DNA of 64,000 bases from Bacteroidales bacterium (GTDB lineage Bacteria; Bacteroidota; Bacteroidia; Bacteroidales; WCHB1-69), in assembly GCA_017395245.1 (NCBI GenBank), contig JAFPVR010000101.1, positions 38,536-102,535 on the forward strand, read 5' to 3'. Made by a program: the position numbers and the translations under genes. The notes below the pieces were generated by a model. That model ran no database searches. It saw nothing but the letters and a program-made list of their open reading frames with translations, and had not been told where the DNA came from. Shown piece by piece: positions 1 to 64,000 of this stretch (position 1 is the first letter of the stretch; every line of letters starts with the position of its first letter).

Positions 1-1
1 A

Positions 2-724
2 TTGCAACGCAGTGATTTACAATACCTTAAGGTAGGACTGTTGGGACATAGTGAAGGCAGTTTGGTGGCCAGCATGGTAGCGGCCGACGACCATCGGGTG
101 GATTTCACCATCCACCTCGACGGGGTTGCGCAGCCGATTGACGAAATCCTACTCTACCAGAGCGAGGCCATCGCCCGCGCCTCTGGCAAGTTGACGGAAA
201 AGGAGATTGCAAACAGTACCGCCATCAACAAGCGTATCTACGACGTTATTAAGAAGAGTAAAAGCAAGGAGGAATGCGTCGAAAAAATCGGCAAACTGTG
301 GGATGAACTCGCCGCAAAGCTCACCGACGAGGAGAAAGTCAAGTACAACCTCACCCCGCAGAACAAACTCATAACCCTGCAGACCTTCGGCTCGCCGTGG
401 TACTACGAGCTCTTCCGCATCGACCCGAAAAAATACCTCAAAAAAATCAAGACCCCTGTGTTAGCCATCTCCGGGCAGAAAGACTTGCAGGTTGATGCAA
501 ACGCCACGGAAAAGATCATGGACAAATATTTGACCAGCAATACGTTATACTTCTTTTACAAGATGCCGGACTTAAACCACCTTCTCCAACCCTGCACCAC
601 TGGCAGTCCCGACGAATACGGACAAATCGAGACCACGATCGCACCCGAAGCGCTGGAGTCGATTGTACATATTGCGGAGTTGTTTGCGACGTATGGGCAT
701 CCCGTTCTAAAAGTAGTAAAATGA
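2..724 (+). CDS. alpha/beta hydrolase, 3' part
   Basis: The 5' end lies outside the window; the frame is open from base 2 to a TGA at 722-724. The visible 240 residues show an alpha/beta-hydrolase core. The nucleophile elbow GHSEGS is near residue 16, the acid is in GQKDLQ near residue 158, and the catalytic His is in DLNHLL near residue 192. A charged helical cap of about 100 residues lies between strand and acid, as in serine aminopeptidase S33/esterase-type hydrolases. The substrate cannot be inferred. The stop overlaps the next start in ATGA (721-724), so the two genes are probably translationally coupled. Whether it is exported cannot be judged without the N-terminus. Confidence 0.85.
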   Translation: MQRSDLQYLKVGLLGHSEGSLVASMVAADDHRVDFTIHLDGVAQPIDEILLYQSEAIARASGKLTEKEIANSTAINKRIYDVIKKSKSKEECVEKIGKLWDELAAKLTDEEKVKYNLTPQNKLITLQTFGSPWYYELFRIDPKKYLKKIKTPVLAISGQKDLQVDANATEKIMDKYLTSNTLYFFYKMPDLNHLLQPCTTGSPDEYGQIETTIAPEALESIVHIAELFATYGHPVLKVVK

Positions 725-1704
725 AAACAAAAGCACTTTGGCAAACAGCGGCAATCTGCCTGATTACGATTACGGCCTTTCTGACAAGCGGTTGCGACAG
801 ACCGTTGCGCTTTCCTTTCCAGATATACCCGACACCGGAACCGGCAGAAGGTACCGACAGTGTGCCCCCTCCTCCCACATCGGAAATCATCCCCAATGCG
901 GTCACCGACTATGACGGCAACGTCTATGACGCGGTGCGTATCGGCAACCAGATCTGGCTGCGACAGAACATGCACACTACCCACTATGCCGACGGGACGC
1001 CTATCCCGAACGGTATCGAGACACCACCCGAGAAGCCCGAATGGGCATGGTACGAGAAAAACCACAGCGGTATCCACAACAGCGACTCTTTGGCTTACTA
1101 CTATGAAATCCCCAACGCCGACAAGGAGTTTTACGGTCTGCTCTACAACTGGTCGGCGGCGGTACGTGGCAATTTAGGTAAAACCAACTACGCCGGCGAC
1201 GTGCAGGGTGTCTGTCCCGACGGCTGGCACGTGCCGAGCGACGAGGAGTGGAGCAAACTGGAGCGATATGTGTGCGGGGTTCCGGGCTACACCTGCAGCG
1301 ACGACAGTTCCTATATTGCGAGTGCGCTTGCGGCGGACACCGGATGGGGTTCTTCCAAAGGCCGGCACTCTGACCCAGAGAATGCAGCTTATTTGCTGGG
1401 GGCGACAAAAAGGTGGAAGAAGAAGGGAAAAAAGGTGGAGGATGTGAAAGAACGCGCCGACTACCGCACGTTCACGCCGGACTGGAAACCAGAAGACAAC
1501 AACGCTACCGGTTTTTCTGCGGTACCGGCAGGGCGTTTCACCAGTGGCTTCACAGAGTTGGGCAAGGAGGCGAACTTCTGGACCGCTTCGCGGAGTCACG
1601 ACATCTATGTGTGGTACCGATACTTGAACGCAGGAAGCCCCGTAGTGTACAAAACCTACAACTCCAGGGATTACGGGTTCTCCGTCCGCTGCCTACGCGA
1701 CTAA
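721..1704 (+). CDS. FISUMP-domain lipoprotein
   Basis: A 327-residue predicted lipoprotein. It has a hydrophobic signal and a lipobox LTSGC with Cys near residue 25, then a Pro/Glu linker. The rest matches the FISUMP (Fibrobacter succinogenes major paralogous) domain: it begins VTDYDGNVYDAVRIGNQIWL and closes with GFSVRCLRD, with VCPDGWHVPSDEEW in the middle. These domains are common on surface lipoproteins of Bacteroidota and Fibrobacterota, and their biochemical role is not established. A Lys-rich insert near residues 228-245 looks like a local expansion. It overlaps the upstream hydrolase by four bases. It is followed by short word repeats, then by the promoter of the next transcription unit. 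Confidence 0.85.
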   Translation: MKTKALWQTAAICLITITAFLTSGCDRPLRFPFQIYPTPEPAEGTDSVPPPPTSEIIPNAVTDYDGNVYDAVRIGNQIWLRQNMHTTHYADGTPIPNGIETPPEKPEWAWYEKNHSGIHNSDSLAYYYEIPNADKEFYGLLYNWSAAVRGNLGKTNYAGDVQGVCPDGWHVPSDEEWSKLERYVCGVPGYTCSDDSSYIASALAADTGWGSSKGRHSDPENAAYLLGATKRWKKKGKKVEDVKERADYRTFTPDWKPEDNNATGFSAVPAGRFTSGFTELGKEANFWTASRSHDIYVWYRYLNAGSPVVYKTYNSRDYGFSVRCLRD

Positions 1705-1720
1705 CTTCCAAGTATCCTCC

Positions 1721-1776
1721 TAACCCTTAAACTCTCAACTCTCAACCCTAAACTCTCAACTCTAAACTCTCAGCCC
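1721..1776. repeat. intergenic word repeat (aactctcaact type)
   Basis: The heptamer-like word AACTCTC is repeated about six times with small variations between the FISUMP gene and the next promoter. It is one of several junctions in this window filled with a different short word. Confidence 0.7.
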
Positions 1777-1831
1777 TCCCTCTTTTTTTTCACATTTTAT
1801 CAACACCCCCCATCGGCAATCGTATATTTTA

Positions 1832-1839
1832 TACCTTTG
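1832..1839 (+). promoter_or_regulatory. -7 box TACCTTTG of the outer-membrane receptor operon
   Basis: Matches the Bacteroidota primary-sigma -7 consensus TAnnTTTG. It lies 34 bp before the ATG at 1874 and 13 bp before the alternative ATG at 1853. Confidence 0.65.
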
Positions 1840-1873
1840 CCGACTTATTATATTGAATTTAAATACTCTAAAT

Positions 1874-4423
1874 ATGAAGAAATTCCTACTACTGACGGTT
1901 CTGGTCCTCTTCTGTTTCGGCGCTGTTTTCGCCCAGGAGAACAAGACGGAAAAGAAAGGCAAGAAGACTCAGAACAAGGAGGCGGTCTCGTCGAACGAGG
2001 GCGATGACAATGTGACATCCCTGCCCCCTTCTATCGAAGAGGACGATGAAGGCGACGACGGGGTTGCGGGCGGCAACTATGTGCCGAGCCTGTTGCACAG
2101 CAGCAAGGACGTATTCGCCAACAACACCTCCTACACCTTCAGCATCGCCTACTTCAAGCCGCGCGGCTACGACAACCGCTATGGATTGGTCTGCGTGAAC
2201 GGCTATGACATGAGCAACCAGGTCACCGGCCGCGCCACCTATTCGCTATGGGGCGGTCTGAACCACATCTTCCGTTATCCGGAGAGCGTCAGCGGCCTGA
2301 ACGAGGTGCCGTTTGCCTTCGGCGACATCGGGGGTGCCATCCAATACAACCTGCGGGCCAGCAACTTCCGCAAGCAACTGCGGGCCACCTACTCGCTGTC
2401 TAATCGCACCTACACCAACCGCATGATGCTGACCTATAGCACCGGTCTTAGCCCCAAGGGCTGGGCATTCACCGCGTCTATCTCTTCGCGCTTCGGCAAC
2501 GAACTGGCCTACGTGGACGGCACCGACTACACCAGCTTCTCCGGCTTTGTGGCCGCCGAGAAGAAAATCAACAGCGAGCACTGGCTCAATCTGTCGGCCT
2601 TCACCAACTACCAGCAGCGCGGCATGCAGTCGAGTTCCGTGCAGGAGGCCTACGACCTGCTCGACAACCACTACTACAACGCCAACTGGGGCTGGTATCA
2701 GGGCAAGCAGCGCAACGCCCGCGTGCGCACCGTGTGCGAGCCGGTGATTATGCTGACCCACAACTTCACGCCCGCCAGCAATAAACTCAATATCCAAACC
2801 ACTCTCGCCACCACGTTCGGCTTCAACAACACCACCTCCCTCAACTGGTACGACGCACAGGACCCGCGTCCCGACTACTATCGCTACCTGCCCAGCTACC
2901 AAATTGACGGCACCGACACATCCCAAGCCTACTACGACGTGCTGGCCTTGTGGCAGAACAACGACCAAAGCTATACGCAGGTGAACTGGGACCATCTTTA
3001 TGATGTCAACCAGTTAGCCGCATCGCAGGGAAAACGCGCCCAGTATATGGTGGAGAACCGCCGCATGGACCACTTCCAGCTCGGTGCCAGCACAAATCTC
3101 AGCTGGTCCATCAACGACCACTGGAAACTCTACGGCGGCGCCATCGTGCGGGGCATGAAACAGCGCAACTACAAGACCATCGAAGACATGTTGGGCGGAA
3201 GCTACTGGTTGGATGTCGACAAATTTTCCGAAGGCGACTTCCCTGAAGACGCGAACGTGCAGTACAACGATCTGCAGCACAAGGGAGACACGCTGCATGA
3301 GGGTGATGTCTTCGGTTACGACTATGATTACCACGTCTACGAGGAGAAACTCTGGGGCTTGATAAAGGCCACCTACAACCATTGGGATTTCTATGTGGGC
3401 CTGCAGGTCGGTGCATCGCAAATCTGGCGTTATGGACACATGCAAAACGGCCGTTTCCCGACCGAATCGTTAGGCAAATCGGAAACGAGATTCCTCACCG
3501 ACAACGGCATAAGAGGCGGCGTCACATATAAGATTAACGGACGTAATTACCTCGTATTAAACGGTTTAAGCGAGACAAAATCGCCCAACATCCTTAACTC
3601 CTTCCTCTCACCGCGCATTCGCAACGCATATGTGCCTGGGCTGAAATCGGAACGGATTTTCTCCGGCGATTTCTCCTACATTATGAACTATCCGGTTATC
3701 AAGATGCGCATCACTGCCTTCGCCACGAAGATCAACGATGCCTCCAAGGTGATCAGCTTCTACAACGACGACTACGCCAGCATGGTCAACTACGCCATTT
3801 CGGGCATCGACCAGCGGTATATCGGCATTGAGGCCGGCGCGGAAATCAAGTTAGGCAGCATGTTCTCGTTGATTTTGGCCGGCACGTGGGGCGACTACCG
3901 CTACACCGACCGCGCCCACGTGACGATGAATGCGGAGAACGGCGTCGACTTCGACGGGCAGATGGAGCGCACCGTCTATTGGAAGAACTACCATGTGGCC
4001 GGCAGCCCGCAAGTGGCCGCCACCGGAGGTCTAAAGTTCAACTACAACTACTGGTGGGTGAACATCAACTGCAACTGGTTCGACAAAATCTACTGCGAAC
4101 TGAACCCCGAGCGCCGCACCAGCGCCGCCCGCGGCTCCTTGGACGAGAACTCCGAACTCTACCACCAGATCGCCGACCAGGAACGCCTGCCGGGTCAGTT
4201 CACCATGGACATTTCCGTGAGCAAGTCCTGGCGCATCGCCCACAAATACAACATCGGCTTCAACGCCAGCGTCACCAACCTGCTGAACAACAAGAACTTG
4301 GTGACCACCGCGTGGGAGCAGTACCGCTTCGACTACACCAACTACAACGTCGGCAAATACGCCAACAAGTACTACTACGCCTTCGGCACCACCTTCTATT
4401 TAGGCATCAACTTCCAGATGTAG
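1874..4423 (+). CDS. TonB-dependent-receptor-like outer-membrane beta-barrel protein
   Basis: About 849 residues. I chose the ATG at 1874 over the in-frame ATG at 1853 because a typical signal peptide (MKK, Leu-rich core, VFAQ cleavage) begins there. A low-complexity Lys/Glu/Asp segment follows (residues 20-60). The rest is a long run of alternating aromatic and polar strands with Asn/Tyr-rich loops, as in TonB-dependent receptor barrels. It ends in aromatic-rich strands (YYYAFGTTFYLGINFQM). No carboxypeptidase-like N-terminal domain and no clear plug motif are visible, so it may be a plug-poor relative of the family. The two downstream DUF5689-type lipoproteins are the usual genomic partners of such receptors, which suggests an uptake or surface-display complex with an unknown ligand. 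Confidence 0.75.
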   Translation: MKKFLLLTVLVLFCFGAVFAQENKTEKKGKKTQNKEAVSSNEGDDNVTSLPPSIEEDDEGDDGVAGGNYVPSLLHSSKDVFANNTSYTFSIAYFKPRGYDNRYGLVCVNGYDMSNQVTGRATYSLWGGLNHIFRYPESVSGLNEVPFAFGDIGGAIQYNLRASNFRKQLRATYSLSNRTYTNRMMLTYSTGLSPKGWAFTASISSRFGNELAYVDGTDYTSFSGFVAAEKKINSEHWLNLSAFTNYQQRGMQSSSVQEAYDLLDNHYYNANWGWYQGKQRNARVRTVCEPVIMLTHNFTPASNKLNIQTTLATTFGFNNTTSLNWYDAQDPRPDYYRYLPSYQIDGTDTSQAYYDVLALWQNNDQSYTQVNWDHLYDVNQLAASQGKRAQYMVENRRMDHFQLGASTNLSWSINDHWKLYGGAIVRGMKQRNYKTIEDMLGGSYWLDVDKFSEGDFPEDANVQYNDLQHKGDTLHEGDVFGYDYDYHVYEEKLWGLIKATYNHWDFYVGLQVGASQIWRYGHMQNGRFPTESLGKSETRFLTDNGIRGGVTYKINGRNYLVLNGLSETKSPNILNSFLSPRIRNAYVPGLKSERIFSGDFSYIMNYPVIKMRITAFATKINDASKVISFYNDDYASMVNYAISGIDQRYIGIEAGAEIKLGSMFSLILAGTWGDYRYTDRAHVTMNAENGVDFDGQMERTVYWKNYHVAGSPQVAATGGLKFNYNYWWVNINCNWFDKIYCELNPERRTSAARGSLDENSELYHQIADQERLPGQFTMDISVSKSWRIAHKYNIGFNASVTNLLNNKNLVTTAWEQYRFDYTNYNVGKYANKYYYAFGTTFYLGINFQM

Positions 4424-4450
4424 TTGCAGTGATTATTATAAACACAATTC

Positions 4451-4522
4451 CTTAAGCAGCCTCGAAGAGGCAAAACGCACGAAGTGCAATTAACCCCACA
4501 CAAGCGAAGCGTAGTGTGGGGC
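4451..4522. repeat. palindromic repeat R2 (CCTCGAAGAGG ... CCCCACA/TGTGGGG)
   Basis: Composite repeat with one small hairpin (CCTCGAAGAGG), an A/C-rich link containing GCACGAAGTGC, and a larger CCCCACAC...GTGTGGGG hairpin. The same unit recurs near 19226, 29365, 36786 and 43893. It ends 24 bp before the start codon of the first DUF5689-type lipoprotein. Confidence 0.8.
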
Positions 4523-4546
4523 CAAAACGAAAGAAAATAAACAAAT

Positions 4547-5797
4547 ATGAAAAAGATAACCATAATACTAATCCTCATCGCCGCCATCCTCGCCGGCTGC
4601 GACCTGAAGCAGGATGTGGCCCCCATGCCGACCTTCGTCGGAGAGGCCAACACCACCATCGCCGAGCTGCTCGCCATGCACCCCATCGGTTCGGAGGACT
4701 CCTACGACTCCATTCCCATAGGGTCCAACATCATCATCTGCGGCTACGTCACCACCTCCGACGAGTGGGGCAACAACTACAAATACATCAACATTGAAGA
4801 TGAAACCGGCGCCATCCAAATCAAGATCAACCACACCGCGCTGTACAAAAAATACCAGATTGGGGAGCGCATCTACGTGAAGTGCGACGGATTAGTGTTG
4901 GGCGACTACCGCAAGCTGCCGCAGCTTGGTCTCTGGGCAAACGGTGCCATGCAGCCCATCCCGTCGTTCAAAACCTACCTTTACCTCTTCCCTGATGGCG
5001 CGCCCACGGGTGGATTCAACCCCATCGACATGACCACGGTCCCCGCCGCCAACGACATTCCGTCAACCATGTACAACCGGAAAGTGCGCCTGTTGGGTGC
5101 AACCTTTGTGGAGGGCGGCATGGCCACCTTCTCCGATCCCGGTGCCGCCACCAGCCACGACATCAAAATGTCCGACGGCTCCACCATCACGTTGAGGACC
5201 AGCAATTACGCCACCTTCGCAGGCAAAATCCTGCCCGTCGGCACCGGCGAAATCACCGGTATCCTCACCCGATACAACAACTACGTGCAGCTCGTCATCA
5301 ACAGCCCTGACGATCTGGTCGGATTCACCGTTCCCGTGGAGCGTCAGACCATCTTCAGCGTCGACTACAACAACGCCTTCAACGATGGCTGGTTCCAAAC
5401 CGGCACCGGCAACGACTGGCAGACGATGGTCAACAACAATTTCAGCGGCTTTGTCGTCAACCCGGCTTCCGACCAGGACAAGTACCTGATTTCCCCCGCC
5501 GTGGACCTCTCCGACGTCTCCAATCCCGAGCTCTCGTTCACGCACCGCGCCCCGCAGGGATTCTCCCCCAACACCATGATGTGCTTCTACACGCCAAACT
5601 ACACCGGCGACATGAGCAGCTCCCTCTGGATTCCGTTCGACCTCTCCGCCGCCACGGGACAGACCACTTCCAACAATTTCAGCATCGAGCTCCCCGAAGG
5701 CGCCCAGACCGCCAATTTCCGCCTGATGTTCCACATCACCACCGCCCCCTCCTCCTGGTACATCTCTGACATCAAGATCACGGGAGTCGTACAGTGA
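4547..5797 (+). CDS. DUF5689-type lipoprotein 1
   Basis: A 416-residue lipoprotein with lipobox LAGC (Cys at residue 18). Residues 30-250 resemble DUF5689. A start TTIAELLAMH precedes an OB-fold-like segment with GNNYKYINIEDETGAIQIKI and later YNNYVQLVINSPDD, the layout seen in surface lipoproteins encoded beside TonB-dependent receptors. The C-terminal 140 residues resemble a choice-of-anchor J/jelly-roll module (KYLISPAVDLSDVSNPELSF ... WYISDIKITG). It follows the receptor gene by 123 bp, with one R2 palindrome between them, so it is likely in the same operon. It is probably anchored in the outer membrane, facing outward. The ligand is unknown. Confidence 0.8.
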   Translation: MKKITIILILIAAILAGCDLKQDVAPMPTFVGEANTTIAELLAMHPIGSEDSYDSIPIGSNIIICGYVTTSDEWGNNYKYINIEDETGAIQIKINHTALYKKYQIGERIYVKCDGLVLGDYRKLPQLGLWANGAMQPIPSFKTYLYLFPDGAPTGGFNPIDMTTVPAANDIPSTMYNRKVRLLGATFVEGGMATFSDPGAATSHDIKMSDGSTITLRTSNYATFAGKILPVGTGEITGILTRYNNYVQLVINSPDDLVGFTVPVERQTIFSVDYNNAFNDGWFQTGTGNDWQTMVNNNFSGFVVNPASDQDKYLISPAVDLSDVSNPELSFTHRAPQGFSPNTMMCFYTPNYTGDMSSSLWIPFDLSAATGQTTSNNFSIELPEGAQTANFRLMFHITTAPSSWYISDIKITGVVQ

Positions 5798-5799
5798 GC

Positions 5800-5862
5800 A
5801 GTTAAGAGTTAAAAGTTAAGAGTTTAGAGTTAAGTGATAAGAGTTAGCTGTTAGTAGTTATT
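5800..5862. repeat. intergenic word repeat (gttaagagtt type)
   Basis: Repeated GTTAAGAGTT-like words follow the stop codon of DUF5689-type lipoprotein 1. Confidence 0.65.
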
Positions 5863-5868
5863 TTCCAA

Positions 5869-6040
5869 GAGGGCTGCAAGCCCGACACATGTCAACCCAG
5901 GGTGAGCGTTAGCGAGCCCTGGGATTCCAAAAAGGGCTGAAAGCCCGACCTATGCTAACCCAGGGTGAACGCAGTGAGCCCTGGGAGACAAGAAAAGAAG
6001 ATGTGTCAACCCAGGGTGAACGAAGTGAGCCCTGGGCCCC
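5869..6040. repeat. composite palindromic repeat R3 (CCCAGGG/CCCTGGG)
   Basis: Three CCCAGGGTGA...CCCTGGG hairpins alternate with AGGGCTGnAAGCCC hairpins. The same composite lies on the other strand at about 11690-11812. The last hairpin ends about 20 bp before the lipoprotein start at 6060. If read as protein, the repeat yields the recurring peptide TQGERSEPW, which explains the artificial upstream extension of that reading frame. Confidence 0.8.
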
Positions 6041-6059
6041 CAAAAAAAAACAACCGAAT

Positions 6060-7340
6060 ATGAAAAAGACAACCATAATCGCAATCCTCATCGCAGCCAT
6101 CCTCTCCGGCTGCAACCGCTGGGAGGCCAACGCCCCCGTAGTCCCCGTCTACGAAGGTCCCGCCGCCAACAAGACCATCGCCGACATCAAGGCCATGCAC
6201 CCGTCCTTGGGCACAGGCACCCAGGATTCCATCTGCCACTACGACGAAACCTTCATCGTGAAGGCCGTGGTGGTGAGTTCCGACGAGGGCGGCAACTGCT
6301 ACAAGTACCTCACCATCCAGGACGAAACCGGCGGCATCGAGATCGCCATCGACCGTTCCAGCCTCTTCAACGACTATCCCGTGGGGCAGACCGTCTACCT
6401 GAACTGTGCCGGGCTCATTGTGGGCGACTACCACAACAAATACCAGGTCGGCTGGGTCTATCAAGGTTCCGTGGGGCGTATCGCGCCCGTGGACCTGCCC
6501 AAGTATCTGCAAAAGGACGGGCTTCCTGACCCGAACCACCCATTTGTGGCCCATCCCATCGAAATCACCAGCGCCAACGACCTCACCGCCGAGAACGTGA
6601 ACTGCTTAGTCAAGATTGACAACTGCAAGTTCTCGCCCGCCGACGACGGGCTGCCTTTGGCCGACAACGACTTCACCACCGACCGCGACATCACCTTCAA
6701 CGGCACCACCGTGACCGTGCGCACCAGCAACTACGCCTACTTCCGCAACACCCTCATCGATGCCACGAAAGAGTACTGTCTCTACGGCATCCTCAGCATC
6801 TACAACTCCGGCTACCAGCTCACCCTGCGCACCAGAGACGACATCCAATCCTCCAGTGCCTCACAGGTGGAGACGCTCGCCAACCTCTCCTTCGACGCCA
6901 ACAGCCTCACCACCGGTGGCTGGTCGCAATATCCTGCCAACGACTCGTGGAAGTACCAGGCCTATAGCGGCAACCAATTCATCTACCACAACACTACCAA
7001 TACCGACTGCGACGACTGGCTGATTTCTCCGGAGCTGACCCTCGGAGACATGACCGGCGCCCAACTCTTCCTCAATCACCAAAACAACGTCAGCGGCAGC
7101 CCCGCAACGTACTATCAGGTTTATTACTCCATCTCCTATAACGGTGGCGCGTTCAACGAGAGCGACTGGACGGCTTTCAACCCGAACCTGAACGTCTACC
7201 CCAGCGAATTTGGACTGAGTAACGGTCTCGACTTGAGTGCCATCGGCAACCAACCCTTCCGCATCGCCCTGCGCTACCACAGAAACGGCACCGCTAACGG
7301 TACCCGCTGGGCCGTTAAAGGCGTGAAAGTGATGAAATGA
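6060..7340 (+). CDS. DUF5689-type lipoprotein 2
   Basis: A 426-residue lipoprotein, paralogous to the preceding gene. The frame is open from 5952, but the true start is the ATG at 6060: it begins MKKTTIIAILIAAILSGC, nearly the same signal and lipobox as the first copy, and the upstream part is translated repeat. It shares TIADIKAMHPSLG, a DEGGNCYKYLTIQDETGGIE segment, a YNSGYQLTLRTRDD segment, and a C-terminal jelly-roll-like domain with DDWLISPELTLGDMTGAQLF. Tandem placement after a receptor suggests the two copies serve the same outer-membrane system with diverged binding faces. It is the last gene of the plus-strand cluster and is followed by a terminator. Confidence 0.8.
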   Translation: MKKTTIIAILIAAILSGCNRWEANAPVVPVYEGPAANKTIADIKAMHPSLGTGTQDSICHYDETFIVKAVVVSSDEGGNCYKYLTIQDETGGIEIAIDRSSLFNDYPVGQTVYLNCAGLIVGDYHNKYQVGWVYQGSVGRIAPVDLPKYLQKDGLPDPNHPFVAHPIEITSANDLTAENVNCLVKIDNCKFSPADDGLPLADNDFTTDRDITFNGTTVTVRTSNYAYFRNTLIDATKEYCLYGILSIYNSGYQLTLRTRDDIQSSSASQVETLANLSFDANSLTTGGWSQYPANDSWKYQAYSGNQFIYHNTTNTDCDDWLISPELTLGDMTGAQLFLNHQNNVSGSPATYYQVYYSISYNGGAFNESDWTAFNPNLNVYPSEFGLSNGLDLSAIGNQPFRIALRYHRNGTANGTRWAVKGVKVMK

Positions 7341-7448
7341 GATTCGTCGGTGCCTTGACAAGCTCAATCGCAAAGGCTTAAAATACCGATACTTGAGCTT
7401 ATCGAACGGTAGTTAATCCAGCCGAAATTACAGACATCACCCACAATA

Positions 7449-7485
7449 AAAACGGGGATCGCTCTATTGAACGATTCCCGTTTTT
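7449..7485. terminator. bidirectional intrinsic terminator
   Basis: The stem AACGGGGATCG / CGATTCCCGTT has a 10-base loop and is flanked by A-run and T-run. It lies between convergent genes (DUF5689-type lipoprotein 2 on plus, nhaD on minus), so it can serve both. Confidence 0.8.
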
Positions 7486-7519
7486 CTATACCTATGTTAT
7501 ATATATCAGCGAAACCCGT

Positions 7520-8923
7520 TTAGAACGGCATTACCGCAGCCGTTTCCACAATAAGTTCGGAAGCGGGTTCGAGGGTAATCATGAGCTTGTCCATGAGGAT
7601 GTAGACACCCGCGCCGGCGAGGTAGCCGATAAACGCGTAGGGGGTGATTTTCTTCAGATACCACACAAAATCGATTTTCTCCATGCCCATCACGGCCACG
7701 CCTGCAGCGGAACCGATGATCAGCAGGCTGCCGCCCGTACCGGCACAGTACGAAAGATACACCCACAACGTGTGGTCTATCGGGAAGTCATACATGCCCA
7801 TCACACCGGCCACTAACGGCACGTTATCCACAATGGAGGAAAGCATACCTATAATGGTGTCCATTAGGTAGTAGTTGCTGTTGAGTATGCTGTCCATACC
7901 AGCGGCAAGCATGGAAAGATGTCCCGCACTCTGCAGACCGGCGACAGCCAACAGGATGCCGAGGAAGAAGAGGATAGTGGGCAGGTCTATACGCGTGAGC
8001 ACGCCCGAAATGGTGTAGTCGATCATGTCCTTGTCGTTGGTGCGGTGCAGAATCTCGGTCACAATCCACAGCACCGACAAGCTGAGCATAATGCCCATGT
8101 AGGGCTTCAGGTGCGTGGTGATCTTGAAGACCGGCACGAACACGAGCGCCAGGATACCGAGTATGAAGATGAGATAACGCTGCCAGTCGGGGACTAAGCG
8201 TTCTTGCGTCGTCTGCTCGCGCTGGGAAGCGTCAATCTCGCCCTTCTCAAAGAAGGAGATGATGGCGAGTGGCACAATCATGGAGACCAGACTGGGCACG
8301 AGCGCGTGCATCATCACCGCACCGGTGGAGACCTTGCCAGCCACCCACAGCATGATGGTGGTCACGTCGCCGATGGGGCTCCATGCACCGCCGGCGTTGG
8401 CCGCCAAAATCACCATGCCGCCGAAGAACCAGCGGTCGTGCTTGTCGGGAATCAGCTTCCGCAACAGCGACACCATCACGATGGCGGTGGTCAGGTTGTC
8501 CAACACAGCGGAGAAGAAGAACGTGATGAAACTCAATATCCACAGGAGCTTCACCTTGTTGGTGGTCTTGATATGGTCGGTGATGATGGTGAAACCCTGA
8601 TACGTGTCGATCAGCTCCACCACGGTCATCGCACCCATCAAGTAGAAGAGGATCTCGGCGATATCGCCAAGATGATGGATGAGCTCATGCGTAGTGAGAA
8701 AGTCGATGAACGGGTGCGCCGAATCCGGGTGGTCGAGCTTGAAATCCTCGAACCCGGCCGTGTAATGGGTGATGTCGAAGATGCCTTCGCCGGCAATGAC
8801 GTACAGCACCCACATCATCACACCAAGGAACAGCGCAAACGCGGCCTTGTTGACCTTCAACGGATGCTCCAGCGCAATGCAGAGGTATCCGACAACAAAA
8901 AGAATGATCATCAAGTAAAACAT
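7520..8923 (-). CDS. nhaD: NhaD-type Na+/H+ antiporter
   Basis: A 467-residue polytopic membrane protein with about 12 hydrophobic segments. It matches the NhaD/ion-transporter superfamily in length and motifs: an LDNLTTAIVMVSLLRKLIPD segment, GGMVILAANAGGAWSPIGDV in the first half, and SSIVDNVPLVAGVMGMYDF near the C-terminus with a following GTGGSLLIIGSAAG. The paired D-N and helix-break regions are typical of sodium/proton exchangers. It acts in the inner membrane in sodium export and pH homeostasis. It lies 22 bp downstream of the outer-membrane protein gene and is probably cotranscribed from the promoter at 9681-9688. The 3' end faces the bidirectional terminator. Confidence 0.92.
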   Translation of the reverse strand: MFYLMIILFVVGYLCIALEHPLKVNKAAFALFLGVMMWVLYVIAGEGIFDITHYTAGFEDFKLDHPDSAHPFIDFLTTHELIHHLGDIAEILFYLMGAMTVVELIDTYQGFTIITDHIKTTNKVKLLWILSFITFFFSAVLDNLTTAIVMVSLLRKLIPDKHDRWFFGGMVILAANAGGAWSPIGDVTTIMLWVAGKVSTGAVMMHALVPSLVSMIVPLAIISFFEKGEIDASQREQTTQERLVPDWQRYLIFILGILALVFVPVFKITTHLKPYMGIMLSLSVLWIVTEILHRTNDKDMIDYTISGVLTRIDLPTILFFLGILLAVAGLQSAGHLSMLAAGMDSILNSNYYLMDTIIGMLSSIVDNVPLVAGVMGMYDFPIDHTLWVYLSYCAGTGGSLLIIGSAAGVAVMGMEKIDFVWYLKKITPYAFIGYLAGAGVYILMDKLMITLEPASELIVETAAVMPF

Positions 8924-8945
8924 AATGCTGAAATTTTATGGTTAA

Positions 8946-9659
8946 CTAAAAGATACTCAACGAAAAACCAATCGACATCGGGGTAATTTTCGGTCCCTTG
9001 GAATCGGCGAACAGCGGGGTCGGCTGGAAGCAGTAGTAGACATCGACGAACTTCCACCCGATGCGCGTATAGACATCGATGTTGTATTTCATCTTGTTCT
9101 GGAAATTCAAGTTCTTGTATCGGAGCGTGTCGGCAGGATTCGCCGGATCGTCGCCCTTGTACTTCTGCGAAATCTCGGCAATGTAACCACCTCTGACGCC
9201 GACTGTGAACTTGAATCCGTTGGGATGGCGATAGCGGAATTCCAACGGCACATTGACATTGAGATAGTTCATCTTCAATAGGTTATACTTGGTATCCTCA
9301 GGCAGGACATAGTATTTCATATTGCCGGACTCCTGGTCATATTGCAGCAACGCATTGCTGTACTGGGTGTTGTATGTCACACCTACACCTAACCCGATTG
9401 CGATGGGCTTGTTCTTGATTTTGAAGTCCCAGATGGCGGAAACCGTGAAGCCGGGGTCGAACTTCATGTGCGCAACCTCCGTGGGCATATTCATCCAAAA
9501 GGTGTGGTAAATGTCCATGATCAGCCGGTCGCGGAACACCACAAGAGGCTCATCGACAGTGTCTTTCGGAGCTGTGTAAGGGGTCTCCTTGGTCTGCGCG
9601 GTCAGCATCGATCCACCGCACACCAGCAACAACATAACGGTCAAAATTTGTCTTCTCAT
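8946..9659 (-). CDS. outer-membrane beta-barrel protein (OMP_b-brl type)
   Basis: A 237-residue exported protein. The start is set at the ATG at 9659, where a standard signal begins (MRRQILTVMLLL ... MLTAQ); the frame runs to 9683, but that overlaps the -7 box. The mature part has alternating beta strands (FTVSAIWDF, PIAIGLGVGVTYN, LNVNVPLEFRYR, FKFTVGVRGGYIAEI) and ends in ITPMSIGFSLSIF. A terminal aromatic is typical of small outer-membrane barrels of the PorT/OmpW-like outer membrane protein beta-barrel domain. It leads an operon with nhaD. The specific function is unknown. Confidence 0.7.
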   Translation of the reverse strand: MRRQILTVMLLLVCGGSMLTAQTKETPYTAPKDTVDEPLVVFRDRLIMDIYHTFWMNMPTEVAHMKFDPGFTVSAIWDFKIKNKPIAIGLGVGVTYNTQYSNALLQYDQESGNMKYYVLPEDTKYNLLKMNYLNVNVPLEFRYRHPNGFKFTVGVRGGYIAEISQKYKGDDPANPADTLRYKNLNFQNKMKYNIDVYTRIGWKFVDVYYCFQPTPLFADSKGPKITPMSIGFSLSIF

Positions 9660-9680
9660 TTCGTTCAAAAAATCAAACCG

Positions 9681-9688
9681 CAAAAATA
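9681..9688 (-). promoter_or_regulatory. -7 box TATTTTTG (minus) for the OMP-nhaD operon
   Basis: CAAAAATA on plus reads TATTTTTG on minus, about 22 bp upstream of the ATG at 9659. This supports the shorter start. Confidence 0.6.
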
Positions 9689-9815
9689 CAATTTTTTTGT
9701 TTAGGGTTTAAGGGTATTTGGATTAAGGAGCACAAACTTTCTAACAGAAATTTTCAATCTCCTTTTGCAATAATCAGCGCACTTTTACGTTAACGGGGCG
9801 TTATTACTTTAGAAT

Positions 9816-10907
9816 ATGATAATCGGTAGCGCAGCGCTCTTTACACTGGCCATTCTGATCACAACCCTCGTCGTGTTGGCGGTCACGGCGCCCATATACC
9901 TTCATCTGCCCCGATTCGGCAAGTTCCCGTCGGGCGAGCGCTTGGAACGTATCCGACGGTCGCCGAACTACCGCGACGGTAAATTCCATAATCTCGTTGA
10001 AACCGATGTGATTGCGGATAAATCCGTCGCCACTTTTGCGAAAAACTTGTTCCAGATGGTTTTTGGCAAGAACGGAAGCGAGCAGAAGCCGAAAAAAGCG
10101 CTCAACATGGCAAAGCATGACCTGAACGACATACCCGCCGACCGCGACTACTACGTCTGGTTCGGTCATTCGGCCTACCTGCTGTCACTGCATGGCACGA
10201 CAGTCCTCGTAGATCCCACATTCGTGACTGCCTCGCCTGTATCCTTTATCAACAAGCCCTTTGCCGGCACTGATCTCTACAAGCCTGAAGACATGCCGCA
10301 CCATATCGACTATCTGGTGATCACACACGATCATTACGATCACCTCGACTGCGAGACCATTGAACGGCTCAAAGACCGTATCGGACACGTCATCTGCCCG
10401 CTTGGCGTGGGCGAACATCTGGAACGCTGGGGCATTCGTCCCGAGCAGCTCATTGAAATGGACTGGAACGAAAAGTCTTCGTTGTCAGAGGATTGGACAG
10501 TCTACTGTCTGCCGTCGCAACATTTCTCGGGCCGCTCGTTCCGACGCAACAACACGTTGTGGGCATCCTTCCTGTTGGAAACGCCATACGGCAAGATTTT
10601 CCTCGGTTGTGATGGCGGCTACGGTCCGCACTTCCGCGAAATCGGCGAGGCACATCCCGGCATCGACCTGGCCATCCTCGAAAACGGGCAATACAACGAA
10701 CAGTGGAAGAGCATCCACACCATGCCGGAACAACTTGGAAAAGAGGCGGTTGACCTCGGTGCGAAACGGGTTATCACCGTTCACCACAGCAAATACGCTC
10801 TCTCGTTGCACCCGTGGGAAGAGCCCCTCGGCAACGAACTTGTCGCCCGCGACGAACACCATATCGACCTGATTGTCGCGGAACTCGGCGAGATCACGGA
10901 ACTGTAA
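9816..10907 (+). CDS. MBL-fold metallo-hydrolase (UlaG / NAPE-PLD-like)
   Basis: A 363-residue protein. It has an N-terminal hydrophobic segment (residues 4-27) followed by a basic region, so it is probably membrane-anchored. The metal-binding motif THDHYDHLD lies near residue 170. Supporting strands include YVWFGHSAYLLSLHGTTVLV and SFLLETPYGKIFLGCDGGYG, with the later metal ligands in CDGGYG and VHHSKYALS. The layout fits the beta-lactamase-superfamily group that includes UlaG and N-acylphosphatidylethanolamine phospholipase D. The substrate is unknown, though lipid or cyclic ester chemistry is plausible. It is transcribed away from the OMP/nhaD operon and converges on the FabG-like gene with only 16 bp between stops. 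Confidence 0.85.
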   Translation: MIIGSAALFTLAILITTLVVLAVTAPIYLHLPRFGKFPSGERLERIRRSPNYRDGKFHNLVETDVIADKSVATFAKNLFQMVFGKNGSEQKPKKALNMAKHDLNDIPADRDYYVWFGHSAYLLSLHGTTVLVDPTFVTASPVSFINKPFAGTDLYKPEDMPHHIDYLVITHDHYDHLDCETIERLKDRIGHVICPLGVGEHLERWGIRPEQLIEMDWNEKSSLSEDWTVYCLPSQHFSGRSFRRNNTLWASFLLETPYGKIFLGCDGGYGPHFREIGEAHPGIDLAILENGQYNEQWKSIHTMPEQLGKEAVDLGAKRVITVHHSKYALSLHPWEEPLGNELVARDEHHIDLIVAELGEITEL

Positions 10908-10923
10908 CTCCCTACCCTCTTGA

Positions 10924-11652
10924 TTAGCTGTACATTCCGCCGTTGACCTGGATCACCTGCCCCGTAATGTACGAAGCATCCGGTGACGCAAGGAACGCGA
11001 CGGCGGCAGCCACCTCTTCGGGGGTGCCGAAACGCTGCGCGGGAATCAGCTGGCTGAGGGCGGCCTCATCCAAGCCTGCAGTCATATCGGTAGCGATGAA
11101 ACCGGGTGCCACTGCGTTGACGGTAACCTTCCGTTTGGCGACCTCCTGAGCCAACGCTTTCGTGGCACCGATAATGGCGGCCTTCGCAGCGCTGTAGTTG
11201 GTCTGACCGGGAACACCCTTCAAGCCGGAAAGCGACGCCATATTGACGATTCGGCCTTCGCGCTTGCGCAGCATGGTCTTCACCACGCGGCGTGTGATGT
11301 AGAAGAAGCCGTTCAGCGGCGCATCGATGACGCTATGCCAGTCCTCGTCGGAGAGCATGATCATCAGGTTGTCGCGACGAGTGCCGGCGTTGTTCACCAA
11401 CACGGCGATGAAGTCGTCGGGATGGGCACTCTCCCACCCTTCCAAGGCGGCATCCACAGCCTCGGCATCGGCAATGTCGAACTTCAGCAGCTCGCACACA
11501 CCGCCTTGATTCTCAATCATTTGTTTGGTCTCTTCAGCGGCTGCGTCGTTGCTGACGTAATTCACGATGACGGGCATCCCGTCGCGGGAGAGCCGCAGGG
11601 CGACCGCGCGGCCGATGCCGCGGGAACCGCCGGTTACTAATGCATACTTCAT
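10924..11652 (-). CDS. 3-oxoacyl-ACP reductase, FabG family
   Basis: A 242-residue classical short-chain dehydrogenase/reductase. The nucleotide motif TGGSRGIG is at residues 7-14 and VNNAG follows near residue 86. The catalytic Ser is in MASLSGLKG, and YSAAK supplies Tyr and Lys near residue 153. The C-terminal GQVIQVNGGMYS is the standard FabG ending. Length and motifs fit NADPH-dependent beta-ketoacyl-ACP reduction. It is encoded on the same strand as the ammonia-lyase at 11835-13361, separated only by an R3 repeat, so it is more likely a dedicated reductase of an aryl-primed polyketide or lipid pathway than the housekeeping FabG. That role is inference. Confidence 0.85.
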   Translation of the reverse strand: MKYALVTGGSRGIGRAVALRLSRDGMPVIVNYVSNDAAAEETKQMIENQGGVCELLKFDIADAEAVDAALEGWESAHPDDFIAVLVNNAGTRRDNLMIMLSDEDWHSVIDAPLNGFFYITRRVVKTMLRKREGRIVNMASLSGLKGVPGQTNYSAAKAAIIGATKALAQEVAKRKVTVNAVAPGFIATDMTAGLDEAALSQLIPAQRFGTPEEVAAAVAFLASPDASYITGQVIQVNGGMYS

Positions 11653-11689
11653 ATCGTTATATATTCGTTACTTTTCGTTATTCGGTCCT

Positions 11690-11812
11690 ATGGCTCGCTA
11701 TCGCTCACCATAGGCTAGCATAGGTCGGGCTTACAGCCCTTCTGGAAGCCCAGGGCTCGACTTCGTCTCACCCTGGGTTGACACGTGTCGGGCTTGCAGC
11801 CCTCTTGGAAAC
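11690..11812. repeat. composite palindromic repeat R3, minus-strand orientation
   Basis: Reads, on the minus strand, the same hairpin series as 5869-6040 (GGGCTGCAAGCCC, CCCAGGG...CCCTGGG, GGGCTGTAAGCCC), then a CCTATGG...CCATAGG variant hairpin. It fills the ammonia-lyase/FabG gap and stops about 37 bp before the FabG start, as the R2 and R3 copies do at other intra-operon starts. Confidence 0.8.
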
Positions 11813-11834
11813 TCTACTGCCTATTGCCTAATCA

Positions 11835-13361
11835 CTAATCCAACTTCAGTTGTTGATGGCGCAAGAACGTCTCCACGTTCCGTAAATCCTCGTAGAACGG
11901 CGTATCCTCCACAAACACGGGGCAAATCTCGCGGACTTGGCGATAGACTTGGCGGGAAATCGGGGCCAGTTTATCGGCGATGTGCAGGCAATCGACGGCC
12001 TGGGCGAGGGCGATGTACTGGATGGCGAGCACCTGCCAGGCGTTTTCGATGACCGTGCGGGTGATCAGTGCGGTGTTGGTGCCCATACTCACAATGTCCT
12101 GATTGTCATTGTTGTTCGGGATGCTATGCACGTAGTTGGGCATCGCGAGCGTCTGACACTCGGCGGTGGTGGAGGTTGCGGTGAACTGGCACGCCTGCAT
12201 TCCGTAGTTGAGTCCTAACTTGCCGAGGTTGAGGAAGGGCGGCAGGATGCCGTTGATGCGGTCGTGGAAGAGGTAGTTGAGCTGTCGCTCGGCGGTCATC
12301 ACGAGGCGCACCATCGCGATTTTCACCTTGTCCTGCTCCAACGAGACGTAGTCGCCGTGGAAGTTGCCGCCGTGATAGACGTTGCGGGTCTCGGGATCCA
12401 CAATCGGGTTGTCGCAGGCGGAGTTGACCTCCTCTTCGAGCACGCGGCGGCAGTTCGCCAACGTGTCGTAAATCGGTCCCAAAATCTGCGGTGTGCAACG
12501 CAACGAATAGTAAGCCTGCACTTTATGCTCGAAGGTCTCCTCTGTATGATGACCGTCATAGAGCATGTGTTCGCGCTGTTGCAGGCATTGGCTGTCGCGG
12601 GCGAGCGTACGCATGCGTGCGGCAATCACCTGCTGTCCTTCGTGACGGCGCACCTCGTTGAGCGGTGCGGCCATCCAATCGTCGTAGGAGCCGGCAATCT
12701 CGTTCATCATCACGGCGGCGAGCGTAGCCCAGTCGAGGAGCTGCTCGGCCTGGAACTGGTTGACCATCGCCACGCCGGTCATCACGCCGGTGCCGTTGGT
12801 GATGGAGAGGCCCTCGCGAATATGGATCCGGAACGGCTCGAGGCCGTTCTCTTTCAGTACTTCCGCTGCCGGACGCCATTCGCCGTGGTAGTGGACACTT
12901 CCCTCGCCGATCATCGTCAAGGCAAGGTGCGCCAGCTGCACAAGGTCGCCGCTGGCCCCCACGCTGCCGTGGCGGGGAATCATCGGGAGGATGTCGCGGT
13001 TGATCATCTCCACCAACAGTTTCACGAGGTCGGGGTGCACGCCGGAGCGGGCCTGCAGGAAAGTGCCGAGACGGGCCACCATGGCGGCCTTCACGCACTC
13101 GTCGGGCAGCGGTTCGCCCGCACCCGTGGAGTGGCTGCGGATGATGTTGTATTGCAAGGCCGTGAGGTCAGCATCGTTGACGCGCCACTGCGCCATCGGC
13201 CCGAAGCCGGTGTTGATGCCGTAGATAATCTTGTCCGCGCTGAACTTTTCTAAAAAGTCGTAGCACTCCGCCACCTTGTCCATCGGCAGGTCGGAAAGGG
13301 CGATTTTCTTGTCGCCGTAAACGATTTTCTCAACGTCAGCAAGTGTGAAAATGGTGTTCAT
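11835..13361 (-). CDS. aromatic amino acid ammonia-lyase, probably tyrosine ammonia-lyase
   Basis: A 508-residue member of the histidine/phenylalanine/tyrosine ammonia-lyase family. The MIO-forming Ala-Ser-Gly triad is at residues 136-138 in GSVGASGDLVQLAHLAL. The catalytic Tyr is Tyr47 in IIYGINTGFGPMAQ. Further family motifs are YHGGNFHGDYVSLEQDK, TATSTTAECQ and VHSIPNNNDNQDIVSMG. From memory, YGINTGFGPMAQ and the following QYNIIRSHSTG strongly resemble the Flavobacterium johnsoniae tyrosine ammonia-lyase rather than typical HutH. No hut genes are nearby, and a FabG-type reductase follows. It most likely converts tyrosine to 4-coumarate as a starter for aryl-polyene, flexirubin or dialkylresorcinol synthesis. 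Histidase activity is the main alternative. Confidence 0.85.
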   Translation of the reverse strand: MNTIFTLADVEKIVYGDKKIALSDLPMDKVAECYDFLEKFSADKIIYGINTGFGPMAQWRVNDADLTALQYNIIRSHSTGAGEPLPDECVKAAMVARLGTFLQARSGVHPDLVKLLVEMINRDILPMIPRHGSVGASGDLVQLAHLALTMIGEGSVHYHGEWRPAAEVLKENGLEPFRIHIREGLSITNGTGVMTGVAMVNQFQAEQLLDWATLAAVMMNEIAGSYDDWMAAPLNEVRRHEGQQVIAARMRTLARDSQCLQQREHMLYDGHHTEETFEHKVQAYYSLRCTPQILGPIYDTLANCRRVLEEEVNSACDNPIVDPETRNVYHGGNFHGDYVSLEQDKVKIAMVRLVMTAERQLNYLFHDRINGILPPFLNLGKLGLNYGMQACQFTATSTTAECQTLAMPNYVHSIPNNNDNQDIVSMGTNTALITRTVIENAWQVLAIQYIALAQAVDCLHIADKLAPISRQVYRQVREICPVFVEDTPFYEDLRNVETFLRHQQLKLD

Positions 13362-13384
13362 TAATCATTCAGAATTAAAGGCCG

Positions 13385-13392
13385 CGAAGATA
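13385..13392 (-). promoter_or_regulatory. -7-like box TATCTTCG (minus) for the ammonia-lyase
   Basis: CGAAGATA on plus reads TATCTTCG, one mismatch from TAnnTTTG, about 24 bp upstream of the start codon. Confidence 0.5.
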
Positions 13393-13484
13393 CGATTTTT
13401 TCGGGTTGCGCGGACATGCGGAAATTCCCACTACTCCTCACGGGGTTGCATACGGGAGACGACAATGTCTCTGCAATCAGCAGT

Positions 13485-14288
13485 CTAATCCGAAAGCATA
13501 TTCTGGTTCTCATAATTCTCCAACACCTTCATTTGCTGAATGGCAATCATATTCAACTTTTCCAAACGTTCGCTCTGGGGAAGGCCTTCGTTTATGAACA
13601 CAGCGTTCAGATTTTCCAAGTTCGAAAGGCATATCAGTTGATTCATCGTGGCATAGTCGCGAATATTCCCCTTCAAGTTGGGATTCGCCTCACGCCACTC
13701 CTTGGCGGTCATTCCGAACATCGCCACATTCAGCAGATCCGCCTCGTCGGCATACACGTATGACTTTTGCGCGGCGGTGAGTTTGTCAGGAATCAGACAT
13801 CGCTGGATGGCACTGGTATGGATTCGGTAGTTGATCTTCGCCAACTCCCGTTTCACGCTCCATCCTAATAGTTTCTGTTCAGCCTCTTTCAGACGTTGGA
13901 ATTCTTTGACAATGTAAATCTTAAATTCCGGACTTATCCACATGGCGAACTCAAAAGCGACATCTTTATGAGCGTATGTGCCCCCATATCGTCCAGCCTT
14001 TGCCTGAAGACCGACTGCGTTTGTTCGAGCGACGAACTCTTTCACACTGATTTTAAAACTGTTTAATCCGGACTGGCTTTTAATTAGGGCGAATTCGCCA
14101 TAATTAAAAAGAGGATTATAAACCCGCTCCCAAACGCCCAAATACTCAAGAGTATTGCGATTTCTTAACCAATCTGTAACGAAGAAGTCCCCGTCTTTTG
14201 CCTTTATCATATCCGTTAAGCAGAAATAATCTTCATTGTTGACTTTGACAACTGTCACTTCCGTGTCTTGTACTTTAATCTTTGCCAT
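13485..14288 (-). CDS. KilA-N domain protein
   Basis: A 267-residue protein. I set the start at the ATG at 14288 (MAKIKVQDTEVTVV). Residues 1-150 carry a KilA-N-type DNA-binding domain: DYFCLTDMIKAKDG, WLRNRNTLEYLGVWERVYNP, then RYGGTYAHKDVAFEFAMWIS and KIYIVKEFQRLKE. The C-terminal 110 residues are helical (NYRIHTSAIQRCL, AAQKSYVYADEADLLNVAMFG) and are known from phage-antirepressor-like proteins of Bacteroidota. KilA-N domains occur in large DNA viruses, phages and accessory regions. The gene has its own strong promoter in shared module A (14316-14451). Its function is unproven; a DNA-binding phage-related role is likely. Confidence 0.85.
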   Translation of the reverse strand: MAKIKVQDTEVTVVKVNNEDYFCLTDMIKAKDGDFFVTDWLRNRNTLEYLGVWERVYNPLFNYGEFALIKSQSGLNSFKISVKEFVARTNAVGLQAKAGRYGGTYAHKDVAFEFAMWISPEFKIYIVKEFQRLKEAEQKLLGWSVKRELAKINYRIHTSAIQRCLIPDKLTAAQKSYVYADEADLLNVAMFGMTAKEWREANPNLKGNIRDYATMNQLICLSNLENLNAVFINEGLPQSERLEKLNMIAIQQMKVLENYENQNMLSD

Positions 14289-14315
14289 ATATTTGAGTTT
14301 TAAATTTTCCGACAG

Positions 14316-14451
14316 CAAATATACAACGCGGAGATACCCTTTGTCAAGAGTTTTGAATTTTTTTTATTTCTTTGGTTGTCAGCTTGATACAAAAATCCCA
14401 TTAACTAATCGAGGCCGAATAGTTAATTTTTGGAATAGGTTTTCGCAGAAA
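14316..14451 (-). promoter_or_regulatory. shared promoter module, copy A (KilA-N gene)
   Basis: Read on minus: TTTCTGC (14445-14451), 18 bp, palindrome TTAACTATTC-N6-GATTAGTTAA (14401-14426), 53 bp, TTGAC (14343-14347), 19 bp, TATATTTG (14316-14323). The same blocks with the same spacings precede the genes at 23024, 40911 and 52999. Confidence 0.85.
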
Positions 14452-14524
14452 TCGGAGTCGGTCTTGCGGCAAAGGAGTTTTTCGTAAGACTTTAGACGTA
14501 AGATTTAGACTTTGTCAGAAACCC

Positions 14525-14582
14525 GATCCAAAGTCCTAAGTCTCAAGTCCTAAGTCTCAAGTCCTAAGTCTCAAGTCTTGAA
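14525..14582. repeat. tandem word repeat (CCTAAGTCTCAAGT)
   Basis: Three and a half near-perfect copies of a 14-base word, AAGTCCTAAGTCTC, lie in tandem downstream of module A. Confidence 0.8.
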
Positions 14583-15288
14583 ACTAATATGAATCTTCCA
14601 ATATGTCAAAGAGCGTCTGAAATCCGCACGCGGGCGGATTCCAATTTCGGGCATTCAGCATACCGGACGGATTTCAGGCGGCAAGCATGACGAATACGCC
14701 AAAAACTTTGCAAATATACAAAAAAACGGAGGCTTTGTCAAGGGGTAAATGCATTTTTAACGATTTTTAAGAGCTTTCAGCCTCTGTTTTCCCCATTTTC
14801 CTTTCCTATTCCACTCATTATCCGTCAATTCGGAGCTTAAAGGCTGTAAGTAGCTGGTTGTCAATCGTTAATGCAACACCATGCCAGCGGCGCAGCCGCG
14901 CAGTGTGGTGACAGGACGAGCGACGGGACACTGAAGTGAGGCCCACTCATACTGACTATCGCCATGTCTCTCCTCAGCATCTCGGAGAGATGCGACATCT
15001 CAACAGTCCCACCATCGCCTCCACCGGCACAATGCTGTCCATCAGCCCGATGCGGGAGGAGGCGGCGATTTCGGCAAGCTGTGTGTCCTCCACTCTCTTG
15101 CGAATCACATTCTGATGTGGAGAATAATTAAACGCAGGGTGTTTCTGTTTTCAGAAAAAATGTATTTTTACGGCGTGAAGGGTTCAGTCCCTTCCAAGGG
15201 AATTCAGTTCCCACCCCAAACCCAAAACAAATATTATACAAAAAAACGATGAACAACGAAACAAGCAGCAATTTACCGAACGAAACTT

Positions 15289-15477
15289 TCACTTGGCTGA
15301 AGCCGGGTGCCTGGCGGAAACTATTTTTGCTTTTGACAATCCCGGATATTTGTCGTATACGCTGTAATTGACAACATCTTTCATATACTCATCAAATTCC
15401 CGATTCGTAAAGTCCAAAAAACAACCACCTCCCATTCCGAACATTTCCTCCATTAATTGTTTTTGAGCAAAATTCAA
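15289..15477 (-). pseudogene. truncated gene, N-terminal fragment
   Basis: A -7 box (TATTTTTG on minus, 15500-15507) places the transcription start near 15493, so translation probably begins at a TTG at 15477 or an ATG at 15453, not further upstream. The visible peptide includes EEMFGMGGGCFLDFTNREF and ends after KYPGLSKAKI in unrelated residues and a stop. From memory, an N-terminus of the form FGM-x-x-G-x-x-L-D-F-x-N-R begins longer hypothetical proteins that are often found in defence islands. Here only about 50 residues remain before an abrupt change near 15313. It looks like a 5' gene remnant cut by recombination. Confidence 0.5.
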
Positions 15478-15499
15478 ATTCGCCACAATATTTTTTCTG

Positions 15500-15507
15500 C
15501 AAAAATA
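15500..15507 (-). promoter_or_regulatory. -7 box TATTTTTG (minus) of the truncated gene
   Basis: CAAAAATA on plus; it fixes the start of the remnant at 15289-15477 downstream of about 15493. Confidence 0.5.
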
Positions 15508-15549
15508 TAAAAAATCCAAACTTCCATGAACCAAAAGAAAAAAGGGGCA

Positions 15550-18500
15550 TCACACCCCTTTTTCAATCATTGCAATCTCCTCCTCCGTCAACCCATACAA
15601 CTCATACACCAACCCGTCAATCTCACGTTCCAACGCTAAAGTGTCGGCATTAGGATTGTGCTTCTTCAATTGTATTATTTTCATTGCATTTGACGAAATA
15701 AACTCCTGAATCGCATCATCAGCTTTGAGAAATGGAAGTTGTTCTATTGTTGACTTATTTATTGCCAAATAGCCTCCTGCCAGATGTTTGTCTTTGAACT
15801 TGCAACGTAGATAATATGATGTGTATTTTGAATTCAGCAAGCCCGTTATGTAATATGGATTATAATTATTGAAAGCAGTGATTGCATATGCACCAACACC
15901 AAGAGCGAGAGGCGTGTCAACGTATGTCGCTTCTATCACTTTTGTCATTCCTGCAATCACTATTTTTGGGGACATCCACATTCTTAACTTACTATTCGCA
16001 ACATCACAATCTGTCCTAATGTACGCATTATGGTATTTCGTCTTCATATACCGAACATCATTGTTGTTGAACAGATATCTGTCAATATTTCCACTTACAG
16101 TAAAAGGAATAACATTCCCACTTTCTCCATCTATGACATATTCTTTTATAACTTGTGCCTCAAATCCAGTAGCCCCAGAACACACCTCTATTCCACAATC
16201 TTTTATTGTTGAAGAAGCATTCAACTCTTTAATTGGTCTTGCTTTATTGAAAAGCAAATCTTCGTATCTATCCAATGTGTATTTACAAAAATCTTTGTCA
16301 GATAATTTAGAACCACATAAGATTATAGGATAAACGCTGGCATTTTTAAACACTTTAAAAACCGAAACATCAACGCTTGAATATAGTCCATTCTGTTCCA
16401 AAAAGTCCTTTGTCTTTTTTGCATAATCTGCAATCAGAAACTTGTTAGGAATAATCCAAAAGAAAACATTCTTGGTTAACATTACACCTCTCAATAAAAA
16501 CAATACATATATGTCGTACGCTCCTGTCGCTTGTGGATAGTTTCTCTTGTATATAAACTTCTCATATTCAGTTCTTGCCATTTCAACGGCACTAATATAC
16601 GGCGGATTCCCAATCACTATATCAAACCCACCCTTATCGAAGATGTCCTTGAACCAGGTATGCCAGAGGAAGAACTCCTGGTTGGCGGAGGGGTTGAGGG
16701 AGGAGAGACGGGCGACGGCTTCGGGACGGAGATCCTGATGACGGATGTAGCTCTTCACGCTGTCGTTGATCTCGCGACGCGCCTCCGCCTTCTTCACATG
16801 GTCGGTGAGGCTGAAGTATTCGCGCAACATCAGCTGGAGATTGCGCTTGGTGTCGGTGCTCACGAACTCGATGCCTAATTGGTTAGCCCCCGCTTTCTGC
16901 CTTCCCTTCCCCAAACTGCTGTGCTGACCGTCGCTGCTCATCATCCGGCTCAAATCCACCCCTTCGAAGCTCTCTATCAGACTGTTGCCCTGCATGAACT
17001 TGTAGTCGAAGTTAGGCAGGGCCTGCGGCTCCTCGCTGTCAACCACAATGCTCAACCAGAATCGCAAGCGGGCAATGTCGATGGCACCCCGCTCGATATC
17101 GACCCCGTAGATGTTGTTTTCGATGATCTCGCGCTTGAGGGCGGCACGGGATTGGGTTGATGACGATGGATCCATTGATGGAGACGCAAAATATTGCGTC
17201 TCTACAACAGGGGATAACGATATTGCCTCCCTACACCGCCACAATTCGTTTAACAATCCCATCGGGAACGCACCTGAACCAATGGCCGGGTCGCAGATCT
17301 TCACCTCGCGCAAGGCACGGTCGAGGGTGTCGCGGTAAGGTTCCAACTCGGATGGGAATTCGTGGGTTTCGACAAAGGTGCGGATTTTGGAGCCAACTGC
17401 GTCCTCGCAGTTGGTATTTCTCGCATCTGCGGGGACGCATGTGTTTCCTGTTTTTCCATCTGCTGGGAAGCAGATGGCTCCTAAATACGCAATCAACGAT
17501 TCCTTGCACATATACCGCACAATCTCCTTCGGGGTGTAGAACGCGCCCTTGGCCTTGTTGTCCTCCAGAAGGCTCTCGAAGATCTTGCCCAACATTTCGG
17601 GATCAACACCAATCTCGGCATCGTCGGGGTCGTTTTCATCGACGGTGAAGTTGTAGGAGGCCAAGAAGGTGAAAAGGTCGTTGAATAATGAAGCCGGCAG
17701 CCTTATGTTCATCTTATCGACTTCGTCGCGTTCGAACAAACCGCCGTTGAGATACGGCAAATGCTCCCATTGTTTCAATAAATCCTTGTCCCAATGTTCG
17801 TTAGCAAACAGTTTCTCACGTTGTTCTGATTCGGTGTTGAAGATACCGAAAAAGAGCGGTTCCAGAACCTGTTCGAGGAAGTCAGCCTGATAAGGACTGG
17901 TGAGAAATAGGTCGCGCAAGAACGACGGATTGCCGTTGAGCCAGCCTTTTTTCTGCAGGAAGTGCAGAAACACAATGCGCCCCATCATCTTCTTGACGTA
18001 GTCGTGGAGAATCGTTGGAGATATTCCGTCGGTAGAGACGCAAAATTTTGCGTCTCTACAACAGGATTGCATAAGATATGCCACAATCCGGTCGTAATGG
18101 ATATGGTATTCGTCGAAAAACTCATCGCTGAGCGCATCCACCGAGAACGATTCCTTGAGGTCGGACAGCTTTATGTGACCATTCAGCTTGGCCACCTTCT
18201 CCAATCGCTCAAGCGGTGTTTTGTATTGCCCGTTTTCGTCACCCATGATATAAGAGAAACGTTTGGCCGAGGTGCTGCCCTCCTTGAGGTCACAGATGTA
18301 GGACAAACGCCAGTGCCGACCGTCGTCGAAAACGGCAATGGCTCCGTCCACATCATATTTCAAATAAGGACTGATCAATTTGCGTAGGCCCACACGCTTG
18401 CGGCGAACATCACCGCCTTCGGCCACGCGGGTGTAGAAGAAGCCGAGCAGACGATGGTCGGCATCATCCATCTGACCGATGAAAAAACTTTGGTCGCCTT

Positions 18501-18633
18501 CAGCGTTGGTATCGAGCAATTCGGGATGAGAGGCCACATCGTGGCAACCGAAAAGACGATGCACGATTTCGTGACTATAAGTGGAATAGTCGAACGGCGA
18601 CTTGAAAATCTGACGGAGGGTTTCGATATTCAT
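15550..18633 (-). CDS. Eco57I-like N6-adenine DNA methylase/restriction-type protein
   Basis: A 1027-residue protein. GAFYTPKEIVRYM lies near residue 364. The SAM-binding motif DPAIGSGAFPMGLLNELW is near 448, NIYGVDIERGAIDIARLRFW near 530, and the catalytic NPPY in DIVIGNPPYISAVEM near 678. This order is that of Eco57I/type IIG-like N6-adenine methylases, with a target-recognition-like C-terminal region. I see no clear PD-(D/E)XK nuclease motif at the N-terminus, so cleavage may depend on the partner. It starts 8 bp after the stop of the helicase/PLD gene, a tight two-gene operon. Three segments (near residues 195, 385-415 and 478) are translated palindromic repeats inserted in frame. The likely role is self/non-self DNA marking in an anti-phage system. 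Confidence 0.85.
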   Translation of the reverse strand: MNIETLRQIFKSPFDYSTYSHEIVHRLFGCHDVASHPELLDTNAEGDQSFFIGQMDDADHRLLGFFYTRVAEGGDVRRKRVGLRKLISPYLKYDVDGAIAVFDDGRHWRLSYICDLKEGSTSAKRFSYIMGDENGQYKTPLERLEKVAKLNGHIKLSDLKESFSVDALSDEFFDEYHIHYDRIVAYLMQSCCRDAKFCVSTDGISPTILHDYVKKMMGRIVFLHFLQKKGWLNGNPSFLRDLFLTSPYQADFLEQVLEPLFFGIFNTESEQREKLFANEHWDKDLLKQWEHLPYLNGGLFERDEVDKMNIRLPASLFNDLFTFLASYNFTVDENDPDDAEIGVDPEMLGKIFESLLEDNKAKGAFYTPKEIVRYMCKESLIAYLGAICFPADGKTGNTCVPADARNTNCEDAVGSKIRTFVETHEFPSELEPYRDTLDRALREVKICDPAIGSGAFPMGLLNELWRCREAISLSPVVETQYFASPSMDPSSSTQSRAALKREIIENNIYGVDIERGAIDIARLRFWLSIVVDSEEPQALPNFDYKFMQGNSLIESFEGVDLSRMMSSDGQHSSLGKGRQKAGANQLGIEFVSTDTKRNLQLMLREYFSLTDHVKKAEARREINDSVKSYIRHQDLRPEAVARLSSLNPSANQEFFLWHTWFKDIFDKGGFDIVIGNPPYISAVEMARTEYEKFIYKRNYPQATGAYDIYVLFLLRGVMLTKNVFFWIIPNKFLIADYAKKTKDFLEQNGLYSSVDVSVFKVFKNASVYPIILCGSKLSDKDFCKYTLDRYEDLLFNKARPIKELNASSTIKDCGIEVCSGATGFEAQVIKEYVIDGESGNVIPFTVSGNIDRYLFNNNDVRYMKTKYHNAYIRTDCDVANSKLRMWMSPKIVIAGMTKVIEATYVDTPLALGVGAYAITAFNNYNPYYITGLLNSKYTSYYLRCKFKDKHLAGGYLAINKSTIEQLPFLKADDAIQEFISSNAMKIIQLKKHNPNADTLALEREIDGLVYELYGLTEEEIAMIEKGV
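17181..17205. repeat. R1 palindrome inside methylase CDS
   Basis: GAGACGCAAA...TTGCGTCTC sits in the methylase gene without breaking the frame, encoding roughly VVETQYFAS. It is followed by a Ser-rich stretch. Confidence 0.85.
17390..17476. repeat. triple palindromic insert inside methylase CDS
   Basis: Two perfect hairpins, CCAACTGCG/CGCAGTTGG and CCATCTGC/GCAGATGG, flank a middle unit containing CGCATCTGCGGGGACGCATG. The insert lies between the YTP region and the SAM-binding motif and encodes a Cys/Asn/Ala-rich peptide. Confidence 0.75.
18032..18059. repeat. R1 palindrome inside methylase CDS, N-terminal half
   Basis: A complete R1 unit (GTAGAGACGC, AAAATTTT centre, GCGTCTCTAC) lies in frame, encoding CRDAKFCVST. 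Confidence 0.9.
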
Positions 18634-18641
18634 TGCTGGGT

Positions 18642-21600
18642 TTATTTGAAGGTTTCACTTAAAATGATGTCGGCGGCGGTGTAGGCCATCTGCTTGGTTT
18701 CGGTCTGCGTCTGTGACTGGCTGTAGCGTCTGTCCAACTCCTCAAGCTGTTCCTGTATCTTGAGAAGCGGCACTGGCTCTTTCTTCTGCTTTCTCGAAAT
18801 ACGGTTGAGGGCATCGGCTAACTGGTTGTAGGCGCCGCGTTCCACCATCTGCTTCAGACGGTCGAGGATGCTGCGACCTTCTTCGTCGAGCAGAGGCCGC
18901 ACCTCGCGCAGGAAAGCGGCGGCTTTTTTGGCGTCGTTGTCTTTGCTGCCGATTTTGAGCTTGTCTTCCTGATATTCGCGCTGCTGGTCGAGGGTGTATT
19001 GCCTCAATGCGGTCTGTACCTGCGCGTAATGGAGGTCTGCGCTGTCACCGAATGGCACTGCTTTTTCATCGGGTTCCGCATGGAATATGTCGGCGGCTTC
19101 GAGGAAAGAGAGCTCGCGGGTGGTGTCACCGACGAAGTAGAAGGCTTTTTTGAGGGGAGAGGACAGGTATGTGATGGTCTTAGGTAGCGTCTCTTCGAGA
19201 CGCAGTTTGGTCGCGGCGTCTTCTGCCCCACACTGCGTTCCTTGTGTGGGGTTATTGAGATGGTGTCTCTTCGAGACACTGGCGGAAGTGCCCTTAAAGT
19301 CGATCATCTCCGAGACACTGGCGGAAGTGCCCTCGATGTCGAACATCTCCGATACACTGGCGGAAGAACTGTTGGGTCCTGATGTATTCAAAACGGTGGC
19401 TGTAGAATCGTTGGCGGGACAAAAGAATTTCGAGGCTCTGGCGCAGCGGCTTTTGGGTGGAAGCTGCTTGATGCGGCGATAGAGCTTGGGGTTTTTGTCG
19501 TGAAGGGCACGCACTTCGCGCAGTAGTTCCAGACTACGGTCGGTTTCATCACGCACGTCGGTGTTGAAGAGTTTGAACTCGTGTACCAGCTCGTCGTGCG
19601 AATAGATTTTGGTATCCTCGCCGAGGGCGGAATGGAAACTTTGCAGCTTGATGAGGGAGTTCTTCTTCAAACTGATGATGGCGTCGCCGGGATCGGAAGG
19701 GTAGAACATGTAGTTGTGGATGGCGGTGGCGGTGGAGCCGATACGGTTCACACGCCCGATGCGCTGCATCAACCGCGTGGCATTCCACGGACTGTCGTAA
19801 TTGACGATAACATTGGCCCTGTGCAGGTTCACGCCTTCGGCCAGCACATCGGATGTAATCACGATGTTGTAGTCGTTACGCCACTCTTCTTTGTACTTGG
19901 CATCGAAGTTAGCCTGAATCGTTTTCTGAAGTCGCTTGCGGTTTTTGGCGCACACGGCCAGAATGTCTTGACGATGCAAACGCTCTTTCAACTCTTTTTC
20001 CAGATAGTTGACGGTATCCACGCTTTCGCTGAATACCACTAATTTACCGCCCGGATTCTTCTCCTTGTCGAACAGTTCCCCTTGCAGCATGTTGATGAAA
20101 AGTTCCAGCTTGGGGTCGGATTTCACTTTGTCCCATCGTTGGCACAGCTTGTCCAGCACATCGGCATCATACTCCAACATCGGCAGGAAATCGGGCTTGA
20201 AATCGGCCGCGTGGAAGAGTATCTCTTTCTGGTCGAACCCTTTGCCGATGGCCAGTTCTATGATTTCGTCCAACTCGACCCCGTCGGACTGCAACTTTTT
20301 CACATTCAACTCGGGGGCGATGATGACTTTGTCTTCCTGGAACATTTTTATCATCCCTTTTGTGGCTTCCAAAAGGGTGTGGAGCGAGCGACGAAAAGCA
20401 TCGAAACTGCTTTCCAGCCGTTTGACCATGTGCGTCTGATAGATGGAAGCAAGCGAATCGGCCATGTGTTTCGCCATTTTACCGGAAGGGACTTTATACG
20501 AAGGACAATATTCAATGGCACGATAACGGGCGTAATGCAGGCCGCTTCCGTTGAATATATCTGAATTCACCTCCTTCAGATTGGCTGATGGCGTGTCCAC
20601 CAGTTTTATGTAAGAGTCGATAAAGAGTTTCAGCAATTCGGGCGACATCTGATAAGTGCGGTCGGTGGGGTCAAGCAGCTGCGGGAAATGTATTTCATTG
20701 GCATAGCGGGGCTCGTGCTGGATATTGCTGCGGGTACGGCGCACCATCACCTTCTCCAATACCTTATGGCGAAGATCCTGATTGATAGCGTCGATACGGT
20801 TGGTAAGGAAACCAGCACTCATTGTGCGACGCTGCGACATAAGGCTCTTGAATTCCTTGATCCACGGGGCAAACGTGTCGGCAATATTGCTGACTCCGTC
20901 AATCGTGCAGCGTGCAACATCCTGAAACAGCAGCATTTGGTTCTTGATATCCTCGGGCGTGTTGTTGAGCGGCGTGGCCGAAAGCAGCAGCACCCGTTTG
21001 TCCCCTTTGACATTGCCCTTGTTCAACCGTGCTGACTTGCAGATGCGTTGCAGCAGGTCGTAGTTGCAGTTGCTGTCGCGTCGGAAATTATGCGCCTCAT
21101 CGACAATAATGAGGTCGTAGTATTCCTTCTCATCGTAACCGTCACCCTCGATGACTTTTTCAAGACTGCCGTTGGTGATAAAACGGCTGTATTTGTTCTT
21201 GATTTGGAAATCCTTGAAAGTATCCTCCCAGTTTTTTTGCACGGAGGGCGGAAATATGACGAGGATGCGAGTGTTATCCCCATTGGCGGCGATAAACCGC
21301 TGGGCAATCATGGCTGCCACCACGGTTTTGCCCAAACCCACCACATCCGCAATGAAGCATCCGCCGTGCCGCATCATAATGTCGTATCCTTGCACCACAG
21401 CATCGCGCTGATAGGTGAGATCATCGTAATTGTCGGGAAGATGAGGAATGAAATCGTCTTCGACCTGGTTGCCGAAATGGTCGATAAGCATTCGCATATA
21501 GAGCTCGTAAGGCGTAGGTTGATGCTCGGGCGACGCAAGGTGAGTCCCATCCGTTATGTGAATCACATCATCCACAGTCACTGGTATGGCATCGTTCCAT

Positions 21601-22178
21601 AGATGTTGAAACTCTTCCTCGCAGTAATGCACATCGTCATAGTCCTTCATGGCCACATTCAATTCGTAACGTGGCGGTTCGGTAGTGCCAAGCCCTTGCG
21701 CACTAAGGTTGCTGCTGCCCATAATGACCCAGCCGTCGCTGTGCTCATTGTGTTCTTTAGGCAAGCAGAGGTAAAACTTCGCGTGAAGGTCTTTCGTGGG
21801 ATGGATGCGCAACTGCAAACGTCCATCGGCAATATCGGTGCAAAACTGGCGGATGCCCTCATCCACTTCGGAAGAGTATTCCGACTGATAGACATCGCGG
21901 AGAAAATCCTTACAAAATTGTTCGAAACTTGCATCCTTGTCGCCAAAGAAAAGTTTGCCAGCGGCTTGCGATTGGCGAAAAAGATTGTCGATGTTGATGC
22001 CGACGAGGATGAGGATTTCTTGTACGTGGTCCAGCTCGCGGCGCAGCTTGAAGTAGCCCGACGAGCGGAAATAGCCGACCACAGCGTGGAAAAGGTCGAA
22101 GTTGGCCATCGACCGGGCGATGCCGCTGAACTTGCCGATGAGCGGCGCATCGGTGTTGTTGAAGAATTTGGTGCTCAT
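18642..22178 (-). CDS. PLD-nuclease/SNF2-family helicase fusion
   Basis: About 1178 residues from the ATG at 22178 (MSTKFFNNTDAPL); a TTG at 22226 in the same frame is less likely because it lies within a leader hairpin region. The N-terminal 160 residues form a phospholipase-D-type nuclease domain, with HAKFYL near 134 and GSSNLS near 154. A superfamily-2 SNF2-like helicase follows: Walker A VGLGKTVVAA (~283), DEAH in LIIVDEAHNFR (~360), LLLSATPLNN (~399), then LAEGVNLHRANVIVNYD and QRIGRVNRIGS in the second lobe (~760). The C-terminal 200 residues are charged and coiled. Residues about 913-1000 are a repeat-derived insert. It forms a tight operon with the methylase. It probably translocates on and cuts unmodified DNA; this is inferred from architecture. 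Confidence 0.85.
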   Translation of the reverse strand: MSTKFFNNTDAPLIGKFSGIARSMANFDLFHAVVGYFRSSGYFKLRRELDHVQEILILVGINIDNLFRQSQAAGKLFFGDKDASFEQFCKDFLRDVYQSEYSSEVDEGIRQFCTDIADGRLQLRIHPTKDLHAKFYLCLPKEHNEHSDGWVIMGSSNLSAQGLGTTEPPRYELNVAMKDYDDVHYCEEEFQHLWNDAIPVTVDDVIHITDGTHLASPEHQPTPYELYMRMLIDHFGNQVEDDFIPHLPDNYDDLTYQRDAVVQGYDIMMRHGGCFIADVVGLGKTVVAAMIAQRFIAANGDNTRILVIFPPSVQKNWEDTFKDFQIKNKYSRFITNGSLEKVIEGDGYDEKEYYDLIIVDEAHNFRRDSNCNYDLLQRICKSARLNKGNVKGDKRVLLLSATPLNNTPEDIKNQMLLFQDVARCTIDGVSNIADTFAPWIKEFKSLMSQRRTMSAGFLTNRIDAINQDLRHKVLEKVMVRRTRSNIQHEPRYANEIHFPQLLDPTDRTYQMSPELLKLFIDSYIKLVDTPSANLKEVNSDIFNGSGLHYARYRAIEYCPSYKVPSGKMAKHMADSLASIYQTHMVKRLESSFDAFRRSLHTLLEATKGMIKMFQEDKVIIAPELNVKKLQSDGVELDEIIELAIGKGFDQKEILFHAADFKPDFLPMLEYDADVLDKLCQRWDKVKSDPKLELFINMLQGELFDKEKNPGGKLVVFSESVDTVNYLEKELKERLHRQDILAVCAKNRKRLQKTIQANFDAKYKEEWRNDYNIVITSDVLAEGVNLHRANVIVNYDSPWNATRLMQRIGRVNRIGSTATAIHNYMFYPSDPGDAIISLKKNSLIKLQSFHSALGEDTKIYSHDELVHEFKLFNTDVRDETDRSLELLREVRALHDKNPKLYRRIKQLPPKSRCARASKFFCPANDSTATVLNTSGPNSSSASVSEMFDIEGTSASVSEMIDFKGTSASVSKRHHLNNPTQGTQCGAEDAATKLRLEETLPKTITYLSSPLKKAFYFVGDTTRELSFLEAADIFHAEPDEKAVPFGDSADLHYAQVQTALRQYTLDQQREYQEDKLKIGSKDNDAKKAAAFLREVRPLLDEEGRSILDRLKQMVERGAYNQLADALNRISRKQKKEPVPLLKIQEQLEELDRRYSQSQTQTETKQMAYTAADIILSETFK
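19180..19440. repeat. repeat-derived insert in helicase CDS
   Basis: Contains a short GAGACGC-type hairpin and an R2 CCCCACAC/TGTGGGG hairpin (19226-19257). It also holds three copies of a 39-bp tandem unit starting at 19272, 19311 and 19350, encoding T-S-A-S-V-S-E-M-x-D-x-x-G. The frame stays open throughout. Confidence 0.85.
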
Positions 22179-22179
22179 G

Positions 22180-22212
22180 GGCACAGGCAATGTCCGGCAG
22201 ATTCCCTGTGCC
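22180..22212 (-). promoter_or_regulatory. hairpin just upstream of helicase start codon
   Basis: A perfect 8-bp stem GGCACAGG/CCTGTGCC with a 17-base loop ends one base before the ATG codon (22176-22178). It could limit ribosome access. Confidence 0.65.
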
Positions 22213-22249
22213 GCAGTTGTTGGCAATCACTCGTTTCCCAAATCCACAT

Positions 22250-22290
22250 AAAAAAAGCGCGGGAATCTGAACCATCGCTCATCCCGCTCT
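22250..22290 (-). terminator. intrinsic terminator/attenuator in helicase leader
   Basis: On minus, the stem AG(A)GCGGGA / TCCCGC(G)CT is followed by seven T. It lies about 70 bp before the helicase ATG and downstream of a -7 box at 22608-22615, so it ends a small RNA or acts as an attenuator. Confidence 0.65.
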
Positions 22291-22382
22291 TGTAGGCTCT
22301 CGCATTGCCTTGCATCCGAGGATAAGCAATGCCGAAGCCCACGCTGTTGTATATATTGAACGGATATATGGATTATCCGTTT

Positions 22383-22410
22383 ATAGAGACGCGCCATGGC
22401 ACGTCTCTAC
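22383..22410. repeat. R1 palindrome (ATAGAGACG / CGTCTCTAC)
   Basis: R1 variant with centre GCCATGGC, in the helicase leader. Confidence 0.85.
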
Positions 22411-22607
22411 GGGTACAGACACGACAAATCATGTCCATACCGGGAATATACAAACCAATGGGCATTGAACATTGCCTTATCTTGCGGATGCTTTTTTGAA
22501 TTTGCGAGATTCACAAGAGCCGCAGATAAGACGTTGACTCAACGCCTTTTATTATGTTTTGTCGCCCGCCCGCGAACCCGCCAACGAGCCACGAACGTTT
22601 GACACGG

Positions 22608-22615
22608 CAAAAATA
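22608..22615 (-). promoter_or_regulatory. -7 box TATTTTTG (minus) of the helicase leader
   Basis: CAAAAATA on plus. It would start transcription near 22600, leaving a leader of about 420 nt before the helicase ATG. Confidence 0.45.
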
Positions 22616-22846
22616 AAAAAAATAGTCGGATTAACGGTGCGGAATTCGCAGAGACGCAAAATTTTGCGTCGCCACGCCCCAGTAGAGACGCACGGCCGTG
22701 CGTCTCTACACCCACGTAGTAGCCATACCCATCCAAGCCCTTTGAGCTTGGGTAGAGTATGCCTGCACTATGGCTACACTATGGGTAGGACTTGGGTAAG
22801 GCTTGGGAACGTGGGCACTGGTGCGGCGCTGGGACTTGGCAAACAG
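22616..22846. other. intergenic region with two R1 repeats and low-complexity text
   Basis: R1 copies are at 22651-22670 and 22682-22709. A stretch of CC(C/T)A(A/T)GCC-like words then runs to about 22800. A minus-strand reading frame here (to 22987) crosses the shared promoter module, and I do not consider it a gene. Confidence 0.6.
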
Positions 22847-22981
22847 TTTCTGCCAAATCTCGAGCTGTAATTTAACAATTTCACGTTGAATAGTTAAATC
22901 TTGTTTTGCATTGCTTTGAAAACCAGCCGGATAAAAATTTCCAAAAAGACTTGACAAACGCTTCGGTTTGTTGTATCTTTG
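22847..22981 (+). promoter_or_regulatory. shared promoter module, copy B (first RhuM-like gene)
   Basis: TTTCTGC (22847-22853), 18 bp, palindrome TTAACAATTT-N6-GAATAGTTAA (22872-22897), 53 bp, TTGAC (22951-22955), 18 bp, TATCTTTG (22974-22981). The ATG follows 42 bp later. Confidence 0.85.
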
Positions 22982-23023
22982 CAGCATAGAATTCTTTGAA
23001 CCTAAAAACGAAAATCAAACAGT

Positions 23024-23887
23024 ATGGAACAGAATAAAGACATAAGACAAAACGGCGAAATCATCCTCTACCAACCCGACAACAGCATCCAGTTGGAGGT
23101 GCGGATGGAGGAGGAGACGGTGTGGCTCACGCAGGCGCAGATGGCATTGCTTTTCGGATGTTCCCAAGATAATGTTGGCCTCCATCTAAAAAACTTATAC
23201 GCAGAAGGGGAAATCGAACAAGATGCAACTACCGAGGAAATCTCGGTAGTTCGATTTGAAGGAAACAGAAGGGTTACCAGACGGATCATGCATTATAATT
23301 TAGATGCTATCCTATCGGTAGGTTATCGCGTTAGTTCAAAAAACGCCACTAAATTCCGCCAGTGGGCGAACGCTGTGCTGAAAGAGTACCTCCTTCGCGG
23401 TTATGCAGTCAACCAACGGATTGAACGGTTGGAGCAGCGTGTCAGCAAAACGGAAGAGCAAATCGGCCTCTTCGTGTGCACCTCATTGCCGCCCGTCGAG
23501 GGCATCTTCTACGATGGTCAGATCTTCGACGCCTACGCCTTCGCCTCCGACCTAATCCGGTCGGCAAGGAAACGCGTCATCCTCATCGACAACTACATCG
23601 ACGAGTCCGTGTTGATGATGCTGGCGAAGAGAGAGGAGGGAGTGACGGCGGATATTGTCACGCGGCGCGTCACCGAGGCGCTGACCCTCGACCTCGAACG
23701 CCACAACCGGCAATACTCGCCCGTGGATGTTCGGGAGTGCGACCGCTACCACGACCGCTTCCTCATCATTGACGACACGGTGTATCACCTCGGCGCATCG
23801 CTCAAGGACCTCGGCAAGAAACTGTTCGCGTTCAGCAGGATGGAGGTGAGGGTGGGGAAAATAACGGAGGGTGTTTTTACCGAATAA
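23024..23887 (+). CDS. RhuM-like protein with PLD-like C-terminal domain, copy 1
   Basis: A 287-residue protein. Residues 12-118 match the RhuM/virulence-protein family: EEETVWLTQAQMALLFGCSQ is a helix-turn-helix-like recognition region, HYNLDAILSVGYRVSS follows, and KFRQWANAVLKEYLLRGYA closes the domain. A short coiled segment (RIERLEQRVSKTEEQI) leads to a C-terminal domain with IDNYIDESVLMMLAKR and DRYHDRFLIIDDTVYHLG. That resembles one half of a phospholipase-D site with Arg in place of the usual Lys, so catalysis is uncertain. It is driven by shared module B. The next gene is a near-copy. A DNA-binding accessory or phage-linked role is likely; the precise function is unknown. Confidence 0.8.
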   Translation: MEQNKDIRQNGEIILYQPDNSIQLEVRMEEETVWLTQAQMALLFGCSQDNVGLHLKNLYAEGEIEQDATTEEISVVRFEGNRRVTRRIMHYNLDAILSVGYRVSSKNATKFRQWANAVLKEYLLRGYAVNQRIERLEQRVSKTEEQIGLFVCTSLPPVEGIFYDGQIFDAYAFASDLIRSARKRVILIDNYIDESVLMMLAKREEGVTADIVTRRVTEALTLDLERHNRQYSPVDVRECDRYHDRFLIIDDTVYHLGASLKDLGKKLFAFSRMEVRVGKITEGVFTE

Positions 23888-23922
23888 AATCCATTCAACC
23901 TATAAACAAAAATCAAAAAAGT

Positions 23923-24768
23923 ATGGAACAGAATAAAGACACAAGACAAAACGGTGAAATTATCCTTTACCAGCCCGACAGCAGCATCCGGCTGGAGGTG
24001 CGGATGGAGGAGGAGACGGTGTGGCTCACGCAGGCGCAGATGGCGATGTTATTCGGTGTTGACCGCACCGTCATCGTGAAGCATATTGGAAACATATTCA
24101 AAACCAAGGAATTGGAAGAATCTCCAACATGTGCAAAAATTGCACAACTTCAACAAGAAGGGAACAGACAGGTTTTGCGAGAAGTGAAATATTACAACTT
24201 GGACATGATTATTTCTGTTGGATTTAGAGTCAATTCCATCAATGCAACACGCTTCCGCCAATGGGCGAACCGCGTGCTCAAAGACTACCTCCTTCACGGT
24301 TACGCAGTCAACCAACGGATTGAACGGTTGGAACAGCGTGTCAGCAAAACGGAAGAGCAAATCGGGCTCTTCGTGCGCACGGCTCTGCCGCCCGTGGAAG
24401 GCGTCTTCTACGACGGCCAGATCTTCGACGCCTACACTTTCGCCTCCGACCTAATCCGCGCGGCAAGGAAACGCATCGTCCTCATCGACAACTACATTGA
24501 CGATTCCGTGTTGATGATGCTGGCGAAGAGAGAGGAGGGAGTGACGGCGGATATTGTCACGCGGCGCGTCACCGAGACCCTGACCCTCGACCTCGAACGC
24601 CACAACCGGCAGTACCCGCCCGTAAATATTCGGGAGTGCGACCGCTACCACGACCGCTTCCTCATCATCGACGAAACGGTGTATCACCTCGGCGCGTCGC
24701 TCAAGGACCTCGGGAAGAAGCTGTTTGCGTTCAGCAGGATGGAAATCAAGGCGGAGGAGATAATGTAG
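23923..24768 (+). CDS. RhuM-like protein with PLD-like C-terminal domain, copy 2
   Basis: A 281-residue tandem paralogue 35 bp after copy 1, with the same short leader (AACCTA(T)AAAnAAAAATCAAA type). Residues 1-43 and about 105-275 are almost identical to copy 1, at DNA level too. Residues 44-104 are replaced: FGVDRTVIVKHIGNIFKTKE and REVKYYNLDMIISVGFRVNS stand where copy 1 has a different sequence. The swapped part is the helix-turn-helix-like recognition region, so the two copies probably read different DNA sites. The stop codon lies inside an R1 palindrome (24765-24790). It probably depends on module B for transcription. Confidence 0.8.
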   Translation: MEQNKDTRQNGEIILYQPDSSIRLEVRMEEETVWLTQAQMAMLFGVDRTVIVKHIGNIFKTKELEESPTCAKIAQLQQEGNRQVLREVKYYNLDMIISVGFRVNSINATRFRQWANRVLKDYLLHGYAVNQRIERLEQRVSKTEEQIGLFVRTALPPVEGVFYDGQIFDAYTFASDLIRAARKRIVLIDNYIDDSVLMMLAKREEGVTADIVTRRVTETLTLDLERHNRQYPPVNIRECDRYHDRFLIIDETVYHLGASLKDLGKKLFAFSRMEIKAEEIM

Positions 24769-24790
24769 GTGCAAAATTTTGCGTCTCTAC
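24765..24790. repeat. R1 palindrome at the 3' end of RhuM copy 2
   Basis: GTAGGTGCAAA...TTTGCGTCTCTAC supplies the TAG stop codon (24766-24768) and may act as terminator between the plus-strand pair and the minus-strand GT gene. Confidence 0.85.
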
Positions 24791-24818
24791 ACCCAAACTC
24801 TTTCGAGTTGAATAGGAT

Positions 24819-26783
24819 TCAAGTTGTCTCTTTTGTGCGCATACGCCGCCACCCACGCGCCACAATCGTCACGTCGTTCCAGACACGGTAGTCGCGCACG
24901 TAGAGCTCTTCCGTCCGCGCTAACATCTCGTCGGAAAAGACGCAGTCGGGATAGGCGTCGGCGGGATGGAGGACGCCAGGAGGGAGGGAGCCTTCACCAG
25001 TTTGCGATTCCGGACGCAATCCCACCCAGCTTTTCTTGCCGGAGAGCACCGCGAAGAGGTTGCGCACGAAGGCACCTTTGTGGTCTACAAACCAAATGTC
25101 CACGGGCAGGAACAGCAACAGCAGCAAGGAGGCCACGATGTCGAAGGCGCGCTTGCGGCGGCGGTTCTGCGGCTGATAGACGGGCTGCAGCGGGATGGTG
25201 TAAAGGTCGTCAACCGTGAAAATGGTGTTGCTGCCGATAATCGAGGAGGCATCCTCGGGAGCGATTTTGAACTCCACCGGACGGTCCTGCAAGCGGTTCA
25301 TCCAGCCGATAATCTGGTCGGCGGGGATGTCGCGGGCACAGAAAATCACCTCGTTGACCTGGTAGATGGTGAGCAGCTCGGAAAGGTCATCCAAGCACCC
25401 TATAACCAACGAGTTGGCATTCTCAACGGGCTGCGTCATCACGATTCCCACGAACTCTCGCGGGACGTTCATCGACTGCACCATACCTAACACGCGCGCC
25501 GTCTCCTCCTCACCGCCCACAATGGCAATGCGCTGCCGCAGGCGGCGGGTGTCGAGGTCGAGGAGGCGGGCCCTTACGAGCAACTGTCGCAACAAGTTAA
25601 CGACGAACAACGCCCATACCGCGCCCATGACCACCACGGCACGAGAGAAGCGCATAGTCTCCGGTAACAGCGCGTAGATCAGCAGGATAACCACCGTTCC
25701 TGCCACTATGCCGCGATTCAACTTCGAGCGGTTCACCGGCTTCCTGTAGCCGCCGTTGATCCATATCGCAAGCTGCCACAAGAGCGTGTAACCGACCAGA
25801 ACCCCGTAGAAATAGTAATCTTCGAACGAGGAGTTCCGATGCATCAGCACGGCCTGCTCCCAATATTTCGACAAAGCAAAGAGTCCAGCGTAAATCAGCA
25901 CGAAATCCAACAGCGGCAGCAGAATCTTGCCGAAAAGCCGCGTCAGGGCGGCCAGGGCGGCACGAAACCAAATCGCCGCATCCACTGCCACGTTGAAAAT
26001 CTTGGCGTTGTTGGCCGAGAAATGCTTCTTCGCGAAAATCTGCATCGCCTTGTAGAAGACGTACACATAGTTCAGACTCCCCTTCTTCGTGCTCTCGCCT
26101 TTGTAGTGGATGATGCGGGTCTGCGGGAAGTAGTAGTTCTTGTAGCCGCCCTTCAAAATCCTGTACGACAGGTCGATATCCTCGCCGTACATGAAATAGT
26201 CCTCGTCCAAAAGCCCCACCTCGTCGAGCACCGACCGACGAAGCATCATGTACGCGCCAGCCAACACTTCGACTTCGTGGGTCTCGTCCTCACCGATGTA
26301 AGTAGCATGGTAAGCCCCGAATTTCTTCGACTTCGGGAAGAGCTTCGAAAGCCCGAACAGCTTGTAGAACGATGACGACGGGTACGGAATCCCGCGCTTC
26401 GACTCGGGCAGAAACCGTCCCTGGCCGTCCACCATCTTCACGCCAAGACCGCCGCAGTCGGGGGTGGCATCCATGAAGTCAATACATTTCGAGAAGGTGT
26501 CCTCCTCCACGAGCGTATCGGGATTAAGGAGCAGCACATATTCACCCGTGGAGATGCGGATGGCCTGGTTGTTAGCCTTCGCAAAGCCCACATTGTCTTG
26601 GTTTTCAATAAGTTTAACCTGCGGAAACTTGGCTTTCACCATCGCCACGGAATCGTCCACGGAATGGTTGTCCACCACGTAAATCTCCCCCTCAATGCCA
26701 CGCATAGCCTTCACCGCCGACGCGAGCGCCTGCTCCAAAAACGCCGAAACGTTGTAGTTCACTATGATGACGGATAATTTCAA
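24819..26783 (-). CDS. GT2 glycosyltransferase fused to a degenerate polyprenyl-phosphate sugar-transferase-like domain
   Basis: A 654-residue protein. Residues 1-235 are a family-2 glycosyltransferase: LSVIIVNYN at the start, YVVDNHSVDDS, NVGFAKANNQAIR, LLLNPDT as the DxD-like site, and DEDYFMYGEDIDLSYRI. Residues 275-420 hold about five membrane segments. Residues 420-540 resemble the nucleotide-binding part of polyprenyl sugar transferases (RIAIVGGEEETARVLGMVQS). The C-terminus has RRKRAFDIVASLLLLLF and KKSWVGLRPE, echoes of the start and end of the PF02397 sugar-transferase domain, but the catalytic core between them is missing. It probably acts at the inner membrane in glycan assembly. 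It lies downstream of psd on the same strand. Confidence 0.75.
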   Translation of the reverse strand: MKLSVIIVNYNVSAFLEQALASAVKAMRGIEGEIYVVDNHSVDDSVAMVKAKFPQVKLIENQDNVGFAKANNQAIRISTGEYVLLLNPDTLVEEDTFSKCIDFMDATPDCGGLGVKMVDGQGRFLPESKRGIPYPSSSFYKLFGLSKLFPKSKKFGAYHATYIGEDETHEVEVLAGAYMMLRRSVLDEVGLLDEDYFMYGEDIDLSYRILKGGYKNYYFPQTRIIHYKGESTKKGSLNYVYVFYKAMQIFAKKHFSANNAKIFNVAVDAAIWFRAALAALTRLFGKILLPLLDFVLIYAGLFALSKYWEQAVLMHRNSSFEDYYFYGVLVGYTLLWQLAIWINGGYRKPVNRSKLNRGIVAGTVVILLIYALLPETMRFSRAVVVMGAVWALFVVNLLRQLLVRARLLDLDTRRLRQRIAIVGGEEETARVLGMVQSMNVPREFVGIVMTQPVENANSLVIGCLDDLSELLTIYQVNEVIFCARDIPADQIIGWMNRLQDRPVEFKIAPEDASSIIGSNTIFTVDDLYTIPLQPVYQPQNRRRKRAFDIVASLLLLLFLPVDIWFVDHKGAFVRNLFAVLSGKKSWVGLRPESQTGEGSLPPGVLHPADAYPDCVFSDEMLARTEELYVRDYRVWNDVTIVARGWRRMRTKETT

Positions 26784-26825
26784 TGGGCTGGATATTACGT
26801 TATTATCTCTTTGTTTGTAAACATA

Positions 26826-26862
26826 CCCCCCGGCCTATCGGCCACCCCCCTAAAGGGGGGAA
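26826..26862. repeat. palindromes GGCCTATCGGCC and CCCCCCTAAAGGGGGG
   Basis: Two adjacent short palindromes in the 116-bp gap between psd and the GT2 gene. Confidence 0.7.
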
Positions 26863-26899
26863 CTGGGGAACGTCGCTTTTCCTCCGTATTTTGTCATGA

Positions 26900-27553
26900 T
26901 CAGAAATACGCCAGCACGGTCTTCTTCGAGACGGCCTTGTCGCCTTTGCTGACGGCGGGGATGGCGGTTTTGGGGAGGAAGACATCCACGCGGGAGCCGA
27001 ACTTGATCATACCGACCTCCTCGCCCTGTTCCACACGGTCGCCGACCTCGGGGTAGCTGATGATGCGGCGCGCCACAAAACCCGCAATCTGCCGGAATAG
27101 CACCTCCACATCGTCGTTGCGCACCACGATGGTGTTGTGCTCGTTGTCAACCGACGACTTCGGGAGCTTGGCCAGCAGGTACTTGCCGGGATGGTAGGCC
27201 GCGTAAGAGACATCGCCCGTGATGGGATAGCTGTTCACATGCACGTTGTGGATGGACATGAAGACGGAGATCTTCAGCCGCTCATCCTTGAAATACTCGT
27301 GCTCGAAAGCCGGCCCGACATAAACGATGGTACCGTCGGCGGGGGAAAGCACGCCGTCATCCACCTTGTTGATGACGCGAGTCGGGACGCGGAAGAAGCG
27401 GAGAATCAGGGCTCCTATGGCAATCATGATGGAGAAGAAAATCACATTCGCCCACCATAAGTTTGCCAGGAACAGGGCATAGCATATCGACGTCAACGCA
27501 ATGGTGACGAGGCTGACGAAGATAATCAGCTTACCCGCCTGATGGAACTTCAT
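26900..27553 (-). CDS. psd: phosphatidylserine decarboxylase proenzyme
   Basis: About 217 residues from the ATG at 27553 (MKFHQAGKL); a GTG three codons upstream (27562) is possible. It has two N-terminal membrane segments, then VLSPADGTIVYVG, FMSIHNVHVNSYPITG with the conserved His residues, and FGSRVDVFLP near the C-terminus. There, the Gly-Ser bond is the self-cleavage site that makes the pyruvoyl group. The short form, with GS rather than the longer LGST context, matches the bacterial archaetidyl/phosphatidylserine decarboxylase type common in Bacteroidota. It converts phosphatidylserine to phosphatidylethanolamine at the inner membrane. It sits between a lipoprotein gene (15 bp gap) and the GT2 gene on the same strand. 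Confidence 0.92.
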   Translation of the reverse strand: MKFHQAGKLIIFVSLVTIALTSICYALFLANLWWANVIFFSIMIAIGALILRFFRVPTRVINKVDDGVLSPADGTIVYVGPAFEHEYFKDERLKISVFMSIHNVHVNSYPITGDVSYAAYHPGKYLLAKLPKSSVDNEHNTIVVRNDDVEVLFRQIAGFVARRIISYPEVGDRVEQGEEVGMIKFGSRVDVFLPKTAIPAVSKGDKAVSKKTVLAYF

Positions 27554-27568
27554 GCCAACCACTTCGGC

Positions 27569-28492
27569 TTATTTCTTATATAATATGAAGGTACTGGTCG
27601 GAAATCCTGTTTCCGAAGATTTTGTCTTCCACTGACGCGGATAATGCTTGTCGTTCATATAGTTCGTACCTTCGTAGCTAAAGGTGATGTCCTCCACCTT
27701 CGAAAGATTGCCGGCAACCACTGTTTCCACATGCTCCGTAAGCGGAAGGTTAAGATAATAACCCTTCATGTCGGCGTAGGCGAACACCAAACCGTAGAAT
27801 GGGTTGTAAGATTTCACGTCATAGGTGTACGTATGGGTGATAACCGTCTGCTTGATAGGAAATTCCTCCACGTATGTGGCAATATTATCGTAAGTTTTGT
27901 GTTTGCCGGGATCGTACGTGAAACGCTTCACGGAGTACATAATCAGATCCTTCGACTCGCTGGTGCGGAAAATTTCGGAAATCTTCTCATAATTGCCAAA
28001 AACCATGTCATAAAGCGGATGCTTGGCCTTTTTCCAATAGTATTGGTCGTAGAACTCGCGGTCGTACATCTCGTCAATGTAGCTGATTCGACCGTAAGCC
28101 TTGTCTTTCTTATTGTCGATGCGGTGTACGGTGTACTCCAAACGCACAGCCCCGTCAATCGTGTAGGTCATCTTGTCGAGCAGACGGTTCGTCCACTGCA
28201 GGTCGATCGTCTCGGTATAGTCCTTGTCGACATGCACAATCTTGCTGACAGTCTGGTCCTTGTTGTAGGAAAAATCGAAGGAGTATAGGCTGTCTATAAT
28301 AATCTGCTGGATCTGTTGGCCCTTGCTGTCGTAGATAAAATGCTCGTTGGGGTGGTCCCAGTCGCTGTTGCTGCGGTACCAGATTTTGCTGATCTTGCAG
28401 GTGGGGTTGTAGATTTCTTCATCGGGCTTGCAGGAGGTGAACGCGGCCACCAACACAGCCATCACTAACAGGGAGAATACATATTTTTTCAT
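27569..28492 (-). CDS. hypothetical lipoprotein
   Basis: A 307-residue predicted lipoprotein. The ATG at 28492 starts a signal with lipobox TSC (Cys near residue 21, in FTSCKPDEE). The frame extends to 28531, but that would cross the -7 box at 28521-28528. The mature protein is rich in Tyr, Lys and Asp, with recurring short strands (FIYDSKGQQIQQIIID, FSYNKDQTVSKIVHVD, FTYDPGKHKTYDNI). This resembles YD-/antiparallel-strand proteins often seen as Bacteroidota DUF4595-like lipoproteins. I do not recognise a specific family. It has its own promoter and is followed closely by psd, with which it may be cotranscribed. Confidence 0.75.
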   Translation of the reverse strand: MKKYVFSLLVMAVLVAAFTSCKPDEEIYNPTCKISKIWYRSNSDWDHPNEHFIYDSKGQQIQQIIIDSLYSFDFSYNKDQTVSKIVHVDKDYTETIDLQWTNRLLDKMTYTIDGAVRLEYTVHRIDNKKDKAYGRISYIDEMYDREFYDQYYWKKAKHPLYDMVFGNYEKISEIFRTSESKDLIMYSVKRFTYDPGKHKTYDNIATYVEEFPIKQTVITHTYTYDVKSYNPFYGLVFAYADMKGYYLNLPLTEHVETVVAGNLSKVEDITFSYEGTNYMNDKHYPRQWKTKSSETGFPTSTFILYKK

Positions 28493-28520
28493 ATTGCACA
28501 ATTTTTCGAAAATACGGCGG

Positions 28521-28528
28521 CAAAGATA
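28521..28528 (-). promoter_or_regulatory. -7 box TATCTTTG (minus) for the lipoprotein gene
   Basis: CAAAGATA on plus, 28 bp upstream of the ATG at 28492. It overlaps the end of the radical SAM gene region. Confidence 0.7.
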
Positions 28529-28536
28529 CATTTTTT

Positions 28537-29313
28537 TTAATACGCATCCGCACTAAATCCCTCCGCACGGAGTTTTGCGACAATCCCCTCCAGGTAGGAT
28601 TTGTCGAATTTGTGGAGGTTAAGGGCGGGTGTCTCGCGGTCGAGGGAGTAAATCACGATGCGCTTGGGCTGGATGCGGCGGATGCGCGCCAACCACTGCG
28701 ACCATTCGGGCTCCACGGAATTGTCGAATGCCCTACCCTCGCGCTCACCGCTGAGAAACATCGTCTGGATGACGAGATTGCCGTTGAACGTGCAGAGAAG
28801 GTCGGTAACCTGCTCTATATCAACGGGCACGATGGGCGCGTTGAGGGTGTCGAGCATTGCCTGCGTGCCCGCGTCGAGCTTCAGCATCGGATTCTCGATG
28901 CGCTGCAGGGCGCGGATAATTTCAGGACGGCTGAGCTGCGTGGCATTCGACAGGCAGGTGATGATGGCCTGCGGGTAGTACTTGTCGCGCAACACCAACA
29001 GTCCGTCGATGACCTCGTCGAACCAAGGGTAAAGCGTCGGCTCACCGTTGCCGGAGAAGGTGATGCTGTCGACGGGCGTGTTTGCGCGGACGCATTCCGC
29101 CAGCTTCCGCTCGATGGCCTCCATGACCAACTCCAACGGATAGGGTTCCCGTGCGTTGAGGTTTTTCTCCAACGTCCATCCGCACTCGCAATAGAGGCAG
29201 TTGAAGGTGCAGATTTTCTCATCCACGGGCATGAGGTTGATGCCCAAGGAGTGGCCTAATCGTCGGCTGTGTATGGGCCCGAAGGCGATGGATTCCCACA
29301 AGAAGGTGCTCAT
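28537..29313 (-). CDS. radical SAM protein
   Basis: A 258-residue protein. The iron-sulfur motif CTFNCLYC (CxxxCxxC) is near residues 35-42, within VDEKICTFNCLYCECGW. SAM-binding GNGEPTLYP is near 90, then CLSNATQLSRPEI, LKLDAG and QTMFLSGE. The start IAFGPIHSRRLGHSLGINLM is characteristic of a conserved radical SAM group found in many anaerobes. The substrate is unknown. It is compact and without an accessory cluster domain, so it may be a small-molecule or activating-type enzyme. It is on the same strand as dCMP deaminase, separated from it by word repeats and an R2 copy. Confidence 0.85.
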   Translation of the reverse strand: MSTFLWESIAFGPIHSRRLGHSLGINLMPVDEKICTFNCLYCECGWTLEKNLNAREPYPLELVMEAIERKLAECVRANTPVDSITFSGNGEPTLYPWFDEVIDGLLVLRDKYYPQAIITCLSNATQLSRPEIIRALQRIENPMLKLDAGTQAMLDTLNAPIVPVDIEQVTDLLCTFNGNLVIQTMFLSGEREGRAFDNSVEPEWSQWLARIRRIQPKRIVIYSLDRETPALNLHKFDKSYLEGIVAKLRAEGFSADAY

Positions 29314-29317
29314 TTGA

Positions 29318-29440
29318 ATGGTTATTGGTTATGGGTTATTGGTTATTGGTTATTGAAGCCCCACATTGCGGCTTCGCCTTATGTGGGGTTAATTGCGCTT
29401 CGCGCGTGTTGCCTCTTCGAGGCTGCTCAAGGAACATTTT
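29318..29440. repeat. word repeat (ggttattggttatt) plus inverted R2 palindrome
   Basis: Five GGTTATTG-type words (29318-29356) are followed by an R2 unit in minus orientation (about 29362-29430, CCCCACATTGC ... TGTGGGG, CCTCTTCGAGG). Confidence 0.8.
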
Positions 29441-29932
29441 TTATTGTTTGTCATATTTCACCACCTCTTCGGAGAAAAACTCCAGTTCGACGCCGGCCTG
29501 GCGGAACATCTCCTCAGACTCGGCGCCGGCGTGGTATTTGTTGGCGCAGACCACGCGGGTGATGCCGCAATTGATGATGAGCATCGCGCAGGTTCGGCAG
29601 GGGGTCATGCGGCAGTAGAGGGTGGCGCCGTTGAGGGAAATGCCCAACTTGGCGGCCTGGCAGATGGCGTTCTGCTCGGCATGGACGGTGCGCACACAAT
29701 GCTGCGTCACGGTTCCATCCTCATGCACCGTCTGTTTGAGCTGGTGTCCCACCTCGTCGCAGTGCGGCAGCCCTTTGGGCGCGCCCACGTAACCGGTCAC
29801 CAAAATCTGGCGGTCGCGGACTACCACACACCCGCTGCGCCCGCGATCGCAGGTGGCTCGCTTGCTCACCGTGTCGGCAATCTCCATGAAATACTCGTCC
29901 CACGACGGACGTACGTGTTTTGTTTCTTCCAT
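29441..29932 (-). CDS. deoxycytidylate (dCMP) deaminase
   Basis: A 163-residue zinc-dependent deaminase. The zinc/catalytic motif HAEQNA (residues 84-89) has His and Glu. PCRTCAMLI (about 109-117) supplies two Cys ligands. CDRGRSGCVVVRDRQILVTG and GYVGAPKGLPHCDEVGH are typical of the dCMP/ComEB deaminase family. It supplies dUMP for thymidylate synthesis. Length and motifs match the family without extra domains. It is the first gene of the minus-strand group that runs to the GT2 gene, and is divergent from the glycogen gene. Confidence 0.9.
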   Translation of the reverse strand: MEETKHVRPSWDEYFMEIADTVSKRATCDRGRSGCVVVRDRQILVTGYVGAPKGLPHCDEVGHQLKQTVHEDGTVTQHCVRTVHAEQNAICQAAKLGISLNGATLYCRMTPCRTCAMLIINCGITRVVCANKYHAGAESEEMFRQAGVELEFFSEEVVKYDKQ

Positions 29933-30064
29933 AATGCTATAAAAAAGCAGCCTCTAATACTACTGTTGTTAAGTTGTTTTTATCAGGAGCACCGCCATTC
30001 CTGGCGGCTTTTGTGCGGCAGGGATGCCGCACCTTCTAAAACCGGCGGCAAAGGTACATTTTTT

Positions 30065-30097
30065 TTGACGAAGTTTCGCGTTTTTTTCCTACCTTTG
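30065..30097 (+). promoter_or_regulatory. promoter TTG-22-TACCTTTG of the glycogen gene
   Basis: TTG at 30065-30067 and TACCTTTG at 30090-30097 fit the Bacteroidota -33/-7 pattern. The ATG follows at 30139. Confidence 0.65.
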
Positions 30098-30138
30098 CGG
30101 CTTTATTGCCAAAATTTGATTTTTAACACCAAGTATTT

Positions 30139-33100
30139 ATGAGTCAGAGACATAGCGATTACCTTTTTGAAACTTCCTGGGAGATTTGCAACAAAGTGGG
30201 CGGCATCTACACCGTCCTTTCCACCAAGGCGGCCACCGTGGTCGAGAGCTACCACGACCATTACATCTGCATCGGACCCGACATTTCCAAAGAATACAAC
30301 GATGATTTCGTGGAAGATTCCACGCTGTTCAAGAACTGGCGCGACATCGTGGCGCGCGACGGACTGAAAGTGCGCATCGGACGCTGGCAGATTGTGGGCT
30401 CGCCCGTAGTCTTCCTGGTCGATTTCACCAACTTTTTCGAGAAAAAGAACGAGATTCTGACCAAGTTCTGGCTTAGCTGCAAACTGGATTCCATTTCCGG
30501 GCAGTGGGACTACATCGAACCAGCGCTGTTCGGCTATGCCGCCGGCCGCGTCATCGAGAGCTTTTACAATTTCTACTGCAGCTCGATGGACAAGATTGTG
30601 GCGCACTTCCACGAATGGATGACCGGCACCGGTATCCTCTATTTGGAGTCCGTGACCCCGCAAATCGCTACCGTCTTCACGACCCACGCCACCGTGCTCG
30701 GCCGCTGCATCGCCGGCAACGGTCTTCCGCTATACGCTGACACAAAGCAATATAACCCAGTGGATACGGCCTCCCGCTTCGGGGTGCAATCCAAATATTC
30801 GTTGGAGTCACTGTCCGCCAAGTACGCCGACGCCTACACGACCGTGAGCGAGATCACCAACAAAGAGTGCGACGCTTTCTTCGAGAAGCCCGCCGACGTG
30901 ATCACCATCAACGGTTTTGAGAACGCTTTCGTGCCGCAAGGTGAGGCGTTCGACCGCAAGCGCAAAGCAGCCCGCGAAAAACTCTTGCAGGTGGCCTCCA
31001 CGCTCACGCAGGTCCAGATTTCCGATGACGCGCTGTTAGTCATCAACAGCGGTCGTTACGAGTTCAAGAACAAGGGTATCGATGTCTTTATCAAGAGCTT
31101 GGCAAAAGTGGCCGATGCAAATCCCGACCGCACAGTGGTGGCATTCCTCACCGTTCCCGCCGGTCACAGCGGCCGCAACGAGGAATTAGCCGCCCAGATG
31201 ACACAAGCGGTGAGCGGCGTTCCGATGACCGACCGTTTCACGACGCATGTATTGCACGACCCCTATAACGACCCGATTCTCAACGAATTGAATAATAACG
31301 GGTTGCATAACCAACCGGAAAAGAACCTCAAGATTGTCTTCGCGCCCGTCTATCTCGACGGCGAGGATGGCATCTTCAATATGAAATATTACGACCTGCT
31401 GATCGGCTTCGACCTTTCCGTGTTCCCATCTTATTATGAACCATGGGGTTACACACCGTTGGAGAGCATCGCGTTCGGCATCCCGACCATCACGACCTCC
31501 CTGGCCGGCTTCGGCGCGTGGGTGCAGGAGCACTTCACCCAACAGCAGAGCGTCTGCGTGATTCAGCGCACCGACCACAACGACGACGAGGTGGTGAGAA
31601 ACATCGCCGACCAAATTCTCTTCTACCTTAACTGCACCCCGCAGGCGATGAAAGACATCCGCAAAACCGCCATGGCTATCGCGGAAAAGGCTCTTTGGAC
31701 GCACCTCTTCGCCAACTATGAGCAGACCTACGAAATCGCATTGGGCAAGAGCGGCGGTCGTTACGAGCAGTACAAGGACAAGACCTCCAACGTGGGCACG
31801 ATGGTGAAAGAACTGAAGGTCGAACAGCCCGGCTGGCACCGCGTCGCCATCAAATCGCACCTGCCTTCGGAACTCCGCATGTTAGAGAAGTTGTCTGAGA
31901 ACCTATGGTGGAGCTGGACGTTCGAGGCCCGCGAGCTCTTCGAAGAGATTGCCGGTCCGTCGCTGTGGAAGGCCTGCGAAGAGAATCCTGTCCACATGTT
32001 GCAAGTGCTGCCGTTGGATCGCATGGAGAATTTCGCGCACAACGACGTCTTCCTCAACAAGTTGAAAAATGTTTACGACCGTTTCACCGCCTATATGAAC
32101 GAGCCGCGCAGCCGTCAGGAGGACCGCATCGCCTACTTCAGCATGGAGTTCGGTATCAGCAACGAGCTGAAGATCTTCTCCGGCGGTTTGGGCATGTTGG
32201 CCGGCGACTACCTCAAGGAGGCCAGCGACTGCAACGTGAACATGCTCGGCGTGGGGTTGCTGTACCGTTTCGGCTATTTCCAACAGCAGATTTCCGCTTA
32301 CGGCGAGCAGGTGAATCTCTACCCACCGCAAAGTTTCTCCAAACTGCCTATTAAGCCGTATAAAGATAAGGATGGCAACTGGCTCATGGTCAGCGTGGCG
32401 ATGCCCGGTCGCAACCTCTACGCCCGCATCTGGCGCGTGGATGTCGGTCGAATTCCGTTGTATCTGCTTGACACAGACTTTGATAAGAACTGGGAAGAGG
32501 ATCGCGGCGTGACAGCTACCCTGTACGGCGGCGATGTCGAAAACCGCCTCAAGCAGGAGATTCTGCTTGGTATCGGCGGTGTCCGTATGTTGAAAGCCAT
32601 CGGCGAGAATCCGGCCATCTACCATCTCAACGAAGGACATGCCGCCTTCTTGAATCTGGAGCGCATTCTGCATGTCATGCAGAACGAGCATGTGAACCGT
32701 CAGGTGGCGGTCGAGCTGGTGAAGGCCTCCTCGCTCTACACCACGCACACGCCCGTGCCCGCCGGCCACGACGCCTTCACGGAGGACCTCATGCGCACCT
32801 ATTTTGCCACATACTCGCAACAGTTTAACGTGAGCTGGGAGGAGTTCATGGGGCTTGGTCGCAAGCACGACAGCGACACCTTCGACAAGTTCTCGATGAG
32901 CATCCTCGCGTGCCATCTCTCGCAGGAAATCAACGGCGTGAGCCGCATCCACGGCCGAGTGTCGCAGGAGATGTTCGCTGACCTCTACGAGGGCCGTTTT
33001 GCGGAAGAGTCGCACATCGGCTACGTCACCAACGGCGTGCACTACCCGACGTGGGCGCACAAGAAATGGCAGACCCTGCACCGCAGCATTTTCGGTGAGG

Positions 33101-34368
33101 GATTGACTGAAGACTGCTCCAATCCGCAGGTTTGGAAGAAGATTGCAAGCGTTCCCGACAATAATATCTGGCTGATTAAGCAAGAGTTGCGTCAGGAAAT
33201 GATGACCGCCATCAAGGAGATGCTGGCCGAGCAGATGCGCACGCGCAACGAATCGCCTGCGCTCATCGACGCCACCCTCAAGGCCCTGCGCGACGACGTG
33301 CTGACCATCGGTTTCGCCCGCCGTTTCGCCACCTACAAGCGCGCCCACCTGCTATTCATGAACGAGGAGAAGCTGAAAGTGCTGCTTAACAATCCCGAGA
33401 AACCGGTGCAGTTCATCTTCGCCGGCAAGGCGCACCCGCACGACAAAGCCGGACAAGACCTGATCAAGCGCATCATCGAACTGAGCCGTCGTCCCGAATT
33501 CATCGGTAAGATTGTCTTTGTAGAGAACTACAACATGATACTGGCCAAGAAGTTAGTCTCCGGTTGCGATGTCTGGATGAACACCCCGACGCGTCCTTTG
33601 GAAGCTTCCGGCACCAGCGGCGAAAAAGCCGTCATGAACGGTGTACTGAACCTCAGTGTGCTGGACGGTTGGTGGGCCGAAGGTTATGTTCCCGGCGCCG
33701 GTTGGGCGTTAAAGGAGGAAATCACCTACCAAGATAACCGTCTGCAGGACGAATTGGATGCCGAGGTGCTCTACAACCTTATCGGAGAGCAGATTACGTC
33801 GGCTTTCTACAACCGCGACGAGCAAGGCGTGCCCACCGAATGGGTTGCCATGATGAAGAAATGCTTCTCCATGATTTCCCCGCACTTCACCATGAAGCGC
33901 CAGTTGGACGACTACTACAACAAGTTCTATCATAAGCTGATGAACCGCTACCATGCGTTGAGCGCCAACAACAACGAGAATGTCAAGGTGCTGCTCAGGT
34001 GGCGCGAGAACGTACTTGCCGCATGGCACGAAATCGAATGCGTAGGAGTGGATTACACCAAGAATGAAAAGAGCACCTATTGCGTCGGTGACCGTCTTGA
34101 GTGCCGTTTGGACATCCGTCTCGGCGATTTGCGTCCGCAGGATGTGAAGATCGAACTGGTGTTCGTCACGCCCGATGACCACGGCAAGCAGCCCAAACTG
34201 GCGTTCAAGGAGCCTTTCGTGTTCGAAGCCGAGCACAACGGTATTTACACGTTTGTGGCCAACAAGATGGCGCAACGCATCGGCATGTGGGACTGCGCGG
34301 TGCGCGTCATCCCCAACCACGAGCTGCTACCGCACGACCAAGACTTCAATATCGTGAGATGGATCTAA
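30139..34368 (+). CDS. glycogen synthase / alpha-glucan phosphorylase fusion
   Basis: A 1409-residue protein joining two opposing glycogen enzymes. Residues 1-550 are a eukaryote-like glycogen synthase (GT3 type): FETSWEICNKVGGIYTVLST at the start, HEWMTGTGILYLE, TTHATVLGRCIAG, PSYYEPWGYTPLESIAFG near 430. Residues 570-1409 are an alpha-glucan phosphorylase (GT35) with the N-terminal DUF3417-type part (LSENLWWSW), FSGGLGMLAGDYLKEASD, HLNEGHAAF, FARRFATYKRA, and the PLP-lysine motif SGTSGEKAVMNG near 1159. Such fusions occur in Bacteroidota. It builds and degrades the alpha-1,4-glucan store in the cytoplasm. How one chain avoids a futile cycle is not visible. Confidence 0.85.
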   Translation: MSQRHSDYLFETSWEICNKVGGIYTVLSTKAATVVESYHDHYICIGPDISKEYNDDFVEDSTLFKNWRDIVARDGLKVRIGRWQIVGSPVVFLVDFTNFFEKKNEILTKFWLSCKLDSISGQWDYIEPALFGYAAGRVIESFYNFYCSSMDKIVAHFHEWMTGTGILYLESVTPQIATVFTTHATVLGRCIAGNGLPLYADTKQYNPVDTASRFGVQSKYSLESLSAKYADAYTTVSEITNKECDAFFEKPADVITINGFENAFVPQGEAFDRKRKAAREKLLQVASTLTQVQISDDALLVINSGRYEFKNKGIDVFIKSLAKVADANPDRTVVAFLTVPAGHSGRNEELAAQMTQAVSGVPMTDRFTTHVLHDPYNDPILNELNNNGLHNQPEKNLKIVFAPVYLDGEDGIFNMKYYDLLIGFDLSVFPSYYEPWGYTPLESIAFGIPTITTSLAGFGAWVQEHFTQQQSVCVIQRTDHNDDEVVRNIADQILFYLNCTPQAMKDIRKTAMAIAEKALWTHLFANYEQTYEIALGKSGGRYEQYKDKTSNVGTMVKELKVEQPGWHRVAIKSHLPSELRMLEKLSENLWWSWTFEARELFEEIAGPSLWKACEENPVHMLQVLPLDRMENFAHNDVFLNKLKNVYDRFTAYMNEPRSRQEDRIAYFSMEFGISNELKIFSGGLGMLAGDYLKEASDCNVNMLGVGLLYRFGYFQQQISAYGEQVNLYPPQSFSKLPIKPYKDKDGNWLMVSVAMPGRNLYARIWRVDVGRIPLYLLDTDFDKNWEEDRGVTATLYGGDVENRLKQEILLGIGGVRMLKAIGENPAIYHLNEGHAAFLNLERILHVMQNEHVNRQVAVELVKASSLYTTHTPVPAGHDAFTEDLMRTYFATYSQQFNVSWEEFMGLGRKHDSDTFDKFSMSILACHLSQEINGVSRIHGRVSQEMFADLYEGRFAEESHIGYVTNGVHYPTWAHKKWQTLHRSIFGEGLTEDCSNPQVWKKIASVPDNNIWLIKQELRQEMMTAIKEMLAEQMRTRNESPALIDATLKALRDDVLTIGFARRFATYKRAHLLFMNEEKLKVLLNNPEKPVQFIFAGKAHPHDKAGQDLIKRIIELSRRPEFIGKIVFVENYNMILAKKLVSGCDVWMNTPTRPLEASGTSGEKAVMNGVLNLSVLDGWWAEGYVPGAGWALKEEITYQDNRLQDELDAEVLYNLIGEQITSAFYNRDEQGVPTEWVAMMKKCFSMISPHFTMKRQLDDYYNKFYHKLMNRYHALSANNNENVKVLLRWRENVLAAWHEIECVGVDYTKNEKSTYCVGDRLECRLDIRLGDLRPQDVKIELVFVTPDDHGKQPKLAFKEPFVFEAEHNGIYTFVANKMAQRIGMWDCAVRVIPNHELLPHDQDFNIVRWI

Positions 34369-34375
34369 CATTTAG

Positions 34376-34426
34376 TTTCAGGTTTCAAGATTCAAGATTC
34401 AAGCACCTGAAACTTGAAACCTGAAA
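34376..34426. terminator. inverted word repeat TTTCAGGTTTCAAG / CTTGAAACCTGAAA
   Basis: A perfect 14-bp inverted repeat follows the glycogen gene, embedded in ATTCAAG-type words. A close relative lies at 45228-45273. It may act as a terminator or processing hairpin. Confidence 0.6.
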
Positions 34427-34442
34427 TCTGAAACCCGTTCGT

Positions 34443-35102
34443 ATGAACCAAACGCACATTGATTTTTGGTTGAAGGAGTTCGAGCATTTCACCACGGCGA
34501 TTGTGGCCAACGGTGAGGTTCCTTCCTCTGAACTGTCTATACAATTGTTACGGAATATGAAGCGTGTCATCTGTTGTGATGGCGCGCTTCAAAAGTTATT
34601 GTCCATCAATATTATACCGGATGTTGTCGTGGGTGACGGGGATTCGATGGATCGCGAGGAATTGTCGCGACACAACATCCCGTACCATGCCGACCGCAAC
34701 GAGGAATACAACGACTTGCAAAAGGCCTTGAAATATTGTCAGGCGAACGGATACGGAGAAGTGCTGCTGATGGGGTGCGGTGGTTTGCGCGAAGACCATT
34801 TCATCGCGAATTTGAGTATTTTGGCGATGTATACTAAGGAAATGCATCTCACCATGCTGACCGAGCACGGTGTGTTTAACGTACTGCGCGGCCCATCCTC
34901 GTTCCGTTCCTTGCCCGGTATGCAGGTCTCTGTCTTCGCCCGCAGCCCGCACACGAAGCTCACCTTCACGGGCCTGAAATACCCTGTCAACAACCGTTCT
35001 TTCAAATGGTTATGGGAAGGGAGTCTGAACGAGGCGGTGGAGGACGAATTTGTTGTGGAGGCGAACGACGACGAACCGGTGGTCGTGTACAGGGCGCTGT
35101 AA
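34443..35102 (+). CDS. thiamine pyrophosphokinase
   Basis: A 219-residue protein with the family's order of motifs: CCDGALQKLL (near 40), VVGDGDSMD (near 60, metal/nucleotide binding), NEEYNDLQKALKYC in place of the usual DQ-x-x-TD-x-x-K segment, then LMGCGGLREDHFIANLSIL. The C-terminal part is the beta-sandwich thiamine-binding domain (KLTFTGLKYPVNN, NEAVEDEFVVEA). It converts thiamine to the active cofactor thiamine diphosphate using ATP. It is translated shortly after the glycogen gene and may be cotranscribed with it. It is followed by word repeats and a separate promoter. Confidence 0.85.
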   Translation: MNQTHIDFWLKEFEHFTTAIVANGEVPSSELSIQLLRNMKRVICCDGALQKLLSINIIPDVVVGDGDSMDREELSRHNIPYHADRNEEYNDLQKALKYCQANGYGEVLLMGCGGLREDHFIANLSILAMYTKEMHLTMLTEHGVFNVLRGPSSFRSLPGMQVSVFARSPHTKLTFTGLKYPVNNRSFKWLWEGSLNEAVEDEFVVEANDDEPVVVYRAL

Positions 35103-35135
35103 TTATGAATTATGAATGCTGAATTATGAATGAAG
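35103..35135. repeat. intergenic word repeat (ATTATGAAT type)
   Basis: Repeated ATTATGAAT/AATGCTGAAT words after the thiamine pyrophosphokinase stop. Related words reappear after the PadR gene (43858-43890). Confidence 0.65.
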
Positions 35136-35183
35136 AAAGCGTGACCACGATGGGTTTGTATTTTAAATATTTCGCCATGAAGA

Positions 35184-35212
35184 TTGCTTTATGAAATAAT
35201 TTTGTATCTTTG
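35184..35212 (+). promoter_or_regulatory. promoter TTG-18-TATCTTTG of the toxin-antitoxin operon
   Basis: TTG 35184-35186 and TATCTTTG 35205-35212 lie 25 bp before the antitoxin ATG. The longer open frame starting at 35184 therefore runs through the promoter and is not used. Confidence 0.75.
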
Positions 35213-35237
35213 CGGCGTAAATTTAAATCAGATTGAA

Positions 35238-35528
35238 ATGTCGCAAGTGTCTATGACCGTGAGGATGGACTCACAACTGAAAACCATATTCGAGGCGTTG
35301 TGTGCTGAGTTCGGCATGAGCGTGAACACGGCTATCAACGTGTTTGCGAGAACAGTCGTGCAGCGCAGATGTATTCCTTTCGAAATCCGAGCCGATGAGA
35401 AAAAATCGGTTGCCGAAAGAATGGCTGCTTTTCGCAACATGCGAGAATGGGCCGAGAATGAAAACACGCCGGAACTTACTTTGGAAGAAATTAACGAAGA
35501 AATTGACAAAACCAGAACCAAAAAATGA
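35238..35528 (+). CDS. RelB/DinJ-family antitoxin
   Basis: A 96-residue protein. The N-terminal ribbon-helix-helix segment (QVSMTVRMDSQLKTIFEALC ... FGMSVNTAINVFARTVVQR) is the RelB/DinJ DNA-binding and dimerisation fold. The C-terminal half is acidic and helical (LTLEEINEEIDKTRTKK), the usual toxin-wrapping tail. The ATG at 35238 is set by the promoter just upstream. Its stop overlaps the toxin start in ATGA (35525-35528). It is expected to neutralise the following toxin and autorepress the operon. Confidence 0.85.
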   Translation: MSQVSMTVRMDSQLKTIFEALCAEFGMSVNTAINVFARTVVQRRCIPFEIRADEKKSVAERMAAFRNMREWAENENTPELTLEEINEEIDKTRTKK

Positions 35529-35929
35529 AATATTTTGCCGTTTTTGATACCAATGTTTTGGTGTCAGCCATGATTACACACAATTCAGACTCCGCCACCG
35601 TTAAAGTGCTGGAACAGGTGGTAAAGGGTCGTATCGTCCCTTTGTTCAACGACGAAATTCTTTTAGAATATCAGGAAGTACTGCATCGCGACAAGTTCAA
35701 TCTGCGAGAAGATGACATCCTGAATATGCTGGACCTATTTGTTGATAATGGTTGTTGGGCTGGACGTAGAAGCACAGATTTTCCATACCCTGATGCAGAC
35801 GATATTGTCTTTTTCGAAGTGGCCATGTCCAAAGAGGGTACTTTTCTTGTGACAGGAAACACCAAACATTTTCCCAAAGTGCCCACGGTGGTCTCTCCAG
35901 CGGAGATGCTGGAGATTATAGGAGTGTAA
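35525..35929 (+). CDS. PIN-domain toxin (COG1569-like)
   Basis: A 134-residue PIN-domain protein. The first acidic residue is in VFDTNVLVSAMI (Asp8), the second in FNDEILLEYQEVLHRDKF (Glu near 46), and the C-terminal acidic cluster in YPDADDIVFFEVAM (near 85-90). GNTKHFPKV is the typical late motif of the 'putative toxin-antitoxin system toxin component' group. PIN toxins are metal-dependent ribonucleases. It is translationally coupled to a RelB-like antitoxin, a pairing different from the classic RelB-RelE. Confidence 0.88.
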   Translation: MKYFAVFDTNVLVSAMITHNSDSATVKVLEQVVKGRIVPLFNDEILLEYQEVLHRDKFNLREDDILNMLDLFVDNGCWAGRRSTDFPYPDADDIVFFEVAMSKEGTFLVTGNTKHFPKVPTVVSPAEMLEIIGV

Positions 35930-35949
35930 AAATCAGGAAGAAATTTTTG

Positions 35950-35957
35950 TATTTTTG
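35950..35957 (+). promoter_or_regulatory. -7 box TATTTTTG for the SDR gene
   Basis: Lies 20 bp before the ATG at 35978. Confidence 0.65.
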
Positions 35958-35977
35958 CCGATTATTATGGAATGTTT

Positions 35978-36781
35978 ATGAAAAACACCTATACTGACAA
36001 AGTCGTTTGGATCACCGGCACCTCCTCCGGCATCGGAAAGGAGACCGCGTTCCGCTTCGCGGAGGCGGGGGCGCGACTGATCCTCACGGCATTAGAGCCC
36101 GATCTGTTAGAGCAGGTGCGCGAGGAATGCCTGCGATTAGGTGCCAAAGACGTCACCTGCCTACCCTTCGACCTTGGGCAGACCAACGCACTGCCGCAGC
36201 TCGCACAGGATGCCCTCAACGCCTACGGACGCATCGATGTCTTCTACAACAACGCCGGCATCAGCCAACGCGGCAACACCGTGGAAACCGACATGGCCGT
36301 TATCCGCAAGGTTATGGACATCGACTTCTACGCACCGGTCATCCTCACCAAAGCCGTTCTGCCAAAAATGATTGAGCAGGGAGGCGGACAGTTGGCCGTC
36401 ACCACCAGCATCGCCGGACTCTTCGGATTCCCGCTGCGCTGTGCCTACTCGTCGGCCAAGCACGCCTTATATGGCTTCTTCGAGACCGTGGCGGCGGAGA
36501 ACTACAAAGACGGCATCCGCGTCACCATCCTCACCCCGGGCCGGGTGCAAACCAACATCTCCGTTAACTCTCTGGAAAAGGACGGCCGCAAGCACGGCAA
36601 AATGGACGCGGGCCAGGCCGGCGGCATCACCCCCGAGAAAGCCTCCCGTATCATCTTCAACGCCATCGCCAGAGAGAAGCGCGAGCAGCTCGTCGGCAGC
36701 TCCGAACTCATCATGGCCCACATCAAACGTTTCTTCCCGGGACTCTGCGCGAAGTTGGCAAGGAAGATCAAGCCGATGTGA
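35978..36781 (+). CDS. short-chain dehydrogenase/reductase
   Basis: A 267-residue classical SDR. The NAD(P) motif TGTSSGIG is near residue 14, FYNNAGISQRG near 90, the catalytic Ser in TTSIAGLFG and Tyr/Lys in YSSAKHALYG near 160. The C-terminus has a hydrophobic/basic tail (FFPGLCAKLARKIKPM), as in membrane-associated DHRS7-type SDRs. An in-frame ATG two codons upstream (35972) is an equally near start. The substrate is unknown; a lipid or steroid-like alcohol is possible. It is followed by an R2 palindrome and the nucleotidyltransferase, probably one operon. Confidence 0.85.
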   Translation: MKNTYTDKVVWITGTSSGIGKETAFRFAEAGARLILTALEPDLLEQVREECLRLGAKDVTCLPFDLGQTNALPQLAQDALNAYGRIDVFYNNAGISQRGNTVETDMAVIRKVMDIDFYAPVILTKAVLPKMIEQGGGQLAVTTSIAGLFGFPLRCAYSSAKHALYGFFETVAAENYKDGIRVTILTPGRVQTNISVNSLEKDGRKHGKMDAGQAGGITPEKASRIIFNAIAREKREQLVGSSELIMAHIKRFFPGLCAKLARKIKPM

Positions 36782-36785
36782 CGAC

Positions 36786-36857
36786 ACCTCGCCTCGGAGA
36801 GGCGACACGCACGCAGTGCAGGTAACCCCACATAAGGCGAAGCCGCAATGTGGGGCG
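36786..36857. repeat. palindromic repeat R2
   Basis: CCTCGGAGAGG, then GCACGCAGTGC, then CCCCACA...TGTGGGG. It ends 32 bp before the nucleotidyltransferase ATG. Confidence 0.85.
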
Positions 36858-36888
36858 GACACGAACGAATCAACAAAAAAGTACCAAT

Positions 36889-37761
36889 ATGAAACCAACC
36901 CTCCTTATCCTCGCCGCCGGCATGGGAAGCCGCTACGGCGGACTGAAACAACTGGACCAAATGGGTCCGCATGGTGAAACCATCCTCGACTACTCCGTGA
37001 AGTATGCCGCACAAGCCGGCTACGGTAAAGTGGTGCTCGTCATCCGCCGCAGCATGGAGGCCGACTTCCAGGAGTACATCCTGCCGAGATACAAGAACGT
37101 CATCCCGGTGGAGTACGTCTTCCAGGAACTCGACATGCTCCCCGAAGGCTTCTCTGTGAATCCCGAACGCATAAAACCCTACGGCACCGCGCACGCTATC
37201 CTCGTGGCGAAAGATGCTATCAAAGAACCGTTTACAGTTATCAATGCCGACGACTTCTACGGCAAGGAACCCTTCCAAATCTTAGGCGACTACCTGTGCG
37301 ACGTGACCGCCAACGACCCGTCCGCTTTCGCGATGGTTGGCTACCGATTGGATAAAACCCTTTCGGAAAACGGCACCGTTTCGCGCGGCGTCTGCCAGGT
37401 CGATGGCGACGGCTACTTGACCACTGTCAAGGAGATGCGCAAGATCGCCCGCACCGACCACGGTATCGAGAACAATGAAGACGGCGTTGTCACCCCGCTG
37501 ACCGGCGAGGAGCCCGTTTCCATGAACTTCTGGGGCTTCTCCCCGTGCTTCTTCGACACATTGGAGAGTATGTTCACGCAGTTCCTGAAAGACAACAAGA
37601 GCAACATCAAGGCCGAGTTCCCGATCCCCGACGCCGTTTCCGCCGTCATGGACCGTGGCGAAGCGAAAGTCCGCGTGTTGCACACCACCGCCGACTGGTT
37701 TGGTGTCACCTATGCAGAAGACCGCCCGATGGTGGTGGAGAAATTGAAACATGTGGAATAA
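36889..37761 (+). CDS. sugar-phosphate nucleotidyltransferase-like protein
   Basis: A 290-residue protein. The start LLILAAGMGSRYGGLKQLD is the NTP-transferase signature (G-x-G-x-R and downstream K), followed by GETILDYSV, YGTAHAILVAKDAI and the metal-binding INADDFYG near 110. WGFSPCFFDTLE and a C-terminal DWFGVTYAEDRP match a conserved Bacteroidota nucleotidyltransferase family of unassigned substrate. It probably transfers a nucleotide to a sugar phosphate. The ATG at 36889 is chosen because the earlier in-frame start (36850) is within R2. It converges on the P-loop gene, with an R1 palindrome between. Confidence 0.8.
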   Translation: MKPTLLILAAGMGSRYGGLKQLDQMGPHGETILDYSVKYAAQAGYGKVVLVIRRSMEADFQEYILPRYKNVIPVEYVFQELDMLPEGFSVNPERIKPYGTAHAILVAKDAIKEPFTVINADDFYGKEPFQILGDYLCDVTANDPSAFAMVGYRLDKTLSENGTVSRGVCQVDGDGYLTTVKEMRKIARTDHGIENNEDGVVTPLTGEEPVSMNFWGFSPCFFDTLESMFTQFLKDNKSNIKAEFPIPDAVSAVMDRGEAKVRVLHTTADWFGVTYAEDRPMVVEKLKHVE

Positions 37762-37786
37762 TTCGGTATTGACGAATGAACCTGTG

Positions 37787-37814
37787 GTAGAGACGCAAAA
37801 TTTTGCGTCTCTAC
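37787..37814. terminator. R1 palindrome, likely bidirectional terminator
   Basis: A perfect R1 unit (GTAGAGACGC, AAAATTTT centre, GCGTCTCTAC) followed by six T, between convergent genes. Confidence 0.75.
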
Positions 37815-37827
37815 TTTTTTATAACAA

Positions 37828-38835
37828 CTATACACCCGCCATCACGTCATACACCGGCACTTCAAACACCCGTTCCATCACTTCAACCAGCACATCAGAT
37901 GGAACCGAAAATCCGCTGGGGGCCAATGGATTAACGGTGACGGCAATCAGATTCGGACGCTTCAGCACACAGAGTTTTCCGCCTTTGCTTTGGAAGAGCC
38001 TCAAGGTCATCGGGGTGACGAAGATCTTGGTAAAGTCCTTCACAACGACCGCACAGCCTTTCGCTTCGGGCTGCATCTTTAGGAAGTTCAGCATCATGTC
38101 GGTGAGAATGCCGCTGATGAAGAGCTGATTGCCGTGCGAAAACAGTTCGGTCTTGTATTTGTCGGAAAGCAGCGACGAAGGAATGTTCAGCGAGACAGGA
38201 TTTCCGTCCTCCAAGGCGAAGATGCCGTTCTCAACTTGCAACAACTCGTCGGCTTTATCGGTTTCGTAGGCAGGAAGTTGCATCAGATCGTGCAGTTCGG
38301 AGGTCTTCTTCACGATGGTGTTAAGGTCGGGGGCGATGGCCGCTCCCGTTGAGAGAATAAGTCCGTCGGTGACCGTCGGGGCAGCGTGGCTCTTGCGCGA
38401 CAACGCCCCATCGACAATGGTGAGATCGACGCCAAACTCCCCCATCCTATCGAGCACTCTCCGCACACCGCCAGTAGTCGCAGGGCCCGAGAGAATCACC
38501 TTGCCCGACTGGAGCACCCGCGCCGTCACTAACCGTCCCAAGGAGGTGCTCTCGTCCGACAAATCCACAATTTCTGAAAGCAGCAGCCGCTGGCGGTAAT
38601 GATATTCCGAAGTCACGAAGAGTGTCCCTTCGTAGAGTTCGATTTCCGGCTTCTCCGTCTGCGTCACCTGGTCGGTCTTCTCCCCGTCGATACCTATGCT
38701 TGTCACAGCCACCCGCACACCGCGTTCCCGTAGCTTTCCCAGTAGGTAGTTGAGCGTCACCGTCTTGCCGGTATTTTTGGCCATACCCGTAATGGAAAGA
38801 GTACGGCTCTGCAATATGGTATCGATCAAAGTCAT
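37828..38835 (-). CDS. P-loop protein (possible KamB-like reactivase family)
   Basis: A 335-residue protein with a P-loop near the start (ITGMAKNTGKTVTLNYLLGK, residues 15-34). Further conserved stretches are VAVTSIGIDGEKTDQVTQTE, ILSGPATTGGVRRVLDRM, TIVDGALSRKSHA and GLILSTGAAIAPDLN. From memory, the GMAKNTGKT start and IDGEKxD stretch resemble the P-loop family annotated as lysine 5,6-aminomutase reactivase subunit KamB. No aminomutase genes are in the window, so the name is uncertain. Its start overlaps the stop of the aminopeptidase P gene in ATGA (38832-38835), so both are translated together. Confidence 0.6.
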   Translation of the reverse strand: MTLIDTILQSRTLSITGMAKNTGKTVTLNYLLGKLRERGVRVAVTSIGIDGEKTDQVTQTEKPEIELYEGTLFVTSEYHYRQRLLLSEIVDLSDESTSLGRLVTARVLQSGKVILSGPATTGGVRRVLDRMGEFGVDLTIVDGALSRKSHAAPTVTDGLILSTGAAIAPDLNTIVKKTSELHDLMQLPAYETDKADELLQVENGIFALEDGNPVSLNIPSSLLSDKYKTELFSHGNQLFISGILTDMMLNFLKMQPEAKGCAVVVKDFTKIFVTPMTLRLFQSKGGKLCVLKRPNLIAVTVNPLAPSGFSVPSDVLVEVMERVFEVPVYDVMAGV

Positions 38836-40118
38836 CGTGTCATCAGCTGCTCTATCTCGTCAACTTCCACCGGCACATCCGACATGAGGTCGATCGGCGT
38901 GTCGGCAACGACCACGTCGGTCTCGATACGTACGCCGATGCCCTCCTCGGCGATGTAGATGCCGGGCTCGCAGCTGAGCACATTGCCGGGCTGGAAGACC
39001 CAGTCGCGCTGACCCACGTCATGCACGTCCAGGCCGATGAAGTGGCTGGTGTTGTGCATATAGTACTTCTTGAAGCAGGGCATCGCAGGATCTTGATTGT
39101 CAACATCTTCCTGCGTATAAAGACCGAGTTTGATCAGTTCCTCGTCCATCCGTTTGAAGACATAGTCGTTAATTTTGTGGATGGTCATGCCGGGCTTGAA
39201 GAGCGGAATCGTTTCCTTGTAGATGGCGAGGACCGCCTCATAAACAGCTTTCTGTCTCGGGGTGAATTTGCCGTTCACGGGAACTGTGCGGGAGCAGTCT
39301 CCAGCATAATTGGCGTATTCCGCGCCGAAATCCATCAGCAGTAAGTCGCCATCCTGCATCTGCTTGTCGTTTTTGATATAGTGAAGGATACAGGTGTCGG
39401 GACCGGCGGCGATTATGGGCGCGAACGAGTGCGTAGTGGCGCCGTTGCGGATCACCTCATAGGTCATCTCGGCCTCAATCTCATACTCGTATTTTCCTGG
39501 TTTTATGGCCGTCAATGCTCGACTGAACATCTTGCCTGTTATTTCGCACGCCTTCTTCATCGTCTCCAACTCCTCGGCGCACTTGACGTTACGCAGCGGG
39601 TAGAGGATCGGGGCGAGGCGGCGGTAGTCGTGCAGCGGATAGTCCTTCTTCAGCTGCTTGGCGAAACGGATTTCGCGAGTCGGGAGCTCCTGCCGGAAGC
39701 GCGGATCCTCGGGGATGTGGAGATAGACATACTCCGTCTGCACCATCACCGCGTTGAGCACACTCTCAAAATCCTCGATGAACAGCACGTTCTCCACGCC
39801 GGAGAGCTTTTTCGCGTCCTCCTTGGAGAGCCGGTGCCCAAACCAGACAATCTTCTCAGGCGACGGGTTCTTGATAAAGAGCACCTCGCGGTAAGCAGGG
39901 TTCGGATGCCAAGGCGCCATCATCAGGACAGTCTCCTCCTGGTCAATACCGCAGAGATAGAGCAGTTCAGAGTTCTGCCGGAAGGGGTGCGTGGTGTCGC
40001 CGCAGCGCGGGTACTCATCGTGAGAGACGAGAATCGCCACAGAGTTCTCCGCCATCTCGCCGACCACATTCCGGCGGTTGCGGGTGTAAAATTCAGCTGA
40101 CAAAGGTTGATAACGCAT
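38832..40118 (-). CDS. aminopeptidase P family (Xaa-Pro aminopeptidase)
   Basis: A 428-residue M24 metallopeptidase. N-terminal creatinase/prolidase-like domain (residues 1-170), then the pita-bread domain with metal ligands: Asp in LLLMDFGAEYANYAGDCSRT, His in NTSHFIGLDVHDVG (near 345), Glu in CEPGIYIAEEG, and Glu in RIETDVVV. Cleaves N-terminal residues next to proline and needs two metal ions. The start ATG at 40118 is chosen because a -7 box (40137-40144) lies just upstream; the frame itself extends to 40160. It is first in a two-gene operon with the P-loop protein. Confidence 0.9.
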   Translation of the reverse strand: MRYQPLSAEFYTRNRRNVVGEMAENSVAILVSHDEYPRCGDTTHPFRQNSELLYLCGIDQEETVLMMAPWHPNPAYREVLFIKNPSPEKIVWFGHRLSKEDAKKLSGVENVLFIEDFESVLNAVMVQTEYVYLHIPEDPRFRQELPTREIRFAKQLKKDYPLHDYRRLAPILYPLRNVKCAEELETMKKACEITGKMFSRALTAIKPGKYEYEIEAEMTYEVIRNGATTHSFAPIIAAGPDTCILHYIKNDKQMQDGDLLLMDFGAEYANYAGDCSRTVPVNGKFTPRQKAVYEAVLAIYKETIPLFKPGMTIHKINDYVFKRMDEELIKLGLYTQEDVDNQDPAMPCFKKYYMHNTSHFIGLDVHDVGQRDWVFQPGNVLSCEPGIYIAEEGIGVRIETDVVVADTPIDLMSDVPVEVDEIEQLMTR

Positions 40119-40136
40119 AATCGTAAATTTGAGCGG

Positions 40137-40144
40137 CAAAGGTA
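40137..40144 (-). promoter_or_regulatory. -7 box TACCTTTG (minus) for aminopeptidase P
   Basis: CAAAGGTA on plus, about 18 bp before the ATG at 40118. Confidence 0.7.
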
Positions 40145-40261
40145 CGATTTTTTCGAACACTTATCGCGTAAGCGAACGCACAAACGACACATATCATCTG
40201 ATCCCCGCAAAAATACGCCGATGAGGACGAACGTTTGTCAGAAAAAAATGGTGGAAAAGCA

Positions 40262-40340
40262 GTCTGGGAGAAGGACTTTAAGGTCTTTAGAGACTCTAAT
40301 GACCTTAAGATATTAAAGACTTTAATGACTTTAGGGTCAG
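40262..40340. repeat. intergenic word repeat (gactttaa(t/g)g)
   Basis: Variants of GACTTTAAGG/TAATGACCTTAA repeat in both orientations between aminopeptidase P and the four-helix-bundle gene. Confidence 0.65.
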
Positions 40341-40353
40341 CCACCACGGCTTG

Positions 40354-40911
40354 CTAGCATACAGATCCTCCCTTAGCCGCCTTGCGCACGCGAGCCATAC
40401 GCTCACTGAAACCGCCATTCGCCACAAAATCCAGTTCCAGGCGCTGAAGTTGCCGAAACAAAAGATAATCGGTTTGGTTGAGCAATATTATACACATGTT
40501 GGCAATGGTCTCTGGCGGTCGTGTTTTAGCAAGACGCATAAAAAACGCAACATCGTTATGTTTCCTCCCTAACTCCCTCATACAATTATACTCAACAGAG
40601 CCCACCTCCCATTGCCGGAATCCGCGTGTCTTAAGAAAATCCTCGTAGTCCTCCAAAAGTTCTTTAAGACTAGCCTTGGCTACACTCACCAGGCGAATCT
40701 CTGTCTTAGCGGAAGTTGGACTTGCCGCGCAACCCTCCACTATGTTCTGCTTTCCAGACCGCGCCGCTTGCAACATTTGATCTCGGGTACGGTCTCCTTT
40801 CTTCAAATAATGCGTTATAAAATAAAAGGTTAAACAAAAAATCACGTTCGCTTTCTGATAAGAAATCAGCTTTTTGTAGTTCCCTTTGTTCGGGATGATT
40901 TTTTCATTCAT
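40354..40911 (-). CDS. four-helix-bundle suffix-domain protein
   Basis: A 185-residue all-helical protein of the 23S-rRNA-intervening-sequence-like four-helix family. YQKANVIFCLTFYFITHYL leads the first helix, then RTRDQMLQAARSGKQNIVEG, the hallmark of that family, and SLKELLEDYEDFL. The C-terminal FVANGGFSERMARVRKAAKG matches the '4-helix suffix' domain. Function is not known; the family is scattered in Bacteroidota and often lies next to mobile or accessory genes. It is expressed from shared module C (40995-41130). Confidence 0.88.
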   Translation of the reverse strand: MNEKIIPNKGNYKKLISYQKANVIFCLTFYFITHYLKKGDRTRDQMLQAARSGKQNIVEGCAASPTSAKTEIRLVSVAKASLKELLEDYEDFLKTRGFRQWEVGSVEYNCMRELGRKHNDVAFFMRLAKTRPPETIANMCIILLNQTDYLLFRQLQRLELDFVANGGFSERMARVRKAAKGGSVC

Positions 40912-40994
40912 AGTTCTCTAATTTTTGTTTACATTCGGTTCACAGACGAATAACGTCCTCACACAAACAAATCCATAACAATCAAATCTGTCTG

Positions 40995-41129
40995 CAAAGA
41001 TACAACAAAAGGAATCCTTTGTCAAGGGTTTTGAAAAATTTATTTCTCGCTGAAAGCCAAACAGATACAAAATTTTCGTTAACTATTCGCCCACGAATTG
41101 TTAATTTTTGAGATCGAATTTCGCAAGAA
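40995..41129 (-). promoter_or_regulatory. shared promoter module, copy C (four-helix-bundle gene)
   Basis: On minus: TTCTTGC (41123-41129), 18 bp, palindrome TTAACAATTC-N6-GAATAGTTAA (41079-41104), 53 bp, TTGAC (41021-41025), 18 bp, TATCTTTG (40995-41002). Confidence 0.85.
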
Positions 41130-41176
41130 AACACGCAAGAAAGGAAAAAACGTGAAGGCCGTATCGGGAAAAACAC

Positions 41177-41184
41177 TATTTTTG
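41177..41184 (+). promoter_or_regulatory. -7 box TATTTTTG for the SEL1/TonB-C gene
   Basis: Lies 52 bp before the ATG at 41237. The intergenic 40912-41236 otherwise contains module C. Confidence 0.6.
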
Positions 41185-41236
41185 CAGGCTACAAAGCTGT
41201 CGGCAATAACAGTGGAATAAGATAATGATCATAAGT

Positions 41237-42148
41237 ATGAAACAATCACTTTTTATCATAGTGCTGGCCGTCCTATCTTTAGGTCAACTAGGAGCTCAGG
41301 GCGAAAAAGAGTTGCAAAAAGCGCAAAAGTATGAGGCGGCTGGGGAGCAACAACACAAGAACGCTATCAAATACTACCGCAAAGCGGCGGATAAAGGAAA
41401 TTTGGAAGCCCTGTTCAAGGTTGCGGAAAACGACCTTGTTGGAGACCGGCCCTGCGAGCAAATCAAAACCTTGGAAATCCTTCAAAAGCTGGATGAGGCG
41501 GATGCCTACAGACTCTCCAACGCCTACAGACGCTGTGGCGACATGGAACAATCCATACTATACCTGAAAAAAGCGGCCAAAGAGAACAACCCAAAAGCGC
41601 TGGAACGGTTGGGAGATGCATACTGGTGCGGCAAAGGTGTTGAAAGAGACAGGACTGAGGCTCTTCGGCTTTACCAATTAGCCGCCGAAAAGAGCACAGG
41701 AGAAGAAAAGCAACAGATACTTGAGAAAATTAGCAGTTTCAGGGGAATTCTTGATTTACTGGCAAAGAGCCCTGAGACAATTACACCCATTACCACATCA
41801 GACACCGACACTTTGCCAAAAACCAACAAAGAGGGAGGCATCTTTTACTTCAATGAACAGATGCCCGTATATCCCGGCGGCACCGAAAAGCTCGTAGAGT
41901 TTCTTCGTGACGAAGTACTCTATCCTGAAAAAGCCAAAATGAATGGTGTTACTGGCACAAACGTTGTCGAATTTGTAGTTGAAAAAGACGGCTGTGTGGC
42001 CAACGTGAAAGTGAGAACTCCCTTCAACCCCATCTGCGACGAGGAATCAGAAAGGGCCGTCATGGCAATGTCACCATGGCAACCAGGCAAAAACGAAGGA
42101 AAACTCGTGCGCTGCTTCTTTGAAGTTCCCATCACTTACGGTCACTAA
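41237..42148 (+). CDS. exported SEL1-repeat protein with TonB C-terminal domain
   Basis: A 303-residue protein. Signal peptide with AQ cleavage (residues 1-20) at the ATG at 41237. Residues 20-160 hold SEL1/TPR-like repeats (NAIKYYRKAADKGNLEALF, SILYLKKAAKENNPKALERL, GDAYWCGKGVERDRTEALRL). Residues 200-300 are a TonB C-terminal domain: MPVYPGGTEKLVEFL, YPEKAKMNGVTGTNVVEF, CVANVKVRTPFNP and VMAMSPWQPGKNEGKL. There is no inner-membrane anchor other than the signal, so it is likely periplasmic rather than a true energy transducer. Its partner is unknown. Confidence 0.82.
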   Translation: MKQSLFIIVLAVLSLGQLGAQGEKELQKAQKYEAAGEQQHKNAIKYYRKAADKGNLEALFKVAENDLVGDRPCEQIKTLEILQKLDEADAYRLSNAYRRCGDMEQSILYLKKAAKENNPKALERLGDAYWCGKGVERDRTEALRLYQLAAEKSTGEEKQQILEKISSFRGILDLLAKSPETITPITTSDTDTLPKTNKEGGIFYFNEQMPVYPGGTEKLVEFLRDEVLYPEKAKMNGVTGTNVVEFVVEKDGCVANVKVRTPFNPICDEESERAVMAMSPWQPGKNEGKLVRCFFEVPITYGH

Positions 42149-42170
42149 TAAGTCCAACACTCTTTCCCCT

Positions 42171-43328
42171 ATGCTCGTTACCACCCTATATCTTCTCGCC
42201 GTCCCGCTGCTCGTCATGCTCGCGGCGAAAAAATGGCCCGTCATCGAGAAGATTTCCCCGATGGTGATCCTCTATATCATCGGGTTAGTGGTCGGGAACA
42301 TCGGCATTGTGGGCGAAGGCGCGCGGCAGACCTGCACCAATGTCTCCAACGTCGTGGTGCTGCTCTCCATCCCGTTGATGCTGTTGGGTTGCGACTTCCG
42401 CGCATGGTCGGCGAAAGCGGCCGTGAAAGCTTTCCTCGTCGGACTCTTCAGCATCCTCGCCGTCACCATTGGAGGCTTCTTTCTCTTTCACAGTCAAGCG
42501 GTTAACGCAGGCATCAGCAACACCGACTTCGCGCGGGTGAGCGCGGCTATGACCGGCATCTACACCGGCGGCATCCCCAACTTCGCGCCTGTGGCCAAAG
42601 CCGTCAACCTGCCCGACAACCTCTTCCTGCTGGTCTCCGGCTACGACCTCGTGGTTACCAGCCTCTATCTTCTATTCATCGTCTTCCTTGGCGGCCGACT
42701 GGTCCGTTGGCTCTTCCCCAACCAGCAATCCTCCCCCACCCCTGACAGCGAATCCGACACTTCTGTGACCGAAGAGGCAGCTTCAAAATCGTTCTGGTCC
42801 CGGATGGGAAACCGCGCCCTAGGCATTGGCGTTGCCGCTATTATCGTAGCTGCTTCCTACGAACTTTCGCTCGTAATCCCCATTGAGAACAGCACCGCCG
42901 TCATCATCATCCTGCTCACCACCCTCTCCATCGCGCTCTCTTTCTGGAAACCCCTTAAAAAACTGGAAAACACCTTCGACACAGGCCTTTACTTCGTCTA
43001 TGTCTTCTGTCTTGCCGTCGCCACGATGGTGAACATTCGCGAGCTGGAATTCAGCCGGTACATATTTATATTATGGTACATTGCTTTCGCCGTGTTCGGA
43101 TCGCTGCTGCTCCAGCTACTGTTCGCCAAATTCCTTAAAATCGACGGCGACCTCACCCTCACGGCATCCATCTCCCTCATCAACTCCCCGCCGTTCGTAC
43201 CGATGGTGGCCGCCGTCCTGAACAACAAATCGGTTATCCTCCCGGGCATCGCCATCGGACTGCTGGGTTATGCCGTCGGCAACTATTTGGGAATCGGAAT
43301 ATTTATGTTGTTGTCGGCGTTGGGTTGA
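42171..43328 (+). CDS. DUF819-family membrane protein
   Basis: A 385-residue polytopic membrane protein from the ATG at 42171 (MLVTTLYLLAVPLLVMLAAK), 22 bp after the preceding gene. About ten hydrophobic helices, with a central hydrophilic linker rich in Ser/Thr/Asp near residue 190. The motif VSAAMTGIYTGGIPNFAPVA and the late ASISLINSPPFVPMVAAVL match the DUF819/YjcL family of putative carboxylate or amino-acid transporters; the substrate is unassigned. Probably cotranscribed with the SEL1/TonB-C gene. It is followed by a GC-rich CCCCGGGG-type palindromic repeat region (43340-43430). Confidence 0.85.
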   Translation: MLVTTLYLLAVPLLVMLAAKKWPVIEKISPMVILYIIGLVVGNIGIVGEGARQTCTNVSNVVVLLSIPLMLLGCDFRAWSAKAAVKAFLVGLFSILAVTIGGFFLFHSQAVNAGISNTDFARVSAAMTGIYTGGIPNFAPVAKAVNLPDNLFLLVSGYDLVVTSLYLLFIVFLGGRLVRWLFPNQQSSPTPDSESDTSVTEEAASKSFWSRMGNRALGIGVAAIIVAASYELSLVIPIENSTAVIIILLTTLSIALSFWKPLKKLENTFDTGLYFVYVFCLAVATMVNIRELEFSRYIFILWYIAFAVFGSLLLQLLFAKFLKIDGDLTLTASISLINSPPFVPMVAAVLNNKSVILPGIAIGLLGYAVGNYLGIGIFMLLSALG

Positions 43329-43339
43329 TTATCGTTTCA

Positions 43340-43430
43340 ACACCCCATATCGTCCCGGGGCTGCGGCCTACGGCCTTACCCCGGGCTACCGAGTTGTTGC
43401 CCCTCCGGGGCTGCTTAAGGAAGAGGTTTT
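43340..43430. repeat. GC-rich palindromic repeat (CCCCGGGC/GCCCCGG)
   Basis: Contains CCCGGGGCTGCGGCC...CCCCGGG, then GTTGCCCCTCCGGGGCTGCTTAAGG. The second part is a variant of the R2 head and recurs at 63915-63955. Confidence 0.7.
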
Positions 43431-43453
43431 TATATGAACACATTTTGTTGATA

Positions 43454-43494
43454 AAAATTTTTAGTACTATGCGATACAAGGTACTAAAAATTTT
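43454..43494 (+). promoter_or_regulatory. 14-bp inverted repeat, candidate PadR operator
   Basis: AAAATTTTTAGTAC (43454-43467) and its perfect complement GTACTAAAAATTTT (43481-43494) with a 13-bp spacer, ending next to the -7 box TATCTTTG (43496-43503). The position suits autorepression by the following PadR protein. Confidence 0.75.
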
Positions 43495-43495
43495 G

Positions 43496-43503
43496 TATCT
43501 TTG
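43496..43503 (+). promoter_or_regulatory. -7 box TATCTTTG of the padR-pspC operon
   Basis: 28 bp before the ATG at 43531. Confidence 0.75.
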
Positions 43504-43530
43504 CCGCTTCAAACTTCAAAGCAAAAAGAG

Positions 43531-43872
43531 ATGAATATCAATGCTGAAAATGTGAAATCGCAGATGCGGAAGGGTTACTTGGAATACTGTATTCTATTGA
43601 TTATCAGCAAGAAACCCGCATACGTATCCGATATAATTAACGAGCTGAAGGAGGCGAAGATGATTGTGGTGGAAGGCACCCTCTACCCTCTACTCTCCCG
43701 ACTGAAGAACAACGGTATCCTGCAATACGAATGGCAGGAGTCACTTTCCGGCCCCCCGCGCAAATACTACGAGCTCACCGAAGCCGGCAAGAACTTCCTT
43801 GCTGAACTGGAAGCGGGATGGGAGGAGCTGAAAGAGGCGGTGGAACAATTAAAAATGATGAATGCTGAATGA
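43531..43872 (+). CDS. PadR-family transcriptional regulator
   Basis: A 113-residue winged-helix protein of the PadR family. RKGYLEYCILLIISKKPAYV and SDIINELKEAKMIVVEGTLY form the N-terminal helix-turn-helix. YPLLSRLKNNGILQYEWQES is the recognition-wing region, SGPPRKYYELTEAGKNFLAE the wing and dimer helix. The first gene of an operon with a PspC-type protein, preceded by a large inverted repeat. PadR regulators usually repress their own operon and respond to small aromatics or envelope signals. The effector is unknown. Confidence 0.9.
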   Translation: MNINAENVKSQMRKGYLEYCILLIISKKPAYVSDIINELKEAKMIVVEGTLYPLLSRLKNNGILQYEWQESLSGPPRKYYELTEAGKNFLAELEAGWEELKEAVEQLKMMNAE

Positions 43873-43977
43873 TAAATGATGAATAAAAAGTTTCCTTAAG
43901 CAGCCTCGAAGAGGCAAAACGCGCGAAGCGCAATTAACCCCACACAAGCGTAACGAAGTGAAGCGCAGTGTGGGGCA
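43858..43977. repeat. word repeat (AATGATGAAT) followed by R2 palindrome
   Basis: AATGCTGAAT-type words at 43858-43885, then a full R2 unit (CCTCGAAGAGG, GCGCGAAGCGC, CCCCACAC...GTGTGGGG) ending 26 bp before the PspC start. Confidence 0.8.
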
Positions 43978-44003
43978 ACAACGAACAAAAAAAAAACAAA
44001 AAT

Positions 44004-45215
44004 ATGAAAAAGACAGTCTCAATTAATTTAGGCGGATTCGTGTTTAACATCGACGAGGACGCCTGCGATCGGCTGAGCCAGTACCTCGCCGACATTGAAA
44101 AACGGTTTCCTGAAGGGGAGCGTGCCGAAATCATCCGCGACATCGAAGAGCGGATGGCCGAGCTGCTAAACTACAAACTCCAGAACCGCAACGTTGTGGA
44201 AATCAACGACGTGGATGAGGTCATCGAGGTCATCGGGAAGCCCGAGCAGTTCGAGGACGAGAGCGGCAACGAGGCATCCAGCACCACTGAATCCACGAGC
44301 AACAGCGCTGCCGGAAGCACGGGTAACACTGCCAACACCGGAAGTGCCACAGTCCGGCAGCCCCGCAAGCAGCGCAAGCTCTACCGCAACAGCAACGACC
44401 GCATGGTGAGCGGTGTGGCGAGCGGTCTGGCGGCCTACTTCGACCTCGACCCGGCCATCGTGCGCATCCTGTTCGTCATCCTGGCCTTTGCGAGCCTCGG
44501 ATGGGGCATCCTCATCTACCTCATCCTGCTCATCGCCATGCCCGAGGCCAAGACAAAAGCCCAATTCCTGGAGATGCAGGGCATTGAGCCCACGTTGGAG
44601 AACATCGACAACTTCCAGATGGAACCCGTGGCCCACAGCGACGGTGCCATCACCTTCGGCAAGATCCTGAAAATCTGCCTGATTGTGCTGGGTATCATCA
44701 TCGGTGCCAGTCTGGCGCTGTGCGTGTTGGGCATCTTCATCGCCATCTTCGTGGCCTTGCTCACCCACGAGCCGGGCACCTTCGGCAACGCCATCGACAT
44801 GGGGTTGTTAGGCAGTTGCGCCCTCTTCCTGCTCTGCCCGGTCATCGGCATCGCCATCCTGTGCGTGCGTGCGGCCGGCGGCGAGCGCAAGCACAAAGGG
44901 ACCGGCTGGATTCTGCTGGCGGTGTGGTTGCTCAGCCTCTTCGGCATCATCGGCTTCGGCATTGAAGCGGGCAAGCGCGACGACCTCGGCAAACGGCTGG
45001 AACGCACCGGCGAACAGTGGGAAAAGTGGTTCGATGACAACGGTAGTTCAACCACGGACAGCTATTACGGTGCCCAAAACCTCGACAGCATCATTGATCC
45101 TGTGCTCGAAGAGATCCGCGACGAAAACACCACCTACGACATCACTATCCACACGAATCCGGACAAGGGGGTGAATCTTAATATCAGCACAAAGAAAACG
45201 ACGGATTCCTTATAA
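44004..45215 (+). CDS. PspC-domain membrane protein
   Basis: A 403-residue protein. Start is set at the ATG at 44004; the frame extends to 43968, which is R2-derived. Residues 1-90 form an acidic cytoplasmic domain (FNIDEDACDRLSQYLADIEKRF), typical of PspC proteins encoded beside PadR. A Ser/Thr/Asn-rich linker follows, then the PspC domain (RKLYRNSNDRMVSGVASGLA, VRILFVILAFASLGWG near 150-180) with a membrane helix. Three or four further membrane helices and a C-terminal periplasmic tail follow. Together with PadR it likely forms an envelope-stress or PspC-like module. Confidence 0.87.
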   Translation: MKKTVSINLGGFVFNIDEDACDRLSQYLADIEKRFPEGERAEIIRDIEERMAELLNYKLQNRNVVEINDVDEVIEVIGKPEQFEDESGNEASSTTESTSNSAAGSTGNTANTGSATVRQPRKQRKLYRNSNDRMVSGVASGLAAYFDLDPAIVRILFVILAFASLGWGILIYLILLIAMPEAKTKAQFLEMQGIEPTLENIDNFQMEPVAHSDGAITFGKILKICLIVLGIIIGASLALCVLGIFIAIFVALLTHEPGTFGNAIDMGLLGSCALFLLCPVIGIAILCVRAAGGERKHKGTGWILLAVWLLSLFGIIGFGIEAGKRDDLGKRLERTGEQWEKWFDDNGSSTTDSYYGAQNLDSIIDPVLEEIRDENTTYDITIHTNPDKGVNLNISTKKTTDSL

Positions 45216-45227
45216 TTAATTTTGGTT

Positions 45228-45277
45228 TCAGGTTTCAGGTTTCAAGTTCGCTGAAACCTGAAACTTGAAACTTTTTG
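45228..45277. terminator. inverted repeat GTTTCAGGTTTCA / TGAAACCTGAAAC with T run
   Basis: A 13-bp stem with a short loop, followed by TTGAAACTTTTTG, 12 bp after the PspC stop. A likely intrinsic terminator built from the same words as the repeat at 34376-34426. Confidence 0.7.
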
Positions 45278-45356
45278 ACTATGTTAATCGATTTACGGCA
45301 AATCCACAAAACCTTCAATTAACAGCCAAAGGCTAACCAACATTCACTAAAAATCG

Positions 45357-45364
45357 TATCTTTG
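45357..45364 (+). promoter_or_regulatory. -7 box TATCTTTG for ybjQ
   Basis: 26 bp before the ATG at 45390. Confidence 0.7.
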
Positions 45365-45389
45365 CACCCTCATTCAAAATTTCATCATC

Positions 45390-45710
45390 ATGATTTTAAC
45401 CACCACACCAACTATTGAAGGAAAACAGATTGTCAACTATCACGGCGTCGTGTTCGGCGAGGTCATTACCGGCGTGAACTTCGTGAAAGATTTCTTCGCA
45501 GGAGTCCGCAATATCGTTGGCGGCCGCTCGGGATCCTACGAGGACGAGCTGACGCAAGCCCGTGACGCCGCAATGCTGGAACTGGAACAGCGTGCCATGG
45601 AAAAGGGCGCCAACGCCGTGGTCGGCATCGACCTCGACTACGAGGTGCTCGGCCAGAACAACGGCATGCTGATGGTCACCGCGTCAGGTACGGCCGTTAC
45701 CGTGGCGTAA
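45390..45710 (+). CDS. YbjQ/UPF0145-family protein
   Basis: A 106-residue cytosolic protein matching the YbjQ/UPF0145 family along its whole length. It shows [20 protein letters not shown] at the start, [20 protein letters not shown] in the middle, then [14 protein letters not shown] and [11 protein letters not shown] at the end. The family is sometimes labelled heavy-metal-binding, and forms pentamers in known structures, but its physiological role is not settled. It has its own promoter and is followed by a very long hairpin that could terminate its transcript. Confidence 0.9.
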
Positions 45711-45786
45711 TGACAATTTCGGCAACCTATCCCTGTTAGTGGATTCATATCAAATAGCCCAATCGGGTGCGATTTTCCCTAAAGCC

Positions 45787-45863
45787 CCAAAAGGTTGCAC
45801 ATAGGCGTTGATGCAGTTGCGTGACAAAAAAACATCAACCATGTGCAACCTTTTGGATTTTTT
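45787..45863. terminator. long two-tier hairpin followed by T run
   Basis: CCAAAAGGTTGCACAT (45787-45802) pairs perfectly with ATGTGCAACCTTTTGG (45841-45856). An inner stem TTGATG/CATCAA (45808-45813/45833-45838) continues it. The run of T at 45858-45863 suits a terminator for ybjQ, but it also lies in the leader of the macroglobulin gene. Confidence 0.75.
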
Positions 45864-45893
45864 GCGTCATTCTATAAATCGTATTTGCAAAAA

Positions 45894-48800
45894 ATGATCA
45901 GGAGAGGTAAACACCATATTTTCAGGATATTATCATTATTCGTAGTGCTTGCGATAGCGGTAACAGCGCACGCCCAGTGCCTCGACAGCCGTTCCTTCGA
46001 CCAACTCTGGACACGCTACTACGACATCCGGTCGGGCTATGTGCAGGATCAGCAACGGATGCTCGACACCATCGGGTGGAAAGCCGAAGCAGAGCACAAC
46101 GAACTCCAACGATTTCATGTCAACTTCGAGCGCATCAGCCTCACCTACAGTCCGAACGAGACGGAGGCCTTGCTGCTGGCCAACTCCCTGTCGAAAACGT
46201 CCCCGCAGCCCTATTGCGGCATCTATCATTACCTGATTTCGAAGATATTGTCCACTTTTTGGGCCACATCCACAATCAATATGGGCAGTACCGAGCTGGC
46301 CGATGTGATGAGCTGGTCCAAAGAGGAACTTTCCGACAACATTCTCAATCATGAAGACACTGCATTCCAACAGTTGTTCCATTACGGGCTGGTACCGGCC
46401 GACGATTTCCGATTCATGACTACACCGGGCAATGTCACAACCCTCCCCGGTCTCACGCTTTTGGACGTGGTCCTGACGAGCTATCTCCAAAACACGAAGA
46501 GCTATCTGTTGGACCGTGACTTCGCTATCGACATGATAGACAGCATCATCGAGATTCATCGCCAACGCGGCGACACGCAGCTGATGCTGGAGTACGAAAT
46601 CATGCGGCTGAATATAAACTCCGCGAGCAGCACCTCCCTGAGCAACCCGTTATGGAACGGTTTGGCTGAACTGGAACGCCAATATGGTTCCAATCATGCC
46701 TTGGAATATGAGAAGGGGATCTGCCTCTATGCGTATGCCTTCGACAACGACACGCTGCCGCAGGAGGAACGGAGGCGGTATCTGATCCAATGTGCACAGG
46801 CATTTCACAACGTGGTTGAAACGGCGCCCGACACTTTCTACCAAACCAACGCCGACCTCATTTTGGAAAAGCTCACCCAGAAAGAGTTTTCCGTTCAGTC
46901 CTATATGCCGACCTATCTCCAGCCGTCGGCGAAGCACCTCATTCCCATCAAATACCGCAATGTGGACACGCTCTACGTTTCGGTCTATCGCATCCGCGAC
47001 TACGAAGACTTCATCTTGAACACGCCAAGTCCCTCTAAAGCCTTGTTGAACAAGGAGATGATGCAACAACAGCGGTACGTGCTTCCGCAACCCGTCCCCT
47101 ACATCCAGCACACCTCAGACCTCTGGTTGGACAGCCTGCCCATAGGCAACTACATTCTCCAGTACCATACGCGCCCCGACGCCGATTCCGGCAGTACATT
47201 GGTCACGCACGAGCTCACCATCACCCGAATCACAGCGTTGGAAAACACCATCGGGCGGAAATCGTACATCTCCTTCGTGGATTCCCGCACGGGAGCCCCG
47301 CTCGCCGGACTGAAGGTGAGGAAGGAAAACTTTAGTCGCGATTGGGGTTCCCGCTCCTCCGTCTATACGAACCGTAAAGGGTGCATCCGGTTGCATGCCC
47401 CATCGGGAAAGCACGACTGGCTGTTCACGGTGAACGATGGTAAGGAATGTGTGGTGTTTTTTGACATGGGAGACTTCCCTGAGGAATATGCTACAGTCTT
47501 CAATCGGACGCGTCGCCGCTATTACTACAACTATACGGGCTACCGCTATCGTAAGGAGACGGAGATTCCTTCCCGGTTAGTGCTGGACCGACCGTTATAT
47601 CGTGCCGGACAGCAGCTGCATTTCAAGGCATACCTGGTCCACGGGCATCAGATGGCGGCCCATCGCCGCGTATTGGTGGCACTGCTGGACCGCAACTACC
47701 AGAAGATCGACAGTTTGGAACTGGAAACCAACGATTTCGGAACTGTATCAGGAACGTTCAAGCTGCCCGAGAACCTCACAGGATACGGAACGATAGACTT
47801 GTGGGACGACAACTACGACAGGTATGCGGAGGCCCAGTTTGAGATTGCCGCCTACAAGCTGCCGACCTTCAAGGTGGTGTTGGAGAATCCCGGTCGGCAA
47901 TACGCCATCGGGGACACGCTCCAACTGTCCGGGAAAGCCGTGACCTTCACTGGCGACCCCGTCTCCTTCGCGCAGGTCGTGGTAACCGCAAAAACCGATT
48001 ACACTTCGAAGGTAACCCTTTTCCTCGAAACGGATGCACGCGGACGGTTCTCGTTTTCCATCGCCACCTCCGACAACGCCAACGTGCATGGGGCTTCTTG
48101 GGACAATTTGACGGTGAACGCGGTAGTCACGGACCGCAATGGCGAGACACAGTCGGGCGAAAAAAGCTACAAACTCAGAAAGGACGCCTTGTTTATCACC
48201 CTTGACGATAACACCCTTGCCCACGCTTATTATGGGGAGGAGCATTTCAATCCAATCGATTTGGCCAAGCAAGACACTTTGCGCAGCCTGATTGAGGTCA
48301 AGACCTTCACTGGGAAAGTATTGACGGATATCCCGGTCAAAGTGGAGATGCACAAACTAACTGCGCCAGACACTTGCAAATCATTGATTTACAAAAGTTA
48401 TAAAAGGCCTTCCGCTCCTTTGTACAGCTCAAGTGACTACCGCCGCTATTTCCCGCAATACACCTTTGAAGAGCCCCACGAGCGGCCGGAATCATGGCCT
48501 ATAGGGGAGAAGGTCTATTTAGAGGAGCGCGTCTTTTCGGAAAGTACACCCTGGGCAGTCAGATTGACGGATTTTGAGCCGGGCATCTACATCCTAACAT
48601 TCAGTGCAACAGACTCCTTAGACCGAACCACCACCAAAAAACTATCGCTTGAAATTCGGAACACGGCCCGCAAAGACGCTTTCAAAGGATTGGCGCTAAA
48701 AGTGAACATATTGGAGCGCACCAAACATCGAATCGTCTTCCTGGTGACCTCCGACTTGGATCAGGCGCAGGTCGCCTGCCATGTCTATCAGGGGTTGCAG

Positions 48801-51800
48801 ATGCGGCAGAAACAGTTCGTGCTGAACCATCGTCAGAAGGTCATTTCAATGCCGATACGCGAAAGGCCAGGCGCCGTTTATGTGGATTGCCAAACCGTTC
48901 AGCACGATATCGTGTATCGCTCAAGCGACCGTCGGTACTATTGGGGGCGGAAGCATTTCAAACCGGGGGTGCTGGAAATGAACATGATTCATTGGCGAAG
49001 CCTGCTGCACCCGGGCAGTCAGGAGCATTGGACCGTGGAGGTGCGGAACGCTTCCACGCACAAGCCTGTGAAGGCGGAGGTGCTTGCCTGGATGGTGGAC
49101 ACCAGCCTGTTGGCGCTGAACGCCAAGACTTATAATCCGTGGATACTGCCGTATGAAGGCTCTTATCGCGCCTCCCCTTTCGATGGCATCGGCACATTTC
49201 CTGTGTGTTATACCTTGTCCTTCCGGTGTGTGTTCCCTAAATCCTATCGTCATGCCTCCAAACGGCAGGAAATGCTGAAACAATATCCGCATCTGGATAT
49301 GGAACACCTCTCCACCTCCGAATTTCAGACATTTTCCCCTTACTTTTTGTACGGTTCGCTCTTCCGTTCCGACAACACCGGAAGACTGGCGGGAGAAAAC
49401 ATCCGGACCACGCCGGGACGAAGTGTGTCAATAGATGAAATCACCCCGTTTGATTTGGTGGAAACCGAGTTGATAGAAACGCCCTCGGCCGAAAATGACG
49501 ATGACGGTTTTGCGGGCGGCGGTCTGCATCCGTTCCGCATCCGCGACCACTTCACGGAAACGGCCTTTTTCCTGCCCCACCTGCGGACGGACCACAACGG
49601 CCGCACCGATTTCGAGTTCACCGTCCCCGACCAGTTCACGACATGGCAGTTTTACGCCTTGGCGCACACGAAAGGGCTGAAAACAGGCAAGTTGCAGGGT
49701 TCCATGGTATCGAAGATGCCGCTGATGCTGCAGACCAACGCCCCGCGTTTCCTCCGCGAAGGCGACACCCTCACCCTCCGCGCCAAGGTCACCAACCTTA
49801 CCGAATACGATTTGGAGGGAGAGGTGACGGTGGAATTTTTTAATGCGGAGGATAACAATCCCGTTAAAATGGTGGTTGATCCGAATTGTAGAGACGCGGT
49901 GCGTGATAGTAGAGACGTGCCATGGCGCGTCTCTACAGACGGGAAATCCCAATTCTCCGTAACGGCCGACGCCTCCCAAACCGTCCAATTCCGCATTATC
50001 GTCCCCGCCGACATCCCCGCCATCGGCTACCGGATGGTGGCCCGTGCCGGTAACTACGGCGACGGCGAGGAACGCCTCCTGCCCGTGCTGCCTAACAAAA
50101 TGCTGGTGACCGAATCCCATCCGTTCGTGGTGGCCGCCAACACGGACACCGCCTTTGTTTTCAACCGCTATCGCACGCACGCCACGCCCACGATGCAGCC
50201 GCTGAGCTACACCGTAGAGGTTACCACGAACCCCACGTGGCTCGCCATCCGCTCCCTACCCTTCCTGATGCGCTACCCCTACGAATGCAATGAGCAGACC
50301 TTCAGCAAGTTGTTCGCCGCAGCCACCGTGCAGCACGCCCTCGCGCAAAGCCCCGGTCTGGACTCGGTATTCCGCAGCTGGCTCGCCGACACGGTGAACC
50401 AGGCGCTGGCCTCCCCGCTGCTCAAGAACAAGTCGATGCAGGGCCTGCTGTTGGAGGAGACCCCGTGGCTGCGGGATGCACAGAACGAGTCGCAACAACG
50501 AATGGAGACTGCCAAGCTTTTCAGCCAAGATAATCTGAAGCAACAGTTGGACAAGAGTTTCAACAAGCTGTTGAACAATCAGTTAGCGAATGGCGGCTGG
50601 GATTGGTACGGACATCGGGACTACTCCCCGTACATCACCGACCACATTGTGGCGGGCTGCTACAAGCTGCAACGTTTGGGCGTAAAACTCCCGCAGGCGG
50701 ACAAGATGCTGGACAAAGCCATCCGCGCCGCCGACCATTATCAGGAAAGATGTTATGAGATGCATCTGGACCGGCAGGATTTGGAGCCCGGTGCGCCTTT
50801 CTTCTTTACGGAAGAGGATGTACACTATCTCTACATGAGGTCGTTTGCGCCATACGATTCGGTTTGGATTTCAAAAAAATATGTACAAAATCTGATTAAT
50901 CTGATGCGTCAAAACTTGTATAAGTCCAACTATACACTTCAGGCAGAGGCCGCCTTGGTTCTTCATCGCACCGGCGACAAAAAAGCCAAGTTCGAGGCGC
51001 GGCAAATCATGGAACGCCTCCGCCAACAAGCTGTCATTGACCGTGATAAGGGAATGTACTGGCGCAAGGAGTACAGCGGCTACTACTATCGTTGGTACGA
51101 GGCTCCGATTGAACGGCAGGCGTTGCTGATTGAGGCTTTCTCGGAAATCTCGCCGCGTCCGAATGAGCTGACGGCCATGAAACAATGGCTGCTTTTGCAG
51201 AAGGAAGGAAACAGCTGGAGCAACACGAAAGCCACGGCTGAGGCCGTCTATGCGCTGTTGCTCGACACCCCGGCGGATTTACTGCAACCGGCCACAACAG
51301 TCGTCACGGTGGGCGGGGAAGAGATCACCTCTACGGAAGCCGCAAAAGCAGAGGCCGGCACCGGCTATATGCAACGGGTTTGGAATCCGGAGGCCATGTC
51401 GCCCTCGTTGGCCGACATTACTGTGCGCACCGACAGCACACACCCGGCCTTCGGGGCCGCTTACTGGCAGTATTTGGAGGTCCCCGACCAAGTGGAGGAC
51501 GTTGGCAGCGGGCTGTCGGTGCGGCGCACGTTCTACCACCAGCCGGCGGTCGGCAACGGAAAGACAGCCGAGCCTGTGACCGCCGACAATCCCGTCCGTC
51601 TAGGCGAACGTATCACCGTGAAGATTGTCGTCACCAGCGACCGCGACTTGGAGTACGTGCACGTGAAGGATCCGCGTGCGGCGGCCTTCGAGCCTGTCAA
51701 CATCCACGAGCGCAATGGCTGCCAGAGCGGCACATGGTGGATTGAGAGTCCGCGAGATGCCAGCAACAGCTTCTTCTTCAAGAAGTTCCCGCAAGGCACG

Positions 51801-51929
51801 GTCGTTCTTGAATACGATGTTTTCGCCACCCAGTCCGGCGATTTTTCCGTCGGCGCGCCCACCGTGGAGTGCATGTACGCGCCGGAGTACAGGGCGCAGG
51901 GCAAGGGGATAAGGGTGACGGTGCGGTGA
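45894..51929 (+). CDS. alpha-2-macroglobulin family protein
   Basis: About 2011 residues from the ATG at 45894 with a signal peptide (cleavage after AHAQ, residues 1-28); the frame extends to 45843 inside the hairpin. The N-terminal part contains repeated MG-like beta domains. SRLVLDRPLYRAGQQLHFKA near residue 562 is the classical MG2 start. The bait-like and alpha-2-macroglobulin region has FFLPHLRTDHNGRTDFEFTV and TTWQFYALAHTKG. The thioester-type motif C-N-E-Q is near residue 1465 in YPYECNEQTFSKLF, followed by a helical thioester domain (NGGWDWYGHRDYSPYITDHI). A short R1 repeat insert lies at 49888-49936. Such proteins trap proteases and guard the periplasm. Confidence 0.88.
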   Translation: MIRRGKHHIFRILSLFVVLAIAVTAHAQCLDSRSFDQLWTRYYDIRSGYVQDQQRMLDTIGWKAEAEHNELQRFHVNFERISLTYSPNETEALLLANSLSKTSPQPYCGIYHYLISKILSTFWATSTINMGSTELADVMSWSKEELSDNILNHEDTAFQQLFHYGLVPADDFRFMTTPGNVTTLPGLTLLDVVLTSYLQNTKSYLLDRDFAIDMIDSIIEIHRQRGDTQLMLEYEIMRLNINSASSTSLSNPLWNGLAELERQYGSNHALEYEKGICLYAYAFDNDTLPQEERRRYLIQCAQAFHNVVETAPDTFYQTNADLILEKLTQKEFSVQSYMPTYLQPSAKHLIPIKYRNVDTLYVSVYRIRDYEDFILNTPSPSKALLNKEMMQQQRYVLPQPVPYIQHTSDLWLDSLPIGNYILQYHTRPDADSGSTLVTHELTITRITALENTIGRKSYISFVDSRTGAPLAGLKVRKENFSRDWGSRSSVYTNRKGCIRLHAPSGKHDWLFTVNDGKECVVFFDMGDFPEEYATVFNRTRRRYYYNYTGYRYRKETEIPSRLVLDRPLYRAGQQLHFKAYLVHGHQMAAHRRVLVALLDRNYQKIDSLELETNDFGTVSGTFKLPENLTGYGTIDLWDDNYDRYAEAQFEIAAYKLPTFKVVLENPGRQYAIGDTLQLSGKAVTFTGDPVSFAQVVVTAKTDYTSKVTLFLETDARGRFSFSIATSDNANVHGASWDNLTVNAVVTDRNGETQSGEKSYKLRKDALFITLDDNTLAHAYYGEEHFNPIDLAKQDTLRSLIEVKTFTGKVLTDIPVKVEMHKLTAPDTCKSLIYKSYKRPSAPLYSSSDYRRYFPQYTFEEPHERPESWPIGEKVYLEERVFSESTPWAVRLTDFEPGIYILTFSATDSLDRTTTKKLSLEIRNTARKDAFKGLALKVNILERTKHRIVFLVTSDLDQAQVACHVYQGLQMRQKQFVLNHRQKVISMPIRERPGAVYVDCQTVQHDIVYRSSDRRYYWGRKHFKPGVLEMNMIHWRSLLHPGSQEHWTVEVRNASTHKPVKAEVLAWMVDTSLLALNAKTYNPWILPYEGSYRASPFDGIGTFPVCYTLSFRCVFPKSYRHASKRQEMLKQYPHLDMEHLSTSEFQTFSPYFLYGSLFRSDNTGRLAGENIRTTPGRSVSIDEITPFDLVETELIETPSAENDDDGFAGGGLHPFRIRDHFTETAFFLPHLRTDHNGRTDFEFTVPDQFTTWQFYALAHTKGLKTGKLQGSMVSKMPLMLQTNAPRFLREGDTLTLRAKVTNLTEYDLEGEVTVEFFNAEDNNPVKMVVDPNCRDAVRDSRDVPWRVSTDGKSQFSVTADASQTVQFRIIVPADIPAIGYRMVARAGNYGDGEERLLPVLPNKMLVTESHPFVVAANTDTAFVFNRYRTHATPTMQPLSYTVEVTTNPTWLAIRSLPFLMRYPYECNEQTFSKLFAAATVQHALAQSPGLDSVFRSWLADTVNQALASPLLKNKSMQGLLLEETPWLRDAQNESQQRMETAKLFSQDNLKQQLDKSFNKLLNNQLANGGWDWYGHRDYSPYITDHIVAGCYKLQRLGVKLPQADKMLDKAIRAADHYQERCYEMHLDRQDLEPGAPFFFTEEDVHYLYMRSFAPYDSVWISKKYVQNLINLMRQNLYKSNYTLQAEAALVLHRTGDKKAKFEARQIMERLRQQAVIDRDKGMYWRKEYSGYYYRWYEAPIERQALLIEAFSEISPRPNELTAMKQWLLLQKEGNSWSNTKATAEAVYALLLDTPADLLQPATTVVTVGGEEITSTEAAKAEAGTGYMQRVWNPEAMSPSLADITVRTDSTHPAFGAAYWQYLEVPDQVEDVGSGLSVRRTFYHQPAVGNGKTAEPVTADNPVRLGERITVKIVVTSDRDLEYVHVKDPRAAAFEPVNIHERNGCQSGTWWIESPRDASNSFFFKKFPQGTVVLEYDVFATQSGDFSVGAPTVECMYAPEYRAQGKGIRVTVR
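49888..49936. repeat. R1 palindromes inside macroglobulin CDS
   Basis: One and a half R1 units (GTAGAGACGCGGTGCGTGAT, then a GTAGAGACG...CGTCTCTAC palindrome centred on CCATGG) encode CRDAVRDSRDVPWRVST in frame. Confidence 0.85.
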
Positions 51930-51992
51930 GATGGGCTACGAAAAATGTCCGCGTAATTTTATATAAGCTCTGACACGAAGAGAGCTATTACA

Positions 51993-52999
51993 TTATCTGG
52001 CCATCATAGCCAGAATATCACTCTCGGCCAGGCCGCTTGCTTCCGCCAGGACTGCCGCATCAAGGCCGTCAGAAAGCAGCTTTCGGAGAATCTCAATGCG
52101 ACCTTGCTCAAGACCTTCTTGCTTTCCTCGCTCATAACCAGCCTGTTCCGCCTCTTTTCGTTCGCATTCCACCATCTCATGCACGCTGGGGTAGTCCATC
52201 AAGCTCCTGACATAATCCTGTTTTTCCATATTCGTGAAATTTGAGATTTGACATTCCTCATAGAAGCGCATCTGCATGGGTGTCAGAGCGTTAACTTCCT
52301 CTTCTTGCAAATACACTACATTAGTGAACATGTAGAGAATAAGGTTTCGCTCGTCGCTCATGTCAAGCGTTTCCAATTGCGCGGCAAATTTACTCAATTC
52401 AACGAAATAATAAACAATATTTTTTGTAAAAATATCATTGTCGTCATCTTTGTTGTAAATCCTTGAGAAGAAACGCTTCTTCCCTTTGAACTCCGGCATA
52501 TCGTAACTCATTATGTTAAAGGAGTATATCTTCGGCACATGCTTGTAGTACTTGTCTTTCTCATCCCAATTCTGCACGGTGGCGAGACTGGTATTGACCC
52601 GCAGCCGGTCAACATAGTTCTCTTGCTTCCCGTTCTGCATCTCCACGATGAATCGTTTGCCGTCCTGGTTTTTGCAGTAGAGGTCGTAACGGACAAACTT
52701 GTCCTCTTTCCGTATGCTGAGCATTTCCGTAGGCAGGTAGGAATATCGGTGATGATCCCTGTGTCATCGGAGATGAATACGTTCAGAAGGTGCATCAGTA
52801 TGTCCTTGTTGCGCTCTGAGGCCAGCAGCCGCTTGAACCCGTAGTCGGAAAGCGGATCCATGACCTTCAAGTTGTGCTCCTTGATGTAGGCCTCTGTCTC
52901 TTTAAGGCTCGGGAGTTTCCTTTTGTTTTCCTTTTTTGTTCCAGACGGTTTGGACTGTTTAGTCTTCTGTGTCTTTTGTCTTCTTGTTTTTTTCGACAT
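51993..52999 (-). pseudogene. PD-(D/E)XK nuclease/putative transposase (Rpn-like), frameshifted
   Basis: A gene of about 335 codons split by a one-base shift. The 5' part (52999 to about 52740) encodes a Lys-rich start and NLKVMDPLSDYGFKRLLASE, KDILMHLLNVF. The 3' part (about 52740 to 51993) continues with YLPTEMLSIRKEDKFVRYDL, FIVEMQNGKQ, and YYFVELSKFA. Homology to the Rpn/PD-(D/E)XK 'transposase' family continues across the break, with the acidic D and E-x-Q residues present. The frame changes near 52740 in ATATTCC. It may be a true pseudogene, a programmed shift, or a sequencing error. The promoter is shared module D. An R1 repeat lies in the leader. Confidence 0.8.
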
Positions 53000-53064
53000 A
53001 ATGTTTTTGTTTAGGTTTTTAATAATATTCGTTCAGGTCAGACTGCCTGTCACGCACGGAAGTG

Positions 53065-53110
53065 CATAGAGACGTGTCATGGCACGTTGAGACGCACGAC
53101 CGTGCGTCTC
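53065..53110. repeat. R1 palindrome pair in the nuclease-gene leader
   Basis: ATAGAGACGTG...CACGTTGAGACGC and GACGCACGACCGTGCGTC lie between module D and the ATG of the frameshifted gene. Confidence 0.8.
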
Positions 53111-53134
53111 AAAAGAAAACCGTTTTCCCGACGG

Positions 53135-53270
53135 CAAATATACAACACGGGAACACCCTTTGTCAAGTGTTTTGAAAAATTTTTATTTCACTGGTTGTCA
53201 AACCAGTACGGAAAACGCCTTAACTAATCAAGGAAGAATAGTTAATTTTTAAGACGACATTTCGCAGAAA
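53135..53270 (-). promoter_or_regulatory. shared promoter module, copy D (PD-(D/E)XK nuclease gene)
   Basis: On minus: TTTCTGC (53264-53270), 18 bp, palindrome TTAACTATTC-N6-GATTAGTTAA (53220-53245), 53 bp, TTGAC (53162-53166), 19 bp, TATATTTG (53135-53142). The nearest relative of module A. Confidence 0.85.
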
Positions 53271-53360
53271 TTGGAGAGCATACCGCATCGAACGAACAAT
53301 TCCATAGATGTACAAAACGTAAAACAAGAAAGTTTCCAACGTCACAACCAAAAAAATTTG

Positions 53361-53368
53361 TATCTTCG
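53361..53368 (+). promoter_or_regulatory. -7-like box TATCTTCG upstream of the giant adhesin gene
   Basis: Preceded by AAAAAAATTTG. If used, it gives the adhesin gene a leader of about 340 nt containing the nested palindrome. Confidence 0.4.
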
Positions 53369-53472
53369 CCCCCTGAAATAGAACCCCAATTTTTCACCAA
53401 ACCCCAAAAAACATTAAAAAGATAAACTGAAATTATAACATATTGACATAAAGCGTTTTCGCTTTTCTTTGT

Positions 53473-53584
53473 TGCACGAGAATCTGGACAATTTTCAGCA
53501 ATACCACAGAAAGGAACGAACCGCTTGCGATGTAAATCGTGGGCTTTTTGTTTGTGGTATAGGTAGTCCAGAACCTTTCGTGCA
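53473..53584. repeat. nested inverted repeat, 112 bp
   Basis: Arms from outside in: TGCACGA/TCGTGCA, CTGGAC/GTCCAG, ATACCAC/GTGGTAT, with small asymmetric bulges. Could be a structured leader or a MITE-like element. Confidence 0.65.
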
Positions 53585-53643
53585 GTGCAAAACAGGCTCA
53601 CGATTCTTTTTATGTTTGTGATGGAAGGCGAAGACGGTTTGCA

Positions 53644-53665
53644 GAGACGCAAACTTTTGCGTCTC
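53644..53665. repeat. R1 palindrome in the adhesin leader
   Basis: GAGACGCAAACTTTTGCGTCTC, about 50 bp before the adhesin ATG. Confidence 0.85.
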
Positions 53666-53714
53666 TTCGGGAACGACAAGACAAATAAAAATTACAAACA
53701 TAAAAAAAACGATT

Positions 53715-56700
53715 ATGAAAAAGATTTATCAATTGGGCATTACCATGCTCCTTTTGCTGGCGGCGACACTGCCGGCGACCTTCGCCTACAACTTCGAGAG
53801 CGGCGGTATCTATTACAACATCACAGGTGTCTCGCCCAACACGGTGGCGGTCACCTACGCCACGGGTTCCTACAACAGCTACTCCGGCACGGTGGACATT
53901 CCGGGCACCGTGACCTACAACGGCACCACTTACACGGTGACGGCCATCGGCAACAGCGCATTTCGGAGTTGCTCGAATCTTACTGGTGTGACGATTCCGA
54001 ACACGGTGACGAGTATTGGAGAGTATGCGTTTTCTTCGTGTTCGCATATAACCTCTGTAACGATTCCCAATGGGGTGGAAACGATAGGTGTGAGAGCGTT
54101 TTACAATTGTTCTCAATTGTCTACATTGACAATTCTGAATGGGGTGGAAATCATAGGGGCGAGCGCGTTTTACCACTGCAACTTGCATACCGTAACGATA
54201 CCCGCATCAGTGACCTCAATCGGAAGTGATGCTTTTTCTTGTAGTAATTTGGATAGCGTATTTTTCAAAGCAACCAACTGCTCATCTGCTGCTAATGCAT
54301 TCGAAAATTGCAGCCATCTTACTTATTTGAATATCGGCAGCAATGTTCAAACAATCCCGGCAAACATTTTTGCGTACTGTAATGCATTGCGGTCTATTTA
54401 TATACCCAGTTCTGTTTCGACTATCGGGACTAACCCCTTCCATCACTGTCATGGATTGGACACCATCATAGTGGAAGAAGAGAACAGCGTCTATACAAGT
54501 GGTAACCACTACAATGCCATAATCCATTCTGCCACTCATACTTTGGTGACGGGTTGTAAAAGCACTGTCATTCCGAATTCAGTTACTCAAATAGGTGGTT
54601 ATGCATTCGCTGGGTGTACAGGATTAACAGGTCCATATACCATCCCGAATCAAATCATCGTAATTGGAGCTTCTGCATATTCTGATTGCACAAGCCTTAC
54701 ATCGCTGACAATCGGACACAATGTAGATTCTATTGGGAATTCTGCTTTCTCTGGCTGTAGTGCAATTTCTTCCGTCGCTTTTAATGCGGATAGCTGTAGA
54801 TACATGGGGGCTGGTTTCTCTTCTTGTAACAGTTTTTCAACTCTGGCAATAGGTAACAACGTAAAAGCAATCCCCGCATATGCCTTTAGAGGCTGTTCAC
54901 ATTTGACTGGGATGTTGGTTATTCCTGACTCCGTTAAAACTATAGGAGAATATGCGTTTAATGGCTGTTCCGGTTTGACTTTGTTGTCTATTGGTAATTC
55001 TGTCACCTCAATCGGCAACTCTGCGTTCTACAGTTGCAACGAAATGGGAGGGACACTAACTATCCCGCAATCAGTAAAAAGTATTGGATCTTCCGCATTT
55101 TACAATTGTCCAGGATTTACATCTTTGGTGTTCAATGCGGACAGTTGTGCAACGGGATCCTTTTCTAGATGCAGTAACGTGTCCACCTTGACCATCGGGG
55201 ATAATGTCAAAATAATTCCTGAAAGTGCATTTAGCGGCCTTAGCCTTATTACAGGAACTCTAACTCTTCCGAGTACTTTGATGTACATTGGAGGATCAGC
55301 TTTTAGTAATTGTAGCGGTTTAACAGGTCTGATAGCCATACCCGATTCAGTCCAAGCCATCGGAAGCTATGCCTTCCAAAACTGTAGCGGACTCACTTCG
55401 CTTACTATTGGAAAAGCAGTGTCAAACATCGGAAGCTATGCCTTCCAAAACTGTAGCGGATTAGCTTCTATTGCGTTTAATGCTGACAGTTGTGTTTCGA
55501 TGGGGATAGGTTCCAATGATAACCCTGTTTTTTCTGGTTGTACAAACGCAGCAACTTTATCCATCGGGGAAAACGTAAAAACAATTCCTGCATACGCATT
55601 TTATAATCTCACCGGTTTGACAGGCCCGACAACAATCCCCGATTCGGTCCAAAACATTGGACACTATGCCTTCAAAAACTGTAGCGGATTAACATCCTTG
55701 ACTATCGGGGAAGCGGTATCAACCATCGGAGGCTATGCCTTCCAAAACTGTAGCGGATTATCTTCTATTGCGTTTAATGCAGACAGTTGTTTTTCTATGG
55801 GATCCTCTTATTCTCCTGTTTTCTCTGGTTGTACAAATGCAGCCACTCTATCCATCGGTGAAAACGTGAAAACAATTCCTGCTTACGCATTTTATAATTT
55901 CACTGGTTTGGCTGGTGCGATAACAATACCCAATTCGGTTCAATCCATCGGAGACTATGCCTTTCAAAACTGCATTGGTTTAACTCATGTGACTTTTAAT
56001 GCCGACAGTTGCACATACATGGGATTTTATAACCCATATCATGGAGGATATGATGGCAGCGTATTTAAAGGATGCGACAGTCTGTCAACACTAATATTAG
56101 GCGAAAATGTCAAAAACATCCCCGACTACGCCTTTTTCAATTGTTCCAAACTAAATGGAAAATTGACTTTTAGCAGAGTCACCCTCATTGGAACAAGCGC
56201 ATTTGAGGGTTGCAGCGAATTAGACTCGTTGATTATCGGCAGGACTGTTTCTTCGATTGGAACCTACGCCTTTAAAAATTGCATTGGTTTGTCCTACGTG
56301 GAATACAATGCGGACAGCTGCAATTCATCGGGTCACCTATTTACAGGCTGTACAGCCCCTGCATCATTAGTCATTGGCGAAAATGTAAAATCAATACCGG
56401 ACTATTGCTTTAGGAATTTCACAGGACTGTCGGGCACACTTGTCATCCCTGATTCCGTTAAAGTCATCGGATTTTCTGCTTTCAGCGAATGTACAGGTTT
56501 GGATTCCGTGATTATCGGGAAATCTGTGGCTTCTATGGGAAATGCGTTTAACGGGTGCTCTGGGCTATCGTACGTGGAATTTAACGCCGACAGTTGTATA
56601 GACGACAACAACTACTACACATTCAACGAGTGTGACAGTCTGTCTTCTTTGACTATCGGTAATAATGTGAAAATTATTCCAAACGATATGTTTAGAAATC

Positions 56701-59700
56701 GCTCAAGTCTGACAGGATGTATTAACATTCCAAATTCAGTTAAAACAATCGGGGAAGAAGCTTTCTTTAATTGCAACAGCATAGACTCTTTGATTATCGG
56801 GAAATCTGTCACATCCATCGGGAGTGATGCTTTTGAGAATTGTAGTGGATTGTCACACGTTGTGTTTAATGCGGATAGCTGCACAGCGGTAGGTATAAAT
56901 CTTGTCAGCGGTTCTATTGGTGGTACCATTTTTAACGGCTGCACACTCACGTCTACATTGGTTATCGGTGACAATGTGAAAAACATCCCTCAAAACATAT
57001 TCTATGGCCTTTCAGGATTACAAGGGACATTGGTCATCCCTGATTCCGTCGTCTTTATCGGAAGTTGTGCTTTCAAGAATTGTAGCAATTTGACAAATCT
57101 TGTAATAGGTAAGTCTGTGCGTGAAATCCAGCCAGGATATAACGCTCAATACTCCGCATTTGCTGGATGCGGTGGGATAACTTCCCTATCTTTCAATGCC
57201 GACAGTTGTATCGTTGCTGGAAATGCGAACTACCCCGCTTTTAAAGTGTTGTCAAATCTGACAACACTGTCCATAGGGGATAATGTGAAAGTAATTCCTG
57301 ATTATGCGTTCAGCAATTCCAAATTGACAGGGGAGCTTGTGATTCCCAATTCTGTTAAGTATATCGGACGTTCTGCATTCGAATGGTGCAACAAATTGAA
57401 TGGTGCGCTAATAATTCCGAATTCTGTCAAAACCATTGAAGATAATGCTTTTAAGTGGACCAATTTTGATTCACTTGTTATTGGAAAAAATGTATCACTC
57501 ATTGATACAGGAGCTTTCACCGGTTGTTCTCACTTGAAGCATGTGTCTTACAACGCGGATAGCTGTTCTTGTGCTGAAGGTATTTCAAATCGACCATTTT
57601 CCAATTGTGACAGTATCGTTTCCCTAACCATCAGCGACAATGTGAAAATCATCCCTGCATACGTTTTCAACGGCCTCAACCACATAACCGGTGAGTTAAC
57701 AATTCCGGACTCCGTCAAGATTATCGGAACTAGAGCATTCGCCAACTGCACAGGCATCTCCAAACTCATTCTCAGTCGCTCTGTAGACAGTCTGGGTGCC
57801 AGTGCCTTTGCTAACTGTACTGGCATCAACTCTATCTTTTCGTATAACAAAACACCGCCCGCTCCAGCATTGAATTCCTCTAATCCGTTTGACAATGTAG
57901 GCAGGAATTTCTTCGTTCACGTTCCCTGCGGAACTGCCGATGCCTATCGCGCTGCATGGCGCTATAATCAAAACGTTAGTTCTTCTTATTTCAACTACTA
58001 CGCTGATGATCTCCAGCCCTACCTCTTCACTGTCCTTTCCGATGACACCATCAAAGGCACCGTCCAAATCACCACGCAACCCACGTGTACAAGTCCTGCC
58101 GTTATTGAGGCCATGCCCAACTTTTTCTATGTCTTCGATCACTGGAGCGATGGGAACACGGACAACCCGCGTACGCTCACTCTTACTCAGGACACCACTT
58201 TGGTAGCGCACTTCAGAGAATATGACCTTAACATAAGCTGTGACACTAATTATGGTCATATTGTGTTTTTACAGATGCCAACAGCGGAAAACCCGCAAGC
58301 GGTTGTTCAAGTGGTGCCAAATCCCTGTTATCTATTCGGCTATTGGACAGACTATAAACATTCCGGATCGTCCGTGTGGTCGCTTAACGAAGAGTACGAC
58401 AATCCGCGTACCATTACGCTTTCGCAAGACACCACAATGGAAGTGAGTTTCCGATATGCGCACCCTGTAGATATTTCAAGTGACAGAACAAGTCTTTGTG
58501 AAGGAGATTCAACAGTGCTGAAAGGTGTCACCTACCCCGAAGCGTGGTCTGGCAACACGGCCATTCCCTCCAATTCCGTTACCGAAGGATTCCTTTGGGT
58601 GCGATACATTCCGACAGGGAGTGGCACTTACCAGAGGGACACATTGGGGTTGGAAGATAGCATTGTTGTATCAACGGCGGGGATATATAGAGTGATGGGA
58701 ATTGATTCCACTGGCTGTATCGCATACAGCACGATCTCTATGGAAGTCCATCCGTATCCAACGATTATGATTAGCGGCGAAACAGAAATCTGTGCAGGTA
58801 ACAGTACCACACTAACAGCGGGACTTTATGAATTTTCGGAAGACTTCACCAACGGAATTCCTACAGAATGGACGACAAATGGCGATGCTTTGGATATTTA
58901 TACTCTTAACGGCAACAGCGGAAACGCTATCCTTTTCCCTGCATACGATTTGCCTGAAAACACAGAGGCAGAACTGATACTGCCCGACATTAACTTGAAA
59001 CAGTTTGATCAACCATCAATAGGGTTCAAAATAGCCTACTACGGTCGATTATCCTCTTGCCATGATGTTTGGAACAGCACATACCCTTACTGGCAAAATA
59101 TTTGTGACACCATACGCAATGAGGATTTAAAAATCATGTTGTCCACCGATGGTGGAATTACCTGGACTGAAGTTTATCGGGCTTCAAATGATTACAGTTA
59201 TTATGATTATCAATGGTATGTTAGCGAAAATGCTTACTATCCGCAAAACATGTCCAACAGTCATGGGGGATGGGCAAATCTCTCTAATTTTTCCGATTAC
59301 GAAAATGTGAAGATAAAGTTTGTCTTCACTGGAGGCCAAGGCAATAATATGTGGTTAGATGATATCCAGTTGTATTCTGGCATCTATGATTATAATCTTT
59401 CGTATTTGTGGAGCAATGGCGGCGAAAATTCTTCGCAAACTTTTGATGATTCAGGCACATATTATGTGACTGTTTCGAATCGCATAGGTAGTTATTGGGA
59501 TGCTATGCAGGAAAATTGGATTCAAACCAAATGTTCTACCACTGATTCCGTCACTATCACCGTTTGGGAGCCGTCTGACACGACTGAAGTCACTGTTAAC
59601 ACTCCCGAAAGTTATTATGTAATGAACGGCGAGACTTTCTGCACCTCAGGTGATTACACACAGACCTTGCAGAACATCCACGGATGCGACAGTGTTGTAA

Positions 59701-62700
59701 AATTGCATCTTACCTTGACTCCCAGTATCACCGTAGTGAATGACACCGTGTATGGAAAATACCGCTACTCCACAGCAAATACATATATTAACATATACGG
59801 CACAAAAGAATCCTATCAATACAAGATGACTCCAGATCAATATGCACATTGGGCAGATTCCGTATTGACAGATTGGCTTGACTGGTCAGAGATGGACAGC
59901 ACATACATCCACCTCTCATATGATTCTATCACCAATATGGCTTCAATGAATTTTGAATACGTTAACGTTTACAGACGTCTTGATGGAAATGTTTATCGTG
60001 ATGAATTTTTCTACCTGGACAACACTTATACCGACAGTTCCTTTTACGATTTTTCTGACACTTTGACCCTACAAACCTCTGTCGGCTGTGATTCAACCAT
60101 TATCTGGAACACCCGAATATTTTTCCGTGATTACGTAGAGTTGCATGACCTTGAGGAATGTAGTTTTACATGGCAAGGCGACAGCCTCTTCATTACAGAT
60201 CCCATCTATCAAGAGACAGTTGTCGGTGGTATTGGATATGGCGACACCCTGACAGAATCCGGTACATATCTCCAAAAACTAATTAACACAAATGGCTGTG
60301 ATTCTACCGTTCACCTATCCCTCACCATCCATCCCGCCGTATACGAAGAAATCACTATCACCGCATGTGACAGTTGCATCCTTAATGGTGTCACCTACAT
60401 GGAATCTGGCGACTATATACAAAACACTGACACCATGTTTACTACCATTCGAAAGATGATCTATATTAGTTGGCGTGGTTGGGGCTATACTGACATTTAT
60501 GGTAATTTCGTAGCATTTTGGCCTAACGGATGGAGTGGCATAGAATGGAACATTGATCCTGAAACAAACACTGTTGTTTCATATTCATATTTTGACCAAT
60601 TTGGAATTGAGCATCCCTATGTCATGGGTGACACTATCCCCTACACAGATACAATGCCTGCTTGCAAACTCACCACCCTCCACCTCACCATCAACCCCTC
60701 GGTGACTGAACTTGTCGAAGCCACCGCCTGCGACTCCTACACCTGGAACGACAGCATCTACACCACCTCCGGCGAGTATATCCAGACTTTCACCGCAGCA
60801 AACGGCTGCGACTCCACCGTCACTCTGCAACTAACCATCAACGAGTCCAAACACACTGATACCACAGCTGAAAGCTGCGGCTCCTATACGTGGAACGAGA
60901 CCACTTACACCACCTCTGGCGAGTACTTCCAGACCTTCACCGCTGCTAACGGGTGCGACTCCACCGTCACGCTGCATCTGACCATCCTGCCGCTGCCGAC
61001 CCCGAACATCACGGGCGTCACCACGGTGTGCGAAGGGCAGACCGCCACGCTGAACGCCACGGGCGGCGTGAGCTACCTGTGGGAAGACGGCACCACGACG
61101 AACACCTACCCTGCCACCGTGAGCGGCTTCTATACCGTTACGGTCACGAACGCGGAGGGCTGCTCTGCCACAGCTTCCGCCACCGTCACGGTGAACCCGC
61201 ATCCGGAAGTGGCCATCACGGGCAACACCGCCATCTGCCCCGGCGGCAGCACGGTGCTCACCGCCACGGGCGCGGACAGCTACCAATGGAGCAACGGCAG
61301 CACCAATCCTTCCATCCCGGTGAATATGTTCGGTCAATACAGCGTTATCGGCACGAGCTCGGCTGGATGCTTCAGCACCGCCTCGGTTACCGTTTTAGTG
61401 TCGCAACCGCCGGTTATCACCATCAGCGGCAACACGGACATCTGTGCGGGCGAGAGCACCACTCTCACGGCCAACGGCGGTGTCAGCTATATGTGGAGCA
61501 ACGGCAGCACCGCTGACACGTTAGTAGCCACCACTGCGGGCACTTGGCAGGTAATCGGCTACAACGCAGACGGTTGCAGCAATATGGCCTCCGTCACGGT
61601 GAACGTCTGGCAGCCCGCTTCATCCGACCTCTACATCACGGCGTTCGACAGCTGCTATATGTGGTTCGGGACGCCGCGCTGCGAGTCCGGCAACTACACC
61701 TACACGCTGCAGACCATCCACGGTTGCGACTCGGTCATCACCCTGCACCTCACCTTGGAGGATGCCATCACAACGGAGTTCAACGCGACAAGCTGCGACA
61801 GCTACACGTGGAACGGGGCAACCTACACGGTATCGGGCAATTACACACAAAGCTTCACGGCAGTCAACGGTAACGACTCCATCGTAACCTTGCACTTGAC
61901 CATCAATAACCCGGTGCACACAGCTACCACCGCTGAAAGCTGTAGCTCCTACGATTGGAACGGTCAGACCTACACCGTCAGCGGAGACTACACCTACGAG
62001 CACCTTGACGCAAACGGCTGCACACAGGTTGATACGCTGCACCTCACTATTTTCAACCCGGTACACACAGCTATCACAGCTGGAAGCTGTGGCTCCTACT
62101 ATTGGAACGGCCAGACCTACACCGAGTCTGGCGACTACACCTACGAACACCTTGACGCAAACGGTTGCACGCAGGTCGACACGCTGCATCTGACCGTGAA
62201 TGACACCAAACACGTCGAGTTCGCGGATTCCACCTGTACGGCGTACACTTGGAATGGCCAAACGTACGCATCCAGTGGCAACTACACACAGACTCTCACG
62301 GCTGCCAACGGCTGCGATTCCGTGGTGACGCTACATCTGACCATCGTTCCTACCATAACACCCGCGATTGCCGTCACCGGCAGTTTGACCGCCTGCGACA
62401 ACGGTTCCGCCACACTGTCTGTTCCGGGCAACTACAGCAACTTTGTCTGGTCAACAGGAGCGATTACTCCGACCATCACGGTCAGCGAGGCCGGCTACTA
62501 CTGGGTCACCGCCACCGATGCCTTTGGATGCGAGGGCGTTTCCGAAATGGTGCAGTTGGGCGGCAGCACTCAGATTGACGAAACACCGGCCATCTGCATG
62601 GTTGACGTGGAGGACAACCACAACCTGCTGATTTGGGAGGAGTTGTCTGATCCTGACGTTGCAAGCTACCATATCTATCGCGAGAACAACCAAGCCAACG

Positions 62701-63764
62701 TGTTCGAACCGCTTGCCGTAATACCCGCGGGCAGTGTCAACGCTTTCGCGGACAGCACCGCTGACCCGTCAGTTCGCGCCTGGCGTTACAAAATCACAGC
62801 GGCTGACACCTGCGGCGGCGAGACTCCGATGAGCGGATACCACAAAACCGTGCATCTCACCATCAACCAAGGGCTCGACAACAGCTGGAACCTGATATGG
62901 ACACCCTACGAGGGCCTCGAATTTGCAAGCTACAAACTCTATCGCGGTACCGCCAACAACAACCTGCAACTCATCCAGACTATGCCCGCCACGCTGACCT
63001 CTTACACCGACAACAACCCGTCGGGCGACGCTCTCTTCTACCAAATCGAGGTGGTGATGACAGATGGCTGCGTGCAACACACCCGTGACATCACGCACAC
63101 GGGCGCACGATCCAACATTGTTTACAACCAAGTTCCGGTGATGGCGGAGGAGACCGTCAGCGCGTGCGAGAGCTACGATTGGAACGGGCAGACGCTAACC
63201 TCCTCCGGCGATTACACGCAGACGTTCGTCTCCGAACTGGGCTACGACAGTGTGGTCACCCTCCACCTGACCATCCACCACACGCCGGTGTTCAGCATCA
63301 GCGGCAATCTGGCAATCAGTCAGGGCCAGAGCACTGCGCTCTCGGTGCCGAACAACGCCGGGTGGAGCTATCTGTGGAACACGGGCGAGACAGCCTCGGT
63401 CATCATCGTCGCCCCGTCGGAGACCACCAGCTACTCTGTCACAGTGACGGAAGGCACCTGCAATGCCTCCGACAGCGTGACGGTTACGGTCAACACAGGT
63501 ATCGACGACCACGACGGTTTCGACTTCACCGTCTATCCCAATCCGACCACCAACATCGTCAATGTACAATGTACAATGAACAATGTACAATTTTCGGGAA
63601 CGGAAATCCATATCGTAGATATGTACGGAAAATTGGTGCGCACCAAACCGTTTGATGGCGAAACGACGCTCATTGACATTTCCGACCTGGCCAACGGAAT
63701 TTATTTCGTCAAAGCCGTGGCAGACGGGAATGTCGTGGCCGTGCGGAAGGTGGAGAAACAATAA
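53715..63764 (+). CDS. giant BspA-like leucine-rich-repeat surface protein with T9SS sorting domain
   Basis: A 3349-residue exported protein. Signal peptide (residues 1-24). Residues about 75-1375 are BspA/LRR_5 repeats (SVKTIGEYAFNGCSGL type), organised in about ten super-blocks, each with a (F/Y)NADSC stretch and GENVKTIPAYAF-like turns. InlB-like repeats follow (HWSDGNTDNPRTLTLTQDTT). A jelly-roll segment (FSEDFTNGIPTEWTTNG) is near 1710-1890. About ten modules of the type SCxSYxWNGxTYxxSGxYT...GCDSVVTLHLTI and Ig-like parts come next. The end (FTVYPNPTTNIVNV ... VVAVRKVEKQ) is a T9SS type-A sorting domain. It is predicted to be cell-surface adhesive. Confidence 0.9.
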   Translation: MKKIYQLGITMLLLLAATLPATFAYNFESGGIYYNITGVSPNTVAVTYATGSYNSYSGTVDIPGTVTYNGTTYTVTAIGNSAFRSCSNLTGVTIPNTVTSIGEYAFSSCSHITSVTIPNGVETIGVRAFYNCSQLSTLTILNGVEIIGASAFYHCNLHTVTIPASVTSIGSDAFSCSNLDSVFFKATNCSSAANAFENCSHLTYLNIGSNVQTIPANIFAYCNALRSIYIPSSVSTIGTNPFHHCHGLDTIIVEEENSVYTSGNHYNAIIHSATHTLVTGCKSTVIPNSVTQIGGYAFAGCTGLTGPYTIPNQIIVIGASAYSDCTSLTSLTIGHNVDSIGNSAFSGCSAISSVAFNADSCRYMGAGFSSCNSFSTLAIGNNVKAIPAYAFRGCSHLTGMLVIPDSVKTIGEYAFNGCSGLTLLSIGNSVTSIGNSAFYSCNEMGGTLTIPQSVKSIGSSAFYNCPGFTSLVFNADSCATGSFSRCSNVSTLTIGDNVKIIPESAFSGLSLITGTLTLPSTLMYIGGSAFSNCSGLTGLIAIPDSVQAIGSYAFQNCSGLTSLTIGKAVSNIGSYAFQNCSGLASIAFNADSCVSMGIGSNDNPVFSGCTNAATLSIGENVKTIPAYAFYNLTGLTGPTTIPDSVQNIGHYAFKNCSGLTSLTIGEAVSTIGGYAFQNCSGLSSIAFNADSCFSMGSSYSPVFSGCTNAATLSIGENVKTIPAYAFYNFTGLAGAITIPNSVQSIGDYAFQNCIGLTHVTFNADSCTYMGFYNPYHGGYDGSVFKGCDSLSTLILGENVKNIPDYAFFNCSKLNGKLTFSRVTLIGTSAFEGCSELDSLIIGRTVSSIGTYAFKNCIGLSYVEYNADSCNSSGHLFTGCTAPASLVIGENVKSIPDYCFRNFTGLSGTLVIPDSVKVIGFSAFSECTGLDSVIIGKSVASMGNAFNGCSGLSYVEFNADSCIDDNNYYTFNECDSLSSLTIGNNVKIIPNDMFRNRSSLTGCINIPNSVKTIGEEAFFNCNSIDSLIIGKSVTSIGSDAFENCSGLSHVVFNADSCTAVGINLVSGSIGGTIFNGCTLTSTLVIGDNVKNIPQNIFYGLSGLQGTLVIPDSVVFIGSCAFKNCSNLTNLVIGKSVREIQPGYNAQYSAFAGCGGITSLSFNADSCIVAGNANYPAFKVLSNLTTLSIGDNVKVIPDYAFSNSKLTGELVIPNSVKYIGRSAFEWCNKLNGALIIPNSVKTIEDNAFKWTNFDSLVIGKNVSLIDTGAFTGCSHLKHVSYNADSCSCAEGISNRPFSNCDSIVSLTISDNVKIIPAYVFNGLNHITGELTIPDSVKIIGTRAFANCTGISKLILSRSVDSLGASAFANCTGINSIFSYNKTPPAPALNSSNPFDNVGRNFFVHVPCGTADAYRAAWRYNQNVSSSYFNYYADDLQPYLFTVLSDDTIKGTVQITTQPTCTSPAVIEAMPNFFYVFDHWSDGNTDNPRTLTLTQDTTLVAHFREYDLNISCDTNYGHIVFLQMPTAENPQAVVQVVPNPCYLFGYWTDYKHSGSSVWSLNEEYDNPRTITLSQDTTMEVSFRYAHPVDISSDRTSLCEGDSTVLKGVTYPEAWSGNTAIPSNSVTEGFLWVRYIPTGSGTYQRDTLGLEDSIVVSTAGIYRVMGIDSTGCIAYSTISMEVHPYPTIMISGETEICAGNSTTLTAGLYEFSEDFTNGIPTEWTTNGDALDIYTLNGNSGNAILFPAYDLPENTEAELILPDINLKQFDQPSIGFKIAYYGRLSSCHDVWNSTYPYWQNICDTIRNEDLKIMLSTDGGITWTEVYRASNDYSYYDYQWYVSENAYYPQNMSNSHGGWANLSNFSDYENVKIKFVFTGGQGNNMWLDDIQLYSGIYDYNLSYLWSNGGENSSQTFDDSGTYYVTVSNRIGSYWDAMQENWIQTKCSTTDSVTITVWEPSDTTEVTVNTPESYYVMNGETFCTSGDYTQTLQNIHGCDSVVKLHLTLTPSITVVNDTVYGKYRYSTANTYINIYGTKESYQYKMTPDQYAHWADSVLTDWLDWSEMDSTYIHLSYDSITNMASMNFEYVNVYRRLDGNVYRDEFFYLDNTYTDSSFYDFSDTLTLQTSVGCDSTIIWNTRIFFRDYVELHDLEECSFTWQGDSLFITDPIYQETVVGGIGYGDTLTESGTYLQKLINTNGCDSTVHLSLTIHPAVYEEITITACDSCILNGVTYMESGDYIQNTDTMFTTIRKMIYISWRGWGYTDIYGNFVAFWPNGWSGIEWNIDPETNTVVSYSYFDQFGIEHPYVMGDTIPYTDTMPACKLTTLHLTINPSVTELVEATACDSYTWNDSIYTTSGEYIQTFTAANGCDSTVTLQLTINESKHTDTTAESCGSYTWNETTYTTSGEYFQTFTAANGCDSTVTLHLTILPLPTPNITGVTTVCEGQTATLNATGGVSYLWEDGTTTNTYPATVSGFYTVTVTNAEGCSATASATVTVNPHPEVAITGNTAICPGGSTVLTATGADSYQWSNGSTNPSIPVNMFGQYSVIGTSSAGCFSTASVTVLVSQPPVITISGNTDICAGESTTLTANGGVSYMWSNGSTADTLVATTAGTWQVIGYNADGCSNMASVTVNVWQPASSDLYITAFDSCYMWFGTPRCESGNYTYTLQTIHGCDSVITLHLTLEDAITTEFNATSCDSYTWNGATYTVSGNYTQSFTAVNGNDSIVTLHLTINNPVHTATTAESCSSYDWNGQTYTVSGDYTYEHLDANGCTQVDTLHLTIFNPVHTAITAGSCGSYYWNGQTYTESGDYTYEHLDANGCTQVDTLHLTVNDTKHVEFADSTCTAYTWNGQTYASSGNYTQTLTAANGCDSVVTLHLTIVPTITPAIAVTGSLTACDNGSATLSVPGNYSNFVWSTGAITPTITVSEAGYYWVTATDAFGCEGVSEMVQLGGSTQIDETPAICMVDVEDNHNLLIWEELSDPDVASYHIYRENNQANVFEPLAVIPAGSVNAFADSTADPSVRAWRYKITAADTCGGETPMSGYHKTVHLTINQGLDNSWNLIWTPYEGLEFASYKLYRGTANNNLQLIQTMPATLTSYTDNNPSGDALFYQIEVVMTDGCVQHTRDITHTGARSNIVYNQVPVMAEETVSACESYDWNGQTLTSSGDYTQTFVSELGYDSVVTLHLTIHHTPVFSISGNLAISQGQSTALSVPNNAGWSYLWNTGETASVIIVAPSETTSYSVTVTEGTCNASDSVTVTVNTGIDDHDGFDFTVYPNPTTNIVNVQCTMNNVQFSGTEIHIVDMYGKLVRTKPFDGETTLIDISDLANGIYFVKAVADGNVVAVRKVEKQ
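63561..63594. repeat. AATGTACAAT word repeat inside the T9SS sorting domain
   Basis: Three AATGTACA-type words encode VNVQCTMNNVQF within the CTD of the adhesin, in frame. Confidence 0.8.
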
Positions 63765-63814
63765 TCACCGCGCATCAGACGAAACCGGATAGTTTACTAA
63801 CCACACCGATACGG

Positions 63815-63840
63815 GGGGACGCAAAATTTTGCGTCTCCCC
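63815..63840. terminator. R1 palindrome, likely terminator of the adhesin gene
   Basis: GGGGACGCAAAATTTTGCGTCTCCCC, 50 bp after the adhesin stop. Confidence 0.65.
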
Positions 63841-63864
63841 GTGTTTATATGAACAAAAAAATTG

Positions 63865-63872
63865 TACTTTTG
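63865..63872 (+). promoter_or_regulatory. -7 box TACTTTTG at the right edge
   Basis: Probably drives a gene beyond the window. It is followed by an R2-head-like palindrome (63918-63955) and TTGAAC words to the window's end. Confidence 0.5.
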
Positions 63873-64000
63873 CCCCCGTTTTAAGATGATTCTGTCTGGT
63901 TCGTACTCGCCTGTTCTACCGAGCTCTTGCCCCTGCCGGGGCCGCTCAAGGAAACTGTTTTTTTTGATTGAACTTTGAACTTGAAACTTATATACAAACA

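Follow-up and report, generated by a model that had tools for sequence, protein, structure and literature searches.

Orphan protein families such as ORF6N, RhuM, KilA-N, DUF1016, PDDEXK_2 and the four-helix-bundle proteins are common and mostly unexplained in Bacteroidales, and the invertible promoters of this order consist of a promoter plus inverted sequence. Mobile promoters are expected as near-identical recent copies. The sigma-ABfr promoters of Bacteroides carry TTTG at -33 and TAnnTTTG at -7, and by the consensus quoted from PMC7366714 the pair TTGAC/TATnTTTG alone is an ordinary Bacteroidetes housekeeping promoter; as quoted, that consensus lacks a TTTC block, a palindrome, an 11-bp dyad and any fixed spacing of 53 bp. 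Stretches that carry a promoter and are repeated ahead of unrelated genes within a genome have been described in summary as putative mobile promoters (Matus-Garcia, Nijveen and van Passel 2012, as relayed by PMC4596501 and PMC8049555). The promoter module described here likewise occurs as many copies before unrelated genes of one genome and shows discrete gain or loss at orthologous sites (DUF2851 and comEC); unlike mobile promoters, its copies are diverged (mean column identity of 68 % over 67 non-redundant copies) and near-constant in length, carry a far-upstream palindrome and are found throughout one genus of uncultured gut bacteria. Its last 31-32 bp fit the sigma-ABfr -7 box, and TTGAC contains the TTG of the -33 region. 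The titles and opening lines of abstracts in the literature searched held no description of the module, nor of one under TTAACTATTC.

We identified four copies of the module in the window, the whole 64,000-nucleotide stretch analysed here, at the places and on the strands given by the original prediction, and all four palindromes agree with its pattern without a mismatch on their own strand. Copy 1 (14316..14451, minus strand; profile R1 E=5.6e-26, at G000:C89:52850-52992) is built of a TTTCTGCG block, a palindrome at 14401-14426, a 53-bp spacer, TTGAC, 19 bp and TATATTTG, and lies in front of a KilA-N domain gene (13485..14288, minus strand; Pfam 3.2e-24) that matches the PADLOC single-gene candidate PDC-S22 (3.4e-127). 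Copy 2 (22847..22981, plus strand; palindrome 22872-22897; R1 E=9.8e-26) precedes the first of two RhuM-like genes (23024..23887, plus strand; Pfam 7.8e-23; PADLOC PDC-S05/S23 4.1e-123), and the second, directly behind it (23923..24768, plus strand; Pfam 1.4e-23; PADLOC PDC-S05 1.6e-127), presumably shares its transcript. Copy 3 (40995..41129, minus strand; palindrome 41079-41104; R1 E=4.6e-28) stands before a four-helix-bundle gene of the 23S rRNA intervening-sequence-like type (40354..40911, minus strand; NCBIfam TIGR04258 1e-20), whose product has no PADLOC match and matches the Pfam model 23S_rRNA_IVP below that model's cut-off. Copy 4 (53135..53270, minus strand; palindrome 53220-53245; R1 E=1.1e-26) precedes a PDDEXK_2 (Rpn-type) gene (51993..52999, minus strand) that is split into overlapping frames at 52511-52999 and 51993-52724; its assignment (Pfam 1e-35) is taken from a scan of the intact relative L006, an uninterrupted 357-aa protein at G000:C3 with its own module. 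The four downstream proteins had been called non-homologous, and Pfam and NCBIfam place them in unrelated families.

The spacings had been read from these four copies as fixed apart from one base in the last gap. The distance from palindrome to TTGAC is 53 bp in all four, but it is not strictly exact, ranging over 51-54 bp across the module family. The gap between TTGAC and TATnTTTG is 18 bp in the RhuM and four-helix copies and 19 bp in the KilA-N and PDDEXK copies, as predicted. A TTTCTGC block 18 bp before the palindrome was recovered by pattern in three of the four; in the four-helix copy the pattern matched an earlier TTTCTTGCG instead, and alignment puts TTTTCTTGCGAAA in register as its TTTC-type block. 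The PDDEXK copy has an extra TTGAC 18 bp behind the palindrome in addition to the promoter TTGAC at 53 bp. The TATnTTTG of the window copies fits the predicted TAnnTTTG -7 element of a sigma-ABfr promoter.

Outside the module, genes for a type IIG-like (Eco57I) restriction-methylase and an HKD/PLD-SNF2-helicase (15550..22226, minus strand; Pfam and PADLOC) lie between the first two module genes and are likely a defence pair. Since the KilA-N and RhuM genes flank them, two of the four window copies adjoin this likely pair; no such neighbour was seen for copies 3 and 4 among the few ORFs scanned. A weak partial module match (14710-14814, minus strand; model positions 56-153, E=0.0016) lies upstream of copy 1 and is promoter-like, with no palindrome. 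Divergent from copy 4, a 3349-aa BspA-type leucine-rich-repeat protein with a secretion-system sorting tail is encoded at 53715-63764 (plus strand).

The module recurs far above chance. With up to 3 mismatches allowed, the palindrome was matched eight times on the two strands of the window; 100 shuffles averaged 0.02 matches and never reached eight. In the genome of origin (3.78 Mb, 129 contigs), which was searched for palindromes without requiring a promoter, all 16 palindromes with ≤1 mismatch sit in modules; 15 have TTGAC...TATnTTTG at 52-53 bp, and the sixteenth is interrupted by a contig end. The reversed palindrome pattern gave no match in that genome, and a single palindrome with two mismatches (C99:93726) lies outside any module. 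The original prediction had proposed that chance occurrence of the palindrome at this spacing be assessed genome-wide, and it withstood that comparison. An operator-like site thus recurs before many transcription units, in this genome and in the genus, at a position fixed relative to the promoter.

We compiled 76 module copies from 72 listed matches, of which two were removed (L008 plus and L120 plus, each a palindrome read towards a divergent gene), and six copies added by hand; the alignment A1 contains 67 of them, one being too short and eight redundant. Each target gene has a promoter module of its own, about 135-145 bp long, and across the 67 non-redundant genus copies the order is TTTCYTGCGAAA, about 13-14 bp, an A-rich run, TTAACWATTC-N6-GAATAGTTAA, about 53 bp, TTGACAAA and TATnTTTGC. 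The palindrome has a left half-site TTAACWATT and a right half-site AATWGTTAA, measures 26-27 bp or, in a compact form, 18 bp, and is invariant in its arms at TTAAC, A7, T9 and their partners. The 53-bp stretch holds an 11-bp dyad, YTGRnnnYCAR, and an A/T tract. By a loose criterion, 71 of the 76 copies have an ORF of 45 aa or more starting within 420 bp on the promoter side, and the other five reach a contig end within 184 bp; a later copy, L374, has no ORF on its promoter side within 2.5 kb.

Spacer length was measured in 65 of the 67 aligned copies, the other two having no TTGAC 48-58 bp behind TTAAC-N16-GTTAA. It is 53, 52, 54 and 51 bp in 43, 15, 6 and 1 copies respectively (52-54 bp in 64/65), although most of these copies were found by a pattern permitting only 50-56 bp; the own-genome set (52-53 bp in 15/15) is free of that bias because it was found by the palindrome alone. 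Pairwise identity over the first 20 spacer bases is 39 %, and over the 17 bases left of the module 31 %. Near-constant length despite free sequence is the main argument that the module is functional. Where a genome has few strict modules, profile-found copies (score ≥40) place the left half-site 78-79 bp from TTGAC in 23 cases out of 32, and 13 of the 31 such copies measured have the 18-bp palindrome. This compact form, TTAACTATTAATTGTTAA, also occurs in some G000 copies (e.g. L303 and L304); the two palindromes look like two operator forms that differ by 8-9 bp and keep the left half-site at a similar distance from the promoter. The dyads had also raised the suspicion of an RNA or attC-like single-strand fold, which was rejected: RNAalifold predicts no pairs on the 67 copies, and the central N6 of the palindrome shows neither compensatory change nor an excess of compensation. 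Within the 11-bp dyad only the outermost tested pair is clearly above shuffles for compensation.

The strict pattern, defined as palindrome, 50-56 bp and promoter, was found in 15 of 40 genomes of the genus, in none of 64 other genomes of the family and in none of 394 other genomes of the class sample. Profile R1, whose E-values are rough, matched every one of the 40 genus genomes at E≤0.01; the best match is ≤1e-7 in 37 (the exceptions are G015, G021 and G023), among them 22 of the 25 genus genomes that contributed no copy to the profile; the genome of origin has 22 matches at E≤1e-10. Weak R1 matches were present in 6 of 21 genomes from other genera of the family (best 8e-7 to 4e-11), which we chose from the 64, mostly the more complete ones, and under stricter filters two weak matches were found in 1 of 118 other class genomes. 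DUF5618 in two genomes of another genus carries a weak version of the module. An ABC-transporter-like gene, assigned by eye and forming one BLAST cluster, occurs in G000 and in G043 of another genus (L316 and L323) behind a weak module-like promoter with no palindrome. All 61 stretches with the strict pattern in named records, a listing that may omit records of the genome of origin, are titled uncultured Bacteroidales or Bacteroidetes, and many of the titles mention rumen, reindeer, yak, sheep or buffalo.

To describe the genes behind the module we clustered 157 downstream proteins, which derive from copies we chose to fetch rather than from all genus copies, leave out three duplicates and include weak modules with nhmmer scores down to 15. 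The largest clusters, named like the others after scanned representatives, are ORF6N/RhuM (39), DUF5618 (17), a small secreted protein (17) and PDDEXK_2 (16), followed by an uncharacterized family (8 members), four-helix (7), DUF2851 (5, against 11 in the ortholog scan), HicB-like (4; a label given by eye, two scanned members yielding no Pfam match and HTH_3 under the cut-off), a 159-aa family (4), Y1 transposases (4, in two clusters), Gp49/RelE-like (3), a 135-aa family (3), ComEC (3; Pfam PF03772 1.7e-58), DUF1016 (2) and others. Twenty Pfam families were found in 80 of the 157; the other 77 were judged by cluster and by eye alone. The prediction would have been refuted by random genes behind the module, and this is not what we observe: the same families recur, with non-homologous genes behind copies within one genome. 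At certain loci the genes stand in tandem, every one behind a module of its own (ORF6N, DUF1016, KilA-N, DUF1016 at L437; DUF1016, KilA-N, DUF1016 at L439). In G000 the module is on 3 of 10 DUF5618 and 2 of 3 ORF6N genes, and these families thus also occur with no module. The small secreted-looking family (L365:682-1242 and 15 relatives, A2) has two invariant cysteines and extends over many species including distant ones; its scanned member L013 has no Pfam match.

A number of these proteins match candidate defence models of PADLOC: KilA-N is PDC-S22 (3.4e-127), RhuM is PDC-S05/S23 (4.1e-123), ORF6N is PDC-S05 and DUF1016 is PDC-S02 (3.4e-96). PDDEXK_2 gave a weak match, the four-helix, DUF2851, DUF5618, small secreted and 8-member-family proteins scanned gave none, and of the first 10 module-driven proteins scanned, 5 were without a match at 1e-3. 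For a controlled comparison (A4), 33 of the 157 proteins were dropped (weak modules, doubtful or short ORFs and the broken window PDDEXK piece), and 80 representatives at 85 % identity were set against 80 random picks from 191 neighbour ORFs. Model PDLC04869 (PDC-S05) matched 17 of the 80 non-redundant module-driven proteins, whereas no single model matched more than 1 of 80 in the neighbour control. This figure reflects both defence content and the repeated appearance of one superfamily; the control ORFs also show scattered matches to several defence models. The defence function of the module genes is a candidate one, the label resting on PADLOC candidate models. According to the portion of PMC13356809 consulted, PDC-S02 and PDC-S05 are abundant in rumen genomes too; the PADLOC candidates are protein families, and shared regulation of them is not mentioned in that portion.

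The module is real and genus-wide, and comparative evidence leads us, with moderate confidence, to a regulon that spans the genus and would place candidate defence and mobile genes under a putative dimeric regulator, its members having joined by gain of the module as a unit. A putative dimeric DNA-binding protein would sit on the palindrome, with its centre 66 bp upstream of TTGAC and roughly at -100 from the start, on a fixed helix face, and may be assisted by factors bound to the TTTC box and the 11-bp dyad on either side of it. This regulator would conditionally activate a strong, near-consensus sigma-ABfr promoter (TTGAC, 18-19 bp, TATnTTTG); activation is preferred over repression only because the site is far upstream and does not overlap the promoter. 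As output, many single-gene units would be expressed in concert, most of them candidate genes of anti-phage or mobile-element type, with ORF6N, RhuM, KilA-N, DUF1016, PDDEXK_2, DUF5618, toxin-antitoxin-like genes and Y1 transposases as proposed targets; the small secreted protein and, in some members of the genus, DUF2851 and comEC would be included. A gene may enter the regulon through a module gained as a unit, alone or together with the gene. The inducing signal could be phage or foreign DNA, which is a guess from gene content. A common regulator and promoter-plus-gene cassettes had been offered as alternatives; these are not mutually exclusive, and the comparisons point to both. Counting against the regulon are core genes (DUF2851 and comEC) that fit no simple defence theme, families that are not tied to the module, four sister species whose DUF2851 has no module, degraded palindromes in the copies retained by G003, G031 and G038, a central N6 that shows no compensatory change, and the module-driven proteins that have no PADLOC match.

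Evidence on how the module is gained and lost bears on a first alternative, rather unlikely in our judgement, in which it is a mobile promoter, a short dispersed repeat copied before genes that gives constitutive expression with no dedicated regulator. At orthologous core genes the module is all or nothing: of the 35 genomes in which the DUF2851 state was read, 11 have it (scores 50-111), as do 3 of the 37 read for comEC (scores 93-107), and the others of these show no match to the module. The rest of the genomes gave no match to the gene or, for G021, a fragmentary one only. In the module-less form of DUF2851 one block is absent, from the TTTC box to just before TRTATCTTTGC, the -7 element; no target-site duplication is evident by eye at the junctions. 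Two sister genomes, G029 and G039, have the comEC module, and so, on a separate branch, does G038, which by its ComEC falls with G003 and G016; branch support around these is weak. This distribution could reflect two gains, one gain followed by losses, or a transfer. In the 8-member family 16 of 21 copy pairs have homology beginning at -25 to -28, where the first T of the TTTC box marks the module's left edge, and the remaining five share more flank. In 12 of those 16 pairs the homology stops at +735 to +767, the gene end, the other four involving L127 with its shortened gene. Such an edge marks the end of conserved sequence and is by itself no proof of movement. Gene order around this family is locally shuffled at L433-L436 and L008 with respect to a DNA-alkylation-repair gene (by eye), the corresponding Pfam family, PF08713, matches three control ORFs, and in some copies a piece of about 97 bp recurs upstream of and inside the reading frame.

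Against a mobile promoter stand the near-constant length of the module although part of its spacer is near-random in sequence, its long vertical retention at DUF2851, and the 71 of 76 copies that face an ORF by the loose criterion above; a palindrome some 100 bp upstream would also be unnecessary for a constitutive promoter. In the four window copies no inverted repeats of at least 10 nt bound the module. A MITE was rejected for the same four copies on its missing terminal inverted repeats of that length, as was an invertible promoter, since the promoter does not lie between inverted repeats of at least 10 nt and a single palindrome is found upstream.

The retention at DUF2851 also enters into a second and improbable alternative, ordinary descent, by which old gene families each kept an ancestral promoter, the likeness of the modules reflecting shared ancestry and a general strong promoter of the genus. 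The DUF2851 module is confined to 11 of the 15 species of one clade, the other four being sister species, which fits one gain at the base of the clade and one loss in the four-species subclade, as we read it from a midpoint-rooted ComEC and DUF2851 tree with some weakly supported inner branches. Vertical inheritance therefore suits this gene, and modules of ORF6N genes are alike across genomes, giving family-specific module subtypes. Species whose ComEC proteins are 62-78 % identical share 93-98 % identity in their four-helix and DUF5618 proteins; the flanks of these genes also retain some similarity, so that slow evolution and transfer are not separable there. Descent is weakened by the comEC and DUF2851 pattern and by the same gene families occurring with no module, and, with downstream proteins from unrelated families, a common descent of their promoters is impossible without copying.

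The comEC and DUF2851 genes also suggest a competence-like regulon for DNA uptake and processing, in which comEC, DUF2851, nucleases and single-strand transposases would be switched on together. ComEC (PF03772) lies behind the module in three species, and Y1/IS200 transposases and several PD-(D/E)XK families are among the targets. The module is present at only 3 of 37 comEC loci, and 12 of the 15 genomes with strict-pattern modules are among the 34 in which comEC has none, for which reason we keep this as a minor rival with little probability. No DprA, ComF or ComM was found among the 20 Pfam families in 80 of the 157 downstream proteins, the match at a RecA-like gene (by eye) in G099 mainly covers the promoter part, and DUF2851 is not named in the part of a Riemerella transformation screen consulted (PMC8459023). 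An origin as a phage- or plasmid-derived promoter on mobile elements is highly improbable despite the phage-like gene content, as core genes carry the module too, one scan of viral contigs gave no strict-pattern match, and plasmid and phage records gave no blastn match with window copy 1 as sole query.

Returning to the regulon, a bolder form of it is tentatively conceivable from the comparative data, in which one dedicated regulator would act as a genus-wide immune and mobilome switch over up to about 20 single-gene candidate defence or toxin genes per genome and, in some species, also over DUF2851 and the DNA-import channel gene comEC, each gene having been wired in by gain of the same phase-locked promoter unit. 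DUF2851 and comEC provide a natural with/without series for studying how genes join a regulon. A shared phase-locked promoter would put the orphan families in one physiological programme, and one inducer and one regulator would make their role testable.
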